Shown piece after piece: positions 1 through 61,240 of a stretch of DNA of 61,240 nt. A program made the position numbers and the translations under genes. The first letter of the stretch is position 1, and each line of letters opens with the position of its first letter. The stretch covers positions 1-61,240 of the forward strand of contig SVHF01000007.1 of assembly GCA_015055975.1 (NCBI GenBank). Direction: 5' to 3'. This DNA is from Clostridiales bacterium. GTDB taxonomy: Bacteria > Bacillota > Clostridia > Christensenellales > UBA3700. The notes beneath the pieces are model-generated. The model saw only the letters and a list, made by a program, of their open reading frames with translations, made no database searches and had not been told where the DNA came from.

Positions 1-22
1 GCTGAAATGTAGTAGTTTCAGC
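1..22. terminator. hairpin at window edge, probable terminator of a gene outside the window
   Basis: Arms GCTGAAA (1-7) and TTTCAGC (16-22) pair perfectly around an 8-nt loop and are followed by ATTATTTC. It probably ends a plus-strand gene lying left of the window. The T-run is weak, so the call is tentative. Confidence 0.4.
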
Positions 23-32
23 ATTATTTCGT

Positions 33-81
33 AAAAAGGGGAGCTGCTAAAAATTATTAAGTTTTTTAACAGCCCCTTTTG
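33..81 (-). terminator. Rho-independent terminator of the SIS-domain gene
   Basis: Read on the minus strand, AAAAGGGGCTG pairs with CAGC-CCCTTTT across one bulged base and about 23 nt of loop, and the right arm runs into a T-tract. It lies just after the stop codon of the SIS gene. Confidence 0.7.
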
Positions 82-98
82 CTTGCGCTAATTTACTC

Positions 99-1133
99 TT
101 ATAGAGTAACTGTAACTTTATTTAGATTTCTTGGAGCATCTACATTGTAGCCTTTTGCTTCTCCAATGTTTAGTGCTAAAAGGGAAGCTGCAACGCCATA
201 TGTAATTGGTGCGCAAGTTCTACATCCTCTTGGCATTTCTACCTTGAAATCTGCAATATCTAATATTTCTGGAATATCTGAAAAAGCAATTAGAGTTGCT
301 TTTGCTTCTTTTGTTCTTTTTGCAATGTTTACAAATTCATCCTTGAATTCTGAATCAGGAGCAAGCAATATTACGTTTGCGCCTTCAGCAAGCAAAGATA
401 GAGGTCCGTGCATAAATGTTGCAGATGAGAAAGATTTTGCATATAGATAGCAGCATTCTGTCATCTTCAAGCAAAGCTCATCGCCTGTTCCTAACATTGT
501 TCCACGAGAAAGAATAATATAGTTATTCTTATTTACGATGCCTTTTGCCACATCTTTAATTTGTGTATCGCAAAGTGCTAAGACTTTTTTGATCTTTTCA
601 ATAATTTTATTAAAGCAAGATAAATCATCACCGCCTAAGGCTCTAGCGACCATCTCTAAGGCAAATAGCTCTGCAATATATGTCTTTGTTGCGGCAACGG
701 ATTTTTCTTCTTCAACGCCAAGATATAAATGGAAATGAGCTTCTTTAGCAACAGGGCTTTCTAGATTGTTAGTAACGCCAACAACTATAGCGCCATCACG
801 CTTTGCATCTCGCATAACCTTTATAGTGTCTTTACTCATACCAGATTGAGAAACAATAAATAACATTGTTCCTTTTAAATCTAAAGAAGAGTTATAAACT
901 GTATAGATTGAATGGAAGAATGAACTTGCCAATCTTTTTGCTTCAAGAGGAAGAAGGTAAGAAAATACAGTAGCTGCATTATCTGATGTGCCTCTTGCCA
1001 TTGTTGCAAAATTTGTAATGTTTTGTTCTTTTACTACCTTTAAAATTTCTGGAATAACCTTTTTACAATTTTCAATTGTATTTAAAAGCATTTTAGGTTC
1101 AGAAAAGATTTCTTGTCTCATTAAAGATTCCAT
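99..1133 (-). CDS. SIS-domain sugar-phosphate isomerase/deaminase (GlmS C-terminal-like, NagB-II type)
   Basis: The 344-residue cytoplasmic protein has two sugar isomerase (SIS) domains and no glutaminase domain. Visible motifs are ARGTSDNAA (about 46-54), SQSGMSKDT (about 95-103) and EKSVAATKTY (about 143-152), which form the phosphosugar pocket in GlmS-type SIS proteins. Family members without a glutaminase domain act as glucosamine-6-phosphate deaminases (NagB-II) or as fructosamine-6-phosphate deglycases (FrlB), so the exact reaction is open. The ATG is preceded by GGAG at 8-nt spacing. The gene is a single transcription unit with its own terminator. Substrate assignment is inference. Confidence 0.8.
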   Translation of the reverse strand: MESLMRQEIFSEPKMLLNTIENCKKVIPEILKVVKEQNITNFATMARGTSDNAATVFSYLLPLEAKRLASSFFHSIYTVYNSSLDLKGTMLFIVSQSGMSKDTIKVMRDAKRDGAIVVGVTNNLESPVAKEAHFHLYLGVEEEKSVAATKTYIAELFALEMVARALGGDDLSCFNKIIEKIKKVLALCDTQIKDVAKGIVNKNNYIILSRGTMLGTGDELCLKMTECCYLYAKSFSSATFMHGPLSLLAEGANVILLAPDSEFKDEFVNIAKRTKEAKATLIAFSDIPEILDIADFKVEMPRGCRTCAPITYGVAASLLALNIGEAKGYNVDAPRNLNKVTVTL

Positions 1134-1162
1134 AATTTATGCTCCTTTATGTGTATAAACAT

Positions 1163-1191
1163 ATTATATATAACAACCCAAAAAAAATAAA
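1163..1191 (-). promoter_or_regulatory. weak candidate promoter of the SIS-domain gene
   Basis: On the minus strand TATAAT (1168-1163) is preceded at 17 bp by TTTATT (1191-1186). The -10 is perfect but the -35 is poor. The A/T run here is also the tail of the neighbouring terminator. Confidence 0.4.
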
Positions 1192-1217
1192 GGGAAAGCG
1201 CCCTTTTTGAGCGCTTT
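1182..1217 (-). terminator. terminator of the Wzz-like gene
   Basis: Minus-strand stem AAAGCGC/GCGCTTT (1217-1211 with 1201-1195) is followed by CCCTTTATTTTTTTT. The hairpin begins inside the stop codon region of the upstream gene. Confidence 0.75.
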
Positions 1218-2550
1218 AGTTGTTGATAGTAGCAAATTGTGTTTGGGTTGCTAGCTGTTCTTCTTTAGGTGTTGGCTGTGGCTTTTGAACAACTAGTTGC
1301 GTTTGCTTAAGCTTTTTTCTATCTATAATTAGATTTACGCCTAAGCCTAAGATTGCTCCAAGAAGTATAGCTGCAAAGATCTCAACTATTATAGATAGGC
1401 CACCAGATGTTTCAAGTCCTGAAGATTTTAGATAATATATATCTAAATTGTTTTCTATAACAGATGTAGATATTGTCTTATAAGTTGTTGTGTATTCTTC
1501 AAGCTTTGTGAAGTAATTTTGAAGAGTTGTGGCAAATGCTGTTGTATCTGCAATTGGACCATAAGTTATCTTTTGCTCAAGAATATGTTTTTCATTTTCT
1601 AGATCAACCTTTTCTATATATAGAGAATTCAAAGTTGAATTGTATGAAGATAAATCTAGCATTTGAACTGTTAATCCTGATGCTGCAGCTTCATCAATTA
1701 GGGTTGTTCTTTCTTGAGTTATAGCGTCAATTTTTGTTTGGTTTGTAGCAAGTTGAGCGTTGATGTTTATCATTTGTGTTTGAAGCTCATCTTTGTGCTT
1801 ATCAAATTCATAAACATAACCGTTTTCTCTAATTTGAGAATATAGAGCAGATAGAGAAAATACTTCAAAATATCCATCCAAGTCAGACTTGAATAAAGAT
1901 ATTTGTTTTGTTTCCCCATTAACGGTAACCGTTAAATCCCCATATGCATCAATAAGATTTGAATAAAGCGAATCAAGATAACTTACCTGAGCTTGAAGAG
2001 ATGAAATCATCTTTTCATATGATGCTGCATTTTTATAAATAGACAAGTTGTTATCGTATGTTAAAGATTTTGCAAGAGCAATCGTTTTTGTAATAGGTGT
2101 TTTTGCGACGTCTTTCAAGAAAGATTTCGCAACATTTTGATTAGGGAAATATCGTGTTGGAATAGATAAAACAATTGAAGATACTCCCGTTTTTTCATCG
2201 GTTACATTTTCAAGTGTTATAGCGTTATTTTCTACAATCGACGTTGTGTTTATATTTTGATAAATATTTTTTGATGCTTTTATTTCATTTAAGTTGTCTA
2301 AAGAAATAATTGAAGATAATACAAAAGCTGATCCGTCTAGATATTTATTGTTTTGGATTGCTCTTGAATCGTAGTTGTATGATGTAGAATAAGCTCTGTT
2401 GTTTTGTGAGTAAAGAAAGTGTAGAGAACAGAATAGGAAAACAGAGGTTACAATTGCAACTACTAAAAATACAATTTTTCTTCCAAATCCAACTTTTAAA
2501 AGCGCGCCTAAAGTCAAACTAGGCTTTTGGTTTGTTAGTTCTTCGTTCAT
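1216..2550 (-). CDS. Wzz-like polysaccharide chain-length/copolymerase-type membrane protein
   Basis: The predicted protein of about 444 residues has one membrane segment near the N-terminus (KIVFLVVAIV..., about 23-44), a long extracytoplasmic region rich in helix and coiled-coil sequence, and a second membrane segment near the C-terminus followed by a short basic tail. This is the layout of Wzz/CpsC polysaccharide co-polymerases, which set the chain length of surface polysaccharide. I chose the ATG at 2550, preceded by GGGAG, over the in-frame TTG at 2586, which has no ribosome site. No other polysaccharide gene is adjacent, so it is an orphan relative to the cluster 46 kb away, which carries a second protein of the same layout. 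Confidence 0.6.
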   Translation of the reverse strand: MNEELTNQKPSLTLGALLKVGFGRKIVFLVVAIVTSVFLFCSLHFLYSQNNRAYSTSYNYDSRAIQNNKYLDGSAFVLSSIISLDNLNEIKASKNIYQNINTTSIVENNAITLENVTDEKTGVSSIVLSIPTRYFPNQNVAKSFLKDVAKTPITKTIALAKSLTYDNNLSIYKNAASYEKMISSLQAQVSYLDSLYSNLIDAYGDLTVTVNGETKQISLFKSDLDGYFEVFSLSALYSQIRENGYVYEFDKHKDELQTQMININAQLATNQTKIDAITQERTTLIDEAAASGLTVQMLDLSSYNSTLNSLYIEKVDLENEKHILEQKITYGPIADTTAFATTLQNYFTKLEEYTTTYKTISTSVIENNLDIYYLKSSGLETSGGLSIIVEIFAAILLGAILGLGVNLIIDRKKLKQTQLVVQKPQPTPKEEQLATQTQFATINN

Positions 2551-2734
2551 ATATATAGGACTCCCTTTTTCTGAATAATTCTCCAATATAGAAAGCGATT
2601 AGATATAGTAAAAAAGTCTATAAAAAAAGAATATATTCTTTAATCCGCCACATAGTCTAAGGCATTGGCAATAAAAATGCAACAATAATAAATAGGTTGT
2701 TAAAAAATAAACAAAAGCGCGTATATTATGGGCG

Positions 2735-2769
2735 CGCAATTGCGCACACAATGTGTATATGATATAATA
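2735..2769 (+). promoter_or_regulatory. pgk promoter with palindrome over the -35 box
   Basis: TTGCGC (2741-2746) and TATAAT (2764-2769) are 17 bp apart. A perfect 12-bp palindrome GCGCAATTGCGC (2735-2746) covers the -35 element, which is where a repressor could bind. The alaS promoter has the same unusual TTGCGC box and much of the same spacer. Confidence 0.65.
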
Positions 2770-2817
2770 ATCAAGATGTAAAAAATTTAAAAGTTTACCA
2801 TAAAGGAGAAACATTTT

Positions 2818-4137
2818 ATGAATAAGAAGACAATTAGAGATGTTGATGTTAAAGGCAAGAGATGCTTAGTACGTGTAGATTTCAACGTACCAATGAAAGA
2901 CGGCGTTATTACAGATGAAAATCGTATCAACGGCGCACTTCCAACAATTAAGTATTTAATGGAACATGGTGCAAAGGTTATTCTTTGTTCACACATGGGC
3001 AAACCACACAATATCTTTACAGAAGGTTTTGGTTTAACAAAGAAAGAAAAGAAGGCTATCGAAGCTCTTCCAGCTGAAGAACAAGCACAAGCTAAGGCTG
3101 ATGCTATTGCTAAAGCTTTAAAGAATGATCCAAAGAAGTTTACTTTGGAGCCAGTAGCAAAGAGACTAAACGAATTATTAGGCGGCAAAGTTACATTTGC
3201 TAAAGATATCGTAGGGCCTGATGCTCAAGCTAAAGTTGCAGCACTAAAGGAAGGCGAAGTAGTTTTACTTGAAAATACAAGATTTGATGCTGGCGAAGAA
3301 GGCAGAAGCGAAGAACTTTGCAAAAAGCTTGCAGCTTTCTGTGATATCTATGTAAACGATGCATTTGGTACAGCTCACAGATCTCACGCTACAACAGCAG
3401 CTATCGTAGAATACGGTCTAGTTAAAGATGCTGTTTGCGGATTCCTAATTGAAAAAGAATTATCTGTTATGGCAGATTCTCTAGAAAATCCAAATCACCC
3501 ATTCGTTGCTATCCTTGGTGGTGCTAAGGTTGCAGATAAGTTAAACGTTATCAATAACTTATTAACAAAGTGCGATTCATTAATCATCGGTGGTGGTATG
3601 GCTTACACATTCTTAAAGGCTCAAGGAGCAGAAGTTGGTTCATCTTTAGTTGATGATGAAAAGTTAGATTACTGCAAAGATATGTTAGCTAAAGCTAAAG
3701 AACTTGGAAAGAAGATTTATCTTCCAGTAGATACAGGATATGCTAAAGCATTCCCAGATCCAATCGATGCTGAAATCGAAGTAAAGTACTGTGCAGCAGA
3801 TGCTATTCCAGCAGATGCTATGGGCTTAGATATCGGACCTGAATCAGCTAAGTTATTTGCAGATGTTATTAAGAGTGCAAAGACAATTATCTGGAACGGA
3901 CCTATGGGCGTATTTGAAAACCCAACACTTGCAAAGGGTACAATCGCTGTAGCAAGAGCTATGGCTGAAGCTCAAGGTGCTACAACAATTATCGGTGGTG
4001 GTGATTCAGCTGCTGCTGTTGCACAACTTGGCTTTGCAGATAAGATGACACACATCTCTACAGGTGGTGGCGCTTCACTAGAATTATTCGAAGGTAAGAA
4101 GCTACCAGGTATTGAATGTCTAAACGACAAAAACTAA
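2818..4137 (+). CDS. pgk: phosphoglycerate kinase
   Basis: Catalyses the reversible transfer of phosphate from 1,3-bisphosphoglycerate to ADP in glycolysis. The N-terminal [12 protein letters not shown] motif, the LCSHMGKP segment, the [10 protein letters not shown] segment and the C-terminal GGGDSAAA and STGGGASLE motifs are all present. At 439 residues it is longer than the usual 390-417. The extra length is a charged helix-rich insert around residues 80-115, after LCSHMGKP. The ATG follows AAAGGAG. It is the first gene of a pgk-tpiA-gpmI block with no gapA beside it. Confidence 0.97.
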
Positions 4138-4157
4138 TAAATAACATTACAAAATCA

Positions 4158-4180
4158 AGAGGCTAGCTTTGCTAGTCTCT
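4158..4180 (+). terminator. hairpin between pgk and tpiA, attenuator or processing site
   Basis: AGAGGCTAGC and GCTAGTCTCT form a 10-bp stem (one G-T pair) with a TTT loop. The following TTTAAATTAG is a poor T-tract, so it may give partial termination or protect the pgk mRNA end rather than stop transcription fully. Confidence 0.55.
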
Positions 4181-4215
4181 TTAAATTAGAAAAAAATAAA
4201 ACGAGGTATATAAAT

Positions 4216-4971
4216 ATGAGAAAACCAATTATCGCAGGAAACTGGAAAATGAACAACACAATCGCAGCTACAAAGGCTCTAGTTACAGACCTTATCCCAC
4301 TTGTTAAGGGAGCAAAATCAGAAGTAGTTATCTGTACACCATACACAGATTTAGCTACAGCTGCTGAATTAGTAAAGGGAACAAACATCCACCTTGGTGC
4401 TGAAAACGTTCACTGGGCAGAAAGCGGAGCTTTCACAGGTGAAATCAGCGCAGATATGTTAGTTGAACTTGGTGTTGAATATGTTATTATCGGACACAGC
4501 GAAAGAAGACAATACTTTGGCGAAACAGACGAAACAGTTAACAAGAGAGTTAAGGCTGCTTTAGCTAAGGGATTAAAGCCAATCATCTGTGTTGGTGAAA
4601 CACTTGAACAAAGAGAAAAGAACAGAGTTAAGAGCGTTCTAAAGAAGCAAACAATCGGTGCATTCCAAGACGTTACTGAAGAAGATTTAGCAAACATCGT
4701 TATCGCTTACGAACCAGTATGGGCTATCGGAACAGGAAAAACTGCTACAGCTCAAGACGCTAACGATACAATTAAGATCATCAGAAATCAAATCGCTAAG
4801 TTATACAACAGAAAGGCTGCTAACAAGCTAAGAATCCAATATGGTGGTAGCATGAAGCCAGCTAACGCTGCTGAACTTATGGCTATGAAGGAAATCGATG
4901 GTGGTTTAATCGGTGGTGCTTCATTGAAGGCTGCAGATTTTGCTAAGATCGTTAAATACTACGAGGCATAA
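4216..4971 (+). CDS. tpiA: triosephosphate isomerase
   Basis: Interconverts dihydroxyacetone phosphate and glyceraldehyde-3-phosphate. The 251-residue TIM barrel carries the N-terminal AGNWKMN with the catalytic Lys, the GHSERR motif with the catalytic His, the AYEPVWAIGTGKTA motif with the catalytic Glu and the flexible loop, and the YGGSMKP phosphate-binding motif. Length is typical. It follows pgk by 78 bp and precedes gpmI by 3 bp, so it is probably co-transcribed with both. Confidence 0.97.
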   Translation: MRKPIIAGNWKMNNTIAATKALVTDLIPLVKGAKSEVVICTPYTDLATAAELVKGTNIHLGAENVHWAESGAFTGEISADMLVELGVEYVIIGHSERRQYFGETDETVNKRVKAALAKGLKPIICVGETLEQREKNRVKSVLKKQTIGAFQDVTEEDLANIVIAYEPVWAIGTGKTATAQDANDTIKIIRNQIAKLYNRKAANKLRIQYGGSMKPANAAELMAMKEIDGGLIGGASLKAADFAKIVKYYEA

Positions 4972-4974
4972 TAT

Positions 4975-6510
4975 ATGAAATTTACCGGATTAATAATCAT
5001 GGATGGCTTTGGCATCAATGCTTATGGTCCAGCCAATGCTATTTCGCCTGAAACAGCTCCAGAGGTTTTGGATATCATAAAGAATAATCCAAGCACTCAA
5101 TTACAAGCTTCAGGCATGGCCGTTGGCCTTCCAGAAGGCCAAATGGGCAATAGTGAAGTTGGCCACTTGAATATGGGCGCAGGAAGAATTATCTACCAAG
5201 AATTGACTAGAATTACAAAGTCTATTCAAGATGGAGATTTCTTTACAAACCCAGCATTTGTTAAAGTCATGGAATATGTTAAAGCAAATAAAAAGCAATT
5301 ACATGTTATGGGATTGTTAAGTGATGGTGGTGTTCACTCACACTATACACATCTATTTGCTTTAATCAAAATGGCTAAAGATTTTGGGCTAGATAATATC
5401 TATGTACACTGCTTTATGGACGGAAGAGACGTTTCTCCAACAAGCGGTATTACATATGTTCAAAAGTTAGTTGATTATACAAAAGAAATCGGCTTTGGTA
5501 AGATTGCTACTATCGCAGGTAGATTTTATGCAATGGATAGAGACAACATCTGGGATAGAGTAGAAAAGGCTTATACTGCAATGTGCGATGGAATTGGTAT
5601 TGAAGAAACTGATCCAGTTCAAGCTATGCAAAATTCTTATGATAAAGGTGTTACAGATGAATTTATCATCCCAACAGTTATTAAAGAAAACGGAAAGCCT
5701 GTAACAACAATATCTGAAGGCGATGGAATCGTATTTTTCAACTTTAGACCAGATAGAGCAAGACAAATCACAAGATCATTCATCTATGAAGACTTCAAGG
5801 GTTTTGAAAGAAAGAAAGGATTCTTAAAACCTCACTTTGTTTCATATACTCAATATGATGTAACATTCAATGATCATCTAGATGTAGCTTATAGACCAGA
5901 ATCATACAAGAATACATTAGGCGAATACTTATCTAGCCTTGGTTTGAAGCAATTTAGAATCGCTGAGACACAAAAATATGCTCACGTTACATTCTTCTTC
6001 AACGGCGGCGTAGAAGCCCCAAATCCAGGCGAAGATAGAATCTTAATTGATTCTCCAAAGATTGCTACATTTGACTTAATGCCAGAAATGAGCGCATACA
6101 AAGTATGCGATAAAGCATGTGAGACAATTAAGAGCGGAAAGTATGATGCAATGATTCTAAACTTTGCAAACTGTGATATGGTAGGCCACACTGGTATCAT
6201 CCCAGCTGCAAGAAAAGCTGTTAAAGTTACAAGCGAATGCGTAAAGAAGGTAATAGATGCAATATTATCTGTTGGCGGACAAGCTTTACTTACAGCTGAC
6301 CATGGTAACGCAGATTGCATGATGGATGAAAATGGTAAACCATTTACAGCTCACACAACAAATCCAGTACCATTTGTAGTTATTGGTGCTGATGGAGTAA
6401 CATCATTGAAAGACGGCGGAAGACTATGCGATATAGCTCCAACAATGTTGGATATTATGGGCATTGAGATTCCAAAGGAAATGACAGGACATTCTCTAAT
6501 TAATAGATAA
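4975..6510 (+). CDS. gpmI: 2,3-bisphosphoglycerate-independent phosphoglycerate mutase
   Basis: Metal-dependent interconversion of 3- and 2-phosphoglycerate in glycolysis. The 511-residue protein has the alkaline-phosphatase-superfamily layout: IMDGFG near the N-terminus, GNSEVGHLNMGAGR holding the nucleophilic Ser, a central insert with CFMDGRDVSP and RPDRARQ, and the C-terminal NCDMVGHTG and TADHGNAD metal ligands. It starts 3 bp after tpiA. A second, ApgM-type mutase lies at 10.2 kb. Confidence 0.96.
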   Translation: MKFTGLIIMDGFGINAYGPANAISPETAPEVLDIIKNNPSTQLQASGMAVGLPEGQMGNSEVGHLNMGAGRIIYQELTRITKSIQDGDFFTNPAFVKVMEYVKANKKQLHVMGLLSDGGVHSHYTHLFALIKMAKDFGLDNIYVHCFMDGRDVSPTSGITYVQKLVDYTKEIGFGKIATIAGRFYAMDRDNIWDRVEKAYTAMCDGIGIEETDPVQAMQNSYDKGVTDEFIIPTVIKENGKPVTTISEGDGIVFFNFRPDRARQITRSFIYEDFKGFERKKGFLKPHFVSYTQYDVTFNDHLDVAYRPESYKNTLGEYLSSLGLKQFRIAETQKYAHVTFFFNGGVEAPNPGEDRILIDSPKIATFDLMPEMSAYKVCDKACETIKSGKYDAMILNFANCDMVGHTGIIPAARKAVKVTSECVKKVIDAILSVGGQALLTADHGNADCMMDENGKPFTAHTTNPVPFVVIGADGVTSLKDGGRLCDIAPTMLDIMGIEIPKEMTGHSLINR

Positions 6511-6528
6511 AACATCAATTGTCTATAA

Positions 6529-6560
6529 GGCCTCGTCAGTAATGGCGAGGCTATTTTTTT
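6529..6560 (+). terminator. Rho-independent terminator after gpmI
   Basis: GGCCTCG pairs with CGAGGCT around a 10-nt loop and is followed by ATTTTTTT. It ends the glycolytic operon. Confidence 0.9.
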
Positions 6561-6571
6561 GCGCTAAGTCC

Positions 6572-6619
6572 TTGATTTCCTCCAAAAACTCCTGTATAAT
6601 GGTAGTAACTGGAGGAAAT
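6572..6619 (+). promoter_or_regulatory. abiE promoter inside a 10-bp inverted repeat (probable AbiEi operator)
   Basis: TTGATT (6572-6577) and TATAAT (6595-6600) are 17 bp apart. The perfect inverted repeat ATTTCCTCCA (6575-6584) / TGGAGGAAAT (6610-6619) with a 25-bp gap encloses the -10 box. The right arm contains the GGAGG ribosome site of the first gene. Characterised AbiEi proteins repress their own operon by binding inverted repeats in the promoter, so this is the likely operator. A matching repeat lies after the operon. Confidence 0.75.
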
Positions 6620-6621
6620 AT

Positions 6622-7212
6622 ATGGTCAAGACTATAGAAATGCTACAATTCGAATATAGTGGCTTTGGCAATGTATACAATAAGATTGCAAGAGAAGAAA
6701 GAGATGGCAATCTTATTAAGTTAAAGCGTGGATTATATGCAACCAAAGACGTGAAGAATCCACTTGTTGTTGCCAACTATATTTTTGCGCCATCGTATAT
6801 TTCTTTTGAAACTGCACTTGCATATTATAATATGATTCCAGAGCGTGTGTATTTAATAAAGTCAGCAACATATAAAAAGAATAAGACAAAGATATACGAA
6901 AACAAGCTCGGGCGATTCATGTATGAAGACGTATCAAAGCAAGTATTTGCTTATGGTGTAGATAATATTGAAATCGAGGGCTTTAGAGTGCAAATAGCAT
7001 CTAGAGAAAAGGCACTTTTAGATATGATTGCAAGCGTGCCACCAAGAAGCAATATAAAGGAAGTTGAAGAATTGTTGTTTGATGATTTAAGAATAAGCGA
7101 AGACGTATATAGCCAACTAGACATGAATAAGATGTATGAATTAGCAAAGTTATATAAGTCAACAACTATTAAGAATTATATGGCATATATGAGGGTTAAC
7201 AATGATAAATAA
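6622..7212 (+). CDS. abiEi: AbiEi-family antitoxin / autorepressor (type IV TA)
   Basis: The 196-residue protein has an N-terminal winged-helix-like region (about 1-45, with LIKLKRGLYAT) and the family pattern continuing with NYIFAPSYISFETALAYYNMI and REKALLDMI, as in AbiEi antitoxins. In this family the antitoxin does not bind the toxin but counters its effect and represses the operon. It overlaps the toxin gene by 11 nt. The ATG at 6622 follows GGAGG inside the operator arm. The family call is from sequence pattern and gene order. Confidence 0.85.
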   Translation: MVKTIEMLQFEYSGFGNVYNKIAREERDGNLIKLKRGLYATKDVKNPLVVANYIFAPSYISFETALAYYNMIPERVYLIKSATYKKNKTKIYENKLGRFMYEDVSKQVFAYGVDNIEIEGFRVQIASREKALLDMIASVPPRSNIKEVEELLFDDLRISEDVYSQLDMNKMYELAKLYKSTTIKNYMAYMRVNNDK

Positions 7213-8056
7213 TTATGTATATGAATTGCTAAAGCAAAATAATGTAAACGATGCAATAACTTTTGAAAATGTAATGAGAGAGTCCGTTCAAAAGATTATC
7301 TTATATGCCTTAAGTAGAACGACGTTTTTTAAGAAAGCAGCGTTTTACGGTGGAACTTGTTTAAGAATATTTCACAACCTTCAGCGATTTTCTGAAGATC
7401 TAGATTTTTGTGTTATAAACGACGATGAGGACTTTTCATGGAATGATTATATGGACACTTGTATAAATACTCTAGAATCATATGGATTACAAGCAATAAT
7501 ATCTTCAAAGCCAGGTTATGATGAGGGCGAAATTCGACGTAGGTATATTAATATACCTTGTGCAGAATTAGCAAGAGAGTATTTTGGTAAAAACATGTTC
7601 CATAAAGATAGGAATATATCTATTAAGATGGAGATTAGTACGGCGTTTACGAAGGGCGCACATTATTCAACAGAAATATTAACATCTCCTATGTTAACAA
7701 GTGTAGTATGTTATGATATGCCAACTTTGTTTGCAGGAAAATTAGGAGCTGTTTTGAATAGAGCATGGAAAAATAGAATAAAGGGCAGAGATTTTTATGA
7801 TTACGTCTTCTATATGTCTTTAGGGATTAAGTATAACGCCGATTATCTAAATGGAAAATTTGCCGAATCAACAGGAATTGATCTAAAAGATGTAACAGAT
7901 GAGTTAATAAAAGAAAAACTAAGAGAAAGATTCGAAAATGCAGATTACGATTTGGTTATGGCAGATATTAAGCCTTTTGTGTTAGAAAATAATACAATTA
8001 ATGCCATTACAAAAGATATGCTTTTAGCAACCGTAAATATTATTTCACACGAATAA
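7202..8056 (+). CDS. abiEii: AbiEii-family nucleotidyltransferase toxin
   Basis: The 284-residue protein carries the DNA-polymerase-beta-like nucleotidyltransferase core: GGTCLR at residues 50-55, SEDLDF at 64-69 holding the catalytic acidic pair, KMEIS near 144, and a C-terminal KGRDFYDY segment. Members of this family are abortive-infection toxins; some add nucleotides to tRNA 3' ends. With AbiEi it forms a two-gene cassette. No frameshift or loss of catalytic residues is seen, so the toxin should be active. Confidence 0.87.
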   Translation: MINNYVYELLKQNNVNDAITFENVMRESVQKIILYALSRTTFFKKAAFYGGTCLRIFHNLQRFSEDLDFCVINDDEDFSWNDYMDTCINTLESYGLQAIISSKPGYDEGEIRRRYINIPCAELAREYFGKNMFHKDRNISIKMEISTAFTKGAHYSTEILTSPMLTSVVCYDMPTLFAGKLGAVLNRAWKNRIKGRDFYDYVFYMSLGIKYNADYLNGKFAESTGIDLKDVTDELIKEKLRERFENADYDLVMADIKPFVLENNTINAITKDMLLATVNIISHE

Positions 8057-8064
8057 ACATGTAA

Positions 8065-8109
8065 TTTTCCTCCAAAAAGTATCATTTTGCAGTACTTTCT
8101 GGAGGAAAA
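8065..8109. repeat. inverted repeat after abiEii, matching the upstream operator
   Basis: TTTTCCTCCA (8065-8074) and TGGAGGAAAA (8100-8109) are perfect inverted arms with a 25-bp gap, the same arm core and exactly the same gap as at the abiE promoter. Here the inner sequence also pairs (AAAGTA with TACTTT), so as RNA it would form a stem of about 17 bp with one mismatch and an 11-nt loop, and might act as a terminator. Confidence 0.8.
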
Positions 8110-8121
8110 CAAGAAGTTTTA

Positions 8122-8155
8122 AGAAAAAAGAAAGTGGCTCAGATGAACCACTTTC
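8122..8155 (-). terminator. terminator of the minus-strand surface protein gene
   Basis: On the minus strand GAAAGTGG pairs with CCACTTTC around a 10-nt loop and is followed by TTTTTT. Confidence 0.85.
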
Positions 8156-8175
8156 AATATTGTTAATTCAAAATA

Positions 8176-10200
8176 CTATGCTTGGAAATCTACTGTTTGA
8201 GAGGCAGATTCTGTATAGTATCCATAAGCCTCAGCTTTTACAGTAACCTTTTCGCCAACCATAGATGAATCTGTTATAAATGTATAAGTCTTTGAATTAG
8301 AAATTCTTATATCTTTTCCGTCGATTGTTATAACGAATACTTTTCCATCTTCGCAATTTGCAATAGATACTGTATTTGTATAAGTACCATCATTGTTTTG
8401 CTTAGATGTTGCTGTTACATTAGAATCTACTAATACAATTTGCTTTGTTGTCTTATATGAAGTCATAGCCTCTTTAGATGTCTCAATTTCGCTAGCAAAT
8501 GAACAAGCAACTAATCTTAATGAGTGGAAGCCAAGTGCGCTTAATTGAGAAGTAAGAGGTGCTGCGTTATGACCAAATTGAGAAGTGTATTGAACAACAT
8601 TATTTCCATATTGAGAAGCAATAGATGCGTATTGAGCAAGGAATTCATCTCTTGTTAAGTTTGTTAATACAACCTTTGTATCTTTATCTATTGTTACAAC
8701 ATAGTAATCTGCAAATTCAACAGAATCGAATTCAATGTAAGCATTTAATTCATAATCTCTTGTAGAAACCTTTGTTGGAGTAGATAACTTCAATGTATAT
8801 GAATAATCTAATGTAGCTGGTGTTTCGCAATCTAGATATAAAGTTTGTCCATTTTCTAGAGTTTGAGTTTCAAGTGTTGCAAAATCATAATTTCCAAGAG
8901 CATAAGCTTGTAACTTATGTGTTGCAGCTCCTGCAGCTTTTAGATCGCTTGTAATATCTACATAGTTATAGATAGAATCTTCATATTGTTTTGCATCCAA
9001 GAAGAATCTATATTTAATAGCGTCATATTTATCTACCTTAGCGCAGATAGCTTGGAATACACCGCCTTCTTCGCTAACGAAGAAATCTACTGGAGTTGGC
9101 AATGTTTCAAGATAAACGATCTTTGCACAGTTTGTAGCTGTATATGTATCGTTGAATGCATCATAGATTGCTAAAATGTTTACATTTTCATATGTAGGGC
9201 AGTTATGTCCCTTCATCATTGCAACTTTCTTACCACCGTTTATTGATTTAACTTCGCCGTGGCAAACTAAAGATGAAGCATCATTTAATACAAGGTTGTT
9301 TGCTTTAACCTTTGCATTTAATACAACGTTTGAATCATTTATTGAGATGACATTTGCGCCAACTTCATCGTTGAATATTGCTTGAGCACAATTATTTAAT
9401 GTCAAAGTTGTTGTATCAGAAGATACTGCAAATGGACCATTTACAACAAAGCTTTCTGCTGTTATTGTTGCTCCACCTGTAAGCGTTACAGTATTTAAAT
9501 TAACAGATTTTGCATTTACATTTAATGCGCTAGAAACAATTAGAGATGATGCAATATTTAAAGCACCACTTTCTCCATTAACATTTAGAGTACCTACTTT
9601 CAAAAGGCCCTTTTGTGTATAGTCGCCCTTTTTAAGAGTTCCAACTTGTATTGTTGTATCATTTTTACCAATTGTTAATGTTCCATTAACAGTTAAGTTG
9701 TGTCCTTGTAAATCAATAGAACATGTTGATGAAGATAGATCTAGATCAGCATCTACTACAATATCTTTTTCTAGAACGAAGCGCTTGCCATCTTGTGGAA
9801 CAAAGTCGCTTGCATCATATACGTGAATTCTTCCTTGAATATAACAGAAATATAGAGGGAAGAATACAACAGAAAATAGAGCTATAAAAGCGACAACAGA
9901 GATAACAATAATAGCTATCTTTTTTTGCTTAGACATAGGCTCTTTTAATTTTGCAGTTCTTGGTAATTCTTGAATAGGAGCAACAGGAGGTTCAGCCGTA
10001 TTATCTATGATAGTTGGGGCTTCATCCTTTGGTGCATCAGGAATAGAAGGTGCTTCTTCTTGCTTTTGTTCCTCTTCTTTATTTTCAACAGGAGTATCAA
10101 TAGGAGCTTCTTCAACCGTTGGTTCTTCTTGAACTTCAGGAGCAACTTCCTTTTCTTCTTCTGTTTTTATTTCTTCGTTTAGGTTCTTTTCGTCTGCCAT
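8176..10200 (-). CDS. membrane-anchored surface protein with beta-helix-like region
   Basis: The 674-residue protein begins with a very acidic, Glu/Pro-rich cytoplasmic tail (1-90). One membrane segment follows at about 95-121 after a KQKK anchor, then a large outside region. Residues about 135-340 are a run of short Leu/Ile/Asn/Thr-rich strands typical of right-handed beta-helix or adhesin-like repeats. The C-terminal third resembles Ig-like beta-sandwich domains. There is no LPXTG signal. The ATG at 10200 comes one base after the ApgM stop codon, with the ribosome site inside the ApgM end, so the two are co-transcribed. Function is unknown. Confidence 0.6.
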   Translation of the reverse strand: MADEKNLNEEIKTEEEKEVAPEVQEEPTVEEAPIDTPVENKEEEQKQEEAPSIPDAPKDEAPTIIDNTAEPPVAPIQELPRTAKLKEPMSKQKKIAIIVISVVAFIALFSVVFFPLYFCYIQGRIHVYDASDFVPQDGKRFVLEKDIVVDADLDLSSSTCSIDLQGHNLTVNGTLTIGKNDTTIQVGTLKKGDYTQKGLLKVGTLNVNGESGALNIASSLIVSSALNVNAKSVNLNTVTLTGGATITAESFVVNGPFAVSSDTTTLTLNNCAQAIFNDEVGANVISINDSNVVLNAKVKANNLVLNDASSLVCHGEVKSINGGKKVAMMKGHNCPTYENVNILAIYDAFNDTYTATNCAKIVYLETLPTPVDFFVSEEGGVFQAICAKVDKYDAIKYRFFLDAKQYEDSIYNYVDITSDLKAAGAATHKLQAYALGNYDFATLETQTLENGQTLYLDCETPATLDYSYTLKLSTPTKVSTRDYELNAYIEFDSVEFADYYVVTIDKDTKVVLTNLTRDEFLAQYASIASQYGNNVVQYTSQFGHNAAPLTSQLSALGFHSLRLVACSFASEIETSKEAMTSYKTTKQIVLVDSNVTATSKQNNDGTYTNTVSIANCEDGKVFVITIDGKDIRISNSKTYTFITDSSMVGEKVTVKAEAYGYYTESASQTVDFQA

Positions 10201-10201
10201 T

Positions 10202-11413
10202 TTAGACCCCCTTAATAAACTTTTTGATCAACTCTTCTGAAGAAGCATAGTAGATGCCTGTTTTTTTAGCTGTTTCTTCGTTATAAGTATCAAAGACGTT
10301 TTCAAGTTCCTTATTTGATCTGTAGATTATATATGGAACTGGGTCAGATACGTGAGTCTTCAATTTAATTGGAGTAGGGTGATCTGGCATCACCAAAATT
10401 GAATAATCTTCGCCTGACTTATTTAACTCGTCTATAATATATTTTACTACAATACTATCTATAAGTTCTATAGAAAGAATTTTATGTTCTACATCGCCTT
10501 GGTGTCCACATTCATCTGGAGCCTCCATGTGAATGTATACATAATCGTTTCTCTTTAGTGAATCAATTGCTGCTTTTGCTTTACCTAAAAAGTTTGTCTT
10601 ATATGTGCCACAAGCGCCTTCAACTTCAATTACTTCCATCTTTGCGCCAATGCCGATTCCTTTTAGTAAATCTACCGCACTTATAACAGAACCCTTAATT
10701 CCAAATTTATCTTCAAAAGCTTCAAGTTGAGGCTTTGTTCCTTCGCCCCATAGCCAGATGCTATTTGCTGGATTTTTGCCAGCAGCTTTACGTGCTTTAT
10801 TTATTGGATGATCTTTTAAAAGCTCATAAGATTTTTTCATTAAAGCTAGCATCTCTTCGCCATATAAATCTTTTGGAAGATATTCAGTAATCTTTCTTCC
10901 AGAGATATCGTGTGGTGGAGTATATGTTGTTCCAACTTTTGCATGATTTTTAACTAGACAATGTCTATATGAAACCCCAGCAAAGAAATGAAGAACATCT
11001 GTAGATAGCTTGCTATCTAAATATTCAATAAGTTCTTTTGCTTCTTTAGTAGATACTTCGCCTGCAGAATAATCTACCATTGTCTTTTGTTCATATGGTT
11101 CATCTTCAGATAAAGTAACAAGATTGCAACGAATAGCAATGTCGTCGTCTTTTAAATCAATTCCTATAGATAAAGCCTCAAGTGGACTTCTTCCTGTATA
11201 GCATTTTTTTGGATTATATCCCATAACAGCTAGGTTAGCTACATCGCTTCCTGGTTTTAAACCTTCTGGGACAGTTTTAACTAAACCCATTTCACCCTTT
11301 TTGCAAAGAGCGTCAATGTTTGGTTTTTTTGCGACCATAAGTGGAGTTTTGCCGCCTAAAGCGTCAACTGGATAATCTGCCATTCCGTCGCCTAATATAA
11401 CTACGTATTTCAT
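10202..11413 (-). CDS. ApgM-type cofactor-independent phosphoglycerate mutase family protein
   Basis: The 403-residue protein belongs to the archaeal-type (ApgM) branch of the alkaline phosphatase superfamily: N-terminal LGDGMAD, GSDVANLAVMGY with the nucleophilic Ser, and C-terminal HMEAPDECGHQGD and PDHPTP metal ligands. Bacterial members are annotated either as phosphoglycerate mutases or, from genomic context, as proposed homoserine kinases. A complete gpmI lies 4 kb away, so a role outside glycolysis is plausible. No threonine-pathway gene is in view to support the kinase option. Confidence 0.82.
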   Translation of the reverse strand: MKYVVILGDGMADYPVDALGGKTPLMVAKKPNIDALCKKGEMGLVKTVPEGLKPGSDVANLAVMGYNPKKCYTGRSPLEALSIGIDLKDDDIAIRCNLVTLSEDEPYEQKTMVDYSAGEVSTKEAKELIEYLDSKLSTDVLHFFAGVSYRHCLVKNHAKVGTTYTPPHDISGRKITEYLPKDLYGEEMLALMKKSYELLKDHPINKARKAAGKNPANSIWLWGEGTKPQLEAFEDKFGIKGSVISAVDLLKGIGIGAKMEVIEVEGACGTYKTNFLGKAKAAIDSLKRNDYVYIHMEAPDECGHQGDVEHKILSIELIDSIVVKYIIDELNKSGEDYSILVMPDHPTPIKLKTHVSDPVPYIIYRSNKELENVFDTYNEETAKKTGIYYASSEELIKKFIKGV

Positions 11414-11437
11414 AAAGTCTCCGTTTCTTTTAATAGC

Positions 11438-11458
11438 ATTAGTTTATTACAAACTAAT
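11438..11458. repeat. inverted repeat upstream of apgM-type gene
   Basis: ATTAGTTT and AAACTAAT are perfect 8-bp arms with a 5-bp gap, lying 25 bp upstream of the minus-strand start codon. Without a T-tract it is more likely an operator than a terminator. Confidence 0.45.
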
Positions 11459-11505
11459 TGCTAAGTCAAACGCACGTATTATGTGATGTGGAAATAATAA
11501 ATAAG

Positions 11506-11781
11506 TTATACAGCAATTGCAGATAGAGTAAGTCCAAGAGGTTTCATTATTCTAAGAAGAGTTTCAATATTAGGAGAAACTGTACATGATTCAATTCTAG
11601 CAATAGACGATTGAGGAAGTCCGCAAATTGCGGCTAGTTCTCTTTGAGAATAGCCTAACTCGTTGCGGCGTTCAATAATAACACTAACAATAGAGGCAAG
11701 AATTTCCATTTCTTCTATATCGCGCTTAATCTCTGGACTAATAGTTTTAGCCTCATTCTTGAAATCATTCCAAGTCTTCAT
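11506..11781 (-). CDS. orphan HigA-like XRE antitoxin/regulator
   Basis: The 91-residue protein has an N-terminal helical segment and an HTH_3 (XRE) domain, with the recognition region SQRELAAICGLPQSSIARIE at about 44-63 and a short hydrophobic tail. This form is common among antitoxins of RelE/HigB-type toxins. No toxin gene lies on either side: only 92 bp separate it from the downstream gene, and the upstream gene is divergent. AAAGGAGG precedes the ATG at good spacing. It may act alone or on a toxin elsewhere. Confidence 0.75.
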   Translation of the reverse strand: MKTWNDFKNEAKTISPEIKRDIEEMEILASIVSVIIERRNELGYSQRELAAICGLPQSSIARIESCTVSPNIETLLRIMKPLGLTLSAIAV

Positions 11782-11939
11782 AGTTTGGTACCTCCTTTCT
11801 CCCTACAATCATGATAGCATCAATGCGTTCAAAAATCGACCACTTTCGCAATAGAGACAGAAAATAGTTAATTGTAAAAGCAACTTGTATATAACAATAT
11901 GAATAAAAAGAGTAATATAGCAAAAAAGAGAATAATTAC

Positions 11940-12002
11940 TATCACCAAAGTGATACAAAATGTGCAATAATGCTGGATTTACTATCACTAGGGTGATATA
12001 AT
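11940..12002 (+). promoter_or_regulatory. twin operators and promoter of the DUF3990-like TA operon
   Basis: Two copies of TATCAC-N4-GTGATA lie at 11940-11955 and 11983-11998, 43 bp apart centre to centre, which places them on the same face of the helix. The second overlaps the TATAAT -10 box (11997-12002). A weak -35, TGGATT, lies at 11974-11979. This layout fits autorepression by the HTH antitoxin of the operon. Confidence 0.75.
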
Positions 12003-12023
12003 AAGTGTGACAAGAGGTGAACA

Positions 12024-12713
12024 ATGAGAAATATAACAATATATCATGGATCTCAAAATATTATAGAAAAGCCAGAATTTGGATTAGGGAAAAAGCACAA
12101 TGATTTTGGCTTGGGTTTTTATTGTACACAAAATGAAGAATTAGCAAAAGAGTGGGCTGTATCATATTTAAAAGATGGGTTTTTAAACAAATACACACTG
12201 GATTTAGATTATCTAAAAGTATTAAATCTAAATACTCCTGAGTATTCAATATTGAATTGGATAGCAATATTACTTGAGCATCGTTTGTTTTCAATTAAAA
12301 CGCCAATTGCTCGTAGAGCAAAACAATATATAATCGACAATTATTCAATTAATGTCAATGCCTATGATGTAATAATTGGATATAGAGCAGATGATTCATA
12401 TTTTGATTATGCTGAGTCTTTTGTTAACAACGAAATCACAATTGATCAATTAGCAAAAGCAATGCAATTAGGAAAGCTTGGCGAACAAATTGTTTTAAAG
12501 TCTCAATATGCTTTTGCAAACCTAAAATTTGAGGGGTTTGAAATAGCAGAGAAGGCAGAATACTATTCTGCTAAGGTGTTAAGAGACGAAACGGCAAAAC
12601 AGCAATATTTAGAAATACTAGACGAAGAAGACGATGGTTTAACTATACGTGACATTACACGGGGAGATATAAAAAATGACGATTCACGCATACCAAGAAA
12701 TATACCTAACTAA
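12024..12713 (+). CDS. DUF3990-like protein, probable ADP-ribosyltransferase-fold toxin
   Basis: The 229-residue cytoplasmic protein starts with ITIYHGSQNIIEKP and continues with DFGLGFYCTQNEELAKEWA, the pattern of DUF3990 proteins, which I place with the ADP-ribosyltransferase fold (Tyr-His-Gly near the N-terminus, then a G-x-G-F-Y strand). A conserved EQIV element (about 153-156) could supply the catalytic Glu. It overlaps the next gene, which encodes an HTH antitoxin-like protein, by 38 nt, and twin palindromes sit at its promoter. This supports a toxin role. The target is unknown and the fold is inferred by eye. Confidence 0.65.
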   Translation: MRNITIYHGSQNIIEKPEFGLGKKHNDFGLGFYCTQNEELAKEWAVSYLKDGFLNKYTLDLDYLKVLNLNTPEYSILNWIAILLEHRLFSIKTPIARRAKQYIIDNYSINVNAYDVIIGYRADDSYFDYAESFVNNEITIDQLAKAMQLGKLGEQIVLKSQYAFANLKFEGFEIAEKAEYYSAKVLRDETAKQQYLEILDEEDDGLTIRDITRGDIKNDDSRIPRNIPN

Positions 12714-13323
12714 TGCGCAAGCGGCACTTGGGGATTTGTTTGATTATGCAATAAATGTATTAAAATTAAAATCTAAAGATTTTATTAATATGTTTCTAGC
12801 AAGCTCGACAAGTAAAAGAATTGAAAAAGGCGATGTGCTTTATATTGTCGGGAAAAGTGGCATAGAAATGCTTTTAGATATTGTGGAAGAAACGACAAAC
12901 AAAAAAATTGAAATAGACCCAATTGTGCAATATGCTAGATCAAGAGAATATTGGATAGGCTGGGCCGTAGCGTATTATCAGTGGTATAGTTCAAGAACAT
13001 TTAAAGAAATATTTGATACAGTTAGTTTTGCAGAGTTTGAAGTGCTATATACTACTATGCACGAAGCGGACATAACAAAACTAATAGATGTAATAAATCA
13101 ACAGATAAAATCACAGAATAAAGGCACTAGATTAAAGCGCATTAGGCAAAGGCTAAAATTTACACAAGCAGAACTTGCAAAAAGGTCTAATGTTTCTCTT
13201 CGTTCAATTCAAATGTATGAACAACAAAACAAAGATATAAACAAAGCAAGCGTCGAAACCATAAAAGCATTGGCAAAGGCACTCTCTTGCGAAATGGAAG
13301 ATATTTTAGAGCCAAATAACTAG
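12676..13323 (+). CDS. antitoxin-like protein with C-terminal XRE domain
   Basis: The 215-residue protein has an N-terminal helical domain (about 1-135) and a C-terminal HTH_3 domain (about 148-210, with LKFTQAELAKRSNVSLRSIQ). The N-terminal domain contains LFDYAINVL, SKDFINMFLAS and WIGWAVAYYQWYS. The same pattern recurs in the protein at 21.5 kb, which lacks the HTH. The start at 12676 has GGGGAG nearby and overlaps the toxin gene. By layout, the N-terminal part should neutralise the toxin and the HTH should bind the twin operators. Confidence 0.65.
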   Translation: MTIHAYQEIYLTNAQAALGDLFDYAINVLKLKSKDFINMFLASSTSKRIEKGDVLYIVGKSGIEMLLDIVEETTNKKIEIDPIVQYARSREYWIGWAVAYYQWYSSRTFKEIFDTVSFAEFEVLYTTMHEADITKLIDVINQQIKSQNKGTRLKRIRQRLKFTQAELAKRSNVSLRSIQMYEQQNKDINKASVETIKALAKALSCEMEDILEPNN

Positions 13324-13337
13324 ATAAAAGCTTTCCG

Positions 13338-13385
13338 CGCGTAAAAATTACGCGTATTGAAAATATATAATATATTTGGTAAGAT
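13338..13385 (+). promoter_or_regulatory. promoter and inverted repeat upstream of the GH2 operon
   Basis: TTGAAA (13357-13362) and TAAGAT (13380-13385) are 17 bp apart. Just upstream, CGCGTAA and TTACGCG form perfect 7-bp arms with a 3-bp gap (13338-13354). There is no T-tract, so this looks like a regulator site next to the -35 box. Confidence 0.6.
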
Positions 13386-13419
13386 AATTTTGTAAGTCAA
13401 TATGACGCAGGAGGGCATT

Positions 13420-15807
13420 ATGATTAGCAAAATTAATTTGAATTACGACTGGAAATACTGCGAAACTTTTGTAGATGAGAGCACTCAAGTTAATTTTGAT
13501 GAAAAGGATTATATATCTGTAAACATCCCTCATACCAATAAAGAATTACCATTTAACGACTTTTCTGAAGAAGATTATCAATTTATAAGTTCATATAGAA
13601 AACATGTATTTATCGACAACGATTTAAAAGATAAAAAGCTTATCTTAGAGTTCGAAGCTGTAGCAAACGCTGCAGATGTTTATGTTAATGGCGAATTTGC
13701 TTTTTCACATAAAGGAAGCTACACTGCATTTTCTGGAGATATCACAAAATTTGTTAAATTTGGAGAAGATAATGTTATCTCTGTTAAAGTAGATTCAACA
13801 GAAAGAGAAGACATTCCTCCATTTGGTAACATTGTAGATTATCTTGTGTATGGTGGTATTTATCGTGAAGTATATATCTATGTTCACGAAGATGAATATA
13901 TAGAAAAAATGTTCTTAACACCAAAAGATGTTCTTTTAGATCCAAAGATTGAAGTAAAACTTCAATTCAATAAAGAAATTAAAACAAAGCCAGTCGAGAT
14001 AGATATCTTATTTGAAGGCAACCTAGTTGCTAAGGATATTATAAATGCAACAGGAAGCGAACTTGTTCATGAATTTGAAATTAAAAACGCTGAGCTTTGG
14101 GATATAGATGATCCAAATCTATATGAAGTTAGAGCAAAGATAGGGAACGATATAATTTCAGATAAAGTAGGTATAAGACAAGCCGTATTTAAGAATCATG
14201 GATTCTTCTTAAATGGCAAAAAGATAATGCTAAGAGGGCTTAATAGACACCAATCATATCCATATGTTGGAAACGCTATGCCTGCATCTGCTCAAATTGC
14301 CGATGCAGAGTTTTTGAAATTCCACCTTGGCGTTAATTTAGCTAGAACTTCCCACTATCCAAATTCAAAGCATTTTTTAAATAGATGCGACGAAATTGGT
14401 CTTTTAGTGTTTACTGAAATTCCTGGATGGCAATTTATATCTAAGAGAGAAGATTGGAGAGATAAATGTGTAGATCATGTAAGAGAAATGATTGAGCAAG
14501 ATTATAACCACCCATCAATTATTTTATGGGGCGTTAGAATAAACGAATCTCCAGATGATGATGAATTATATACAAGAACAAATAAAGTAGCACACGAATT
14601 AGATAAGTCTCGTCAAACATCAGGTGTTAGATGTATAGTACAATCTCATCTTTTAGAAGATGTTTATGCATATAATGATTTTTCACACTCTGGAAAGACG
14701 ATGAAGATTTTGCCAAAATTTGCGGTTACATCTTCTAAAAATCCACTTATTATTTCTGAGCATAATGGCCATATGTTTCCAACAAAGGTATATGACCACG
14801 AAAAGAAGCGTTTAGAGCATGCGCTTCGTCATGCTAGAGTTGTTAATGCAGCATACAAATCTAAAGGCCATGCAGGCGTTATTGGTTGGTGTATGAGCGA
14901 TTATAATACGCATAAAGATTTTGGCTCTGGAGATAAGATTTGTTACCATGGCGTAACAGATATGTTTAGAATAGATAAATTAGCAGCAGCTTTTTATAAA
15001 TCTCAACAAGATAAATATCCAGTTCTAGAACTATCTTCAAACATGGAAATTGGAGATTCAGCAGGTGGCCATGTTGGAGAGGTATATATCTTTACTAACT
15101 GTGACGAATTAAAGCTATATAAAAACGGTAAGCACATAAATACATTTAATATGGCAAAAGAAAGGAAGAAATCTCCATTTAAATATGTGCCATATCCACC
15201 AATTGTTTTAGACGATATAATTGGCGATCAATTAGAACATGAAGAACATCATTTCACAAAAGCTCATGCAAAGAGAATTAAAAAAGCGCTTTTGGATATA
15301 AAGAAATATGCGCCATTTAGAGCAGCACTTAGAAATGCTTTTACATTCTTAATTGCAAGATTCAAATATAAATTGACTCTAGATAAGATGACTCAAATGT
15401 ATGGAGAATATGTAACCTCTTGGGGTGGAAAGCAAGTGTCATATAAACTAGAAGGATATATTGATGGCAAGAAAGTTTGCGAAACAGAAAAGGGCGCAAT
15501 GATGGGAGCTACGCTTTTTGCAAAGGAAGATAAAAACGAGCTAATCGAAGGCGATACATATGATGTAACAAGAATTGAAGTTAAAGCATTATCTAATATG
15601 GGCAATTCGCTTCCATACGATAATTCGGTTATAGATATAAAGACAAATGGAATAGTTGATGTAATTGGGCCAAAGAGCGTAGCTCTAATGGGCGGTCAAA
15701 TTGCATTTTGGGTAAAGACAATAGGTAAAGAGGGAAAAGCAATAGTTACTATAAGTAACGAAAAGCTTGGCACAAAAGAAATTGAAATCAATGTAAAGAA
15801 GGTATAA
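13420..15807 (+). CDS. glycoside hydrolase family 2 protein (beta-galactosidase/glucuronidase-like)
   Basis: The 795-residue protein has no signal peptide, so it should act in the cytoplasm. It shows the GH2 order: N-terminal jelly-roll sugar-binding domain, Ig-like domain, TIM barrel, then a C-terminal extension. The barrel has [18 protein letters not shown] and GVRINES, with E376 as the likely acid/base, and ISEHNG, with E447 as the likely nucleophile. I start at the ATG at 13420, which has AGGAGGG 4 nt upstream, not at the earlier ATG at 13402. It heads an operon with glycerol kinase and a GPH sugar transporter, suggesting an imported glycoside of glycerol as substrate (inference). Confidence 0.87.
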
Positions 15808-15815
15808 GGGAAATT

Positions 15816-17300
15816 ATGGAAAAGTATGTAGTAGCGTTAGATCAAGGAACAACATCATCAAGAGCAATTATCTTTAATAAGCAAAAAGAAATTGTAAAGG
15901 TATCTCAACAAGAGTTTACGCAAATCTATCCAAAAGCTGGCTGGGTTGAACATGACCCAAATGAGATTTGGAAGACACAAAAAGATGTATTTTTGGACGT
16001 GTTAAAACAAGCAAACATCTCAATTGAGCAAGTTGCAGCTATTGGTATTACAAACCAAAGAGAAACAACAATTGTTTGGGATAAAAACACAGGAGAGCCT
16101 GTATATAACGCAATTGTATGGCAATGTAGAAGAACTGCAGAGTTTTGCCAAGACTTAATCCAAAAAGGTTATTCTAACCTTGTATACGACAAAACAGGTC
16201 TTCCAATCGACGCATATTTTTCTGGAACAAAGATCAAGTGGATATTAGATAATGTTGACGGAGCTAAAGAAAAAGCTCAAAAGGGCGATTTATTATTCGG
16301 AACTATAGACACATGGCTTATGTGGAAATTATCTGGAGGCACAATTCATGCTACAGATTACACAAACGCATCAAGAACAATGTTATATAACATTCATGAT
16401 TTAAAATGGGATGATGAATTAATTGATTTAATTGGCATTCCAAAGTCAATGCTACCAAAGGTTTGCCCATCATCATATAGATTCGGATTTACAGACGAAA
16501 AAGAATTTGGAGCAAAGATTCCTATCTCTGGAGTTGCGGGCGATCAACAATCTGCGCTATTTGGACATTTGTGCGTAGAAAGAGGTATGGTTAAAAACAC
16601 ATACGGAACAGGTTGCTTTACATTGATGAACACAGGAAAAGAAGCTGTTCAATCAAAGAGAGGTTTAATTACAACACTTGCTGCATCTGAAGAAGATGGA
16701 AAGCCACAATATTGTATTGAAGGTAGTGTGTTTGTTGGCGGAGCTGTATTGCAATGGTTAAGAGATGAAATGAAGATGATATCATCAGCAAGGGAAGCCG
16801 ATGAAATTGCAGAAAGAACTCCAGATACAAATGGTGTTTATGTAGTTCCAGCTTTCGTTGGACTTGGAGCTCCACATTGGGATTCATATGCAAGAGGAAC
16901 AGTAGTTGGATTAACAAGAGGCACAAAGAGAGAACATTTCGTAAGAGCAGCACTTGAAGCTATAGCTTATCAAGTATTTGATGTTGTGCACGCTATGGAA
17001 AGCGATATGAATACAAAGCTTACATCACTATCTGTAGATGGTGGTGCATCAAGATCAGATGTGTTAATGCAATTTGAAGCAGATATTTTAAATACAAAAG
17101 TTATACGACCAAAGATAGTTGAAACAACAGGTATGGGAGCAGCTTACTTAGCAGGATTAAAAGAAGGATTCTGGAAAGATTATAAAGAACTTCAATCAAC
17201 GGACTCTTCAAAGACCTTCATTCCATCGATGGACAAAAAGACTCGTGAAGAATTATTATTAGGTTGGGAAGTTGCTATAGCACATACAAGACATAGATAA
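15816..17300 (+). CDS. glpK: glycerol kinase
   Basis: Phosphorylates glycerol to sn-glycerol-3-phosphate with ATP. The 494-residue FGGY-family protein has the N-terminal [10 protein letters not shown] phosphate-binding motif, [35 protein letters not shown] and the C-terminal [13 protein letters not shown] signature, all typical of GlpK. The segment around 220-235 ([12 protein letters not shown]) has no His where enterococcal GlpK is phosphorylated by HPr, so PTS activation may be absent; this rests on my alignment by eye. No glpF or glpD is adjacent. It lies 8 bp after the GH2 gene. Confidence 0.95.
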
Positions 17301-18724
17301 TGAATAACCAAGTAACGACAAAAGAAAGAAACACATACATTTTCGCAGCAGCTGGACAAGGTGCAATATATGCCATGATTTCATCATGGTTGCTAATATA
17401 TTTCACTGACGTTTTAGCTCTTGAAATGGCTTTTGTCATGGGCTTAATGTGGTTTGCAAAGATACTAAATGCCTTTGCAGATCCAGTTGTTGGATTTATT
17501 GTAGATAGAACGCACACTAAAAAAGGTAAGATGCGTCCATATCTAAAATATTCGCCATTTATTATTTCGCTTTTATCTATATTAGTTTTTGTAAATTGGC
17601 ATATTGAATCTCAAGCTTGGCGATGCATATATGTTGGTGTCACATATGTTGCATGGGGTATAGCTTATTCTGTTGCGGACGTTCCTCTTTGGGGACTTCC
17701 TTGTGCAATGACACAAAACGCGGAAGAAAGAGATCGATTATTCTCACTTGCAAAATTTTTAAACGCAATTGGCGGTGCGCTACCAACGGTTGTTGTATCG
17801 CTATTAATGTCAGATAAGATACTTGGACTCGAGAAGGGAATATTCTTTAGTGCCATTGGTATAGTTGTTATATCTTGTGTGCCATTTGGACTTGTATATC
17901 CAAATATACACGAAAAAGCATTTGCAGAAGGAGCAACTACTCAAAACGTTCCAATCTTAACACAAATGAAATTAATTACAAAGAACAAGATTCTAATCTT
18001 GGTTATAATATCTGGAATCTTGGGCTTTGGTAGATACTTGCTTCAAGCAGCATATGCGTACGCTGCAAAATATGTATTTTTTGCGGATATAGAATTTATT
18101 GAAAGTTTCAAGCAAGTTATAGGTTTTGCTGTAATTGGTATAGGTATGCTTCCTACAATGCTTTTAACTCCAAAACTTGTTAAGAAATATACATACAAAT
18201 GGATCATGATATATTCTGGCGTATTAGGAGCCATAATAATGGGTGCGTTCTACGTTGTAGAACAATTTACAGATTATAACTTCTACTGGGCAGTATTCTT
18301 CTTGCTTTTAAGTGGATTGCCACTTGGTGTTTTAAATATAGCGGTTACAAGTATAGTTGGAGAGTGCGTAGATTATCTTGAATGGCGCCATAATATAAGA
18401 TTAGAGGGAATGACAGCTTCAATGTCTACATTTATGGCAAAGATCGGAAATGCGTTATCTGCAGGTTTAATTCCTATGATATTGCTAGTTGTTGGATATG
18501 TTGAAAACCAAGAACAAACCGTTTATACAAAGAACGCGATTTTAATGTTAATATCCCTTCTTCCAGCAGCAAGTTTGTTGCTATCTATAATTCCAATGTT
18601 CTTCTACGACTTTGTAGGAGACAAGCGCGATAAAGCGATGAAAGAGTTAGAAGAAAGAAGAGCTCAAATTAAAGATGCGAGCATCCAAGATGCTGTTGAA
18701 TCTCAAGAAGCTCCACAAACATAA
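17300..18724 (+). CDS. GPH-family (glycoside-pentoside-hexuronide) cation symporter
   Basis: The 474-residue integral membrane protein has about 12 hydrophobic segments and the GPH hallmark between segments 2 and 3: a DPVVGFIVDRTHTKKGKMRP-type stretch. GPH carriers such as melibiose permease import glycosides with Na+ or H+. Its ATG overlaps the glpK stop by one base (TAATG), so the three genes form an operon. The expected substrate is the same glycoside that the GH2 enzyme cleaves. Confidence 0.88.
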   Translation: MNNQVTTKERNTYIFAAAGQGAIYAMISSWLLIYFTDVLALEMAFVMGLMWFAKILNAFADPVVGFIVDRTHTKKGKMRPYLKYSPFIISLLSILVFVNWHIESQAWRCIYVGVTYVAWGIAYSVADVPLWGLPCAMTQNAEERDRLFSLAKFLNAIGGALPTVVVSLLMSDKILGLEKGIFFSAIGIVVISCVPFGLVYPNIHEKAFAEGATTQNVPILTQMKLITKNKILILVIISGILGFGRYLLQAAYAYAAKYVFFADIEFIESFKQVIGFAVIGIGMLPTMLLTPKLVKKYTYKWIMIYSGVLGAIIMGAFYVVEQFTDYNFYWAVFFLLLSGLPLGVLNIAVTSIVGECVDYLEWRHNIRLEGMTASMSTFMAKIGNALSAGLIPMILLVVGYVENQEQTVYTKNAILMLISLLPAASLLLSIIPMFFYDFVGDKRDKAMKELEERRAQIKDASIQDAVESQEAPQT

Positions 18725-18741
18725 ACGGCTGAATAATTTAT

Positions 18742-18776
18742 GAATTGCACATTTTTGCTATAAAAGTATGCAATTC
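18742..18776. repeat. inverted repeat between transporter and Fic genes
   Basis: GAATTGCA and TGCAATTC are perfect 8-bp arms separated by 19 bp, within which TTTT/AAAA can also pair. It ends 3 bp before the -35 box of the Fic promoter. It could terminate the GH2 operon, though no T-tract follows, or be a regulator site. Confidence 0.5.
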
Positions 18777-18779
18777 GCG

Positions 18780-18808
18780 TTGACATACTATTTCCCATTT
18801 AATATAAT
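18780..18808 (+). promoter_or_regulatory. consensus promoter of the Fic gene, predicts a leaderless mRNA
   Basis: TTGACA (18780-18785) and TATAAT (18803-18808) match consensus fully with a 17-bp spacer. Only 6 bases separate the -10 box from the ATG at 18815, so transcription should start at or next to the start codon. No ribosome site is present. Confidence 0.8.
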
Positions 18809-18814
18809 TAAAGC

Positions 18815-19855
18815 ATGAAAATATTTGATTTAGAAAAACAAGTAACAAATATGTTATCGCCAGATGCGATGTCTTTTATTTCTTTAATTGAAGAAAGAAA
18901 AGGCTTTACTGCGTCAATTCCAAAAAGAAAGAAATTAAATAGATTGCATGACTTATCTAAAAGAAGATCGGTTACGTCGTCTAATAAGATTGAAGGAATT
19001 AGTGTTACAAAAGCTAGGGAAGAAGAATTGTTGTTAAATGGGGTAGATGCAAAAACAAAAGAAGATTATGCGCTTCTAGGATACAACAATGCTTTAACAT
19101 ACGTTATTGATAATTATAAATATTTGCCATTGTCTGAATCGTTAATCAAGGATTTGCATTATAAAATGTATGAAGCATATGCTCCAGCTTTTGGCGGAAA
19201 GTATAAAGAAGTGCAAAATTACATAAATGCATATGATGCAAAAGGTAATTATAAAGAAACACTTTTTATTCCATCGGCTCCAGAGGAAGTAGCATCACAA
19301 CTTGGTAATTTAATTTGGCAATTTAATAATTGTGCAAACAATCCAATGATTAATAAATTGCTACTTGTATTTACTTTTATTTTGGATTTTATATGCATTC
19401 ACCCATTTTCTGATGGCAACGGAAGAGTTTCAAGGCTATTAACTACAATGCTATTGTTAAAATTTGGATATACAATGGACGAGTATTATTCTTTATCTTA
19501 TTTAATATTGGAGCATCAAGATGAGTATTATGAAGCACTTCATTTATCAGATAGGGGCTGGCACGAGAACAAGAATGACCCATATCCATTTGTTAGATTC
19601 CATTTAGCAAGGCTAGTAGAAGGTTATAACAAAATAGCATATATAATTGCTGTATTTGAATTTAAGGGAACATGTAAAGAAAAGGTTTTGCGTGTAATAA
19701 AAGATCATATGGTGCCAACGTCAAAAGCTTATATAGAAGAAATATTATTTGAATATACTCGCTCAACAATAGAGAAAGCTTTAGATTTGCTGTTGGAGAG
19801 TAAAGAAATACAATTTGTAGCAAAAGGGCAAAGTGCTACTTATGTAGTTAGTTAG
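18815..19855 (+). CDS. Fic-domain protein with N-terminal inhibitory motif (class II)
   Basis: The 346-residue protein carries the Fic active site HPFSDGNGRVSR at 196-207, complete with the catalytic His. Upstream is SNKIEG at 56-61, matching the inhibitory pattern [S/T]xxxE[G/N]. Placement before the Fic core marks class II, in which the protein restrains its own AMP transfer. Fic enzymes usually move AMP onto a hydroxyl of a target protein. The C-terminal 90 residues look like a winged-helix domain, often seen in this class. No separate antitoxin gene is present. The 3' end overlaps the convergent TetR gene by 8 nt. Confidence 0.9.
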   Translation: MKIFDLEKQVTNMLSPDAMSFISLIEERKGFTASIPKRKKLNRLHDLSKRRSVTSSNKIEGISVTKAREEELLLNGVDAKTKEDYALLGYNNALTYVIDNYKYLPLSESLIKDLHYKMYEAYAPAFGGKYKEVQNYINAYDAKGNYKETLFIPSAPEEVASQLGNLIWQFNNCANNPMINKLLLVFTFILDFICIHPFSDGNGRVSRLLTTMLLLKFGYTMDEYYSLSYLILEHQDEYYEALHLSDRGWHENKNDPYPFVRFHLARLVEGYNKIAYIIAVFEFKGTCKEKVLRVIKDHMVPTSKAYIEEILFEYTRSTIEKALDLLLESKEIQFVAKGQSATYVVS

Positions 19856-20408
19856 GAAGTTTTCTTACTTGTCTATCTAGGATTGTGCTTAATACTTTAA
19901 ATAAAACTTCGCGCTTTTTTGGATCGAACATATCTTCCATATTATCGCATAATACTTCAACAAGGCCAGATATCATAAAGCTTATTTGATATTCAATCTC
20001 TAACGTGTTCTTATATCTATAAATATTGTCCGATAAGACTTTGTCTTCTAGAATCTTTTTTAGACGACGTCTAAAGTTTGAATGATAACCTGTAGTTAAA
20101 AGAACTACAAAATACTTTTTGTACATGTCTAGAACTTCAAAAATGGAATTAAGAAAATCGCTATGGCGAATATCTGGAGAGCCTAAGTCGTAATTATCTA
20201 GAATGTTTGTAAGGGTTACAGCTACGTCATTATACAGCTGTTCAACGATGTCTTTTGGCTCTAAATAGTGAAGATAAAAAGTAGATCTTGATACATTTGC
20301 TTCGTTGCAAATTTCGGTAACTGTTAGCTCTTCCATCTTCTCATGTTGTAAAAGTCTCAACGTTCCTTGTAGTATTTGTTCTTCGGTTTTTCTAATTCTT
20401 CTATCCAT
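19848..20408 (-). CDS. TetR-family transcriptional regulator
   Basis: The 186-residue protein has an N-terminal TetR HTH (about 7-55, with LTVTEICNEANVSRSTFYLHY) and a C-terminal all-helical ligand domain ending with VEVLCDNMEDMF, of the type found in DhaS-like regulators. It is divergent from the DegV gene. Its own -35 (TTGTAT, 20478-20473) and -10 (TATAAT, 20455-20450) lie within two small palindromes, so it probably represses itself and the neighbour. AAGGA precedes the ATG. Confidence 0.87.
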   Translation of the reverse strand: MDRRIRKTEEQILQGTLRLLQHEKMEELTVTEICNEANVSRSTFYLHYLEPKDIVEQLYNDVAVTLTNILDNYDLGSPDIRHSDFLNSIFEVLDMYKKYFVVLLTTGYHSNFRRRLKKILEDKVLSDNIYRYKNTLEIEYQISFMISGLVEVLCDNMEDMFDPKKREVLFKVLSTILDRQVRKLPN

Positions 20409-20449
20409 TTTTGATACATTTTCCTTAAAATTGTCTTTTAATAGACATA

Positions 20450-20505
20450 ATTATACAATTTGTAGTGAAATAATACAATGTATTTATATAAAATGCGTGT
20501 ATAAT
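20450..20505. promoter_or_regulatory. divergent TetR/DegV control region with two palindromes
   Basis: TACAA-T-TTGTA (20454-20464) and AATACA-A-TGTATT (20472-20484) are related palindromes 19 bp apart. They cover the -10 and -35 boxes of the minus-strand TetR promoter. The plus-strand DegV -10, TATAAT, lies at 20500-20505 with no good -35; the second palindrome occupies its -35 area. Confidence 0.6.
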
Positions 20506-20536
20506 GGGCTTATTAAAAGGTTAGGAGAGTAAAACT

Positions 20537-21439
20537 ATGTCAACTTATATATTTACAGATACAATTGCAGACTTTAACGAAGATTTAGCAAAATGTTTTA
20601 AAGATTTTGATATTCTACCTTTATCTTTTTCACTAGATGACGATAACTATAATAATATTGATACATTCTTAGACATAAAGGAGTTCTATAAAAGAGTAGA
20701 AGCTGGTGCAAAGACAGCTACATCTATGACAGCAACATATTATGTAGAAGAAAGATTAAGAAAAGAATTAGATAAAGGATATGATGTAATAGTAGATTGT
20801 GCATCATCAAAAATAAGCGGCCAATTCGATGGCGTTAATTCAGTTGTTCAAAAATTAAAAGCTGAATACAAAGATAGAAAGATTGAAGCAATAGATTCAG
20901 CACTTGCCTCAGGCGGCGAAGCATTACATTGCTATAAGATTCTAAAAAAGAGAGATGAAGGCGTTTCTTTTGATGAACTAGTAGCATATGCGCTTGCTCA
21001 AAGAAATTATATTGCTTCATATTTTACTTGCTCAGATTTAAAGCATTTAGCAAGATTAGGAAGATGTTCATCAGTTTCAGCATATATTGGGACATTCTTA
21101 AAGATCATGCCAGTTATGTACGTAAACCCAATTGGACAATTAATAGTTTTAAATAAAGTTATCTCAAGAAAGAAAGCAATAAAAGCTATGTTTGATAAAA
21201 TGGCAGAAAAGCTAGCAAATCAAGATAAGAAAGAAAAAGTATTCATAACTCATGCAAATTGTATAGAAGATGCAGAGTTCTTAAAGAGCTTGATTCAAGA
21301 AACATACGGTCTTGATGTTATAGTTTCTTTCATTGGACCAGTTGTTGGAGGACATACTTCTTCTGGATGTTTAGCACTATTTTTTGAAACAAACGATAGA
21401 AGAGATAGCGAAGATCCAAAACAATTCGATTTACTATAA
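20537..21439 (+). CDS. DegV-family fatty-acid-binding protein (FakB-like)
   Basis: The 300-residue protein has the two-domain DegV layout: an N-terminal Rossmann-like part with TDTIADFNEDLA and a KTATSMTA element where the family binds the fatty acid carboxyl group, then a C-terminal domain with LARLGRCSS and IGPVVGGHTSSG. In other Bacillota, DegV/FakB proteins present fatty acids to the kinase FakA. No fakA is in the window. It is controlled from a region shared with the TetR gene. GGAG precedes the ATG. Confidence 0.88.
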   Translation: MSTYIFTDTIADFNEDLAKCFKDFDILPLSFSLDDDNYNNIDTFLDIKEFYKRVEAGAKTATSMTATYYVEERLRKELDKGYDVIVDCASSKISGQFDGVNSVVQKLKAEYKDRKIEAIDSALASGGEALHCYKILKKRDEGVSFDELVAYALAQRNYIASYFTCSDLKHLARLGRCSSVSAYIGTFLKIMPVMYVNPIGQLIVLNKVISRKKAIKAMFDKMAEKLANQDKKEKVFITHANCIEDAEFLKSLIQETYGLDVIVSFIGPVVGGHTSSGCLALFFETNDRRDSEDPKQFDLL

Positions 21440-21445
21440 AATGTA

Positions 21446-21480
21446 ACATTTTGGACACGCAAAATGTAACAAATGTTACA
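21446..21480. repeat. overlapping inverted repeats downstream of the DegV gene
   Basis: ACATTTTG-N6-CAAAATGT (21446-21467) overlaps TGTAAC-AAAT-GTTACA (21465-21480). The TGTAACA word occurs three times if both strands are counted. The first hairpin could terminate the DegV transcript, but no T-tract follows; the second looks like an operator ahead of the next gene. Confidence 0.5.
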
Positions 21481-21537
21481 ATGGGCATGAATATAAAATA
21501 TGCTAAAATTAATATAATCATAGAAAAGTTAATATAG

Positions 21538-22017
21538 ATGTTGAAAATGAGAGAAATCGACGATTTTGGCAGATTTATATGTAGGTATCAAGCAGACTTA
21601 TTTGAGTATTCTGCAAAACAATTAGTTGCCTCAAAAGATTTCGTAAAGAAATATGCTTATTCAAATTTGGCCGAAAGAATGGATGATCGTGGGTTTTGGT
21701 TTGAAGCTATAGATGTTCCGCAAGCATTCAGTGAAATGCAAACAATAAAAGCAAAAAAGAAGATATCAATCTATAGAAGTGACGTAATTAGGTGGATAGG
21801 GTATATCTATAGATATATTTGTTACATATACGAAAAGCCTATGAAAGAAGTATACAAAAGAATATCTCCGCAAGAATTATATGATGTGTTCGATGCATAT
21901 CATAGTTTAGATAACGAATTAGCAATAAAAAGAATACTAGAAGCGAAATGCTTGGATTTTGAGAAAAAAAGACGACATAGAAATGATAAAACGAACATAT
22001 GGAATGTAATGAGATAA
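21538..22017 (+). CDS. antitoxin-like protein without HTH domain, unrecognised family
   Basis: The 159-residue soluble protein carries LFEYSAKQL, SKDFVKKYAYS and WIGYIYRYICYIYEKPMKEVY. These align in order with LFDYAINVL, SKDFINMFLAS and WIGWAVAYYQWYS... of the antitoxin-like protein at 12.7 kb, so the two share a domain, but this one stops before any HTH. No toxin gene is adjacent. A TATAAT lies at 21513-21518 without a clear -35 or ribosome site. The ATG at 21547 (MREIDDF) is an alternative start. I infer a solitary antitoxin or a domesticated immunity protein; function is otherwise unknown. Confidence 0.6.
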   Translation: MLKMREIDDFGRFICRYQADLFEYSAKQLVASKDFVKKYAYSNLAERMDDRGFWFEAIDVPQAFSEMQTIKAKKKISIYRSDVIRWIGYIYRYICYIYEKPMKEVYKRISPQELYDVFDAYHSLDNELAIKRILEAKCLDFEKKRRHRNDKTNIWNVMR

Positions 22018-22024
22018 AGAGCAT

Positions 22025-22053
22025 GAAAAAAGTCAGGTTTTGAGGCCTGACTT
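22025..22053. terminator. bidirectional terminator
   Basis: AAGTCAGG (22030-22037) pairs with CCTGACTT (22046-22053) around an 8-nt loop. T-runs follow on both strands, serving the two convergent genes. Confidence 0.85.
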
Positions 22054-22075
22054 ATTTTCATTTTTTTATTCCAAA

Positions 22076-22300
22076 TTAGAAGTTCAATAGACAGAAGATA
22101 TCTTTCTTTAGGATCATGAATACGATATCTAAAATCCAAATGATGTTCCAACCAAGAAGAAGACGTAGAATAGCAGCTACGATGCAGCCATCTTGAATTC
22201 TCTTGATAATACCGCAGATTAAGTCTGTGATAGGAATAATTGTTAAAATCAAACTAACGATGTAGTCTAGTCCGAAATAAGCCTTTTGTTTCTTTGCCAT
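22076..22300 (-). CDS. small two-helix membrane protein (Pmp3/YqaE-like layout)
   Basis: The predicted 74-residue protein starts AKKQKAYFGLDYIVSLIL after the Met and has two membrane segments (about 12-31 and 42-64) joined by a short polar loop, like the YqaE/Pmp3 family of small hydrophobic proteins. I start at the ATG at 22300, since GGAGG lies just upstream and the earlier ATG at 22315 overlaps that ribosome site. It is a single gene. The role is unknown; Pmp3 proteins have been linked to membrane potential. Confidence 0.65.
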   Translation of the reverse strand: MAKKQKAYFGLDYIVSLILTIIPITDLICGIIKRIQDGCIVAAILRLLLGWNIIWILDIVFMILKKDIFCLLNF

Positions 22301-22388
22301 AGTGAGTACCTCCAATATTATTTACTATAAAAAGTGTATCACGAATAAAAATAAAATAAAAGATAGAAGTTAAGTTATCTATAATTGT

Positions 22389-22442
22389 TTGACACTAGTA
22401 TTATATACACATATAATATAAAAATTGTTAGGTTGCTAACAA
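22389..22442 (+). promoter_or_regulatory. consensus promoter with leader hairpin for the ABC exporter
   Basis: TTGACA (22389-22394) and TATAAT (22412-22417) are 17 bp apart. Right at the predicted transcript start, TTGTTAG and CTAACAA form perfect 7-bp arms with a 4-nt loop (22425-22442). This is either an operator covering +1 or a 5' stabilising hairpin. Confidence 0.8.
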
Positions 22443-22454
22443 AGAGGGCGTCAT

Positions 22455-24974
22455 ATGTTACAGTTAAAAAATATTGTCAAGGATTATGGCGACAAGGAAA
22501 ACGTCGTACATGCCTTAAAGGGAGTTAGTTTAAATTTTAGAGAAAGCGAGTTTGTTGCTATCTTAGGTCAATCTGGTTGTGGAAAGACAACTTTACTTAA
22601 TATTGTAGGTGGATTGGATAGATACACAGATGGCGATTTAATTATCGATGGTGTTTCAACTAAAAAATATCAAGATGTGGATTGGGATGCTTACAGAAAT
22701 GTAAGAATAGGTTTTATTTTCCAAAGTTATAACCTTATCACTCACCAAGATATTTTATCTAACGTTGAAATGGCGCTTACTTTATCTGGAATCCCAGCAA
22801 AAGAAAGAAAAGAAAGAGCTTTGAAAGCTCTAGAAGAAGTTGGATTAAAAGACCAAGCACACAAAAAGCCAAACCAATTATCTGGCGGACAAATGCAAAG
22901 AGTTTCTATTGCCAGAGCTCTTATAAATAATCCAAATATTATCTTAGCAGACGAGCCAACAGGTGCTTTGGATTCAAACACATCTATCCAAATTATGGAT
23001 ATCTTAAAAGATATTGCAAAAGATAGATTGGTTATTATGGTTACTCATAACCCAGAACTTGCCGACCAATATGCAACAAGAATTATTAGACTTTCTGACG
23101 GTGAAGTAATTGGAGATACAAATCCATATGAAGTAGTGGATGAAGAAATAAAGCAAGAAGAAGTTATTCTAGATAAAAAAGAAGAAAGAAAGATTGCAAA
23201 GGAAAAGAAGAAAACGCTTGCTAGAACCTCAATGAGCTTTTTAACGGCGATTAAACTTTCTTTCAACAATTTAATGACAAAAAAGGGAAGAACAATCCTT
23301 ACATCAATTGCAGGATCCATTGGTATTATTGGTGTTGCACTTGTATTGGCCATTTCAAATGGTTTCCAACAATATGTAGATAACATGCAAACAGATATGT
23401 TAGCAGGATACCCAATTGAGATTGCAGAAGAATCTTATGACTATGAAATGTTATTAGGGTTCTTACAAGGCGAAGGTCTTCCTGAAGATACTACAACAAA
23501 GAAGGAAGAATTCCCAACAACAGATGAAGTATCTGCATACGATATAGATGTAAATAAGATTATGCAAGATGCGGTATATAACAACAATCTAGATGAAGAC
23601 TATGTAGCTTATCTTGAAAAAATGGACAAGAGTTGGTATTCAAGTATTTATTATCAATATGCGATGAAGATGAATGTTCTAACAAAGAGAAACCTACCTT
23701 ATCTACAAAAGAATAAAGGCTTGTATCTAACGCTAGATAGAGCAACTAATCCAGATGCCATAACAAATCCATATCAACCAGCAAGAAATCAATTGATAGG
23801 AACAGGATGGAGCGCAATTAAAGGCCCAGAAACATTTATCAATTCTCAATATGATAAATTATATGGAACATTCCCAACAAAAAAGGATGAAGTTTTGTTA
23901 GTTATTAATACTTCAAACCAATTGAGCGCTATGACAATGGCAGCTTTAGGACTTGATCCAGAAAAGATATATACATTTAGCGAAATGGTAGAAGAATTAA
24001 ATCAAAACCCACTTAAAGTGTATACAAACAATGAATACTACTATCAAGATGGAGAAGGCCTATATAAAGTTAATAATACAAAAGATTTATATTTATCTGA
24101 CGCAGGTATCCCTATGAAAGTAGTAGGCGTTTATAGACAAAAGCAAGGAACATCTTTCTCAACATTACGTGAGGGTATTTGTTATACACAAGCTTTAACA
24201 GATTACATGCTACAAGATTCTATGACATCAGACGTTGTTGAAGCACAAAGATTAAATAGCGAAAAAGATGTAAGAACAGGCGAAGACTTAGTTGAAGAAA
24301 GCGAGATGTCAGATATGGCAGCAATCATAAGCGGCGGTGGCATGGCAACAGCTACAGCGAAAACGCAAAAAAGCGTTCTTGGAGAACTAGGCGGAATAGA
24401 TACTCCAACTGCAATAAACATCTATCCAGTTAATTTTGAAATGAAAGGCAAAATTACAGCATATCTAGATGCATGGAATGAAGCTCATCAAGACGATAAA
24501 GATAAGCAAGTTAACTATAATGATATGGCAGCGCTTTTAGCTTCTATGCTATCTGAAATGATAAGAATCCTAACAATAGCGCTTACGGCATTCTCATCGG
24601 TATCTTTGGTTGTTTCTTCATTCATGATCGGTATTATTACATATGTATCTGTAGTTGAAAGAACAAAAGAAATTGGTATTTTAAGATCACTTGGTGCCAG
24701 AAAGAAGGATATATCTCGTGTATTTAACGCAGAAGCGGTAATCATTGGATTTACAGCAGGTGTTATAGGTGTTATTGTAACATACATCCTATCTATCCCA
24801 ATTAATATAATAATTAATTGGAAAGTTGGAATGGCAATTAACATTTGTGCGCTTCACCCACTAGCTGCGCTTGCGATGGTAGCGCTATCTATGTTCTTAA
24901 CATTTATTGCAGGTCTTATCCCATCAAGACTAGCTGCAAAGAGAGATCCAGTTATAGCACTAAGAACAGATTAA
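22455..24974 (+). CDS. ABC transporter, ATPase fused to FtsX/MacB-type permease
   Basis: The 839-residue protein has an N-terminal ATPase (about 1-225) with Walker A GQSGCGKTT, signature LSGGQMQRVS and Walker B ILADEPTGALDS. After a charged linker comes a membrane segment (about 275-300), a large outside domain (about 305-695) and three C-terminal membrane segments, with the FtsX motif ERTKEIGILRSLGARKKDI. This is the MacB-like mechanotransmission layout with all parts in one chain. Such proteins expel peptides or antibiotics, or act on lipoproteins or the envelope. The substrate is unknown. It is a one-gene unit with its own promoter and terminator. Confidence 0.9.
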   Translation: MLQLKNIVKDYGDKENVVHALKGVSLNFRESEFVAILGQSGCGKTTLLNIVGGLDRYTDGDLIIDGVSTKKYQDVDWDAYRNVRIGFIFQSYNLITHQDILSNVEMALTLSGIPAKERKERALKALEEVGLKDQAHKKPNQLSGGQMQRVSIARALINNPNIILADEPTGALDSNTSIQIMDILKDIAKDRLVIMVTHNPELADQYATRIIRLSDGEVIGDTNPYEVVDEEIKQEEVILDKKEERKIAKEKKKTLARTSMSFLTAIKLSFNNLMTKKGRTILTSIAGSIGIIGVALVLAISNGFQQYVDNMQTDMLAGYPIEIAEESYDYEMLLGFLQGEGLPEDTTTKKEEFPTTDEVSAYDIDVNKIMQDAVYNNNLDEDYVAYLEKMDKSWYSSIYYQYAMKMNVLTKRNLPYLQKNKGLYLTLDRATNPDAITNPYQPARNQLIGTGWSAIKGPETFINSQYDKLYGTFPTKKDEVLLVINTSNQLSAMTMAALGLDPEKIYTFSEMVEELNQNPLKVYTNNEYYYQDGEGLYKVNNTKDLYLSDAGIPMKVVGVYRQKQGTSFSTLREGICYTQALTDYMLQDSMTSDVVEAQRLNSEKDVRTGEDLVEESEMSDMAAIISGGGMATATAKTQKSVLGELGGIDTPTAINIYPVNFEMKGKITAYLDAWNEAHQDDKDKQVNYNDMAALLASMLSEMIRILTIALTAFSSVSLVVSSFMIGIITYVSVVERTKEIGILRSLGARKKDISRVFNAEAVIIGFTAGVIGVIVTYILSIPINIIINWKVGMAINICALHPLAALAMVALSMFLTFIAGLIPSRLAAKRDPVIALRTD

Positions 24975-24995
24975 TAGAAAAAGCGTCAAAATTGG

Positions 24996-25021
24996 TGCAC
25001 CCGTCAAGGCGGGTGCATTTT
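24996..25021 (+). terminator. terminator after the ABC exporter
   Basis: TGCACCCG pairs with CGGGTGCA around a 6-nt loop and is followed by TTTTGTATT. Confidence 0.85.
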
Positions 25022-25040
25022 GTATTGGTAAGCATTTTGC

Positions 25041-25069
25041 TTGCGCACAAAATATATAAATAATATAAT
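25041..25069 (+). promoter_or_regulatory. alaS promoter
   Basis: TTGCGC (25041-25046) and TATAAT (25064-25069) are 17 bp apart. TTGCGCACA and much of the AT-rich spacer match the pgk promoter. AAGCA-TTT-TGCTT forms a small inverted repeat just upstream. Confidence 0.65.
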
Positions 25070-25100
25070 ATGTGAGAATTAACGACACGGAGATATGGTC

Positions 25101-26891
25101 ATGAAAGAACTTAAATCTTATGAATTAAGAGAAAAATACTTAAAATTTTTTGAAGCAAATGGGCACAAGATTATTCCATCAGCATCATTAATTCCAGAAA
25201 ACGATCCATCAGTATTATTCACAACAGCTGGTATGCACCCACTTGTTCCATATTTACTTGGGCAAAAGCACCCAGATGGTACAAGATTAACTGACGTTCA
25301 AAAATGTGTTAGAACTGGAGATATTGATGAAGTAGGAGACGAAACACACTGTACATTCTTTGAAATGTTAGGGAACTGGTCACTTGGAGATTATTTCAAG
25401 AAAGAATCTATAACATTCTCATTCAAGTTTTTAACTGAGGTTCTAGAAATCCCAGTAGAAAAGCTTGCCGTTACTGTATTTGCAGGGGACGAAGATTGTG
25501 CAAGAGATGAATTTGCAGCAAAGACTTGGGCAGATTTAGGAATTAAGAATATTTGCTATTTACCAAAAGAAAACAACTGGTGGTATGCAGGAGCTACAGG
25601 CCCATGTGGTTCAGATACAGAAATTTTCGTAGATAACGGAAAGCCTGCAAAGTGTGAAAACTCAAATCCAGGAAACGATCCAGATAAATGGGTTGAAATT
25701 TGGAACAACGTGTTTATGGAATTCTTTAGAACTAAAGATGGCAAGTTTGAACCTCTAAAGCAAAAGAACGTAGATACAGGTATGGGCTTAGAGAGAACTA
25801 TTTGTATGATAAACGGACTAAAGTCAGTTTACGATACAGATTTATATAGCGATGTTATTGCAAAGATTTGTGAATTGAGTGGCGCAAAATATGGCGAAGA
25901 TAAAGAAACAACAAGAGCAATAAGAATTATTGCTGACCATATTAGAACATCAACATTCTTAATGGGAGACGAGAGAGGTATCGTTCCATCTAACGTTGAT
26001 CAAGGATATGTTTTAAGAAGATTAATAAGAAGAAGTGTAAGATTTGCAAGACAAATCAATTTAGATTCTAAGCAATTAGTAACTATCTCTAAGATGTTTA
26101 TAGATAAGTACAAGGCTTACTATCCAGAACTTGCAATGAATGAGAACAAAGTTCTAGATGAACTAGCTAAAGAAGAAGAAAAGTTCTCTAAGACTCTTGA
26201 AAACGGTATCAAGGAAATTGAAAAGGTTTTGAAGTTTGTTCAAGGCGATACGCTAAATGGAAAGACAGCTTTTAGATTATACGATACATTTGGATTCCCA
26301 ATTGAAATGACAAAAGAAATTTGTGCAGAAAAGGGATTCAAAGTAGATATGGAAGGATATAAAGAAGCTGAAGAAAAGCATCAAAAGCTATCTCAAATGG
26401 GAGCAGAACAAAAGTTCAAGGGCGGCCTTGCTGATTCTTCAGAACAAACTACATTCTTACACACAGCAACTCACCTTCTTTTAGGTTCTTTACAAAAGCT
26501 ATTGAGTAAGGATATTCACCAAAAGGGTAGTAACATAACAGCTGAAAGATTAAGATTCGACTTTAACTTTGATAGACCTTTAACAGAAGAAGAAAAGAAG
26601 ATGATTGAAGATAATGTAAATAAGGCTATTCAAGAAGACGTACAAGTTATCTGCGAAGAAATGACGGTAGATCAAGCAAGAGAAGCTGGAGCCGAAGGTG
26701 TATTTGGTTCAAAGTATGGCGATATAGTAAAAGTTTATACAATTCCAGGTTACGATAAAGAAATCTGTGGTGGACCACACGCAACTCATACGGGACAACT
26801 TGGAGAGTTCAAGATTATAAAAGAGCAATCTTCTTCTGCTGGTATTAGACGTATAAAAGCTGTTATTGATACATCAAAAGCAAAGAAATAA
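25101..26891 (+). CDS. alaS: alanine--tRNA ligase, short form
   Basis: Charges tRNA-Ala with alanine. The class II catalytic core and tRNA-binding middle domain are complete, with FTTAGMHPLVPYLLGQ, FFEMLGNWSLGDYF and NVDQGYVLRRLIRR. The editing site follows, with HTATH (residues 454-458) and CGGPH (C556, H560) as zinc/editing ligands. At about 597 residues it is far shorter than the usual 870. The beta-barrel piece that normally precedes HxxxH and the C-terminal DHHA1/C-Ala domain are both missing. I chose the ATG at 25101, 8 nt from GGAG; the ATG at 25095 is too close. It is the only alaS in the window. Confidence 0.9.
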   Translation: MKELKSYELREKYLKFFEANGHKIIPSASLIPENDPSVLFTTAGMHPLVPYLLGQKHPDGTRLTDVQKCVRTGDIDEVGDETHCTFFEMLGNWSLGDYFKKESITFSFKFLTEVLEIPVEKLAVTVFAGDEDCARDEFAAKTWADLGIKNICYLPKENNWWYAGATGPCGSDTEIFVDNGKPAKCENSNPGNDPDKWVEIWNNVFMEFFRTKDGKFEPLKQKNVDTGMGLERTICMINGLKSVYDTDLYSDVIAKICELSGAKYGEDKETTRAIRIIADHIRTSTFLMGDERGIVPSNVDQGYVLRRLIRRSVRFARQINLDSKQLVTISKMFIDKYKAYYPELAMNENKVLDELAKEEEKFSKTLENGIKEIEKVLKFVQGDTLNGKTAFRLYDTFGFPIEMTKEICAEKGFKVDMEGYKEAEEKHQKLSQMGAEQKFKGGLADSSEQTTFLHTATHLLLGSLQKLLSKDIHQKGSNITAERLRFDFNFDRPLTEEEKKMIEDNVNKAIQEDVQVICEEMTVDQAREAGAEGVFGSKYGDIVKVYTIPGYDKEICGGPHATHTGQLGEFKIIKEQSSSAGIRRIKAVIDTSKAKK

Positions 26892-26912
26892 AAACAGAAG
26901 TTTTAATAGTTT

Positions 26913-26945
26913 AAAGAGATTGGCGTAAAAACCAATCTCTTTTTG
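26913..26945 (+). terminator. terminator after alaS
   Basis: AAAGAGATTGG pairs with CCAATCTCTTT around an 8-nt loop and leads into a T-run. Confidence 0.9.
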
Positions 26946-26948
26946 CAC

Positions 26949-26969
26949 ATATAGAATTACATTCTATAT
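26949..26969. promoter_or_regulatory. 21-bp palindrome upstream of hipBA
   Basis: ATATAGAAT-TAC-ATTCTATAT is a perfect 9+3+9 palindrome lying 99 bp upstream of the hipBA -35 box. It could be a distal HipB operator or belong to another regulator. Confidence 0.45.
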
Positions 26970-27067
26970 CATTGCAACGATATAGTTATTTAATTTTGAT
27001 ATTAACTTGCAAAAAAGTGAAAATTAAGTGCTAATTATAAATATAATATTCATTTTTCTGAAAGTTA

Positions 27068-27096
27068 TTTACAATTATTTGCAAAAGGGATATAAT
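27068..27096 (+). promoter_or_regulatory. hipBA promoter
   Basis: TTTACA (27068-27073) and TATAAT (27091-27096) are 17 bp apart. The predicted start near 27103 leaves about 10 nt of leader before the ATG at 27113. Confidence 0.75.
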
Positions 27097-27112
27097 ATTG
27101 TTGGGTGATAAT

Positions 27113-27448
27113 ATGGCAAGTTATATTTTAAGCAGTGAAAAAGAAATAATTAAGGATATTTCAAACAAGATTAAAAAGAAGAGAATCAGTTTGAATTTAT
27201 CTCAAGAATACGTGTCAAAAAAGACAGGTCTATCTATGCACACTATTTCAAATATAGAAAGTGGAAAATCGTTTACTATTGAAAGCTTAATAAAGGTTAT
27301 GCAAGTGTTGGGAATAGTAGAGAATTTAAAAGGGCTTATAGACGATCCGGTATTAGGCCCAGATGAAATACACATGCCATATGAGAAACAAAGAGTCAAG
27401 AATTCGAAGAAAAAAGAAGAAAATAGCACTTGGGAGTGGGGGCAATAA
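27113..27448 (+). CDS. hipB: HipB-like XRE antitoxin
   Basis: The 111-residue protein has an HTH_3 domain (about 13-68, with LNLSQEYVSKKTGLSMHTIS) and a charged C-terminal tail. It sits directly before hipA with a TAATG overlap, the standard HipBA order, so it should bind HipA and repress the operon. I use the ATG at 27113; an in-frame TTG at 27098 would extend it by five residues but lies at the predicted transcript start. Confidence 0.85.
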   Translation: MASYILSSEKEIIKDISNKIKKKRISLNLSQEYVSKKTGLSMHTISNIESGKSFTIESLIKVMQVLGIVENLKGLIDDPVLGPDEIHMPYEKQRVKNSKKKEENSTWEWGQ

Positions 27449-28725
27449 TGCAAAGCGTAAAAGTTAATCTTTGGGGCAAACAAATAGGCATATTATATAA
27501 AGAATCTGAAAACAGCGAGTACTATTCGTTTAAATATGATAGCGCGTTTGCAAAAACAGGCATACAAGTATGCCCAATTATGATGCCACTTAGAGAAGAG
27601 GCGTACAGGTTTAATACGCTAAATACAAATATGTTTAAAGGTTTAGTTCCACTTGTTGTCGATGCGCTTCCAGATAAATATGGTAATAGTTTATTGCAGG
27701 CTTGGATAGAGGATAATAACAAGCAAAGTGCAAGTGCGGATGAAATATTGCTATTTATTGGCAAACGTGGAATGGGAGCACTTGAGTTTGCGCCGAGTGA
27801 AGTGAACGATAATACAGCAAGAGATATTGAGCTAGATAGATTAATAGAAGCTGCAAAGGCTGTTTTAAACAAAAGAAAACAAGATAAGCTTAATATCAAA
27901 GAAGATGAATATATATCTAAATTGATTGACGTTGGATCTTCAGTCGGTGGAGCAAGAGCAAAAGCTGTAATTGCTATAGATAAAGATGGCAATATTAAGT
28001 CTGGACAAATTGCTAATTTAAAAGGATACACATATTACATTATTAAGTTTGATGGGGTCAATGTTGATTTAAATAACCAAGAGAGAAATGTTAGCCCATA
28101 TACAAGAATAGAATACGTGTATTACAAAATTGCCTGTGATTGCAAAATTAATATGGAAGAATCTCGGTTATTAGAAGAAAACGGAAGATATCATTTCATG
28201 ACAAAGCGTTTTGATAGAACAAATAATGGAGAAAAGATACACATGTTGTCATTGGCTGGGATGGCAGGCTTTGATTTCTTAAAAGCAGGGGATAATTCTT
28301 ACGAAGATGTATCAATAATCTTAAAAAGGCTTAATTGCGATTTCGAAGACGTTATACAACTATATAGAAGAATGGTGTTTAATGTTGTAGGGAAGAATCA
28401 TGATGACCATGTAAAGAACATATCGTTCTTAATGAACAAAAAAGGCGAGTGGTCTTTAGCTCCAGCATATGATTTAACATATGCATACAACAAAGATGGC
28501 CTTTGGACAAAATACCACCAAATGAGAATTAACAACAAAGTTGATGGAATAACTTATAAAGATTTAATTGAGGCAGCGCAAGCGTTTGGGATTAAGAGTG
28601 AAATAGCTAAAAGAATTATAGAAGAAGTAAACAGTGCTTTTGACAATTTTGAAAAATATGCAATTGAGCAAAAAATAGATATAGACACAATTGAAAAGAT
28701 AAAAAGTAATTTTACAAGATTTTAA
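27448..28725 (+). CDS. hipA: HipA-family serine/threonine kinase toxin
   Basis: The 425-residue protein has the HipA N-terminal subdomain (about 1-95, with GLVPLVVDALPDKYGN) and the kinase core with VGSSVGGARAKA as the phosphate-binding loop, KNHDDHVKNISF holding the catalytic Asp, and APAYDLTY as the metal-binding DxT-like element. HipA of E. coli phosphorylates glutamyl-tRNA synthetase to cause persistence. No catalytic residue is lost. The start at 27448 shares bases with the hipB stop; the listed frame can be extended upstream only through a TTG. AlaRS and MetRS genes flank the cassette. Confidence 0.9.
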   Translation: MQSVKVNLWGKQIGILYKESENSEYYSFKYDSAFAKTGIQVCPIMMPLREEAYRFNTLNTNMFKGLVPLVVDALPDKYGNSLLQAWIEDNNKQSASADEILLFIGKRGMGALEFAPSEVNDNTARDIELDRLIEAAKAVLNKRKQDKLNIKEDEYISKLIDVGSSVGGARAKAVIAIDKDGNIKSGQIANLKGYTYYIIKFDGVNVDLNNQERNVSPYTRIEYVYYKIACDCKINMEESRLLEENGRYHFMTKRFDRTNNGEKIHMLSLAGMAGFDFLKAGDNSYEDVSIILKRLNCDFEDVIQLYRRMVFNVVGKNHDDHVKNISFLMNKKGEWSLAPAYDLTYAYNKDGLWTKYHQMRINNKVDGITYKDLIEAAQAFGIKSEIAKRIIEEVNSAFDNFEKYAIEQKIDIDTIEKIKSNFTRF

Positions 28726-28750
28726 AGCTACAAAAACAACAAGACAAAAC

Positions 28751-28798
28751 AAAAGCACACAAATATAATAAATATGCGCGTGTGCTTTTATTTTTTTT
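28751..28798 (+). terminator. terminator after hipA
   Basis: AAAAGCACAC pairs perfectly with GTGTGCTTTT across a 19-nt loop and is followed by ATTTTTTTT. Confidence 0.85.
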
Positions 28799-28839
28799 GC
28801 GTTAAATGTATAATATAGACGTTTGAAAGAGGAATAGAT

Positions 28840-30804
28840 ATGGACAAGAAAGAAAAATTTTATATTACAACACCTATATATTACCCATCAGGAAAGTGGC
28901 ATATTGGAACTTGCTACACAACTATTATTTGTGATGCTATAGCAAGATTCAAAAGACTACAAGGTTATGATGTGTTTTATTTAACAGGAACAGACGAACA
29001 TGGCCAAAAGATTCTAAAGGTTGCGGAAGCTGCAGGAGTTCCAGTTAAAGATTATATTGATGGAGTTGTTAATAACTTAAAAGATTTATGGAAACTTTTA
29101 GATATTTCATATGATAAGTTCATAAGAACTACAGATGATTATCATGAAAAGGCAGTCCAAAAGATATTTACAAGATTATATGAACAAGGAGATATTTATA
29201 AATCTTCATATGAAGGTTGGTATTGTACACCTTGCGAAAGCTTTTGGACAAAGACACAACTTGTAGATGGAAAGTGTCCAGATTGTGGAAGAGAAGTTCA
29301 ATTAACAAAAGAAGAAAGCTACTTCTTCAAGATGAGCAAATACCAAGATAGAATTCAAAAATTAATTGAAGATAACAAAGAATTCTTACAACCTGCAACT
29401 CGTCAAAACGAGATGCTTAACAATTTCATAAAGCCAGGTCTTCAAGATTTATGCGTATCTAGAACATCATTTGATTGGGGTGTTAAAGTTCCATTTGATC
29501 CAAAGCACGTAGTTTACGTTTGGATTGATGCTTTAACAAACTACATAACAGCACTAGGTTATGGCTCAGATGATGATTCTCTATTTAAAAAATATTGGCC
29601 AGCAGATATCCACATGGTTGGAAAGGAAATCGTAAGATTCCACTCTATTATATGGCCAGCTATTTTAATGGCTTTAGATCTTCCACTTCCAAAGAAGGTA
29701 TATGGTCACGGTTGGCTTTTATTTGGTAACGACAAAATGTCTAAATCAAAAGGAAACATTGTTGATCCATTTATTCTTTGTGATAGATATGGGGTTGATG
29801 CTCTTCGTTATTATATGCTAAGAGAAGTTTCTTTTGGACAAGATGGTTCATATACAAATGAAACATTCTTAAAGAGAATTAATGGCGATTTATGTAACGA
29901 TTTAGGAAACCTTGTTTCAAGAACTGTTGCAATGGTAGAACAATATTTTGGTGGCGTAATTCCTGCACCAAAAGATGTAGAAGATGTAGATAATGATTTG
30001 AAGCAAACACTAAATGCTATGTATAAAGATGTTCAAGATAACATGGATAAATTATATATCCCAGAAGCTTTAGAGAGCATTTGGAGGGCAATTGCTCGTA
30101 CAAATAAATACATTGATGAAACAACGCCATGGGCATTAAATAAAGATGAAGCTAAAAAGGGAAGATTGGCAACAGTTATGTATAACCTTTGCGAATCTAT
30201 AAGAATGATAGCAATTATCTTGCAACCATTCTTAACAAAGAGCCCAGAGCTTATATTCGAAAAGCTAGGCATTAAAGATGCGTGCTTAAAGTCTTTTGAA
30301 AGCTTGGCTTTTGGAGCAAAGATTGATGGAAACAAAGTAAACAAGGGTATTAACTTATTTAACAGATTAGATTTAAATAAGGAACTTGCTGAAATGGATA
30401 AGATTGCTGAAGAACAAAAAAAGCAAGCAAAAGCGGAGCAAAAAAAGAAAATGGAAGAAAATGTAGTTACAATTCCAGAAATTGGTATTGAAGAATTTGA
30501 AAAGGTACAACTAAAAGTTGGGAAAGTTTTGGAATGTCAAAAGGTAGAAAAGGCAGATAAATTATTATGCTCAAAAATAGATTGCGGCGAAGCTGAGCCA
30601 AGAACTATTGTATCTGGTATAGCTAAATACTACACACCAGAAGAAATGGTAGGAAAGAGCGTTATTGTTGTTACAAACCTAAAGCCAGTTAAGCTTCGTG
30701 GAATTTTATCTCAAGGTATGGTACTTTGTGCATCCGATGAAGAGGGCAAATTATCTTTAGTTGCACCAATTGCTGAAATGAAGCCAGGTTCAGATATTAG
30801 ATAA
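28840..30804 (+). CDS. metG: methionine--tRNA ligase with C-terminal tRNA-binding domain
   Basis: Charges tRNA-Met. The class I core shows TPIYYPSGKWHIG (HIGH-like), a zinc knuckle with CTPC near residue 129 and a second CPDC pair, and KMSKSKG near 299. An anticodon-binding helical domain follows, then a lysine-rich linker and an EMAP-II/Trbp-like OB domain (about 545-654). The 654-residue length fits the long Bacillota form. A TATAAT at 28809-28814 and GAGGA lie upstream. No T-box element is visible in the short leader. The stop codon overlaps the tatD start. Confidence 0.96.
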   Translation: MDKKEKFYITTPIYYPSGKWHIGTCYTTIICDAIARFKRLQGYDVFYLTGTDEHGQKILKVAEAAGVPVKDYIDGVVNNLKDLWKLLDISYDKFIRTTDDYHEKAVQKIFTRLYEQGDIYKSSYEGWYCTPCESFWTKTQLVDGKCPDCGREVQLTKEESYFFKMSKYQDRIQKLIEDNKEFLQPATRQNEMLNNFIKPGLQDLCVSRTSFDWGVKVPFDPKHVVYVWIDALTNYITALGYGSDDDSLFKKYWPADIHMVGKEIVRFHSIIWPAILMALDLPLPKKVYGHGWLLFGNDKMSKSKGNIVDPFILCDRYGVDALRYYMLREVSFGQDGSYTNETFLKRINGDLCNDLGNLVSRTVAMVEQYFGGVIPAPKDVEDVDNDLKQTLNAMYKDVQDNMDKLYIPEALESIWRAIARTNKYIDETTPWALNKDEAKKGRLATVMYNLCESIRMIAIILQPFLTKSPELIFEKLGIKDACLKSFESLAFGAKIDGNKVNKGINLFNRLDLNKELAEMDKIAEEQKKQAKAEQKKKMEENVVTIPEIGIEEFEKVQLKVGKVLECQKVEKADKLLCSKIDCGEAEPRTIVSGIAKYYTPEEMVGKSVIVVTNLKPVKLRGILSQGMVLCASDEEGKLSLVAPIAEMKPGSDIR

Positions 30805-31574
30805 TGATAATAGATTCTCATGCACATTTAAATGATGAAAGATTAATGCCAAAAGCCAGCGAGATTGTAGCTGGCTTTAAGGCAAATAATATTGAAAGTT
30901 GCATAATTGCTGGCTTTGACTATAAATCATCGAAATTGGGCGTAGAATTGGCTGAAAAATATAATCAATGGGCATTAATTGGAACTCACCCAGAAGAAAT
31001 TGAGGAAATAAACGACCTTATATTAAATAAATATAAGGAACTAGCAAAAAATAAGCGCGTTGTAGGAATTGGTGAGATAGGACTAGATTACTATTATGAA
31101 GAAAACCCACCACGCGAAAAACAAATTGAAGCGTTTGAAAGACAAATCGTAATGGCCGATGAAGTAGGACTTCCTATAGCGCTTCATGTTAGAGATGCAT
31201 ACGGAGATACATTAGATATACTTCAAAATATGCATGCACATTTAAATAATGGAATATTATTACATTGCTATTCTTCATCACAAGAGATGGTAGATAGGTT
31301 CTTAAAATTTGATTGTTATTTTGCTTTAGGCGGAGCAATTACTTTTAAGAACGCTAAAAAAGAAGATGTAATAAAGAAAATTCCAATTGATCACTTGCTT
31401 GTTGAAACGGATTGTCCTTATTTAACACCACACCCACATCGTGGCGAGACAAATGAGCCAAAGTTTATAAATCTTACAATAGATAAGATTGCAAGTGTAC
31501 TAGATATTGATAGACAAGAGATTATAGATATAACAAATAAGAATACGAAAAGGTTATTTAAAAAGATAATATGA
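30804..31574 (+). CDS. TatD-family metal-dependent hydrolase (DNase)
   Basis: The 256-residue TIM-barrel protein shows the TatD metal ligands: DSHAHL, GEIGLDYYYE, LHVRDAY, LHCYSS and VETDCPYLTPHPHRGE. TatD enzymes are 3'-5' DNases or RNases that act in DNA repair and RNA quality control; this branch (YcfH/YabD-like) commonly follows metG in Bacillota. It overlaps metG by one base and the radical SAM gene by four, so the three are translationally coupled. Confidence 0.92.
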   Translation: MIIDSHAHLNDERLMPKASEIVAGFKANNIESCIIAGFDYKSSKLGVELAEKYNQWALIGTHPEEIEEINDLILNKYKELAKNKRVVGIGEIGLDYYYEENPPREKQIEAFERQIVMADEVGLPIALHVRDAYGDTLDILQNMHAHLNNGILLHCYSSSQEMVDRFLKFDCYFALGGAITFKNAKKEDVIKKIPIDHLLVETDCPYLTPHPHRGETNEPKFINLTIDKIASVLDIDRQEIIDITNKNTKRLFKKII

Positions 31575-32161
31575 AAAATATAGTTTATGAAATTGGAACA
31601 AGTTTATATATAAACGCAACAAACAGATGCTCAAATGCCTGCGTATTTTGCGTTAGAAACAATAAAGACTTTGTATATGGAGATCTATGGTTAGATGAAG
31701 AACCAACTCCAGAAGAGGTAATTGATGCTCTAAAAAAGCACGATTTATCTAAATACAAAGAAATAGTGTTCTGCGGATACGGAGAGCCTACTTATAGAAT
31801 GGACGTTATAGAAAAGGTATCTTTCTTTGCGCATGTAAATAGATTAAAAACTAGAATTAATACAAATGGACATGCAAACTTAATAAATGGCAAAGATGTT
31901 ACTGACACAATCGTTAAATGCATAGATACAATTGGCATTTCTTTAAATGAAGTAGACGAAAAAGATTATGACGACATTTGTTTGCCTGTATATAAGAATG
32001 CTTATGAAGAAATGTTGAACTTTGCAAAGCTATGTATAGAAAAAGGAGGAAATGTTATTTTCTCAGTTGTAGATTGCATAGGAAAGGCAAAAATAGAAAA
32101 AGCAAAAAAGATAGCAAAAGAAATCGGTGCTAAATTAAGAGTTAGAGAAGAGATTAAATAG
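31571..32161 (+). CDS. TatD-linked radical SAM protein
   Basis: The 196-residue protein has the radical SAM motif CSNACVFC (C20, C24, C27) to bind a 4Fe-4S cluster, with the GYGEPT glycine-rich SAM element near residue 72. It is short for the superfamily and has no extra cluster domain. It matches the small radical SAM family that occurs next to TatD genes in Bacillota. The reaction is not known. It overlaps tatD by four bases and is the last gene before a strong terminator. Confidence 0.85.
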   Translation: MKNIVYEIGTSLYINATNRCSNACVFCVRNNKDFVYGDLWLDEEPTPEEVIDALKKHDLSKYKEIVFCGYGEPTYRMDVIEKVSFFAHVNRLKTRINTNGHANLINGKDVTDTIVKCIDTIGISLNEVDEKDYDDICLPVYKNAYEEMLNFAKLCIEKGGNVIFSVVDCIGKAKIEKAKKIAKEIGAKLRVREEIK

Positions 32162-32190
32162 TTGTTTTGAACAATTCAAGTTAATATGAT

Positions 32191-32240
32191 ACCTCCAAAG
32201 TGGAAATATAAAAAAGTAAAGGCTTTGGAGGTCTTTTTTT
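32191..32240 (+). terminator. terminator of the metG-tatD-radical SAM operon
   Basis: ACCTCCAAAG pairs perfectly with CTTTGGAGGT across a 22-nt loop, followed by CTTTTTTTG. Confidence 0.88.
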
Positions 32241-32327
32241 GTAATAAAATTGCATAGCATAGGCGCAAAAGTACAAGTGTTACATTTCGTCATTATCACT
32301 TTTATAATATCGTTGAAACATATCCAC

Positions 32328-32379
32328 TTGACTTTCATAAAATAAGTAGATAAACTATAATTACCCTACAACATAGGGT
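32328..32379 (+). promoter_or_regulatory. promoter and operator of the small XRE module
   Basis: TTGACT (32328-32333) and TAAACT (32351-32356) are 17 bp apart. The palindrome ACCCTA-N5-TAGGGT (32363-32379) covers the predicted start of transcription and is a natural site for the XRE protein of the operon. Confidence 0.65.
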
Positions 32380-32400
32380 GAATCTAACAAGGTGGTATCC

Positions 32401-32574
32401 ATGGATGAATTAGTATATTCTGTTATTTCGGACTTTCAAGCAGTGCAAGAAAAGTTCGTTGGGTTGACTCTGTATAATGTAATAAAAGATTGTAAGGCTC
32501 TTGGGATTAAGGAAAGAGAAAAATTAAAAGATCTTGTAGAAGAATATGCTAGAAGCTTAGAGGAGAAGAGATGA
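32401..32574 (+). CDS. 57-residue protein, unrecognised, partner of XRE protein
   Basis: The predicted product is short and charged, and helical throughout: after the start it reads DELVYSVISDFQAV..., ending in a Glu/Lys/Arg-rich helix. AAGGTGG lies 5 nt before the ATG at 32401; an in-frame GTG at 32392 overlaps that site and is less likely. It overlaps the XRE gene by four bases. By position it could be a small toxin, but the sequence shows no toxin-family motif I recognise. Confidence 0.6.
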   Translation: MDELVYSVISDFQAVQEKFVGLTLYNVIKDCKALGIKEREKLKDLVEEYARSLEEKR

Positions 32575-32969
32575 TTAATATTCAAGAATTATTAAAATTA
32601 AAAAAGGTAGAAGTAAAATATTTAAACCCAAGCGTAGAAGGACAATTTATTAAAGAATTTAGACAAACGCATGAGTTAACCCAAACAGCGTTGGCAAATA
32701 TTATGGGAGTCACAAAAAAAGCTATAGAAAAATGGGAGCAAGGCGCAAATAAAGTAAAAGGTAGCGCCGCTATACTAATACAACTGTTAGATGAACATGA
32801 AGAGCTAATAGACGAAATTAGACAAGTAAGCGTTATTGCGGAGAACGGAGAAAGAACGGAGTTAGTAAATATTAAGGATAAAGAAGCAATAGCAAAGTCG
32901 TTGTTCGGGGTTATCCCAAATGACGCAAATTTAGAAGAAGAAAAACAAAAGAGAAAAAGTAGAATATAA
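32571..32969 (+). CDS. XRE regulator with antitoxin-like tail
   Basis: The 132-residue protein has an HTH_3 domain (about 25-75, with LTQTALANIMGVTKKAIEKW), similar to HigA-2/MqsA-type regulators, then a linker and a C-terminal AKSLFGVIPNDANLEE element. A similar element occurs in the toxin-binding tails of some type II antitoxins. It follows a 57-residue partner with a 4-nt overlap, and a palindrome sits at the promoter. I infer an autoregulated TA-like module. No RelE/HigB gene is nearby. Confidence 0.7.
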   Translation: MINIQELLKLKKVEVKYLNPSVEGQFIKEFRQTHELTQTALANIMGVTKKAIEKWEQGANKVKGSAAILIQLLDEHEELIDEIRQVSVIAENGERTELVNIKDKEAIAKSLFGVIPNDANLEEEKQKRKSRI

Positions 32970-32970
32970 T

Positions 32971-33027
32971 AGTGTTGCTAAGAGAAAAAGGATTAAACCA
33001 TTATCATCAAAGCAACACTTGTTTTAT
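32971..33027. terminator. long-loop hairpin between convergent genes
   Basis: AGTGTTGCT (32971-32979) pairs perfectly with AGCAACACT (33011-33019) across 31 nt; TGTTTTATT follows on the plus strand. It probably ends the XRE operon and may also serve the minus-strand gene. Confidence 0.6.
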
Positions 33028-33033
33028 TAATAA

Positions 33034-36000
33034 TTAGCAAACTAAATCCCAAGTAAGATTTATATTACCATTTGAATTATTAACTAACGCTTCAAATTGA
33101 GCTTTAGTGCCATTAAAGTGGATGGCTGTAATATTGCATTTGTAGAATGCATAATCTCCAAGAGTTGTTAAATCAGAAGATATAGTAATTTCTTCAATGC
33201 TAGAGTAAGCAAATGCAAATTCACCAATAGATGTTGCAGAAGATAGATTAATTGATGTTAATCCTTCGCAACTTGCAAACGCTTCATCGCCAATTGTAAT
33301 TACATTAGACAAATCAACATTTGAAAGATTCATACAGAAGCTAAATGCGCCTTCTTGAATGTTTGTTATAAATGTTGTGTCTACAGAAGTAATGTTATTA
33401 TTTCTTCTAAATGCATTTGTCGCAATAGTTGTTATTTCTATATCATTCCAAATTCTTGGAATTACTACATGAGCTTCAGTTCCACTATATGCAGTAACTT
33501 GATTTCCAGAAATGGTTAGAGTTTTTGGTTTAACTAGTGCATATACTTTTGTGATGATATCGCCAGTTGTATCGCTATATGAATCAACAGTTGTAAATGT
33601 TGAAATAGCAACGTCTTTATCATATATATCTTGTAGATACCAAGCACTAAAGTCATATTCTTCGTTTTCATATGGAGTTAAAGCAACCGAATGCTCTATA
33701 TCAAAAGTGAATTCAGCAACTTTTGTATTTCCAATATAACCATGAACATAATATGGTGTTAATTCCCATTTAGCGAAAATCTCAGTATTAGCAAGAATTT
33801 TAACAGTAGATGAAGATGTTATTTGAGTTGTATATAACGAATCTAGATACCAACCAATAAATGTGTAGCCATGCTTTGTTAAAGTTGGCAATTCTCCATA
33901 TGTTAAATCATATGTAACAGTCTTTTTATTTGGAGTTATCTCTACATCTAAAACAGGCTTATATGTGATTTCATATGTATTTGCTACAAATACTGCGTCG
34001 ATTGTTAAATTACCAATAACTCCAGTATCTTTGATTGATGAAATGCTATTTCCGTTATAGCTCCAACCAGTTAGTGTATATCCGTCCTTTGTAGAATCGT
34101 CAGCAACTTTTAATACAAGATCTTCATCAAGTGTTGTAACGTTGAACGATTTAATATTTTGAGTTGCGCTACCGCCATATAGATTATAGGTAATTGTGTA
34201 ATTAACAGGCGTCCAAACAGCTGTGAATTCCAAATCATGATCTGGCATTGTTGCAGGAATCTCATTATCCCATTCAACAAATGTATAGTGAAGTTTTGTT
34301 GGATCACTTGGAGCTACGATAGGTTGATTATATCCAACAACAATAGGATCAATAGGTGTTGCGCCTTCTCCTGTTACAAATGTAATAGTATGATCTACAG
34401 GTATTTCATTGAATTTAGCAAAGAATTCAATATCGCCAGTAATTGTTACAGAATCCTCAACAGGATCGCCTGTAAATGAGCTATTTAAATACCAACCTGC
34501 AAATTCATAAGTATACTTATTTGCAATTGCAGCTTTTTCAGGAGTAGCAATATCTGAAATGTCTAAATCAGTACCATATTCTAATTTGTTAGACACAAAG
34601 AAATCTTCGCCATTGAAGAATGTGTAAGTGTATTTTCTTAGAGCTGGCGTAAATACAGCTTTATATGAAACGTCGCCATGAAGTTCTTGGTTATCTTCAT
34701 AATCTTCGCCATCTAAAGTTACCCACTTTGTAAATTCATAAGTGTATTGAACTGTGTCATCTTTTGTTGGGTTGGCTGGAGCAGATACAATTGTCCCGAA
34801 GTCAACCGTTTGTGTCTCATAAACAGTTTCTCCATCGTCCATGAAGAATGTGTAGGTATATTGATTTATTGTTGCGTTGAATTTTGCATAATATTCTACA
34901 TCTTTAGTGATTTTTGTTCCCTCAACAAAGTTTGTTGAAGAATCGTTTATATCTTCGAACCAGCCAACAAATGCGTATGAATAATCTACCTCGGCGTAAT
35001 CTTGAGGATTAACAGGAGCAATGATTACAGAATTATAATCAATTGTGCTTGTTTTTGAAATGTTAGAGCCAATATAGAATGTGTATGTATATTGTCTTGT
35101 ATGTTCTTCGTATTGAGCTATATATGTTGTTGTTTTTGCAACAATATCGCTTGTATAGTTCCAACCAATAAATGTATATGTTGTAGATATTGTTGGAGAT
35201 TTATCTAAAGTCTTTGATTCATTTTCTAAATCGCTAGTAGGATCTAGCGTATCTCCATATTTATATGTAGCAACAACTTCGTCGTCATCACCAAACTTCC
35301 AAGTAATATAATATGGGATAACATGGCTTTCAAATTTTTCTTTTAGAGTTATTGTGTTATCTTTGCCAATATTTAATTGAGAAGAAGATGTAAGTTTTGT
35401 TTCAACGCCGCTGTTATCAAAATACCAACCATCAAAGGTGTATGTATAGGTGCTGTCTTTTTCTTTGCTTCTTTCGATGCTATTGATTTGTGCAAATAAG
35501 TCTTCATAATCTTCAACATAGTATGTACCCTGAGTTAATGTTTCGCCATTTTCATAAAGTAAGACATAGTAAGATTTGTCGCCATCTACTTCATAACTAG
35601 CTTTAATAGTGGTGTTATCTTTAATAGTAAAGTTAGTTTCAATTGGATTGTCATTGCCGTCCATGTTTGATGCATAGAATACACCACCAATAGTCCAGCC
35701 ATTAAAAGTAAATGTTCTAAGCTTGCTATTAACTTCAGCTTGATAAGACTTGATTCCTTCAGAATAACCAAGGTTTAAATCGATTATAGTTCCATATTCT
35801 ATAGTTAAAGAATCTACAAGATTATTGCTATCGCTAACTTGGATAATATTATTGTCTTTATCTACCCAGGTGACAGTATAAGATAAGATATGAGAATTAA
35901 ATGTGGCTTCAATTACCATATCTTGAGTAACTGTTGTTGGAGTTATATTTGTGTCTTTAATTACCCATTTATTAAATGTATATTCATAACCATCCTTAAC

Positions 36001-37404
36001 GTAAGATGTAGGATATGAAGGGAATATAATTGATGTGTTGTAGTCAACTAAAGTTGGACTTACTATTTCTTCGCCATTTACTTCAAAGGAATAAGTAAAC
36101 TTTTTCGAAACAGCTCTAAATTGAGCAGTGTATTCTTTATCTTGAGTAACAGAAGTTAAAGATGGATCCCAACCATCAAAGACATATGTATGTCCTTCGT
36201 CTTCTTCTTTAGATATATCCAAAGTCGATGGAGCATGAGGCTCATCTCCGTAGAAATAAGTTTCACTTTCTTGGCGATTTTCATCAACAATCCATGTGAT
36301 TGTATATGGAATGTTGCTCAATGCTGGATAAAGGGTAATATTTGAAGCAGGCATTAAAGTTCCTTCGAATAATACATTATCTAAAAGCCAACCATCAAAA
36401 GTTTTTCCAGGAGCAAGCTTTGAGGAGTAATCGTAAAATGCAATTTCTTCGTCTGTTTTATATGTTATTTCTTGTAATAGAGTATCGTTTGTATCTTTAA
36501 ATGTAAGCGTGAAAGGAAGTGCTTGCCATTTTGTAAATACAGATATAGCTTGCTTATCTATTTCATGAGAAAAATCAAAAGGTGTATTGAAATGAGAATC
36601 AGCATAAAAGCCAACAAATGTAAAACCTAATGGAGCTAAAGATAAAGTCTTTTGTCTTAAAGCTTCTTCTGAAATTAAAGATGTTTCTTTTTGTTCTTCA
36701 AAGAACATTAATTCATTATGAACACCAAGAACATGGATTGTAGAGATATTATCTTTCCATGCAGCATAATATGTAAGATTTGTAGCAGTAGAGGTCTTTA
36801 GTGTTTTTACTTCCGTTGCTTTTAAATTTTCAACAGTGTAGTTTTTACCAACATAATTAACATTTGACCAATATGCAAAAGAGCAGCCCTTCTTTGTTGC
36901 AAGTGCAGCATTTTTTATAGCAGGAAGATCAAAATCTTCATCTTCTATGGTGTATGTTTTTGTGTAATATGCACCAAGATTTTCTTGGCCTTCAATTGCT
37001 TCATGGTATTCATAACCTAAATTGTTGGCAAGTGTACCGCCAACTGCATATAGAGTTAAAGTGTATTCGATTGGAGCAAAAGATTGCTTTATTGAATTTT
37101 CGCCATTAGATAGAGCGGCATCAATAGATTCATAAGTTGTTCCATCTTCGGATACCCAAATAGATTGATATCCCTTTTTGTTTGGAATATTTACATCGCC
37201 ATCTTTAGAATATGTCCCAAGTGGCTCTCCGTTTTCCCCATATAATACGATAGATGTTGCAGGTTTGGTGAAAAATCGTATAGCTAAAACAATACCTGTT
37301 ATAAAGACAGCAATAACCATTATGATTATAAGAGTGTCTCTAATATACTCTTTTTGTCTTCTTTTAATGACAAGCTCAGCTTTGTCTTCAGTTCTCCCTT
37401 CCAT
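33034..37404 (-). CDS. giant membrane-anchored surface protein with InlB-type B-repeats and C-terminal LRRs
   Basis: The 1456-residue protein has a short basic cytoplasmic tail and one membrane segment (about 23-45), and no signal cleavage site or LPXTG, so it should be anchored N-terminus-in. About 15 tandem units of roughly 60-85 residues follow. Each opens with a strand such as YTYTFFMDDGE or YTITWIVDENR and holds an F-x-G-W core, the pattern of Listeria-Bacteroides (InlB B/Flg_new) repeats. The last 130 residues are BspA-type leucine-rich repeats (AFASCEGLTSINL, GDYAFYKCNI). A role in adhesion or cell-surface binding is inferred. AAAGGTG precedes the ATG. Confidence 0.85.
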   Translation of the reverse strand: MEGRTEDKAELVIKRRQKEYIRDTLIIIMVIAVFITGIVLAIRFFTKPATSIVLYGENGEPLGTYSKDGDVNIPNKKGYQSIWVSEDGTTYESIDAALSNGENSIKQSFAPIEYTLTLYAVGGTLANNLGYEYHEAIEGQENLGAYYTKTYTIEDEDFDLPAIKNAALATKKGCSFAYWSNVNYVGKNYTVENLKATEVKTLKTSTATNLTYYAAWKDNISTIHVLGVHNELMFFEEQKETSLISEEALRQKTLSLAPLGFTFVGFYADSHFNTPFDFSHEIDKQAISVFTKWQALPFTLTFKDTNDTLLQEITYKTDEEIAFYDYSSKLAPGKTFDGWLLDNVLFEGTLMPASNITLYPALSNIPYTITWIVDENRQESETYFYGDEPHAPSTLDISKEEDEGHTYVFDGWDPSLTSVTQDKEYTAQFRAVSKKFTYSFEVNGEEIVSPTLVDYNTSIIFPSYPTSYVKDGYEYTFNKWVIKDTNITPTTVTQDMVIEATFNSHILSYTVTWVDKDNNIIQVSDSNNLVDSLTIEYGTIIDLNLGYSEGIKSYQAEVNSKLRTFTFNGWTIGGVFYASNMDGNDNPIETNFTIKDNTTIKASYEVDGDKSYYVLLYENGETLTQGTYYVEDYEDLFAQINSIERSKEKDSTYTYTFDGWYFDNSGVETKLTSSSQLNIGKDNTITLKEKFESHVIPYYITWKFGDDDEVVATYKYGDTLDPTSDLENESKTLDKSPTISTTYTFIGWNYTSDIVAKTTTYIAQYEEHTRQYTYTFYIGSNISKTSTIDYNSVIIAPVNPQDYAEVDYSYAFVGWFEDINDSSTNFVEGTKITKDVEYYAKFNATINQYTYTFFMDDGETVYETQTVDFGTIVSAPANPTKDDTVQYTYEFTKWVTLDGEDYEDNQELHGDVSYKAVFTPALRKYTYTFFNGEDFFVSNKLEYGTDLDISDIATPEKAAIANKYTYEFAGWYLNSSFTGDPVEDSVTITGDIEFFAKFNEIPVDHTITFVTGEGATPIDPIVVGYNQPIVAPSDPTKLHYTFVEWDNEIPATMPDHDLEFTAVWTPVNYTITYNLYGGSATQNIKSFNVTTLDEDLVLKVADDSTKDGYTLTGWSYNGNSISSIKDTGVIGNLTIDAVFVANTYEITYKPVLDVEITPNKKTVTYDLTYGELPTLTKHGYTFIGWYLDSLYTTQITSSSTVKILANTEIFAKWELTPYYVHGYIGNTKVAEFTFDIEHSVALTPYENEEYDFSAWYLQDIYDKDVAISTFTTVDSYSDTTGDIITKVYALVKPKTLTISGNQVTAYSGTEAHVVIPRIWNDIEITTIATNAFRRNNNITSVDTTFITNIQEGAFSFCMNLSNVDLSNVITIGDEAFASCEGLTSINLSSATSIGEFAFAYSSIEEITISSDLTTLGDYAFYKCNITAIHFNGTKAQFEALVNNSNGNINLTWDLVC

Positions 37405-37676
37405 AAAGATAACACCTTTTTGTTTTTTAATATGCTTGATTTTAATTTATTAAATTATGGAATGTCTAGAAATCTAGTTTATAAATAATTAAAATATTAC
37501 ATAAATTTTATAATTATTATATATCAATAGTATGTGTTTTGAAAAATAAATTGAATAAATAGAGCCAAGACAAGCATTAAGGCAAACAAAAAAAATATAT
37601 AAAATCGTTTAAAAAATTGAAATCCCTCCTAAATTTACATGAACATATGTTAAGTAGTACAAAAACGTCATCATAG
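37405..37676. other. intergenic region, AT-rich, mostly without gene
   Basis: This holds the minus-strand promoter area of the giant surface protein (a TATAAT near 37510 with a weak -35) and a small CTAGA-AA-TCTAG repeat at 37466-37477. A minus-strand open frame at 37524-37630 encodes a hydrophobic, single-helix-like peptide (KRFYIFFLFALMLVLALF) behind AGGAGGG, but no ATG, GTG or TTG lies at the right spacing. I do not call it a gene. Confidence 0.4.
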
Positions 37677-37736
37677 AAACACTAGGTGTTTTATTCGTGT
37701 TGATTCCAACTCTTTTGGGTGCTATGTTATATAACA
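37677..37736 (+). promoter_or_regulatory. promoter with two palindromes ahead of the accessory operon
   Basis: TTGATT (37700-37705) and TATGTT (37723-37728) are 17 bp apart. AAACAC-TAG-GTGTTT (37677-37691) lies just upstream of the -35, and the perfect palindrome TGTTATATAACA (37725-37736) overlaps the -10 and start region. This suggests regulated expression of the operon. Confidence 0.65.
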
Positions 37737-37755
37737 CATTTAAGGAGGAAACAAA

Positions 37756-38916
37756 GTGTTTGGCGTTTATAAATTAAATAGAGAAGAATGGATGAAAGCT
37801 AAATTAAACTATGCGCAAAAGAATGTAGTACTTGAGCGAGAAGATGGCGTAGGCCGAGTTGATTATTTATGTGGTTCAATTTTAACCAAAACGATAAAAG
37901 AAATATATGATAGGCTGAATGAAGATATTAACTTTAATGTGTTAAATGATTTTTCTACTTCAGATATTCAAAGGCTAACGAAATATTCATATCCAATCGT
38001 ATCTAAGATAGTTGATTTATTTAAAGATATTGGGCTATTTGTCGTAAGGGATAATGCTATGGCTATAGATAATTGTATAAATAATTATTTAAATAATCCA
38101 ATTGAGAATTATTTAGTTTTGCGAGGGTTTGGGGAAGATATAAATCGGGAAATAGTGTGTTTACATATTGAAAGCATATGGCACAATAAATTATTGAGCT
38201 GGTTTAATTTTAGGATAAATCCCAAAAATCATGGTTTGGAAAATATAAATAATGTGATGAAGATGCCAAATAATAGAATGTTTGATTTTGCAAAAATCGG
38301 ATTTACATTGAGAATTGCTCTATCTAAGGGAATAGTAATCTGCAATTCAAAACAGGATGCTAAGGTGTTAAATGTTGAATTGGAGCGAAATAACGAGGCA
38401 TCAGATTTTATTAACAGGACAATCTATATTGATGACTATAATGAGATATCAAATAAATACAAAAAGAAAATAAGCAGGATCAAATCTCATGTAGACTACT
38501 CGTCAATGGAAGACGATGTGTTTTTAATTAGATCTATAACATTCGATAATAAAAGAGAATATACACTTGACGATTTTAAAAAAGAATATAAAGGCTTGAT
38601 TGCTGCGCAAAACTTATATCTTAAAGAATGTGAGCTATATGATAAAGAAAAATTTAATAAAATAAGATCAAAAGCAAGCAAGGATGAGTTGCTTACAATA
38701 TTACATGAAGAATTTTTAGAAGTTAAAAGTTATTACCTAGTAATAGGCAAATTCGTTAATTTTTATAATTGGATTGTAGACAATCAGGATATTTTAAGAC
38801 CAGAAAAGAGATTAAAGCTTAGCTATTTGCAATGTATAAATAGAGAAGCAGAAGATGCGATAAATGAGACTGTTAGCAAGTATGGGTTAGGGAAATATGG
38901 GGATTCATTAGTCTAA
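37756..38916 (+). CDS. 386-residue protein, unrecognised; first gene of accessory operon
   Basis: It starts at a GTG with a perfect AAGGAGG 7 nt upstream. The product is soluble with no signal peptide or membrane segment. The N-terminal 110 residues have a helical character (STSDIQRLTKYSYPIVSKIVDLFKDIG) and could form a winged helix, with YPIVSKIVDLFKDIGLFV as the possible recognition part. The C-terminal 120 residues are Lys/Glu-rich helices. No catalytic motif or known family is recognised. It opens a set containing an unknown 174-residue protein, a P-loop ATPase and a UDG-like protein, so a shared job is likely. Confidence 0.6.
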   Translation: MFGVYKLNREEWMKAKLNYAQKNVVLEREDGVGRVDYLCGSILTKTIKEIYDRLNEDINFNVLNDFSTSDIQRLTKYSYPIVSKIVDLFKDIGLFVVRDNAMAIDNCINNYLNNPIENYLVLRGFGEDINREIVCLHIESIWHNKLLSWFNFRINPKNHGLENINNVMKMPNNRMFDFAKIGFTLRIALSKGIVICNSKQDAKVLNVELERNNEASDFINRTIYIDDYNEISNKYKKKISRIKSHVDYSSMEDDVFLIRSITFDNKREYTLDDFKKEYKGLIAAQNLYLKECELYDKEKFNKIRSKASKDELLTILHEEFLEVKSYYLVIGKFVNFYNWIVDNQDILRPEKRLKLSYLQCINREAEDAINETVSKYGLGKYGDSLV

Positions 38917-39025
38917 AATATTAAATCACAAGTGAGAAATCAATAATATGATGTATTTAAGATTAAATTCATCAAAAAAGGCAAAAAGAGAGCTAGGAAC
39001 TGATTCAGAATAAATAGGTTTATAT

Positions 39026-39550
39026 ATGAAAGAAAATAAAAGGATAAGATTTGTAAATATTAACGATATAAATATTTTTGAGTTTAATATGCCCAAAAAG
39101 TTCTATTCGAATTGCATTTTTATATTAAAGAAAGAAATAAGCGAAGATACAAAATTCTTTAAAAAATTGGTTATTAATCATCTTTTATTTAATGTTTTTA
39201 CGAATGTACACACAAGACGGTTTATATTTGTTGAGCCGGTTTCTTATGAGTATATTAAAGATATTGTTGAATCGCATGTAATAGACAAGTGCTATTGGTC
39301 AAATTCAATTACTATAGAACAATATACAATGGTTAGTGAGATTGCTTCGATAATTAGATATGGAAATAGAAATATTACAATCTTTTATGATGATAAAGAT
39401 TGTGTGATGAACGAAATTGATTATGCCGTGAGTCATGTGCATTATATATGTTATGACGATGAGGGTATTAGAGCGTTTTATACACGAATTGTTGACGATT
39501 ATAAGCAAAGGGTTAAAGATGCTTTTAGTAAACAGATAGTAAAACAATAA
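39026..39550 (+). CDS. 174-residue protein, unrecognised
   Basis: The small soluble protein has mixed strands and helices, with aromatic-rich stretches such as HLLFNVFTNVHTRRFIFVEP and ITIFYDDKDCVMNE. The first 110 residues resemble half of a Rossmann-like or RecA-like sheet, but no P-loop is present. It lies 109 bp after the previous gene and 27 bp before the ATPase gene, with only a weak ribosome site. Together with the neighbours it belongs to the accessory operon. No family is recognised; it might be a partner or degenerate paralogue of the ATPase. Confidence 0.55.
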   Translation: MKENKRIRFVNINDINIFEFNMPKKFYSNCIFILKKEISEDTKFFKKLVINHLLFNVFTNVHTRRFIFVEPVSYEYIKDIVESHVIDKCYWSNSITIEQYTMVSEIASIIRYGNRNITIFYDDKDCVMNEIDYAVSHVHYICYDDEGIRAFYTRIVDDYKQRVKDAFSKQIVKQ

Positions 39551-39577
39551 TATTTATATGAGGGATGAGGTTGGCTT

Positions 39578-40180
39578 ATGATAGAAAGAAAAAGTGGATG
39601 TGTAACAATCATAAAAGGCAGACCAGGCTGTGGAAAAACAAATCTTGCACTAAGAGATGCATTATATAATGTTGAGATAGAAAAAAGTGTGATAATATAT
39701 GTGTCTTTGGCGGCTAGCAAAGAAAGGCTAGTTAAGCAATGTAAATATGCTGCTTCACGAGATGTCAACATTGAAGAATATGCGAATTTTGTAATAAAAG
39801 ACGATATCTATTATGATATAGACAAGCTGACTAATGATATCAAAGAAAGTAAGCCTAAAACGGTATATATAGATTCGTTGTTTCTTTTAAATATTGGCAA
39901 GATGAAACTAAATTTTAATTTGTTAGAAAGGTTTATATACTTATGTAAAAAGTTAGGCGACATAGCATTAGATTTAAATGTTGAAATAGTAGCATTAGTG
40001 TTAGAACATAGAGCTTATGAAAAAAGTATGGATATTGTTTATAATGGACCACTTGGATATAATTGTATAAAAGAACATATTAATAATAAAGTCATTCCTT
40101 TATTTATGAGAAAAGATGGAACGATAATAAACGTAAGCAATTATGACAAGTTTGAGACAAATTATGAGGGATTATTATGA
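39578..40180 (+). CDS. RecA/DnaB-like P-loop ATPase
   Basis: The 200-residue protein is little more than an ATPase core. The Walker A motif GRPGCGKTN is at about residues 14-22, and the next strand, VIIYVSLAASKERLVKQ, matches the DnaB/KaiC/RadA pattern. A Walker B-like strand, KTVYIDSLFLL, is at about 93-103, and a later strand, VEIVALVLEH, ends in a polar sensor-like position. It lacks the N-terminal domain of replicative helicases. GAGG precedes the ATG, and the gene overlaps the UDG-like gene by four bases (ATGA), a sign of coupled function. The substrate, DNA or protein, is unknown. Confidence 0.75.
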   Translation: MIERKSGCVTIIKGRPGCGKTNLALRDALYNVEIEKSVIIYVSLAASKERLVKQCKYAASRDVNIEEYANFVIKDDIYYDIDKLTNDIKESKPKTVYIDSLFLLNIGKMKLNFNLLERFIYLCKKLGDIALDLNVEIVALVLEHRAYEKSMDIVYNGPLGYNCIKEHINNKVIPLFMRKDGTIINVSNYDKFETNYEGLL

Positions 40181-41040
40181 GCAAAACGACAGAGAATAGA
40201 CATTATACAGAAGAATACGATGAAGAATTAAAATCCATAGATTTTTATAGAATCCATCCAGAATTATTACCATATATTGGTAGTCAATTCAAAACCGCAA
40301 AAAGGAAGATTTTGTTAATCGGAGAAAGCCATTATATAAATGATTATTGGCGCGTAGAAGAGAATTGGGAAAACTATGATTTGTTATTAAAAATTTGGGG
40401 GCAAAAAGATTGGCATGAAATATTGATGCCAAATCAATACGATAAAGATGGCAAGAATTTGGGTAAGAAAGATAAAGATTACGAGAGTTGGTTTAATACT
40501 AGAGTGCACGCAAGTCGTAGTATGCCAGGAGAAGATAGAGAGGACGCAATTACGGGATTAATACAAAATCCTATTAGAGTTTTATGTGAAGATGATATCA
40601 ATTTCTTTGGGGAGGAATATAGCCCAAATTTAGCAGAGAGTGTTGCTTTTATTAATTTCTTTCAATTTCCGAGCTTAAAGAATGGGAAAACGGTTTGGGG
40701 AGCCGTAGACGATTTGTATAAGAAAGGGAAAGATAAAAACCGTGTATGGTGGGAATTATTTGATTATTCGCTAGAAATAATTGTTAAAGTTATTAATGTT
40801 ATAAAGCCGGATGTTGCTGTATTATTTGCAGCAGATTTTTGCGGACAATATACATTAGACAAAATCAGAAATGCGATTAATGATGTAGGCGCATGTCATG
40901 TCGATGCTACGTATCATGCTTCTGATGGTAGAGTGTGGAAGCGAGTTTACAACAATGAATACAAAAATATGATAAATATTACACCAAAGGATAAATTTGC
41001 TTTAATAATAAAAGATTATCTAACAAGCACGCATAGTTAA
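40177..41040 (+). CDS. uracil-DNA-glycosylase-superfamily-like protein
   Basis: The 287-residue protein shows the order of short motifs seen in UDG-fold proteins: ILLIGESHY (about 45-53) as the first strand and loop, VAFINFFQFPS (about 151-161) as the second, KPDVAVLFAAD (about 209-219) as the third, and DATYHASDGR (about 246-255) as the His-containing end loop. UDG-fold enzymes cut the base-sugar bond of altered DNA bases. The GESHY form belongs to a poorly studied branch, so glycosylase activity is inference. A long insert (about 60-150) is unlike classic UDGs. It is last in the operon with the P-loop ATPase. Confidence 0.5.
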   Translation: MSKTTENRHYTEEYDEELKSIDFYRIHPELLPYIGSQFKTAKRKILLIGESHYINDYWRVEENWENYDLLLKIWGQKDWHEILMPNQYDKDGKNLGKKDKDYESWFNTRVHASRSMPGEDREDAITGLIQNPIRVLCEDDINFFGEEYSPNLAESVAFINFFQFPSLKNGKTVWGAVDDLYKKGKDKNRVWWELFDYSLEIIVKVINVIKPDVAVLFAADFCGQYTLDKIRNAINDVGACHVDATYHASDGRVWKRVYNNEYKNMINITPKDKFALIIKDYLTSTHS

Positions 41041-41077
41041 TGTTTATATAAGAACTATTTTTATTGAGATAAAAAAA

Positions 41078-41098
41078 GACAATATTTTGAATATTGTC
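41078..41098 (-). terminator. minus-strand terminator hairpin
   Basis: GACAATATT and AATATTGTC form a perfect 9-bp stem with a 3-nt loop. On the minus strand it is followed by TTTTTTT; on the plus strand only AATTAAG follows. It therefore suits a minus-strand transcript, although no intact minus-strand gene remains here. Confidence 0.7.
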
Positions 41099-41287
41099 AA
41101 TTAAGCGAAATGGCTTTCTACTTACTACCATTATAAAGAAATCATTTGCAGATATTAACTTCATAAGGTGGTGAGTATAAGCGCCAAGTGGTGAACCTTT
41201 GGTTACACGTTGTACCATACGCTGTTTATCTGAATTAATTAAGCATTTATCGACGTTTTCATAATCTGGTTCAAGTTGAGATACTGA
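41099..41287 (-). pseudogene. remnant of a minus-strand coding region
   Basis: A 63-codon stretch without stops, read on the minus strand just before a minus-strand terminator, encodes a normal-looking globular sequence (SVSQLEPDYENVDKCLINS, SPLGAYTHHLMKLISANDFF, FIMVVSRKPF). It begins after an in-frame TAA, and the same frame reads open for about 30 more codons upstream of that stop. There is no start codon with a ribosome site at its upstream end. I infer the 3' end of a decayed gene. The family is not recognised. Confidence 0.4.
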
Positions 41288-41504
41288 TTAAAGCGTTATT
41301 TGTAAGCGCATTTGGCTTGAGAAAATTATAAGTTGAACTTTAAAAAAATCTATATGAAATATATGACACAAGCGATAATAGTTTAATGCTTACGATTCCT
41401 TGATCTTCAAAAAAGTCTATATTTTATCGTAATAGAATAGTTTGAAAAAGTACATCGCTATTGTCGATAACTATTTTGAAAAGCATTACCATATTTTAGG
41501 GGGA
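41288..41504. other. non-coding stretch between the two accessory operons
   Basis: Apart from the short minus-strand frame noted above, no open frame with a start and ribosome site, no tRNA-like fold and no strong hairpin was seen. It is AT-rich and probably decayed DNA. Confidence 0.4.
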
Positions 41505-41565
41505 TTGACTATTATCATTATCATTACTATACTTTAATTATTAAAGAAACCACAATTTATTGTGG
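41505..41565 (+). promoter_or_regulatory. strong promoter and two palindromes ahead of the second accessory operon
   Basis: TTGACT (41505-41510) and TATACT (41528-41533) are 17 bp apart. CTTTAAT-T-ATTAAAG (41532-41546) covers the predicted start, and CCACAA-TTTA-TTGTGG (41550-41565) follows in the leader. Both are perfect and could be operators or leader hairpins. The spacer repeats ATTATC/ATTATC/ATTACT. Confidence 0.7.
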
Positions 41566-41596
41566 ACAATTTTAGAATAGCAATATAGGGGTGTAT

Positions 41597-42295
41597 GTGA
41601 TACATAGTATTAACAATTTTAAATTGTTTCAGTCGCTGTTTGTTAACCCGTGCGGAGACCAAGTCGTTGGCACTATTTGTTATAATGGGCAATTTGCAAC
41701 GGCAAGTGGCAATGCAACTATGAACTTTGAAACAAAGACTAATAACGCAGCCCACTCTAGAAGAGATATTAATTATTCACAATATTCAAAAGGAAACAAT
41801 AAAACTATTGTAATTTTATTAGAGAGCCCACATATAGACGAATTTAATATACAAGGGCAAACGTATACAACAGCTCCAGCATGGGGCAAAACTGGCACGA
41901 TGATAAACAAATATTTTATTATAGCGTTAAATAATAGCATTCGTGCGATACAAAATAATTGTCAAAATTTTTTAACAAATATTACAACTTATGATGTTTT
42001 GTTAGTTAATGCTATTCAATATCAATGTAGTTTAGGTATGCGTCCAATTAATATTGGGATAAGGAACAAAGTGTTTGCTTGTTTGTGGAATAAAACTTCA
42101 GATAGTTTTAGACAAGATTTGATTGAAAGATTAAACATATTGAACCCGGATTTGATTGTTAATGCTTGTACGTCGGAGTTAAAAAAAAGATTTTGCAATA
42201 ATAATGCAATTATGCCTGGTTTGGCAAATTGGAATGTAATGATGAACGCGAGTAGTCATCCAAGTGTATGGAATCGTTATACACAGATATTTTAG
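41597..42295 (+). CDS. second UDG-superfamily-like protein
   Basis: The 232-residue protein has motifs in the order of family 4-type uracil-DNA glycosylases: TIVILLESPHIDEF (about 66-79), where EaPG-type loops lie; APAWGKTGTMINKYF (about 89-103); DVLLVNAIQYQCS (about 131-143); NPDLIVNACT (about 180-189); and SSHPSVWNR near the C-terminus, like the HPS loop. There are no iron-sulfur Cys ligands. I choose the GTG at 41597, after GGGGTG, over the GTG at 41591 inside it. It opens an operon with a small membrane protein. Catalytic activity is inference from motif order. Confidence 0.5.
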   Translation: MIHSINNFKLFQSLFVNPCGDQVVGTICYNGQFATASGNATMNFETKTNNAAHSRRDINYSQYSKGNNKTIVILLESPHIDEFNIQGQTYTTAPAWGKTGTMINKYFIIALNNSIRAIQNNCQNFLTNITTYDVLLVNAIQYQCSLGMRPINIGIRNKVFACLWNKTSDSFRQDLIERLNILNPDLIVNACTSELKKRFCNNNAIMPGLANWNVMMNASSHPSVWNRYTQIF

Positions 42296-42311
42296 GGGGC
42301 GGAGAAAATAA

Positions 42312-42647
42312 ATGAAATGGGTTATAGCAAATGACGTGATAGCTGCCATAGGGGTTAGTGTAGGATTTTTGGTTATATATGATGGAATTCCAGGCGGATG
42401 GCAAGCAATAACTTGGGTTTCATTTGCAGCATGGATAATTAAGAGCTTCATGCGCTTATTTGATGAGGATCATGGATGTGGAGGACAAATTGCAATATTT
42501 TTATTGGAGTTTGGTTTGCCATTTTTGGTAGCAGGATTGCATATGATAGGATACGAGAGCGGGCATGCAGGCTTATTTGTATGCACAATGGCTATGGCCG
42601 CGAGTGCTATTTCAGAGCCAATTGTATCAGCGTTTATAGACGAGTAG
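42312..42647 (+). CDS. small membrane protein, unrecognised
   Basis: The 111-residue protein has three to four hydrophobic segments (about 5-25, 31-45, 58-80 and 86-104) with a short charged loop containing RLFDEDHGCGG. GGAG precedes the ATG. Placed between a UDG-like gene and a 331-residue gene, it could be a membrane effector or an anchor for the other products. No family is recognised. Confidence 0.6.
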   Translation: MKWVIANDVIAAIGVSVGFLVIYDGIPGGWQAITWVSFAAWIIKSFMRLFDEDHGCGGQIAIFLLEFGLPFLVAGLHMIGYESGHAGLFVCTMAMAASAISEPIVSAFIDE

Positions 42648-42692
42648 ACGATATTTAATAATATAATAATAGAAATTAGCAAAGGAGAATAT

Positions 42693-43688
42693 ATGAAATT
42701 TACAAAGAATATTGATGGAAGATTAAGTGATGAAATAAACAGCAAATCAACAAAAGCATTTTATGATAGTGTCGTTAATGCGATTGAAACAGACAATGTC
42801 TCTGTGTTTGCTACGCAATTGCAAATATATATAACAAGAATCGGATTAATTGTAAGCGAATGTTCTCTTGAAAAAAAAATGGAAAAAGGCTATATGCTTG
42901 GAGCAATACAATACTTATGTATCGATGTTTGCCATAGCAGGCCACTATGGCATTACTTGCAAGCAATTGATGTTAATTATCAAGGAAATGTCGGTAAACA
43001 TACATTAAAAGATATTGATATAAACATTGGGGAGTGTATTGGACAATATAACAAATTAATAAACGAGTTAATTAAACAAACGGGAAGTAAAGTATTAGGT
43101 AAATGCAAGTTGCGCCCGAAAACAACGAAAAAGGAAAAGAAAATCTTTAAAGATAATAATGTTGAGCAGTTTGGAATACTCAACACGAAGAAAACATTTA
43201 CAAAAAGGGAGATAAAATATTCTATTAAGGCTTTAGGTAAATATTGCGTAGATAAATATAACCATATCGTGCAGGTTGGTATAGTTGTGAAAACAGAAAA
43301 CAGTTATCAATGCGGAAGCATGCGTGCTGGTATAAAATGGGCGCAAAACACACAAGGAATAGAAGGCTATTTCCCCATAAAAAAAAGAAATGTAGGATAT
43401 TCTGACGAAACTGTAATACTTGAGATCCCACAATCAATGTTAAAAGGAAACGCAGTGGAGGTTAACTGTTGTGTTAGTGCGTTTGAAAGTACGGCATTTT
43501 CGGGATATAAATTGTCAAACTGTGAGGTGTCACCGAATTCACACAAGTTGATTTGTTATCTAGATGAAGAGGTAAACGACACATATTACATAAAAGATGT
43601 AGAAAATAAACAAAATAATAATCAAGGGGAAAAGATAGATTATTATGAGAAAATACTTAATGAATTTAGAAAAAAGGAATCCAACTGA
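42693..43688 (+). CDS. 331-residue protein, unrecognised
   Basis: The soluble protein has a helical N-terminal part (about 1-130) and a very Lys-rich linker (about 135-170). The C-terminal part (about 175-290) is strand-rich, with VQVGIVVKTENSYQCGS, EGYFPIKKR and ETVILEIPQSMLKGN, then a charged tail. The layout suggests a helical interaction domain joined to a beta-sandwich. No nuclease, protease or nucleotide-binding motif is visible. AAAGGAG precedes the ATG. It is the third gene of the second accessory operon, 45 bp after the membrane protein. Confidence 0.6.
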   Translation: MKFTKNIDGRLSDEINSKSTKAFYDSVVNAIETDNVSVFATQLQIYITRIGLIVSECSLEKKMEKGYMLGAIQYLCIDVCHSRPLWHYLQAIDVNYQGNVGKHTLKDIDINIGECIGQYNKLINELIKQTGSKVLGKCKLRPKTTKKEKKIFKDNNVEQFGILNTKKTFTKREIKYSIKALGKYCVDKYNHIVQVGIVVKTENSYQCGSMRAGIKWAQNTQGIEGYFPIKKRNVGYSDETVILEIPQSMLKGNAVEVNCCVSAFESTAFSGYKLSNCEVSPNSHKLICYLDEEVNDTYYIKDVENKQNNNQGEKIDYYEKILNEFRKKESN

Positions 43689-43782
43689 AGAAGAGTATTT
43701 GGCATATAAGACAATAGAACTTGAATGCAAATTTCGAGATAAAGTAGATATAGCGAAGAAATTATTAAAAAATATAACTTAG
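43645..43782 (+). CDS. possible 45-residue protein at the end of the accessory operon
   Basis: The frame starts inside the end of the previous gene and reads MRKYLMNLEKRNPTEEEY, then a charged helix rich in Lys and Glu. An inner ATG at 43660 gives 40 residues. GGGG lies 15 nt upstream of the first ATG, too far to be a strong ribosome site. The amphipathic sequence looks real rather than random, but evidence is thin. Confidence 0.35.
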   Translation: MRKYLMNLEKRNPTEEEYLAYKTIELECKFRDKVDIAKKLLKNIT

Positions 43783-43795
43783 TTTTTAATTAAAG

Positions 43796-43831
43796 TTGCA
43801 ATAACGGGCAGCTTCAAAATGTTTATTGCAA
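43796..43831. repeat. inverted repeat closing the accessory region
   Basis: TTGCAATAA and TTATTGCAA are perfect 9-bp arms with an 18-nt loop, between the last accessory gene and rsmA. No T-tract follows, so it may be a weak terminator or a boundary repeat. Confidence 0.5.
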
Positions 43832-43947
43832 TGAAGAAGAAAGGCTTTAATAAATATTTGATAGATTAGGAATTTATTAAAAAGCATTTACATAAATTAT
43901 AATTTATGAAAAACTATTAAGAGTAAGAAACACGCAAGTTGGGGTTC

Positions 43948-44787
43948 ATGAAAACAGTTAACGAGATTCTAAAAGATAATAATTTTAAGTTCCAAAAGAA
44001 TTTTGGCCAAAACTTTATTACAGATACAAACCTTTTAAAGGCAATGGTTGATGATGCAGGAATTGAAAGCGGGGATATAGTTGTAGAAATAGGACCAGGT
44101 GCCGGCACCTTAACTAGAGAGCTTTCTAATAAAGCTAGTAAAGTATTTGCTTTTGAAATAGATAAAAACTTAGAGCCCATCTTAGCAGAAACATTAAAAG
44201 AGAACCAAAATGTTGACGTTATATTTAAAGATATACAAAAAGTCAAAGAAGAAGAATTAATTGATATAATTGGCACAAAAGATTTTAAAGTTGTTGCTAA
44301 TTTACCATACTATATAACAACACCAATTATTATGCGCTTTTTAGAAGGAAATATTTTACCAAAGAGCATTACAATAATGGTGCAAAAAGAAGTAGCAGAG
44401 AGGCTTTGTGCTAAAGAAAACACAGAAGAATTTGGAGCAATAACGCTTGCTATAGCGCTAGAAGGGGATGCAAAATATTTACGTGATGTATCAAGAAAGA
44501 TGTTTACGCCACAGCCAAATGTAGATAGTGCAATAGTTAGAATAGATATAAACGATAAATATAAAGAAGTAGATAAAAAGGCTGTAAAAAAGCTTATACA
44601 TGCAGCATTTTTAATGAGAAGAAAAACGCTTATAAACAACATAGAAGCAGGATATAAATTAGATAAGAAAGTCTTGGCTGCCGTTCTTAGCGGCTTAGGA
44701 TATAACGAGAAAGTTCGTGGCGAAGCTTTAAGCATTGATGATTATATAAAAATTGCAAAGGGAATAGATGAATTACTTGTTCTTTGA
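43948..44787 (+). CDS. rsmA: 16S rRNA (adenine1518/1519-N6)-dimethyltransferase
   Basis: Dimethylates two adjacent adenines near the 3' end of 16S rRNA during 30S assembly. The 279-residue protein has QKNFGQNFITD, the SAM-binding EIGPGAGTLT, the catalytic NLPYYITTP motif and the C-terminal helical domain with FLMRRKTLINN. I choose the ATG at 43948, after GGGG, rather than a TTG at 43939. A TATAAT lies at 43898-43903 without a clear -35. The end overlaps the exonuclease gene by 20 bases. Confidence 0.95.
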   Translation: MKTVNEILKDNNFKFQKNFGQNFITDTNLLKAMVDDAGIESGDIVVEIGPGAGTLTRELSNKASKVFAFEIDKNLEPILAETLKENQNVDVIFKDIQKVKEEELIDIIGTKDFKVVANLPYYITTPIIMRFLEGNILPKSITIMVQKEVAERLCAKENTEEFGAITLAIALEGDAKYLRDVSRKMFTPQPNVDSAIVRIDINDKYKEVDKKAVKKLIHAAFLMRRKTLINNIEAGYKLDKKVLAAVLSGLGYNEKVRGEALSIDDYIKIAKGIDELLVL

Positions 44788-45709
44788 TATAGAATGTGCA
44801 AACTGTTTTATGGGTAAAGGCAAAATTTGTAGTTTTGGCTATGTACTTTGCGACGAACACTTTAATGTTTTAGAACAAAAAGATATATTGGTGAACCCTA
44901 GATCAAAGTTTCATTTAGGAAAGCCTGAAGAAAATCAAGGGATAGAGCTTGCTTATCCCCAAAAAGCATTTTTAAAAGAACCTTCTTTTGATAAAATTTA
45001 TCCAAAGATAAAAGAATTATTAGAAAGAAAAGACCAAATAGTATTTGGACACGCCCTAACTAATGATTTAAATTTTTTACAAGCTGAATTTGAAAGATAT
45101 AAATTGCCAACTTTTTATATTAAGGCCTATGATACACAAATTATATATAGGCAACTAAAGAATGCTAAAAACGATGTAGGCCTTGAAAGATTGTGCGATG
45201 AATATGAAATAGAAAAGGAAGCTTTACATAGATCAGATTATGACGCATTAATTACTATGCAAGTATTAAAGCATATGTGCAAAGAAAAAGGATGCAGTGT
45301 AGAAGAATTAATAAAAGATATACCAAATAGCTATTTAGAGTTAAAAGATGGGGTAATTATTAAAAAGTTTAATCCTACATCTCCTGCAAAAACGCTTTTA
45401 CATTATGCTAAAAAAATACACATGGATAAAACTATAAAAGATGAAATGTTATATGATGTAGTTTTTGCAATGGATGAAACGCTAGAAGAGAGCGACATGA
45501 AGCGTGCCAAAAAGATAGTAAATATAATTAGAAGAAAGGGCGCAGATTATACAATTAGAATAAAAAAATGTAATATGTTTATCGAAGTGAATAGTGATTC
45601 TAAAAAAGCACAAAAAGCAAGAGATATTTTAAAAGAAAATGAAGGATTATTCAAGATTATAAATCTTGAAGAATTGCAAAGCATGCTGAATGTTGAGGAA
45701 GAATTATGA
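44768..45709 (+). CDS. DEDDh 3'-5' exonuclease (DnaQ-like)
   Basis: The 313-residue protein has the exonuclease core in residues 1-175: FDIE with D7 and E9, GHALTNDLNFL with the third acidic residue, and HRSDYDA with the last His and Asp, the DEDDh set. Residues 205-313 form a C-terminal lysine-rich region (KRAKKIVNIIRRKGADYTIR) that could be a BRCT-like or nucleic-acid-binding domain. It overlaps rsmA by 20 nt and the CotH gene by 4 nt. It may act in RNA processing or DNA repair; the exact substrate is unknown. Confidence 0.85.
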   Translation: MNYLFFDIECANCFMGKGKICSFGYVLCDEHFNVLEQKDILVNPRSKFHLGKPEENQGIELAYPQKAFLKEPSFDKIYPKIKELLERKDQIVFGHALTNDLNFLQAEFERYKLPTFYIKAYDTQIIYRQLKNAKNDVGLERLCDEYEIEKEALHRSDYDALITMQVLKHMCKEKGCSVEELIKDIPNSYLELKDGVIIKKFNPTSPAKTLLHYAKKIHMDKTIKDEMLYDVVFAMDETLEESDMKRAKKIVNIIRRKGADYTIRIKKCNMFIEVNSDSKKAQKARDILKENEGLFKIINLEELQSMLNVEEEL

Positions 45710-47658
45710 AGAAGAATTTGATTGCGTTAACAATTATAATTACCATATTTTGTGTTGCAATAATATTTGCCGCTTGCGAAGAGGATTCAAGCATAAGCCA
45801 CATTTCTATTATTAATTACAAAAACGAGCAGGGGGAAGAAATTGTGCTTGAAATGGAAGGTTTTGACGAGACAAAACTGCCAACATTCCAAAAGACAGGA
45901 TATACATTTAAAGGCTGGAATATTAAAAAGAGCGAAACAGAGATTATTCCTTTAACACAAGATTCTTTTCTCATATTTGCAAATAGCAAAGAGAGTATTA
46001 ATCTAGTCCCAGAATTAGAAAAAAATATTTATAAAATAACGTATACTGGAGTTGAAAATGAGACCAACAATAATATTTCTAGTTATACAATCGAAGATGG
46101 AACTATATTGTTAAAAGAACCATCACATAGCGAAGATGTAGATTTTCTTGGTTGGTATTTGGGGGAAGAACAGATAAATAGTATTAATGTTAGTTTAGCG
46201 AGTGACTTAACAATTGATGCGAAATGGAGAAATAAATGTGTTGTTACTATTAAAGGAGTATGTGGCGAATCATTATTGTTTGAGGAAACAACAATGAAAT
46301 CTAAGGGCGATAATTATTCGTATACGGCGCCAGAAATTTTAGGATATTTGTTTGATTTTTATTCTACAGGAGAAACAGATTCTACTATTTCCATAATCAC
46401 AGAAGATAATGTAACGCTTACGCTGTCTTATGAAATAGCAAAAAGAGAGATGCCTATAGTAATTATAAACACAGAAGATGCCGTAATGCCATACGACAAA
46501 GAGACATACATTCTGTCAAATGTGTCAATTATTAACACAAAAGAAGATAATATATTAGAAAAAAAGGCTGCAGGGGTTCGGTTAAGAGGCAATTCATCTT
46601 TGTCTTTTGACAAAAAAAGCTTTAGAATAAAATTTGATAAAAAGCAAAGCGTTTTAGGGTCTTCATATAAAGCTAAGAGCTGGACGTTAATTGCAAATTA
46701 TTCGGATAGGTCATTGTTAAGAAATTACATAGCTTATGAATTAGCAGATGCATTTGAAGATATCGCATTTTCTTCAACGCATATACCAGTTGAGTTATAT
46801 TTCAATGGTGAATATATGGGAGTATATTTGTTATGTGATCAAATGCAAGCAGGATCGGGGCGCATTGATATAGACGAAAGTTACATAAACGAGGATGGGG
46901 TTAGTGATTCAGGCGACATAGGATACTTCTTAGAAATGGATGCAAGAGCCGAAAGCGAAGGCGAATTAAATAAAGACTATATTGTTGTGCAAGGGAATAG
47001 TTATGTAATAAAGACTCCAGACACAAGTGACGAAAAATATAATAAAGATGTAGCATGTGGTTACATTGAAGCATATTTAACAAATTGTTTAAGCACAATA
47101 ATGGGCAAAGATTATAGTGCAATTAAAACTCTGATAAACGTAGAGTCATTTGCGGATACATATATTATCCAAGAACTATTTTCTAATACAGATGTTGGCT
47201 TTTCAAGTTTTTATCTTTACAAAGATAAAGGAGGGGAGTTGTTTGCTGGCCCCGTTTGGGATTTTGATATAAGCGCGGGGTTGACAAATTATGTTTCTGA
47301 AAACGGAACAATATCGCTATCTCCAAACAAAGAATTATATGCTAGTAGAGTTAATAGGTGGTATGAATTATTGCTAAATGTGCCTGAATTTAAACAATTA
47401 GTATCGGAAAAATTATATTATTATAAATCAACAATTTTAAAGACAATTAATAGATTAGATGTAAGCGACAATAATGGGGTTTATTTGCTAAATCATGATG
47501 CTTTGACGTTGAATTTTGAAAGATGGCCAATTATGGGGAAGTCAATTTGGCCTAACCCAGCAGTTCCAACTTCAATAACAAGTATTGAAGGGCAAATAGA
47601 ATATTTAAGATTGTGGCTACTAAGTCGATATTATTATATGGTAGATTGTTATGCTTAA
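45706..47658 (+). CDS. CotH-kinase-domain lipoprotein with InlB-type repeats
   Basis: The 650-residue protein has a lipoprotein signal ending IIFAAC, with C24 as the lipidated residue. Two InlB-like repeats follow (with GYTFKGWN and DFLGWYLGEE, about 45-170), then a beta domain and the CotH domain (about 245-600). CotH motifs are GVRLRGNSSLSFDKKSFRIKF, DRSLLRNYIAYELA, GVYLLCDQM and GPVWDFDISAG, the last carrying the acidic metal ligands. CotH proteins are atypical secreted kinases; spore-coat CotH phosphorylates coat proteins. Here it is anchored outside the membrane. The repeats resemble those in the giant surface protein at 33-37 kb. Confidence 0.87.
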   Translation: MKKNLIALTIIITIFCVAIIFAACEEDSSISHISIINYKNEQGEEIVLEMEGFDETKLPTFQKTGYTFKGWNIKKSETEIIPLTQDSFLIFANSKESINLVPELEKNIYKITYTGVENETNNNISSYTIEDGTILLKEPSHSEDVDFLGWYLGEEQINSINVSLASDLTIDAKWRNKCVVTIKGVCGESLLFEETTMKSKGDNYSYTAPEILGYLFDFYSTGETDSTISIITEDNVTLTLSYEIAKREMPIVIINTEDAVMPYDKETYILSNVSIINTKEDNILEKKAAGVRLRGNSSLSFDKKSFRIKFDKKQSVLGSSYKAKSWTLIANYSDRSLLRNYIAYELADAFEDIAFSSTHIPVELYFNGEYMGVYLLCDQMQAGSGRIDIDESYINEDGVSDSGDIGYFLEMDARAESEGELNKDYIVVQGNSYVIKTPDTSDEKYNKDVACGYIEAYLTNCLSTIMGKDYSAIKTLINVESFADTYIIQELFSNTDVGFSSFYLYKDKGGELFAGPVWDFDISAGLTNYVSENGTISLSPNKELYASRVNRWYELLLNVPEFKQLVSEKLYYYKSTILKTINRLDVSDNNGVYLLNHDALTLNFERWPIMGKSIWPNPAVPTSITSIEGQIEYLRLWLLSRYYYMVDCYA

Positions 47659-47668
47659 AGGAGGGACT

Positions 47669-48346
47669 ATGATAGGGATAATTGGGGCAATGCCAATTGA
47701 AGTTGATGCAATAAAGGCAATTGTTGAAAACAAGGAAGAAATACATATTGGAAGCATAGATTTTGTTAAAGGAACAATAAATAAAAAAGATATCGTTGTT
47801 GCTCAATGTGGAATAGGTAAGGTATTTGCAGCGATTTGTGCAGAAGCCATGATATTAAATTTTAAATTAGATTATTTATTAAATGTTGGGGTAGCAGGGT
47901 CTATTTCAAATAATTTAGACATTACCTCAATAGCCATATCCCAAAGCCTTGTTCAGCACGACATGGATACATCACCTTTAGGCGATCCTATTGGAATGTT
48001 ATCTGGAATAAACATTGTAAATATTGAAGCAGACAAGGAAGTTGTTAAAAAAGTTGAAGAAGCAGTAAAGAAAGTTGGAATAAATTACGAAATAGGCGTT
48101 ATTGCATCTGGTGACCAATTTGTTAATTCAAAAGAAAAGAAAGATTGGATTAAAGAAAATTTCAACGCTATAGCTTGCGAGATGGAAGGGGCAGCAATAG
48201 CTCAAGTAGCATATGTAAATAAGGTGCCATTTTGCGTAATTAGAGCAATGTCAGATAAAGCAGATGGCTCATCTCATATGGATTTTGCAGAATTTACAAA
48301 GAAGGCTATTAAAAACTCGGTTGAGGTAATAAGAGCGTTAATTTAA
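47669..48346 (+). CDS. mtnN: 5'-methylthioadenosine/S-adenosylhomocysteine nucleosidase
   Basis: Hydrolyses MTA and SAH to adenine and the thioribose product, recycling the by-products of SAM-using enzymes such as RsmA upstream. The protein of about 225 residues shows IGIIGAMPIEVDAI, the QCGIGKV loop, SGDQFVNS and EMEGAAIAQVAY with the substrate-binding Met-Glu, and RAMSDKAD with the catalytic Asp. The start is the ATG at 47669, since AGGAGGG lies just before it; the frame is open from 47651 but that would overlap the CotH end. Confidence 0.95.
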   Translation: MIGIIGAMPIEVDAIKAIVENKEEIHIGSIDFVKGTINKKDIVVAQCGIGKVFAAICAEAMILNFKLDYLLNVGVAGSISNNLDITSIAISQSLVQHDMDTSPLGDPIGMLSGINIVNIEADKEVVKKVEEAVKKVGINYEIGVIASGDQFVNSKEKKDWIKENFNAIACEMEGAAIAQVAYVNKVPFCVIRAMSDKADGSSHMDFAEFTKKAIKNSVEVIRALI

Positions 48347-48369
48347 GGAAGTTCGTAAAATTGAAGTAA

Positions 48370-48411
48370 AAAGGCGCAGAGTAAAACTATTTGACTACTG
48401 CGCCTTTAATT
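48370..48411 (+). terminator. terminator after mtnN
   Basis: AAAGGCGCAG pairs perfectly with CTGCGCCTTT across an 18-nt loop, followed by AATTATT. The loop and right arm hold the -35 box of the next gene. Confidence 0.7.
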
Positions 48412-48419
48412 ATTATAAT
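48391..48419 (+). promoter_or_regulatory. promoter of the polysaccharide cluster, predicts a leaderless mRNA
   Basis: TTGACT (48391-48396) and TATAAT (48414-48419) are 17 bp apart. The ATG at 48426 lies 6 bases after the -10 box, so transcription should begin at the start codon. The -35 is inside the loop of the mtnN terminator. The geometry is the same as at the Fic gene. Confidence 0.75.
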
Positions 48420-48425
48420 TTAATT

Positions 48426-49889
48426 ATGCTACGCGCAATAAATATTAATAATAAATATATTAGTGAGAGCGATTTTATTAAAAAGGTTAGTAATTTTCTA
48501 TATAGCGATTACTATTTTTTATCTTTAATCATTTTGACAACAATAATGTGGGGATTAGGCCAAGTAGCTAGTGGCTCTATGATAGTTATTTCTCTAACTA
48601 TTATGTTATTGTTAATTGCATTTGTAGTTGTTATTCAAAGAGACATTATGCCTGTATATCCTTTGATATTCTTCACAATGTTTGCTTTGTCATCTCCAAA
48701 ATTGCCACCATATATGTGGGTTGTAGCAATTCCAGCAGGCTTACTTGTTATAGCAGCTTTATTCCACATTGTGTATTACAAAATAGAAGAATTTAAATTT
48801 GGAAAATTGTTTTTCCCAATGGTTTTATTCTTCATAGCAATATTATTAGGTGGCATTGGATCAAGATTTCCTGTAAATCCACTAGGTACATGGTTAGGTG
48901 GGGTATTGCTTGTTATTGCACCATTGTTTGTTTATTTTATAACAATGAATTATGTGGAGAATAATGGGAATTTAAGAACATATGTAGCAAAGACGACATT
49001 GTATTTTGGTTTAACTATGACAATTCATTTGTTTATTTACTACATTTTTAAACCAGAAACGCTTTTAGCACTTGCAGATGTTCCTCATTTAGGTTATGGC
49101 ATTTCAAATACAGTAGCTACATATTTTCTAATTACAGCTCCAATGGGATTTTATTTGTATACACAAACAAAGAGCAAATTAGCATATGCTTATTTGTTTA
49201 TGGGCCTAATTGAATTTGGATCAATTGTTCTAACTACATCTCGTGGCGGAACCTTATTTGGTGCATTAGAATTTGTCGTAACTGCAATAGTTACTATATT
49301 TGTTGTAGATAAACAAAAAAGAAAAGAATATTTTATCTTTGCTGGAATCATGCTTGTTTTGGCTGGCGTTTTGTTTGGAGCAATGTATAGAAAAATACTT
49401 GGCTTTATATCTCATGTGTTTAGCGATGGCATGCAAGATAGTGGAAGATTTGAATTATATAGAGAAGCAATTGCTAGATTCTTTGAGCACCCAATATTTG
49501 GGGTCGGATTAGGATATATCGGAAAGATGGATACAGTGTTTAATACAGTTGGCATTTACATGTTCCATAATACACTTTTACAATATGCAGCAGACTTGGG
49601 CTTAGTTGGACTTTGTGCACTTGCATATTTGTATTTTGCAAGATTAGAAATCTTATTTGAAAAATGGGATTTATATAGTGTATTTATGCTAATGGCATTT
49701 ATTGGCTTTGAGGGATATTCGCTTTTAAATACAGGGACAGTTCAAGGATATCCAACTGCAATTTTAATTACGGTTTTATATGTTGCACACGAAAAAGACA
49801 CAGAGCAAGTGGAATCTAAAGTGTACGCAACATTAATAAATAAATTAAAGGAAAAGAGCAAATTGCTTGTAAAAAAGCAAGAAGCTTAG
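48426..49889 (+). CDS. O-antigen ligase/Wzy-like membrane protein
   Basis: The 487-residue integral membrane protein has about 10-12 hydrophobic segments. The Wzy_C pattern is present: TTSRGGTLFGALEF, then an outside loop with SGRFELYREAIARFF and GVGLGYIGKMD, then MFHNTLLQYAADLGLVGL. Such proteins polymerise or ligate surface polysaccharide. It is the first gene of the cluster and has a leaderless-type promoter. The cluster's last gene is another Wzy-like protein, so one may be the polymerase and this the ligase; which is which cannot be told from sequence alone. Confidence 0.8.
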   Translation: MLRAININNKYISESDFIKKVSNFLYSDYYFLSLIILTTIMWGLGQVASGSMIVISLTIMLLLIAFVVVIQRDIMPVYPLIFFTMFALSSPKLPPYMWVVAIPAGLLVIAALFHIVYYKIEEFKFGKLFFPMVLFFIAILLGGIGSRFPVNPLGTWLGGVLLVIAPLFVYFITMNYVENNGNLRTYVAKTTLYFGLTMTIHLFIYYIFKPETLLALADVPHLGYGISNTVATYFLITAPMGFYLYTQTKSKLAYAYLFMGLIEFGSIVLTTSRGGTLFGALEFVVTAIVTIFVVDKQKRKEYFIFAGIMLVLAGVLFGAMYRKILGFISHVFSDGMQDSGRFELYREAIARFFEHPIFGVGLGYIGKMDTVFNTVGIYMFHNTLLQYAADLGLVGLCALAYLYFARLEILFEKWDLYSVFMLMAFIGFEGYSLLNTGTVQGYPTAILITVLYVAHEKDTEQVESKVYATLINKLKEKSKLLVKKQEA

Positions 49890-49901
49890 GAGGAAAAACA
49901 T

Positions 49902-51224
49902 ATGGACGAACAAATGAAGGAGCAAGAAAACACACTAACATTTAGTGAAATTTTCCGTTTATTAAAGAAAAACTGGGTAGTTTTAGTTGTTTCTTTATTA
50001 ATTGGTATTATTTTAGCAACATCAGTTTTGCTTGTGTTAAGAGAAGCAATTGGAACAACAAATTACGAAACAGAAATTACTTTCTCATCAGCAAGCATTT
50101 CAGAAGATAAGGAATTTAATCCATCTACAGCAGTTAATACTTTAATAAAATCTGACACAATTATATCTAAAGCGTTAACAAATCTTGGATATTCAGAAGA
50201 TGCAAAAAAATCTTTATATAACGAAGGTTTGCTTGAAAAACTATCCGCATATGCAAGCGAAGCAAAAACAGATGGGGCTGGGGTTTCGTATCCATATAAA
50301 GTAACTTTGTCACTAAATAAATTGGGTAATAAGGTTTTGTCTAAAGCACAATCAGCTGCATTAATTGAAGAAATAACTAAGCAAGTTGTTCTTGAATTAC
50401 AATCTCAATATAAAAAAGAAATTAGCTTTGATAAATTAGATGCAATTAATTACGAGAAATATAATTATTTACAAGCATACGATAAATTGTCTGGTGCTTT
50501 AGATAGTGTTGCTTTATATAAAGAGAGTTTACAACAAGAAAGTTTAGAATATGAAAAGCAAGGTATATCTATTAAATCTGCACTTGCAAACTTTGATGCG
50601 GTTAAAGATGATTTAATGGTTATTAGATCAATATTGGTTAGCAATAAATATACAAATTCAGAAGCTTCTTCAAGCGAATTAGATTATGCTACATATCAAT
50701 ACAATGTTTATTCTCAAAAAGTTACACAACTAGCAACAAGAATTTCAGATTATGCACAATTGTTAAAAGACACAAAACCAGATATAACGGTTATGACAGG
50801 CACTGTCACAATTGAAGCATTAAAGAGTTATTACGAACTAGTAGATAGATATAATGAATTACAAGACGAATATACAAGATTATTAGAAAAAGCTAAAGAA
50901 TGGGAAGAAATAAAGGATGCTTATTCAAGTGCAACAACCCCTACAACTGCCGTGCAAGAGCAAATTAATGCAAATGTAGATGCATATAACAATGCATATG
51001 TAGCTTTACAAGGAATAGTTGATTCGTATAATGAAGATAATTATGCATCTAGCTTAGTATCAGAAACAAAAACAGTAAAAACTGTTAAAGATAGTGCTAT
51101 TTCTGCATTAATCATAGTTTTAGTTGAGGTAGTAGTAATAGCCGTTACTATGGTTGTTATAGTTGCTGTTGAAAAGAAAAAAGAAGAAAAGGAAAATGAA
51201 GCTAAACAAGAAGTTAAGGCTTAA
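49902..51224 (+). CDS. Wzz/CpsC-type polysaccharide co-polymerase
   Basis: The 440-residue protein has a cytoplasmic N-terminus with EIFRLLKKNW, a membrane segment (about 25-46) and a long outside coiled-coil-rich region. A second membrane segment (about 397-420) is followed by a Lys/Glu-rich tail. This is the Wzz fold that sets polysaccharide chain length. No tyrosine kinase domain is fused and none is adjacent in the window. AGGAGG lies 9 nt before the ATG. The layout parallels the orphan protein at 1.2-2.5 kb. Confidence 0.8.
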   Translation: MDEQMKEQENTLTFSEIFRLLKKNWVVLVVSLLIGIILATSVLLVLREAIGTTNYETEITFSSASISEDKEFNPSTAVNTLIKSDTIISKALTNLGYSEDAKKSLYNEGLLEKLSAYASEAKTDGAGVSYPYKVTLSLNKLGNKVLSKAQSAALIEEITKQVVLELQSQYKKEISFDKLDAINYEKYNYLQAYDKLSGALDSVALYKESLQQESLEYEKQGISIKSALANFDAVKDDLMVIRSILVSNKYTNSEASSSELDYATYQYNVYSQKVTQLATRISDYAQLLKDTKPDITVMTGTVTIEALKSYYELVDRYNELQDEYTRLLEKAKEWEEIKDAYSSATTPTTAVQEQINANVDAYNNAYVALQGIVDSYNEDNYASSLVSETKTVKTVKDSAISALIIVLVEVVVIAVTMVVIVAVEKKKEEKENEAKQEVKA

Positions 51225-51233
51225 GGATTAACA

Positions 51234-53315
51234 ATGAAAAAAAGTATTATAAAATACTACCTTGGTGTAGATTTAGAAAATAACGATTTAGCTAAAGGCT
51301 ATGACCTTGAAGATCTAGAAGATCTAGAAAAGGTTATGAAAATGGTTCGACATTCAATAATTAGAAAACATATTGCAAATGGTGTTATTTTTAAAGATTT
51401 AGACGGTGTTCATATTGATGCAAATGCAAAAATTGGACAAGGAACACAAATATATGCAAATAACTATATTCGTGGCAATACAATAATCGGTAAAGAGTGT
51501 ATATTGGAAGCCGGAAACATTATAGAAAATGCAACAATTGGAGATAATGTAAGGATTACATGTAGTAACCTTGAAAATTGTGAAGTAGGCTCTCAAACCA
51601 CTGTTGGCCCAAACGCTCATATACATACTCATAGTGTAGTAGGTAGTGGCTGCAGAGTTGGTAACTATGTAGAAATTAAAAATAGTACGATGGGTATGGG
51701 CACTAAAGCTGCACACCTTGCATATGTTGGCGATGTAGATATAGGATCTAATTGCAATATTGGCTGTGGCGCTATATTTATTAACTATGATGGAAAGAAT
51801 AAGCATAGAAGCTTGATTGGCAATTCTGTATTTATTGGATCAAATAGCAACGTTGTTGCTCCAGTAAAGATAGAGGATAACGCATATATTGCAGCAGGAA
51901 CAACGGTTACTGTCAACCTGCCAAGAAATTGTATGTGTATTGGGCGCTCTAGAGAAACTGTAAAAGAAAACAGAAGTAAATACAATAAACCACAATATGT
52001 TAAAAAGTACTTTGGAACAGATGGTATTCGTGGAGAATATGGAAAAGAAATAACAGAAAACATTGCATTTTTGTGCGGAAATAGACTTGGGTATTCTTCT
52101 GATGGAGGAACAGTTGTAGTTGGAAGAGATAATAGACCAAGCGGGAAAGCAATTGCAGATGCGTTGATCGAAGGTATTACCACGGCTGGTGCAAACGTTA
52201 TAGATTTAGGAATTGTTACAACGCCAAACGTAGCATTTACTACAGTAGAAAACAAGGCAAACTATGGGGTTGCAATTACAGCTTCACATAATCCATGGCA
52301 ATATAACGGGATTAAGGTATTTGACTATAATGGAAGAAAACTTGAAAACATAGAAGAAATAGAAATTGAAAAGCATATTGACGAAGGTAAGACTTATGAG
52401 GCTCAATTCAAAGGATCTGTTGAGGATGGCAAACATTATATTCAAGAATATGTTGACGATTTATGTAATTTAATTGGAAACCTAAAAGGGTTAAACGTTG
52501 TTTTGGATTGTTCAAATGGAGCAAGCTCAAAAACGGCAAGTAAGATTTTTGAAAGACTTGGAGCAAATGTTAGAGCATATAATACAGAAGAAGATGGCCA
52601 CTTAATTAATGAAGGCTGTGGCGCACTTCATCCTGAGTTTATAGTATCAAAAGTTTTAGAGCAAAAAGCAGATATAGGATTATGTTTTGATGGAGATGCA
52701 GATAGAGTTATAGCTGTCGACTCAAAGGGCAAAAAAGTTGATGGGGACAGCATTATATATATAATTGGCCGTGAATTAAAAGAACAAGGAAGATTAACAA
52801 ACAATGCTGTTGTTGGAACTCTTCATACAAACATGGGCGTAGAACAGTCTTTGGCAAAGTTAGGGATAAGATTGGAAAGAACAGATATTGGCGACCACTT
52901 TGTTGTCGAAAGAATGCTAAAAGAAGATTTACTAGTAGGCGGAGAACAGTCGGGGCATATTATTTTGAGAGAGTTCTCGAACACAGGCGATGGTATTTTA
53001 GCAGGGTTGTATTTATCTAAGTTAATTAAAGAAAAAGGAGTTGCTCTTTGTGATTTGGACGATAGCGAACATTATCCTCAAGAAAACATTAATATAATTA
53101 CAGATAAGAAAAAAGAGATAATGGCATCAGAAGAAGTTCAAGCTTTTGCAAAAGAGCTGGAAGAAGAATTGGGGAACAAAGGTAGAATTCTTCTAAGAGC
53201 AAGTGGAACAGAACCAAAGATTAGAATAATGGTCGAGTGTCAAGATAAAGAGCTTGCACAAAAAGAAGCTATAAGGATTAAAGAGTTTATAGAATCAAGA
53301 TTTGGTATTAAATAA
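51234..53315 (+). CDS. fusion of GlmU-type acetyltransferase and phosphoglucosamine mutase GlmM
   Basis: The 693-residue protein joins two enzymes. Residues about 45-250 form a left-handed beta-helix of hexapeptide repeats like the GlmU acetyltransferase half, including HLAYVGD with H161 at the catalytic His position, GCGAIFINYDG and GAPV-like VVAPVKI. Residues about 255-693 are a complete GlmM, with YFGTDGIRG, catalytic S351 in TASHNP, metal loop DGDADR starting at D486, GGEQSGH and RASGTEPKIR. The uridylyltransferase half of GlmU is absent. It could convert glucosamine-6-P to GlcNAc-1-P, leaving UDP transfer to another enzyme. Confidence 0.88.
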   Translation: MKKSIIKYYLGVDLENNDLAKGYDLEDLEDLEKVMKMVRHSIIRKHIANGVIFKDLDGVHIDANAKIGQGTQIYANNYIRGNTIIGKECILEAGNIIENATIGDNVRITCSNLENCEVGSQTTVGPNAHIHTHSVVGSGCRVGNYVEIKNSTMGMGTKAAHLAYVGDVDIGSNCNIGCGAIFINYDGKNKHRSLIGNSVFIGSNSNVVAPVKIEDNAYIAAGTTVTVNLPRNCMCIGRSRETVKENRSKYNKPQYVKKYFGTDGIRGEYGKEITENIAFLCGNRLGYSSDGGTVVVGRDNRPSGKAIADALIEGITTAGANVIDLGIVTTPNVAFTTVENKANYGVAITASHNPWQYNGIKVFDYNGRKLENIEEIEIEKHIDEGKTYEAQFKGSVEDGKHYIQEYVDDLCNLIGNLKGLNVVLDCSNGASSKTASKIFERLGANVRAYNTEEDGHLINEGCGALHPEFIVSKVLEQKADIGLCFDGDADRVIAVDSKGKKVDGDSIIYIIGRELKEQGRLTNNAVVGTLHTNMGVEQSLAKLGIRLERTDIGDHFVVERMLKEDLLVGGEQSGHIILREFSNTGDGILAGLYLSKLIKEKGVALCDLDDSEHYPQENINIITDKKKEIMASEEVQAFAKELEEELGNKGRILLRASGTEPKIRIMVECQDKELAQKEAIRIKEFIESRFGIK

Positions 53316-53326
53316 AGGAGAATGAA

Positions 53327-54322
53327 GTGAGCAAAAAGACTATATTAGTAACCGGTGGAGTTGGATTTATAGGGAATTGTTTCTGCAAATTACTTTTGCG
53401 GGAAAGACCAAACTGGAAAGTTGTTAATGTTGATTCCTGCACATATGCGGCAAATATGAACACAATAAAAAGCGAACTCGAGAATAAAAACTATGTGTTT
53501 TATAAAGCCGACATACGAGATAGAAAAGCAATATTTGATATTTTTAGTAAAGAAAGGCCAGATATTGTTGTGAATTTTGCAGCAGAATCTCATGTAGATA
53601 GGAGCATAGAGAACCCAGCAATATTTCTTGAAACAAATATTTTAGGGACACAAATATTAATGGATGCAAGTTTATCAATAGGTGTTTCAAGATTTCATCA
53701 AGTTAGCACAGATGAAGTCTATGGAGATTTACCATTAGATAGACCAGATTTATTCTTCCACGAAGATACTCCTATACATACCTCAAGTCCGTATTCAACA
53801 TCTAAAGCATCAGCAGATTTACTAGTTCTTGCATATTTTAGGACATACAAATTACCAGTTACGATTTCAAGATGCTCAAACAATTATGGCCCTTATCAAT
53901 TTCCAGAAAAGTTAATTCCACTAATGATCCATAACGCAATACATAATGAAAAATTGCCAGTATATGGGGATGGATTAAACGTTAGGGATTGGCTATATGT
54001 GGAAGATCATTGCCGTGGCATTTTGGATATATTGGACAAAGGCCAGGTGGGCGAAATTTACAATATAGGAGGGCACAACGAAAGAAACAATCTATATATA
54101 GTAAAAACAATTCTAAAAGCATTAGGAAAACCAGAAAGCCTTATATATTTTGTAAACGATAGAAAAGGGCACGATAGGAGATATGCAATCGACCCAGAAA
54201 AAGCGATGAAAGAGCTAAATTGGGCACCAACCACAAGTTTTGAAGATGGAATTATAAATACAATACAATGGTACAAAGACAATATGTGGTGGGTAGAAGA
54301 TTGTCTAAACAAAAACAAATAA
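53327..54322 (+). CDS. rfbB: dTDP-glucose 4,6-dehydratase
   Basis: Converts dTDP-glucose to the 4-keto-6-deoxy sugar. The 331-residue SDR protein shows GGVGFIG for NAD binding, AAESHVDRS, the family-specific STDEVYGDL with Thr-Asp-Glu active-site residues, YSTSK with Y156 and K160, and SNNYGPYQFPEKLIP. The start is GTG at 53327 with AAAGGAG 6 nt upstream. The next gene, an aminotransferase, probably acts on the keto product. RmlA, needed to make dTDP-glucose, is not in the window. Confidence 0.92.
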   Translation: MSKKTILVTGGVGFIGNCFCKLLLRERPNWKVVNVDSCTYAANMNTIKSELENKNYVFYKADIRDRKAIFDIFSKERPDIVVNFAAESHVDRSIENPAIFLETNILGTQILMDASLSIGVSRFHQVSTDEVYGDLPLDRPDLFFHEDTPIHTSSPYSTSKASADLLVLAYFRTYKLPVTISRCSNNYGPYQFPEKLIPLMIHNAIHNEKLPVYGDGLNVRDWLYVEDHCRGILDILDKGQVGEIYNIGGHNERNNLYIVKTILKALGKPESLIYFVNDRKGHDRRYAIDPEKAMKELNWAPTTSFEDGIINTIQWYKDNMWWVEDCLNKNK

Positions 54323-54342
54323 ACGGCGGATAAGAGGTAAAT

Positions 54343-55623
54343 ATGATATTAAAAGTAGGTAGCAACAAGCCATTTGAAAAGAAAGTGTATTTAGCATCTC
54401 CAACGATGCATGGAGAGGAGATAGAGTTTGTAAAAGAAGCATATGAAACAAATTGGATGTCCACCATCGGAGCAAATATAAATGAAGTTGAAAAAATAGC
54501 AGCTCAAAAAGCTCAAACAAAATATGCTGTTGCATTATGCAATTGCACATCTGCGTTACATTTGTGTTGCAAATTTGCAGGAGAAAAGTTATACGGGAGG
54601 CCTAAAGTTGGAGAAGGATCTTTGGCTGGGAAAAAAGTATTTTGTTCTGATATGACATTTGACGCAACAGTTAATCCGGTTGTTTATGAAGGAGGAGAGC
54701 CAGTATTTATAGACACAGATGAGACAACATGGAATATGGATCCAATTGCGCTTAAAAAGGCATTTGAAATATATCCCGATGTAAGACTGGTAGTATATGT
54801 CGAATTGTATGGATTCCCAAGCAATGTAAAAGAAATAAAGAAGATTTGTGAAGAGCATGGTGCTTTATTAATTGAAGATGCGGCAGAGGCAATGGGCGCA
54901 ACAGTCGAAGGACAAGCATGTGGATCTTTTGGTGATTATTCAGCAATTAGTTATAATGGTAACAAGATTATTACAGGTTCTTCAGGGGGCTGTTTGTTAA
55001 CAAACGATTTGGAAGTTGCAAACAAGGCAAGAAAATGGTCGACTCAAGCGAGAGAAGATGCACCTTGGTATCAACATGAAGAGATTGGATACAATTATAG
55101 AATGTCAAATGTAATAGCAGGGGTTATTAGAGGCCAATATTTACATTTAGAAGAACATATTAAACAAAAGCAGAGAATCTATGAACTATATCAAGAATCG
55201 CTTAAGGATTTGCCTATTAAAATGAATCCAATAACAAAAGGTACTATTCCAAACTACTGGTTGTCAGCATTAATCATTAACGAAGAGGCTATGTGTAGAC
55301 AAGTAAGAGATGATTCAAAAGCATTGTACATACCAGAGCGCGGGAAGACTTGTCCTACAGAGATATTAAATGCGATTGCTTCTATTAATGCAGAAGGTCG
55401 CCCAATTTGGAAGCCTATGCATATGCAACCTATGTATAGAAAAAATGATTGCATTGGAAGAAGTGGAACAATTAGGTGTTCGACAAATGCATATATTTTA
55501 AGCGGAGTAAAGGATATAGGGGCAGACATCTTTAATAGAGGATGTTGCTTACCATCTGATAATAAAATGACACAAGCTCAACAATATAGAATTATAGAAA
55601 TTATAAGAAGGTGCTTTGATTAA
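54343..55623 (+). CDS. DegT/DnrJ/EryC1/StrS-family sugar aminotransferase
   Basis: A PLP-dependent enzyme of 426 residues that moves an amino group onto a keto sugar nucleotide. Visible are the N-terminal TNWMSTIGANINEVE segment, ALCNCTSALHL, the EDAAEAMGA motif for PLP contact, and SYNGNKIITGSSGG with K208 as the internal aldimine Lys. It follows RmlB, so a 4-amino-4,6-dideoxy sugar is the likely product. The exact sugar cannot be read from sequence. It sits 20 bp after rfbB. Confidence 0.9.
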   Translation: MILKVGSNKPFEKKVYLASPTMHGEEIEFVKEAYETNWMSTIGANINEVEKIAAQKAQTKYAVALCNCTSALHLCCKFAGEKLYGRPKVGEGSLAGKKVFCSDMTFDATVNPVVYEGGEPVFIDTDETTWNMDPIALKKAFEIYPDVRLVVYVELYGFPSNVKEIKKICEEHGALLIEDAAEAMGATVEGQACGSFGDYSAISYNGNKIITGSSGGCLLTNDLEVANKARKWSTQAREDAPWYQHEEIGYNYRMSNVIAGVIRGQYLHLEEHIKQKQRIYELYQESLKDLPIKMNPITKGTIPNYWLSALIINEEAMCRQVRDDSKALYIPERGKTCPTEILNAIASINAEGRPIWKPMHMQPMYRKNDCIGRSGTIRCSTNAYILSGVKDIGADIFNRGCCLPSDNKMTQAQQYRIIEIIRRCFD

Positions 55624-55624
55624 T

Positions 55625-56386
55625 ATGGAAGTGTGGATTGCGTTATTAATTGCAATAGGATGCGTTCTTATAATATTAGTGGTTTCAAATATTTTCTACT
55701 ATCCTGTATTTAAAAGAATTTGGGATGTAGTGTTGTCGGGGCTTGCAATAATTGTTTTATTGCCAATTCTATTATTGCTAACTATTGTTGGTGCGATTGC
55801 AATGAGAGGGGATCCATTTTTTGTTCAAAAAAGACCGGGGCAAAAAAGAGCAAATGGGCAAGAGCGGATTATTAAATTAATTAAATTTAGAACGATGTCA
55901 AATAAAAAAGATAAGGACGGTAATTTTTTGCCAGATGCAGTAAGACTAAACAAATATGGAAAATTCTTGCGATCTACTAGCATGGACGAACTTCCAGAAC
56001 TATTCAATATATTAATAGGGGATATGTCTATAATCGGTCCAAGGCCACAGCTAGTGCGCGATATGGTTTTTATGAACGAGGAACAAAGACATAGACATGA
56101 TGTTAGGCCTGGATTGTCTGGACTGGCACAGGTAAATGGAAGAAATAGTATTAGTTGGGAGCAAAAGTTCAAATACGATTTGGTCTATATAGAAAAAATA
56201 ACATTAATAAAAGATGTAAAAATAATAATTCAAACGCTTTTAAAAGTGATTAAAAGAGAAAATACCATTAGAGAAGGAACGGTAAGTGATATAGATTATG
56301 GGGACTGGTTGCTTCAAGAAGGGAAAATAACCAAAGAAGAATATGAGGCAAAGCAAAAAAGAGCAAAGGAAATGCTTGATGAGTGA
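55625..56386 (+). CDS. initiating sugar-phosphate transferase (PglC/WbaP-type)
   Basis: The 253-residue membrane enzyme starts polysaccharide assembly by placing a sugar phosphate on undecaprenyl phosphate. It has an N-terminal hydrophobic segment, the FKRIWDVVLSGLAIIVLLPI re-entrant helix, then KLIKFRTM, STSMDELPELFNIL with the catalytic Asp-Glu pair, IIGPRP and PGLSGLAQVNGRN. I start at the ATG at 55625; the frame is open from a TTG at 55616 inside the previous gene. The product is larger than minimal PglC by an extra N-terminal membrane segment. Confidence 0.92.
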   Translation: MEVWIALLIAIGCVLIILVVSNIFYYPVFKRIWDVVLSGLAIIVLLPILLLLTIVGAIAMRGDPFFVQKRPGQKRANGQERIIKLIKFRTMSNKKDKDGNFLPDAVRLNKYGKFLRSTSMDELPELFNILIGDMSIIGPRPQLVRDMVFMNEEQRHRHDVRPGLSGLAQVNGRNSISWEQKFKYDLVYIEKITLIKDVKIIIQTLLKVIKRENTIREGTVSDIDYGDWLLQEGKITKEEYEAKQKRAKEMLDE

Positions 56387-57215
56387 CTGGAAATATTATA
56401 ATCATGCGCTGGTTTCTAATACAGCGCCACATGTAACTCCAGATATAGGCCAATTAAAGCAGAATTGGACTAAACTTGCAGGTGGAGCAAAGCCATTGCT
56501 TGCAAGATATACTGATGATTTTGATTGTGGAAAAGAAACAAATTGGTGGTATGTTATTTGCGATACTCCATTTAATATTAAAAATATCAATTCAAAAAAA
56601 AGAAACGTAATAAATAATGGCAATAAGCATTGTGATGTTTTTATAGCAAATCCTATAGATTATGAAAACGAGTTGCTATCTTTGAATAATGAGGCGCAAA
56701 AAACGTACGACAAGACAACGAGACAGGTAAGCAGCAAAGGGGACTTTCACAATTATTTAGAGCAACTACAAAAAGATGACTCAATAGAATTTTATGTGTG
56801 CGTGCTAAAAGATACAAAAGAATGCGCAGGATATGCTGTGGTTCGCAAATATGCTTCGTATTGTGTCTTACAGTCACAAAAGGCAAAGCCATCGCTCGAG
56901 AAATATCAAACAAATGCGGCATTATTAAACTACATACTTGAGAGATATAATGATAGAATTTCGCAAGGATATTATATCTGTGACGGAGAAAGAAACATAA
57001 GTCATGACACGCATTTTCAAGACTACTTGGAAAAGTATTTTGGATTTAGAAAAGCTTATTGCAAATTAAGAGTAATTTATAAAACGAGCATACGCATTGT
57101 TGTAAATATTTTATATCCATTTAGGGGGTTATTAAAGAGATTTGAATCAATAAAATTAATCCATAATATAAATGGAGTATTAAAAATGGAGGAATGCATT
57201 AGAGAAAATGAATGA
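56379..57215 (+). CDS. acyltransferase-like protein in the polysaccharide cluster
   Basis: The 278-residue soluble protein has no recognised family, but its middle resembles a GNAT or FemABX-type fold: SIEFYVCVLKDTKECAGYAVVRKY as paired strands, followed by a helical stretch and a C-terminal basic amphipathic segment (IRIVVNILYPFRGLLKRF) that could touch the membrane. I use the ATG at 56379, with AAAGGA 8 nt before it, which overlaps the previous gene by 8 bases; the following gene also overlaps by 8. It may add an acetyl or amino-acyl group to the amino sugar made upstream (inference). Confidence 0.5.
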   Translation: MSDWKYYNHALVSNTAPHVTPDIGQLKQNWTKLAGGAKPLLARYTDDFDCGKETNWWYVICDTPFNIKNINSKKRNVINNGNKHCDVFIANPIDYENELLSLNNEAQKTYDKTTRQVSSKGDFHNYLEQLQKDDSIEFYVCVLKDTKECAGYAVVRKYASYCVLQSQKAKPSLEKYQTNAALLNYILERYNDRISQGYYICDGERNISHDTHFQDYLEKYFGFRKAYCKLRVIYKTSIRIVVNILYPFRGLLKRFESIKLIHNINGVLKMEECIRENE

Positions 57216-57975
57216 TTTGGTTTCAATAATAATGCCATCATATAACACGGCAAAATATATTAAAGAATCTATTGATAGTGTAATTAATCAGACATATTCA
57301 AATTGGGAGTTAATCATAGTTGATGACTGCTCTAAAGATGAGACGGAAAATTTGGTTAAACAATATAAAGATGAAAGGATAAAGTTTATTAAGAAAGAAA
57401 AGAATAGTGGCGCAGCCGATTCAAGAAACAAAGCTTTACTGCTTGCGAAAGGAAAATGGATAGCTTTTTTAGATAGCGATGATATATGGGCTACTGACAA
57501 ATTGGAGAAGCAAATTATATTCATGGAAGAAAATAATTATGCCTTTTCATATACCAATTATACTAGAATTGACCAAAATTCAGTCCCTTTAAACATAGTT
57601 TGCACAGGGCCAAAAGTGGTTCCGTTTAGCAAAATGAAAAGGTATTGTTATCCAGGATGTTTAACCGTAATGTATAACGTAGAAGTGGTTGGATTGATAC
57701 AAATCATAAACATAAAAAAGAACAATGATTATGCTATGTGGTTAAAGGTAGCAAGAAAAGCTACATGTTATTTATTGAATCAAGAATTGGCACAATATAG
57801 AGTTAGAGATAAAAGCATCAGTCATGATAAATTGCTGAAAAAATTAAGAAGCCATTATGAATTGTTTAGAGTAAGTGAGAATAAATCTGTTCTCTTTGCA
57901 ATTGTTTGTGCATGTAGGAACGTGTTTTATGGCATATTAAAGAAGTGGGTTTACGAAAAACATATAGAAGGATAG
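57208..57975 (+). CDS. family 2 glycosyltransferase
   Basis: The 255-residue GT-A enzyme shows VSIIMPSYNTAKYIKESIDS, IIVDDCSKDET with the nucleotide-binding Asp pair, SGAADSRNKALL and FLDSDDIW with the metal-binding DxD. Sugar donor and acceptor are unknown. It has no membrane segment; the basic C-terminus may bind the membrane. It overlaps the upstream gene by 8 bases. Confidence 0.92.
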   Translation: MNDLVSIIMPSYNTAKYIKESIDSVINQTYSNWELIIVDDCSKDETENLVKQYKDERIKFIKKEKNSGAADSRNKALLLAKGKWIAFLDSDDIWATDKLEKQIIFMEENNYAFSYTNYTRIDQNSVPLNIVCTGPKVVPFSKMKRYCYPGCLTVMYNVEVVGLIQIINIKKNNDYAMWLKVARKATCYLLNQELAQYRVRDKSISHDKLLKKLRSHYELFRVSENKSVLFAIVCACRNVFYGILKKWVYEKHIEG

Positions 57976-57979
57976 TGAT

Positions 57980-58738
57980 ATGAAAATACAAGTTTTAGTT
58001 GCAGCAATGAATCAAAAAGATCATTCATTGATAGAAAAAATGAATATTCAAACAGACGCTTTAGTTGGGAATCAATGTCAAATAAATAGCGTTGATTCTT
58101 TTGACTGGAAAGGGCTTAAAGTTACTTACTACAGTTTTAATGAGCGGGGGGTTGGGTTAAACAGGAATAATACGCTAATGAGAGCAAATTGTGATGTGTG
58201 CTTGTTTGCCGATGATGATATGAAATATGTCAATGGATACCCAAAAATAATAGAAGCGACATTTGAATCTTATCCAAAAGCAGACATCATAGTATTTAAT
58301 GTAATAGAAAGAAAAAAAAGCAAAAGATATGTTATTAAATCCGTGAAGAAAGTGAGATTTTACAACTTTATGCGCTATGGTGCAGTGCGAATTGCAGCTA
58401 GATTATCTTCGATAAAAGAAAATGCCATATATTTTAATGAGTGCTTTGGTGGCGGAGCAGAATATAGGCATGGTGAAGATACGTTGTTCTTAGCAGAGTG
58501 TTTAAAAAAAGGCTTGAATATTGTTGCTGTTCCTATTGAAATTGCAGAATTGACAGAAGAAAGGGCTTCTACATGGGATGTAGGTTTTGATGAAAAGTAT
58601 TTTAAAGATCAAGGAAAGTTATATAAAGTTTTAAGTAGGAAGTATTGGAAGTTATTGTGTTTGCAAGACGCAATTAGGCATAAAGGATTATATAAAAAAA
58701 AGTGGAATGAATCATATAGGTTAATGACAAGGATATAG
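57980..58738 (+). CDS. GT-A glycosyltransferase, divergent
   Basis: The 252-residue protein has the GT-A pattern: an N-terminal strand QVLVAAMNQKD, the GVGLNRNNTLMRANCDVCLF segment, an ADDDMKYV acidic motif and GGGAEYRHGEDTLFL, where GT2 enzymes carry the catalytic Asp. It resembles short GT2-like proteins common in Bacillota polysaccharide clusters. Donor unknown. It lies 4 bp after the previous gene with AGGA upstream. Confidence 0.8.
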   Translation: MKIQVLVAAMNQKDHSLIEKMNIQTDALVGNQCQINSVDSFDWKGLKVTYYSFNERGVGLNRNNTLMRANCDVCLFADDDMKYVNGYPKIIEATFESYPKADIIVFNVIERKKSKRYVIKSVKKVRFYNFMRYGAVRIAARLSSIKENAIYFNECFGGGAEYRHGEDTLFLAECLKKGLNIVAVPIEIAELTEERASTWDVGFDEKYFKDQGKLYKVLSRKYWKLLCLQDAIRHKGLYKKKWNESYRLMTRI

Positions 58739-58740
58739 AT

Positions 58741-59913
58741 ATGCAAAAAGTATTAATAGTGTGTAGCCATTATTTTGACGATACAGACGCAAATGCGATT
58801 TGCGTTAGAAACTTAGTTGAAGAACTTATTTTAAGAAGGAACGAAGTTTTTGTTATTACTGATACTCCAACTATTAAAACTGAAAATAATAACGAATTGT
58901 GTCATTTTGTTTTTGTAAAAGAATCGCTATATCAACAGCTAGAAAAGACCTCCAGATTAAAAGTAATATTCAAAGCTTATTCGATTGTTCGAAGGATTAT
59001 TAATTTAATCATATATCCTAATGTTTCTCCAATAAGGTCAAGAAATATAATAAAAGAAGCCAAAAGAATAATCAAAGAAAATAAAATAGATATATATTTA
59101 ATGACATATAGGCCATTTGAATCAATACAAAGTGGGTTTAAAATAGCAAAATTATATAAAAACATAAAGTTTATTGCATATCATTTAGATAATATTGAAA
59201 GTGCTTCTATTTCAAATAGGATAATTAAAAATATATTGTGTAAAAAATCTTTAAAAACTTTGCATAAAGAACAGAGTGTATTTGACAAGCTATTAGTTAC
59301 TCCAACTTCAGCTGCAAGCGGCGGAATCATAGAGGTAGTAGGGTTCCCGCTTTATAGAACAGTTCCACGTGTAGCTTCAGAAATTGAGTTTGACAAAGAT
59401 TGTGAGAATATAGTATATGTAGGGACTTTAAACAGAGAAAATAGAAATCCGGGAAAAGCATTTGAGTTTTTAGAAAAATACAAAGAATTGTCACAAAAAA
59501 AGATTAAGGTGCACATTTGGGGAAGAATTGATGGGATTGATGATGTGCTTGATAGATTTAAATCTTTAGTAGAATATCATGGATTTATTGATAACCAATA
59601 TGTTGAAGATATTTATGAAAAGGCGGATTATTTATTAAATATTGGCAATACGATTACCATAGATATGCTGCCTAGTAAAATATTTAGAATGTTTGCAACA
59701 AACAAACCAATTATTTCGTTTAATAAACCGAATGACATTTCTGTAAAATATTTAGAGAAGTATCCAAAATCAATAATAGTAACGGATTATACAGCCGATG
59801 TTAGTGCATTTAGCGACGAAATTAATATAGTAGACGCGAAAGATAGCGAGGAAATGGCTGAGTTGACTTTGTTTAAGGCCTCATACATAGTAGATAAAAT
59901 TTTAGATAATTAA
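58741..59913 (+). CDS. GT-B (family 4-like) glycosyltransferase
   Basis: The 390-residue protein begins with VLIVCSHYFDDTDANAICVRNLVEELILRR, typical of the first Rossmann domain of GT4 enzymes. The second domain has NIVYVGTLNRENRN, KVHIWGRIDG and YEKADYLLNIGN, then LPSKIFRMFATNKPIISF, where family members bind the donor. The usual E-x7-E motif is replaced by DMLPSKIF. Donor and acceptor are unknown. It starts 2 bp after the previous gene. Confidence 0.85.
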   Translation: MQKVLIVCSHYFDDTDANAICVRNLVEELILRRNEVFVITDTPTIKTENNNELCHFVFVKESLYQQLEKTSRLKVIFKAYSIVRRIINLIIYPNVSPIRSRNIIKEAKRIIKENKIDIYLMTYRPFESIQSGFKIAKLYKNIKFIAYHLDNIESASISNRIIKNILCKKSLKTLHKEQSVFDKLLVTPTSAASGGIIEVVGFPLYRTVPRVASEIEFDKDCENIVYVGTLNRENRNPGKAFEFLEKYKELSQKKIKVHIWGRIDGIDDVLDRFKSLVEYHGFIDNQYVEDIYEKADYLLNIGNTITIDMLPSKIFRMFATNKPIISFNKPNDISVKYLEKYPKSIIVTDYTADVSAFSDEINIVDAKDSEEMAELTLFKASYIVDKILDN

Positions 59914-59915
59914 AA

Positions 59916-61178
59916 ATGAAGAAAAATAGATTATTAACATCAATAATAGTTTTGCTGCCTGTATTAAACATCTACAGTAGCCCTATTAGCGGAGTTGGGG
60001 TTGGTGACATTGCTATTGCTTGCTGTGTTCCATATTTAGCATATATTTTTATTAAAAACAAAGTGGTTTTAAATAAATGTTGTTATGCGCTTTTTTTATT
60101 TTATTTATATTGCATTTTAACAACTTTTATAAATGTTGGCATAAATGGGTACGATTTAAAAGATGCGGCAACAAGATTGTTGGTATTATCTTTTTACGTG
60201 GTTACAATATTATTAATTACCTCAACATGCTCTTTTAATATCGAAGAAGGATTTAAGTTATATAGCAATATGGCGGTTGTAATTGCACTAATCGTTTTAG
60301 CTCAAACAATTGCTTTTAAATTCTTTAATAAAAACTTGTATTTTTTGATTCCAGGGTTGAGTTATAATCAGTCTTCTTTGGCGACTTATGACTTATATGT
60401 GGCACAATATGATGCTATGTATTTATATTCTTTTAGGCCAACAGCAATATTCTTAGAGCCTTCTCATATAGCACTTTATTTATCATTGCCTCTATATTAT
60501 TTATTAAACAGACAAATTATTTCACATAAACAGTGGGTAATAATTGTAATTATCAGCATTGGTGTTGTTTTGTCATCTTCTGGGACAGGATACTTGGTTC
60601 TCCTTATAGCGTGGGGTTTGTTCATTATAAAGGTTTTGATTAACAACAAAAATGCTGGCACATCTTTGACAATAATTGGATTAACAATAGTTGCAATAAT
60701 TGTGATAAGCGCGACGCCGTATTTTGAGACAATACTATTTAGATTAAGGGATTTTGGATCAGGATCAGAGTCTTCAATTAATGTAAGATTATTAAAAGGA
60801 TTCTCACTTTTTGGTAGGTTGCCTATAATGCAACAATTGTTTGGAATGGGATGTGGGACTTATAATTCGTTCGTACAATTGCTTCATAAAGCAGGTGAAA
60901 CAATAGAAAGTTATGAATATATGAGTTCTATAAGTTATATCCTATGTTCGACGGGCATTTTTGGGGCAATTCTATATGCAAAGTTTTGCGCCAATGTGAT
61001 TAAATATAAGACATATTTGCAGAGCGGGGGATTGTTATTGTTATTATTAGGAATGTATTTTACTGGCTCAATATTGTTTTCTTGTTATGACTTTATATAT
61101 TACATCCTATTATTAACTCCCTTAATGATAGATAGGAACCATGCTTGTTTAAAAGCGAATATATGGTTGAATAATTAA
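59916..61178 (+). CDS. Wzy-like polysaccharide polymerase
   Basis: The 420-residue protein has about 10-11 hydrophobic segments with a large outside loop (about 345-385 and 150-175). FRPTAIFLEPSHIALYLSLP and LSSSGTGYLVLLIAWG match the pattern of EpsG/Wzy O-antigen polymerases, and GMGCGTYNSF is a common Wzy loop element. It should join repeat units made by the glycosyltransferases upstream. It starts 2 bp after the previous gene. No Wzx flippase is visible, so the cluster probably continues to the right. Confidence 0.78.
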   Translation: MKKNRLLTSIIVLLPVLNIYSSPISGVGVGDIAIACCVPYLAYIFIKNKVVLNKCCYALFLFYLYCILTTFINVGINGYDLKDAATRLLVLSFYVVTILLITSTCSFNIEEGFKLYSNMAVVIALIVLAQTIAFKFFNKNLYFLIPGLSYNQSSLATYDLYVAQYDAMYLYSFRPTAIFLEPSHIALYLSLPLYYLLNRQIISHKQWVIIVIISIGVVLSSSGTGYLVLLIAWGLFIIKVLINNKNAGTSLTIIGLTIVAIIVISATPYFETILFRLRDFGSGSESSINVRLLKGFSLFGRLPIMQQLFGMGCGTYNSFVQLLHKAGETIESYEYMSSISYILCSTGIFGAILYAKFCANVIKYKTYLQSGGLLLLLLGMYFTGSILFSCYDFIYYILLLTPLMIDRNHACLKANIWLNN

Positions 61179-61182
61179 GTTA

Positions 61183-61218
61183 AGTCCGCAAAAGCGAATA
61201 AATAAGCGAAAGCGGACT
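61183..61218 (+). terminator. hairpin after the Wzy-like gene
   Basis: AGTCCGC pairs with GCGGACT across a 22-nt loop, followed by AATTTCAT. The T-run is weak. It may end the polysaccharide operon at the edge of the window. Confidence 0.5.
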
Positions 61219-61240
61219 AATTTCATACTAAAGAGCAAAT

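Follow-up and report, generated by a model that had tools for sequence, protein, structure and literature searches.

The DNA analyzed here (a 61,240-nucleotide stretch, referred to as the window) comes from a gut-type bacterium and encodes P4, a protein with a predicted UDG fold and an unusual GESHY motif, together with a probable partner protein, P1. Our best explanation of the locus, to which we give about an even chance, is that P4 is a mobile base-excising glycosylase that acts with P1 and protects the cell against phage or foreign DNA in the manner of Brig1 and Brig3. The class of anti-phage DNA glycosylases is recent and small (Brig1-3). If the explanation is true, the GESHY family, with its different active-site loop and its members in chromosomal islands, phages, plasmids, and integrons, would broaden this class and hint at further phage base modifications.

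The four genes of 386, 174, 200, and 287 residues that were originally predicted were confirmed as ORFs, all on the forward strand. P1 (37756-38916, 386 aa) starts with GTG and has AAGGAGG just 5' of the start codon; P2 (39026-39550, 174 aa) is a protein without an assigned family; P3 (39578-40180, 200 aa) is a solitary RecA-fold P-loop ATPase of the DnaB_C/KaiC-like type; and P4 (40177-41040, 287 aa) is the UDG-fold protein of the GESHY family. Gaps of 109 and 27 nt separate P1 from P2 and P2 from P3, and P3 and P4 share the ATGA overlap at 40177-40180. The presence of homologues of P1 and P4 in other genomes shows that both are coding beyond chance.

Predicted fold and motifs of P4

P4 had been described as carrying a GESHY loop in a UDG-like order of motifs, and this was confirmed. 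Structure prediction, which had been proposed as a check on the 287-residue protein, returned a UDG core. The AlphaFold2 model (mean pLDDT 76.5, pTM 0.82; low confidence in the regions of the large inserts, about 51-110 and 251-270) has a core parallel beta sheet in which strands 1, 2, and 4 are each followed by a motif loop, as is the arrangement of the UDG superfamily, and strands 45-49, 156-160, and 241-245 terminate at the three motif positions. When the model was searched with VIA-align, the best 50 entries all belonged to the UDG superfamily (Z 7.0-8.9), and the top match was the S. tokodaii family 4 UDG (4zby) with a modest Z of 8.9 (rmsd 3.8, 165 residues aligned). Foldseek ranked SMUG1 first, at an E of only 5e-3, and a search of a whole-fold viral library gave no match under E 0.1. 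P4 very probably has the UDG fold, and it is likely to be an active DNA glycosylase.

P4 gave no convincing match in Pfam, PADLOC, PHROGs, or NCBIfam, and its profile gave none among PDB chains. The Pfam UDG domain (PF03167) was matched by four of 19 family members (best E 9.3e-4), the window P4 not being among those matched. A comparison of the P4 profile with family 4 UDGs of a related genome (probability 43%, E 2.5e-4) brought motifs A and B into register: GES fell on the GE of GE(A/G)PG, and the HP motifs of the two sides coincided. The motif string of the family reads GESHY ... MNFFQxPA ... LKPDxIVF ... HPxxxWW; at motif B, the window P4 has HA and most members have HP. Nine residues (E50, S51, H52, T108, A157, N160, Q163, P165, and P211) were invariant in all 22 members, which comprise the loci from the genome scan described below and the phage and plasmid copies, and H247 was kept in all 20 members that extend to it. 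N160 would be the counterpart of the base-reading Asn of UDGs, as judged from strand order and not from superposition.

P4 resembles the family 4 UDGs (S. tokodaii 4zby and T. maritima 1l9g/1vk2) in its core fold and motif order, and the GE of motif A and the HP of motif B align, whereas SHY replaces xPG, large inserts are present in P4, and the identity is below 20%. Membership in family 4 was rejected, as the four [4Fe-4S] cluster cysteines are missing; no cysteine was found among the invariant or near-invariant columns of 19 members of the P4 family. UdgX of M. smegmatis is similar in fold (Z about 8) and in the GE of motif A, whereas its GEQPG differs from the invariant S51-H52 of P4, and the His loop responsible for covalent trapping in UdgX was not identified in P4.

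The strongly altered motif A, in which S51 and H52 are invariant in 22/22 members, may change the chemistry of the pocket. P4 could then be a catalytically altered UDG fold that senses or covalently traps abasic or modified DNA, comparable to UdgX, with P1 and P3 as effectors; the high rank of UdgX structures in VIA-align and the existence of the P1 partner are in line with this. However, the expected catalytic positions E50, N160, and H247 are all retained, and an effector is not generally needed, as most P4 relatives, an integron cassette among them, are single genes. We consider a sensor or trap improbable.

Distribution and mobility of the P4 family

An alignment of three P4 sequences was used to scan 84,980 species genomes and retrieved 18 loci; this is a lower bound, as the scan used two peptide patterns. 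P4 was present in three of 200 genomes of the order, and the family is unannotated and thinly scattered. The window sequences of P4 and P1 gave no tblastn match to plasmids and phages. A second P4 match in the window genome (C6, E 5.6e-4) was rejected as spurious, because it lies inside a HipA-like ORF.

The GESHY genes of Vibrio rotiferianus and Photobacterium aphoticum share 95.7% DNA identity over 676 bp while their flanking genes differ, and the identity is confined to the cassette (copies at L020 2091-2865 and L021 6985-7660). The Vibrio cassette is followed by a repeat of 120-126 bp, with a second copy further downstream, which starts with TAACAA and ends with GCGTTA. Integron attC sites start with TAACAA and end with GCGTTA. 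The fold of the repeats was only weakly stable (z -1.5 and -0.7), and the integron assignment was made from the repeats at the cassette boundaries, their TAACAA...GCGTTA ends, and the cassette-limited identity. As this relative is a cassette, we argue that the glycosylase can act alone. Further relatives were found on a conjugative Pseudomonas plasmid and on two phage contigs of IMG/VR (L052 and L053), one adjoining a phage integrase and the other located between a DNA methylase and a terminase. From these locations, the P4 family is seen to be mobile cargo, and there is a real chance that it represents an unrecognized family of mobile glycosylases.

In Clostridia, a WYL regulator lies within 2.5 kb of the P4 relative in six of the 18 loci, and five of these six also have a short FtsH-like AAA-M41 protease within 3.7 kb. 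The recurring set of a WYL gene, an AAA-M41 gene of ~420 aa, and a GESHY gene was identified in L008, L009, L010, L015, and L025. The AAA-M41 query scored 315-538 bits at the other four P4 loci, compared with at most 217 bits across 118 genomes of the class. Additional neighbors include a solitary DnaB_C ATPase about 2 kb from the P4 relative and an AAA_21 ATPase in L010, and a C5 methylase and Vsr in L025. At another locus (L037 179-4569), the GESHY gene is beside a UvrD-like helicase and an apparent NERD-domain protein, the domains being called by eye.

The occurrence of two relatives on phage contigs, where repair or counter-defence is as likely as defence, favors a different explanation, namely that P4 is a mobile-element glycosylase that serves in repair or acts on the DNA of the element itself (removing uracil or damaged bases) and not in defence. 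The UDG fold is compatible with such a role. However, the host already has ordinary UDG-superfamily genes (two PF03167 matches), and the P4 family, with its very patchy distribution and repeated placement next to WYL regulators, is unlike housekeeping repair genes; we regard repair as the function of P4 as rather unlikely.

Protection against phage or foreign DNA has parallels in WYL-regulated defence loci and integron defence cassettes (PMC12409362), as P4 relatives occur beside WYL genes and as an integron-type cassette, whereas the window operon has no WYL gene. Anti-phage genes are reported to be abundant in the chromosomal integrons of Vibrio (PMC12409362), and no tested defence cassette of the GESHY family was found in the literature searched.

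P1 as the probable partner of P4 and the place of P2 and P3

The P1-P4 locus is also present in the congener G059, and the same locus was found in the public metagenome-assembled genome (MAG) Christensenella sp. SUG1028. In G059, an ORF (L019 5913-6611; 253 aa if an upstream start is taken) matches the N-terminal part of P1, from residue 1 to 221-225, with 34% identity (phmmer/BLASTP, 7.5e-33). Three bases downstream begins a 363-aa ORF (L019 6617-7705), of which the first 90 residues match P1 at about 273-353 (BLASTP 4e-9) and the remainder matches P4 (5e-14). Because the C-terminal part of P1 is fused to a P4 homologue in this congener, P1 and P4 are functionally linked. P1 has a single relative, and its role is read from this one fusion. 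An AbiE-like pair (L039 10493-11949, named by eye) lies 2-4 kb from the P1-P4 locus of the congener.

P1 was found in two of 200 genomes of the order and two of 46 of the family. It gave no convincing match in Pfam, PADLOC, PHROGs, or NCBIfam, none in IMG/VR with single-sequence and alignment searches, and none among PDB sequences. The PHROG matches of P1 and P2 were weak and absent from the congener's P1, and they were discarded. The AlphaFold2 model of P1 built from two sequences was unusable (pLDDT 33.5, pTM 0.23), and no fold is claimed; a winged-helix-like segment at about residues 40-104 is a guess from the secondary structure of that model.

The original assignment of P3 as an ATPase from GRPGCGKTN was correct, as P3 has a Walker A motif and matches PF03796 (DnaB_C, E 5.8e-8) and PF06745 (KaiC, E 4.2e-6), both over the curated cut-off. 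Its relatives in the 200 genomes of the order were found only in frames of ~450-520 aa, as long as complete DnaB/RadA-type proteins. In PADLOC-DB, P3 matched only mad8 (E 0.02), and P1, P2, and P4 matched no defence model. P2 had no significant match in Pfam, PADLOC, NCBIfam, or the PDB (best PHROG E 0.007) and no homologue in the compared P4-family loci.

The original prediction combined all four genes into one ATPase-coupled system. Their common strand, short gaps, and the P3/P4 overlap suggest translational coupling, and the L010 locus has its own solitary DnaB_C-type ATPase, but this ATPase shares only 22% identity with P3 in a poor alignment, and neither P2 nor P3 occurs in the P1-P4 locus of the congener or in any other P4 locus examined. 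Co-occurrence of the four genes in other genomes was looked for, and the unit was not conserved, because P2 and P3 are missing from those loci; only P1 and P4 recur together. A four-gene system is left unsupported and is quite unlikely, and P2 and P3 appear to be additions seen only in this genome.

The pairing of P4 with P1 can be compared with the Brig systems. Brig1 and Brig3 are UDG-superfamily proteins that prevent the replication of phage through excision of modified bases (PMC11078745, PMC13160076), and BapA, the operon partner of Brig3, widens the range of Brig3 (PMC13160076). The best Dali match of Brig1 is the S. tokodaii UDG with a Z of 9.2 (PMC11078745), and P4 shares with it the UDG-superfamily fold and the same best match (VIA-align 8.9). 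The accessory location is common to Brig1, Brig3, and P4, and Brig3, like P4, has an operon partner. P4 differs in the GESHY of motif A, and the likeness was judged by fold and not by sequence; P1 differs in that it is not assigned as a glucosyl hydrolase. An antiviral role is plausible given the mobility of the family and the examples of Brig1 and Brig3, and our analysis puts a defence function of the P4 locus at roughly equal chances for and against. More tentatively, P1 and P4 may constitute a two-component anti-phage base-excision system, in which the GESHY glycosylase is aimed by its partner, and which would belong to a wider, unrecognized mobile family of UDG-fold defence proteins accompanied elsewhere by WYL regulators and a soluble FtsH-like protease.

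We infer the catalysis, substrate, role of P1, and defence function as follows. P4 would flip a non-canonical base from DNA, cut the glycosidic bond, and leave an abasic site. The water-activating residue would be E50 of the motif A loop and the base-reading residue N160, where the second core strand ends; H247 of motif B would have an assisting role. P1 would be a dedicated partner of P4, with a likely role in targeting or activation; its C-terminal segment (273-351) may contact or position the glycosylase, as suggested by the fusion in the congener, and its N-terminal part is probably what recognizes DNA or some other signal of infection. A DNA-stimulated ATPase activity of P3 may assist. 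The P1-P4 pair would be mobile accessory cargo directed against phage or other foreign DNA carrying non-standard bases. With its invariant residues and the P1 fusion, the GESHY model is directly testable.

The accessory island and P5

The accessory placement proposed for the gene set held, as the insertion is absent at this site from two congeners. P1-P4 lie in an island of 11.8 kb (32162..43938) inserted between a radical-SAM gene (31571-32161), which forms the left flank, and rsmA. In the congeners G955 (L035) and G059 (L036), rsmA directly follows the radical-SAM gene or overlaps with it, and blastn aligned window positions 28804-32158 and 43944-44627 to adjacent DNA in both. The island contains, in order, an HTH gene, a surface-type repeat protein of 1456 aa (33034-37404, reverse strand), P1-P4, P5, a 111-aa protein (42312-42647), and a 331-aa protein (42693-43688). 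No integrase or transposase was seen among the island ORFs, and no long repeat flanking the island was found.

The location between a surface protein and rsmA was right in part. The surface-type protein is inside the island and is missing here in the two congeners, and P4 does not adjoin rsmA, as three ORFs intervene, the last being the 331-aa protein. The decayed DNA reported beside the operon was not borne out, 41041-41590 being merely a segment without a convincing ORF. The promoter with two palindromes was likewise not substantiated: the palindromes have 6-bp arms and are at chance level, the palindrome TGTTATATAACA recurs at 16381 within another gene, and the frequency of promoter-like sites in 37400-43940 was not above that in shuffled sequences.

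P5 (41591-42295, forward strand, 234 aa) carries LLESPH, VNAxQxQ, PDLIVNACT, and HPS, and it is possibly a second, divergent UDG-like protein in the island. A Pfam scan of the P5 family gave nothing, and the alignment of P5 with UDG4 was collinear and statistically weak. Homologues on three plasmids (Cupriavidus, Azospirillum, and Rhodovastum) share ESPH, VNAxQxQxSL, and HP. One of these plasmid relatives lies three genes from a DNA methyltransferase. Elsewhere in the window, an AbiE-like pair (6622-8056), a Fic-like ORF (18815-19855), and a HipA-like ORF (27430-28725) were named by eye.
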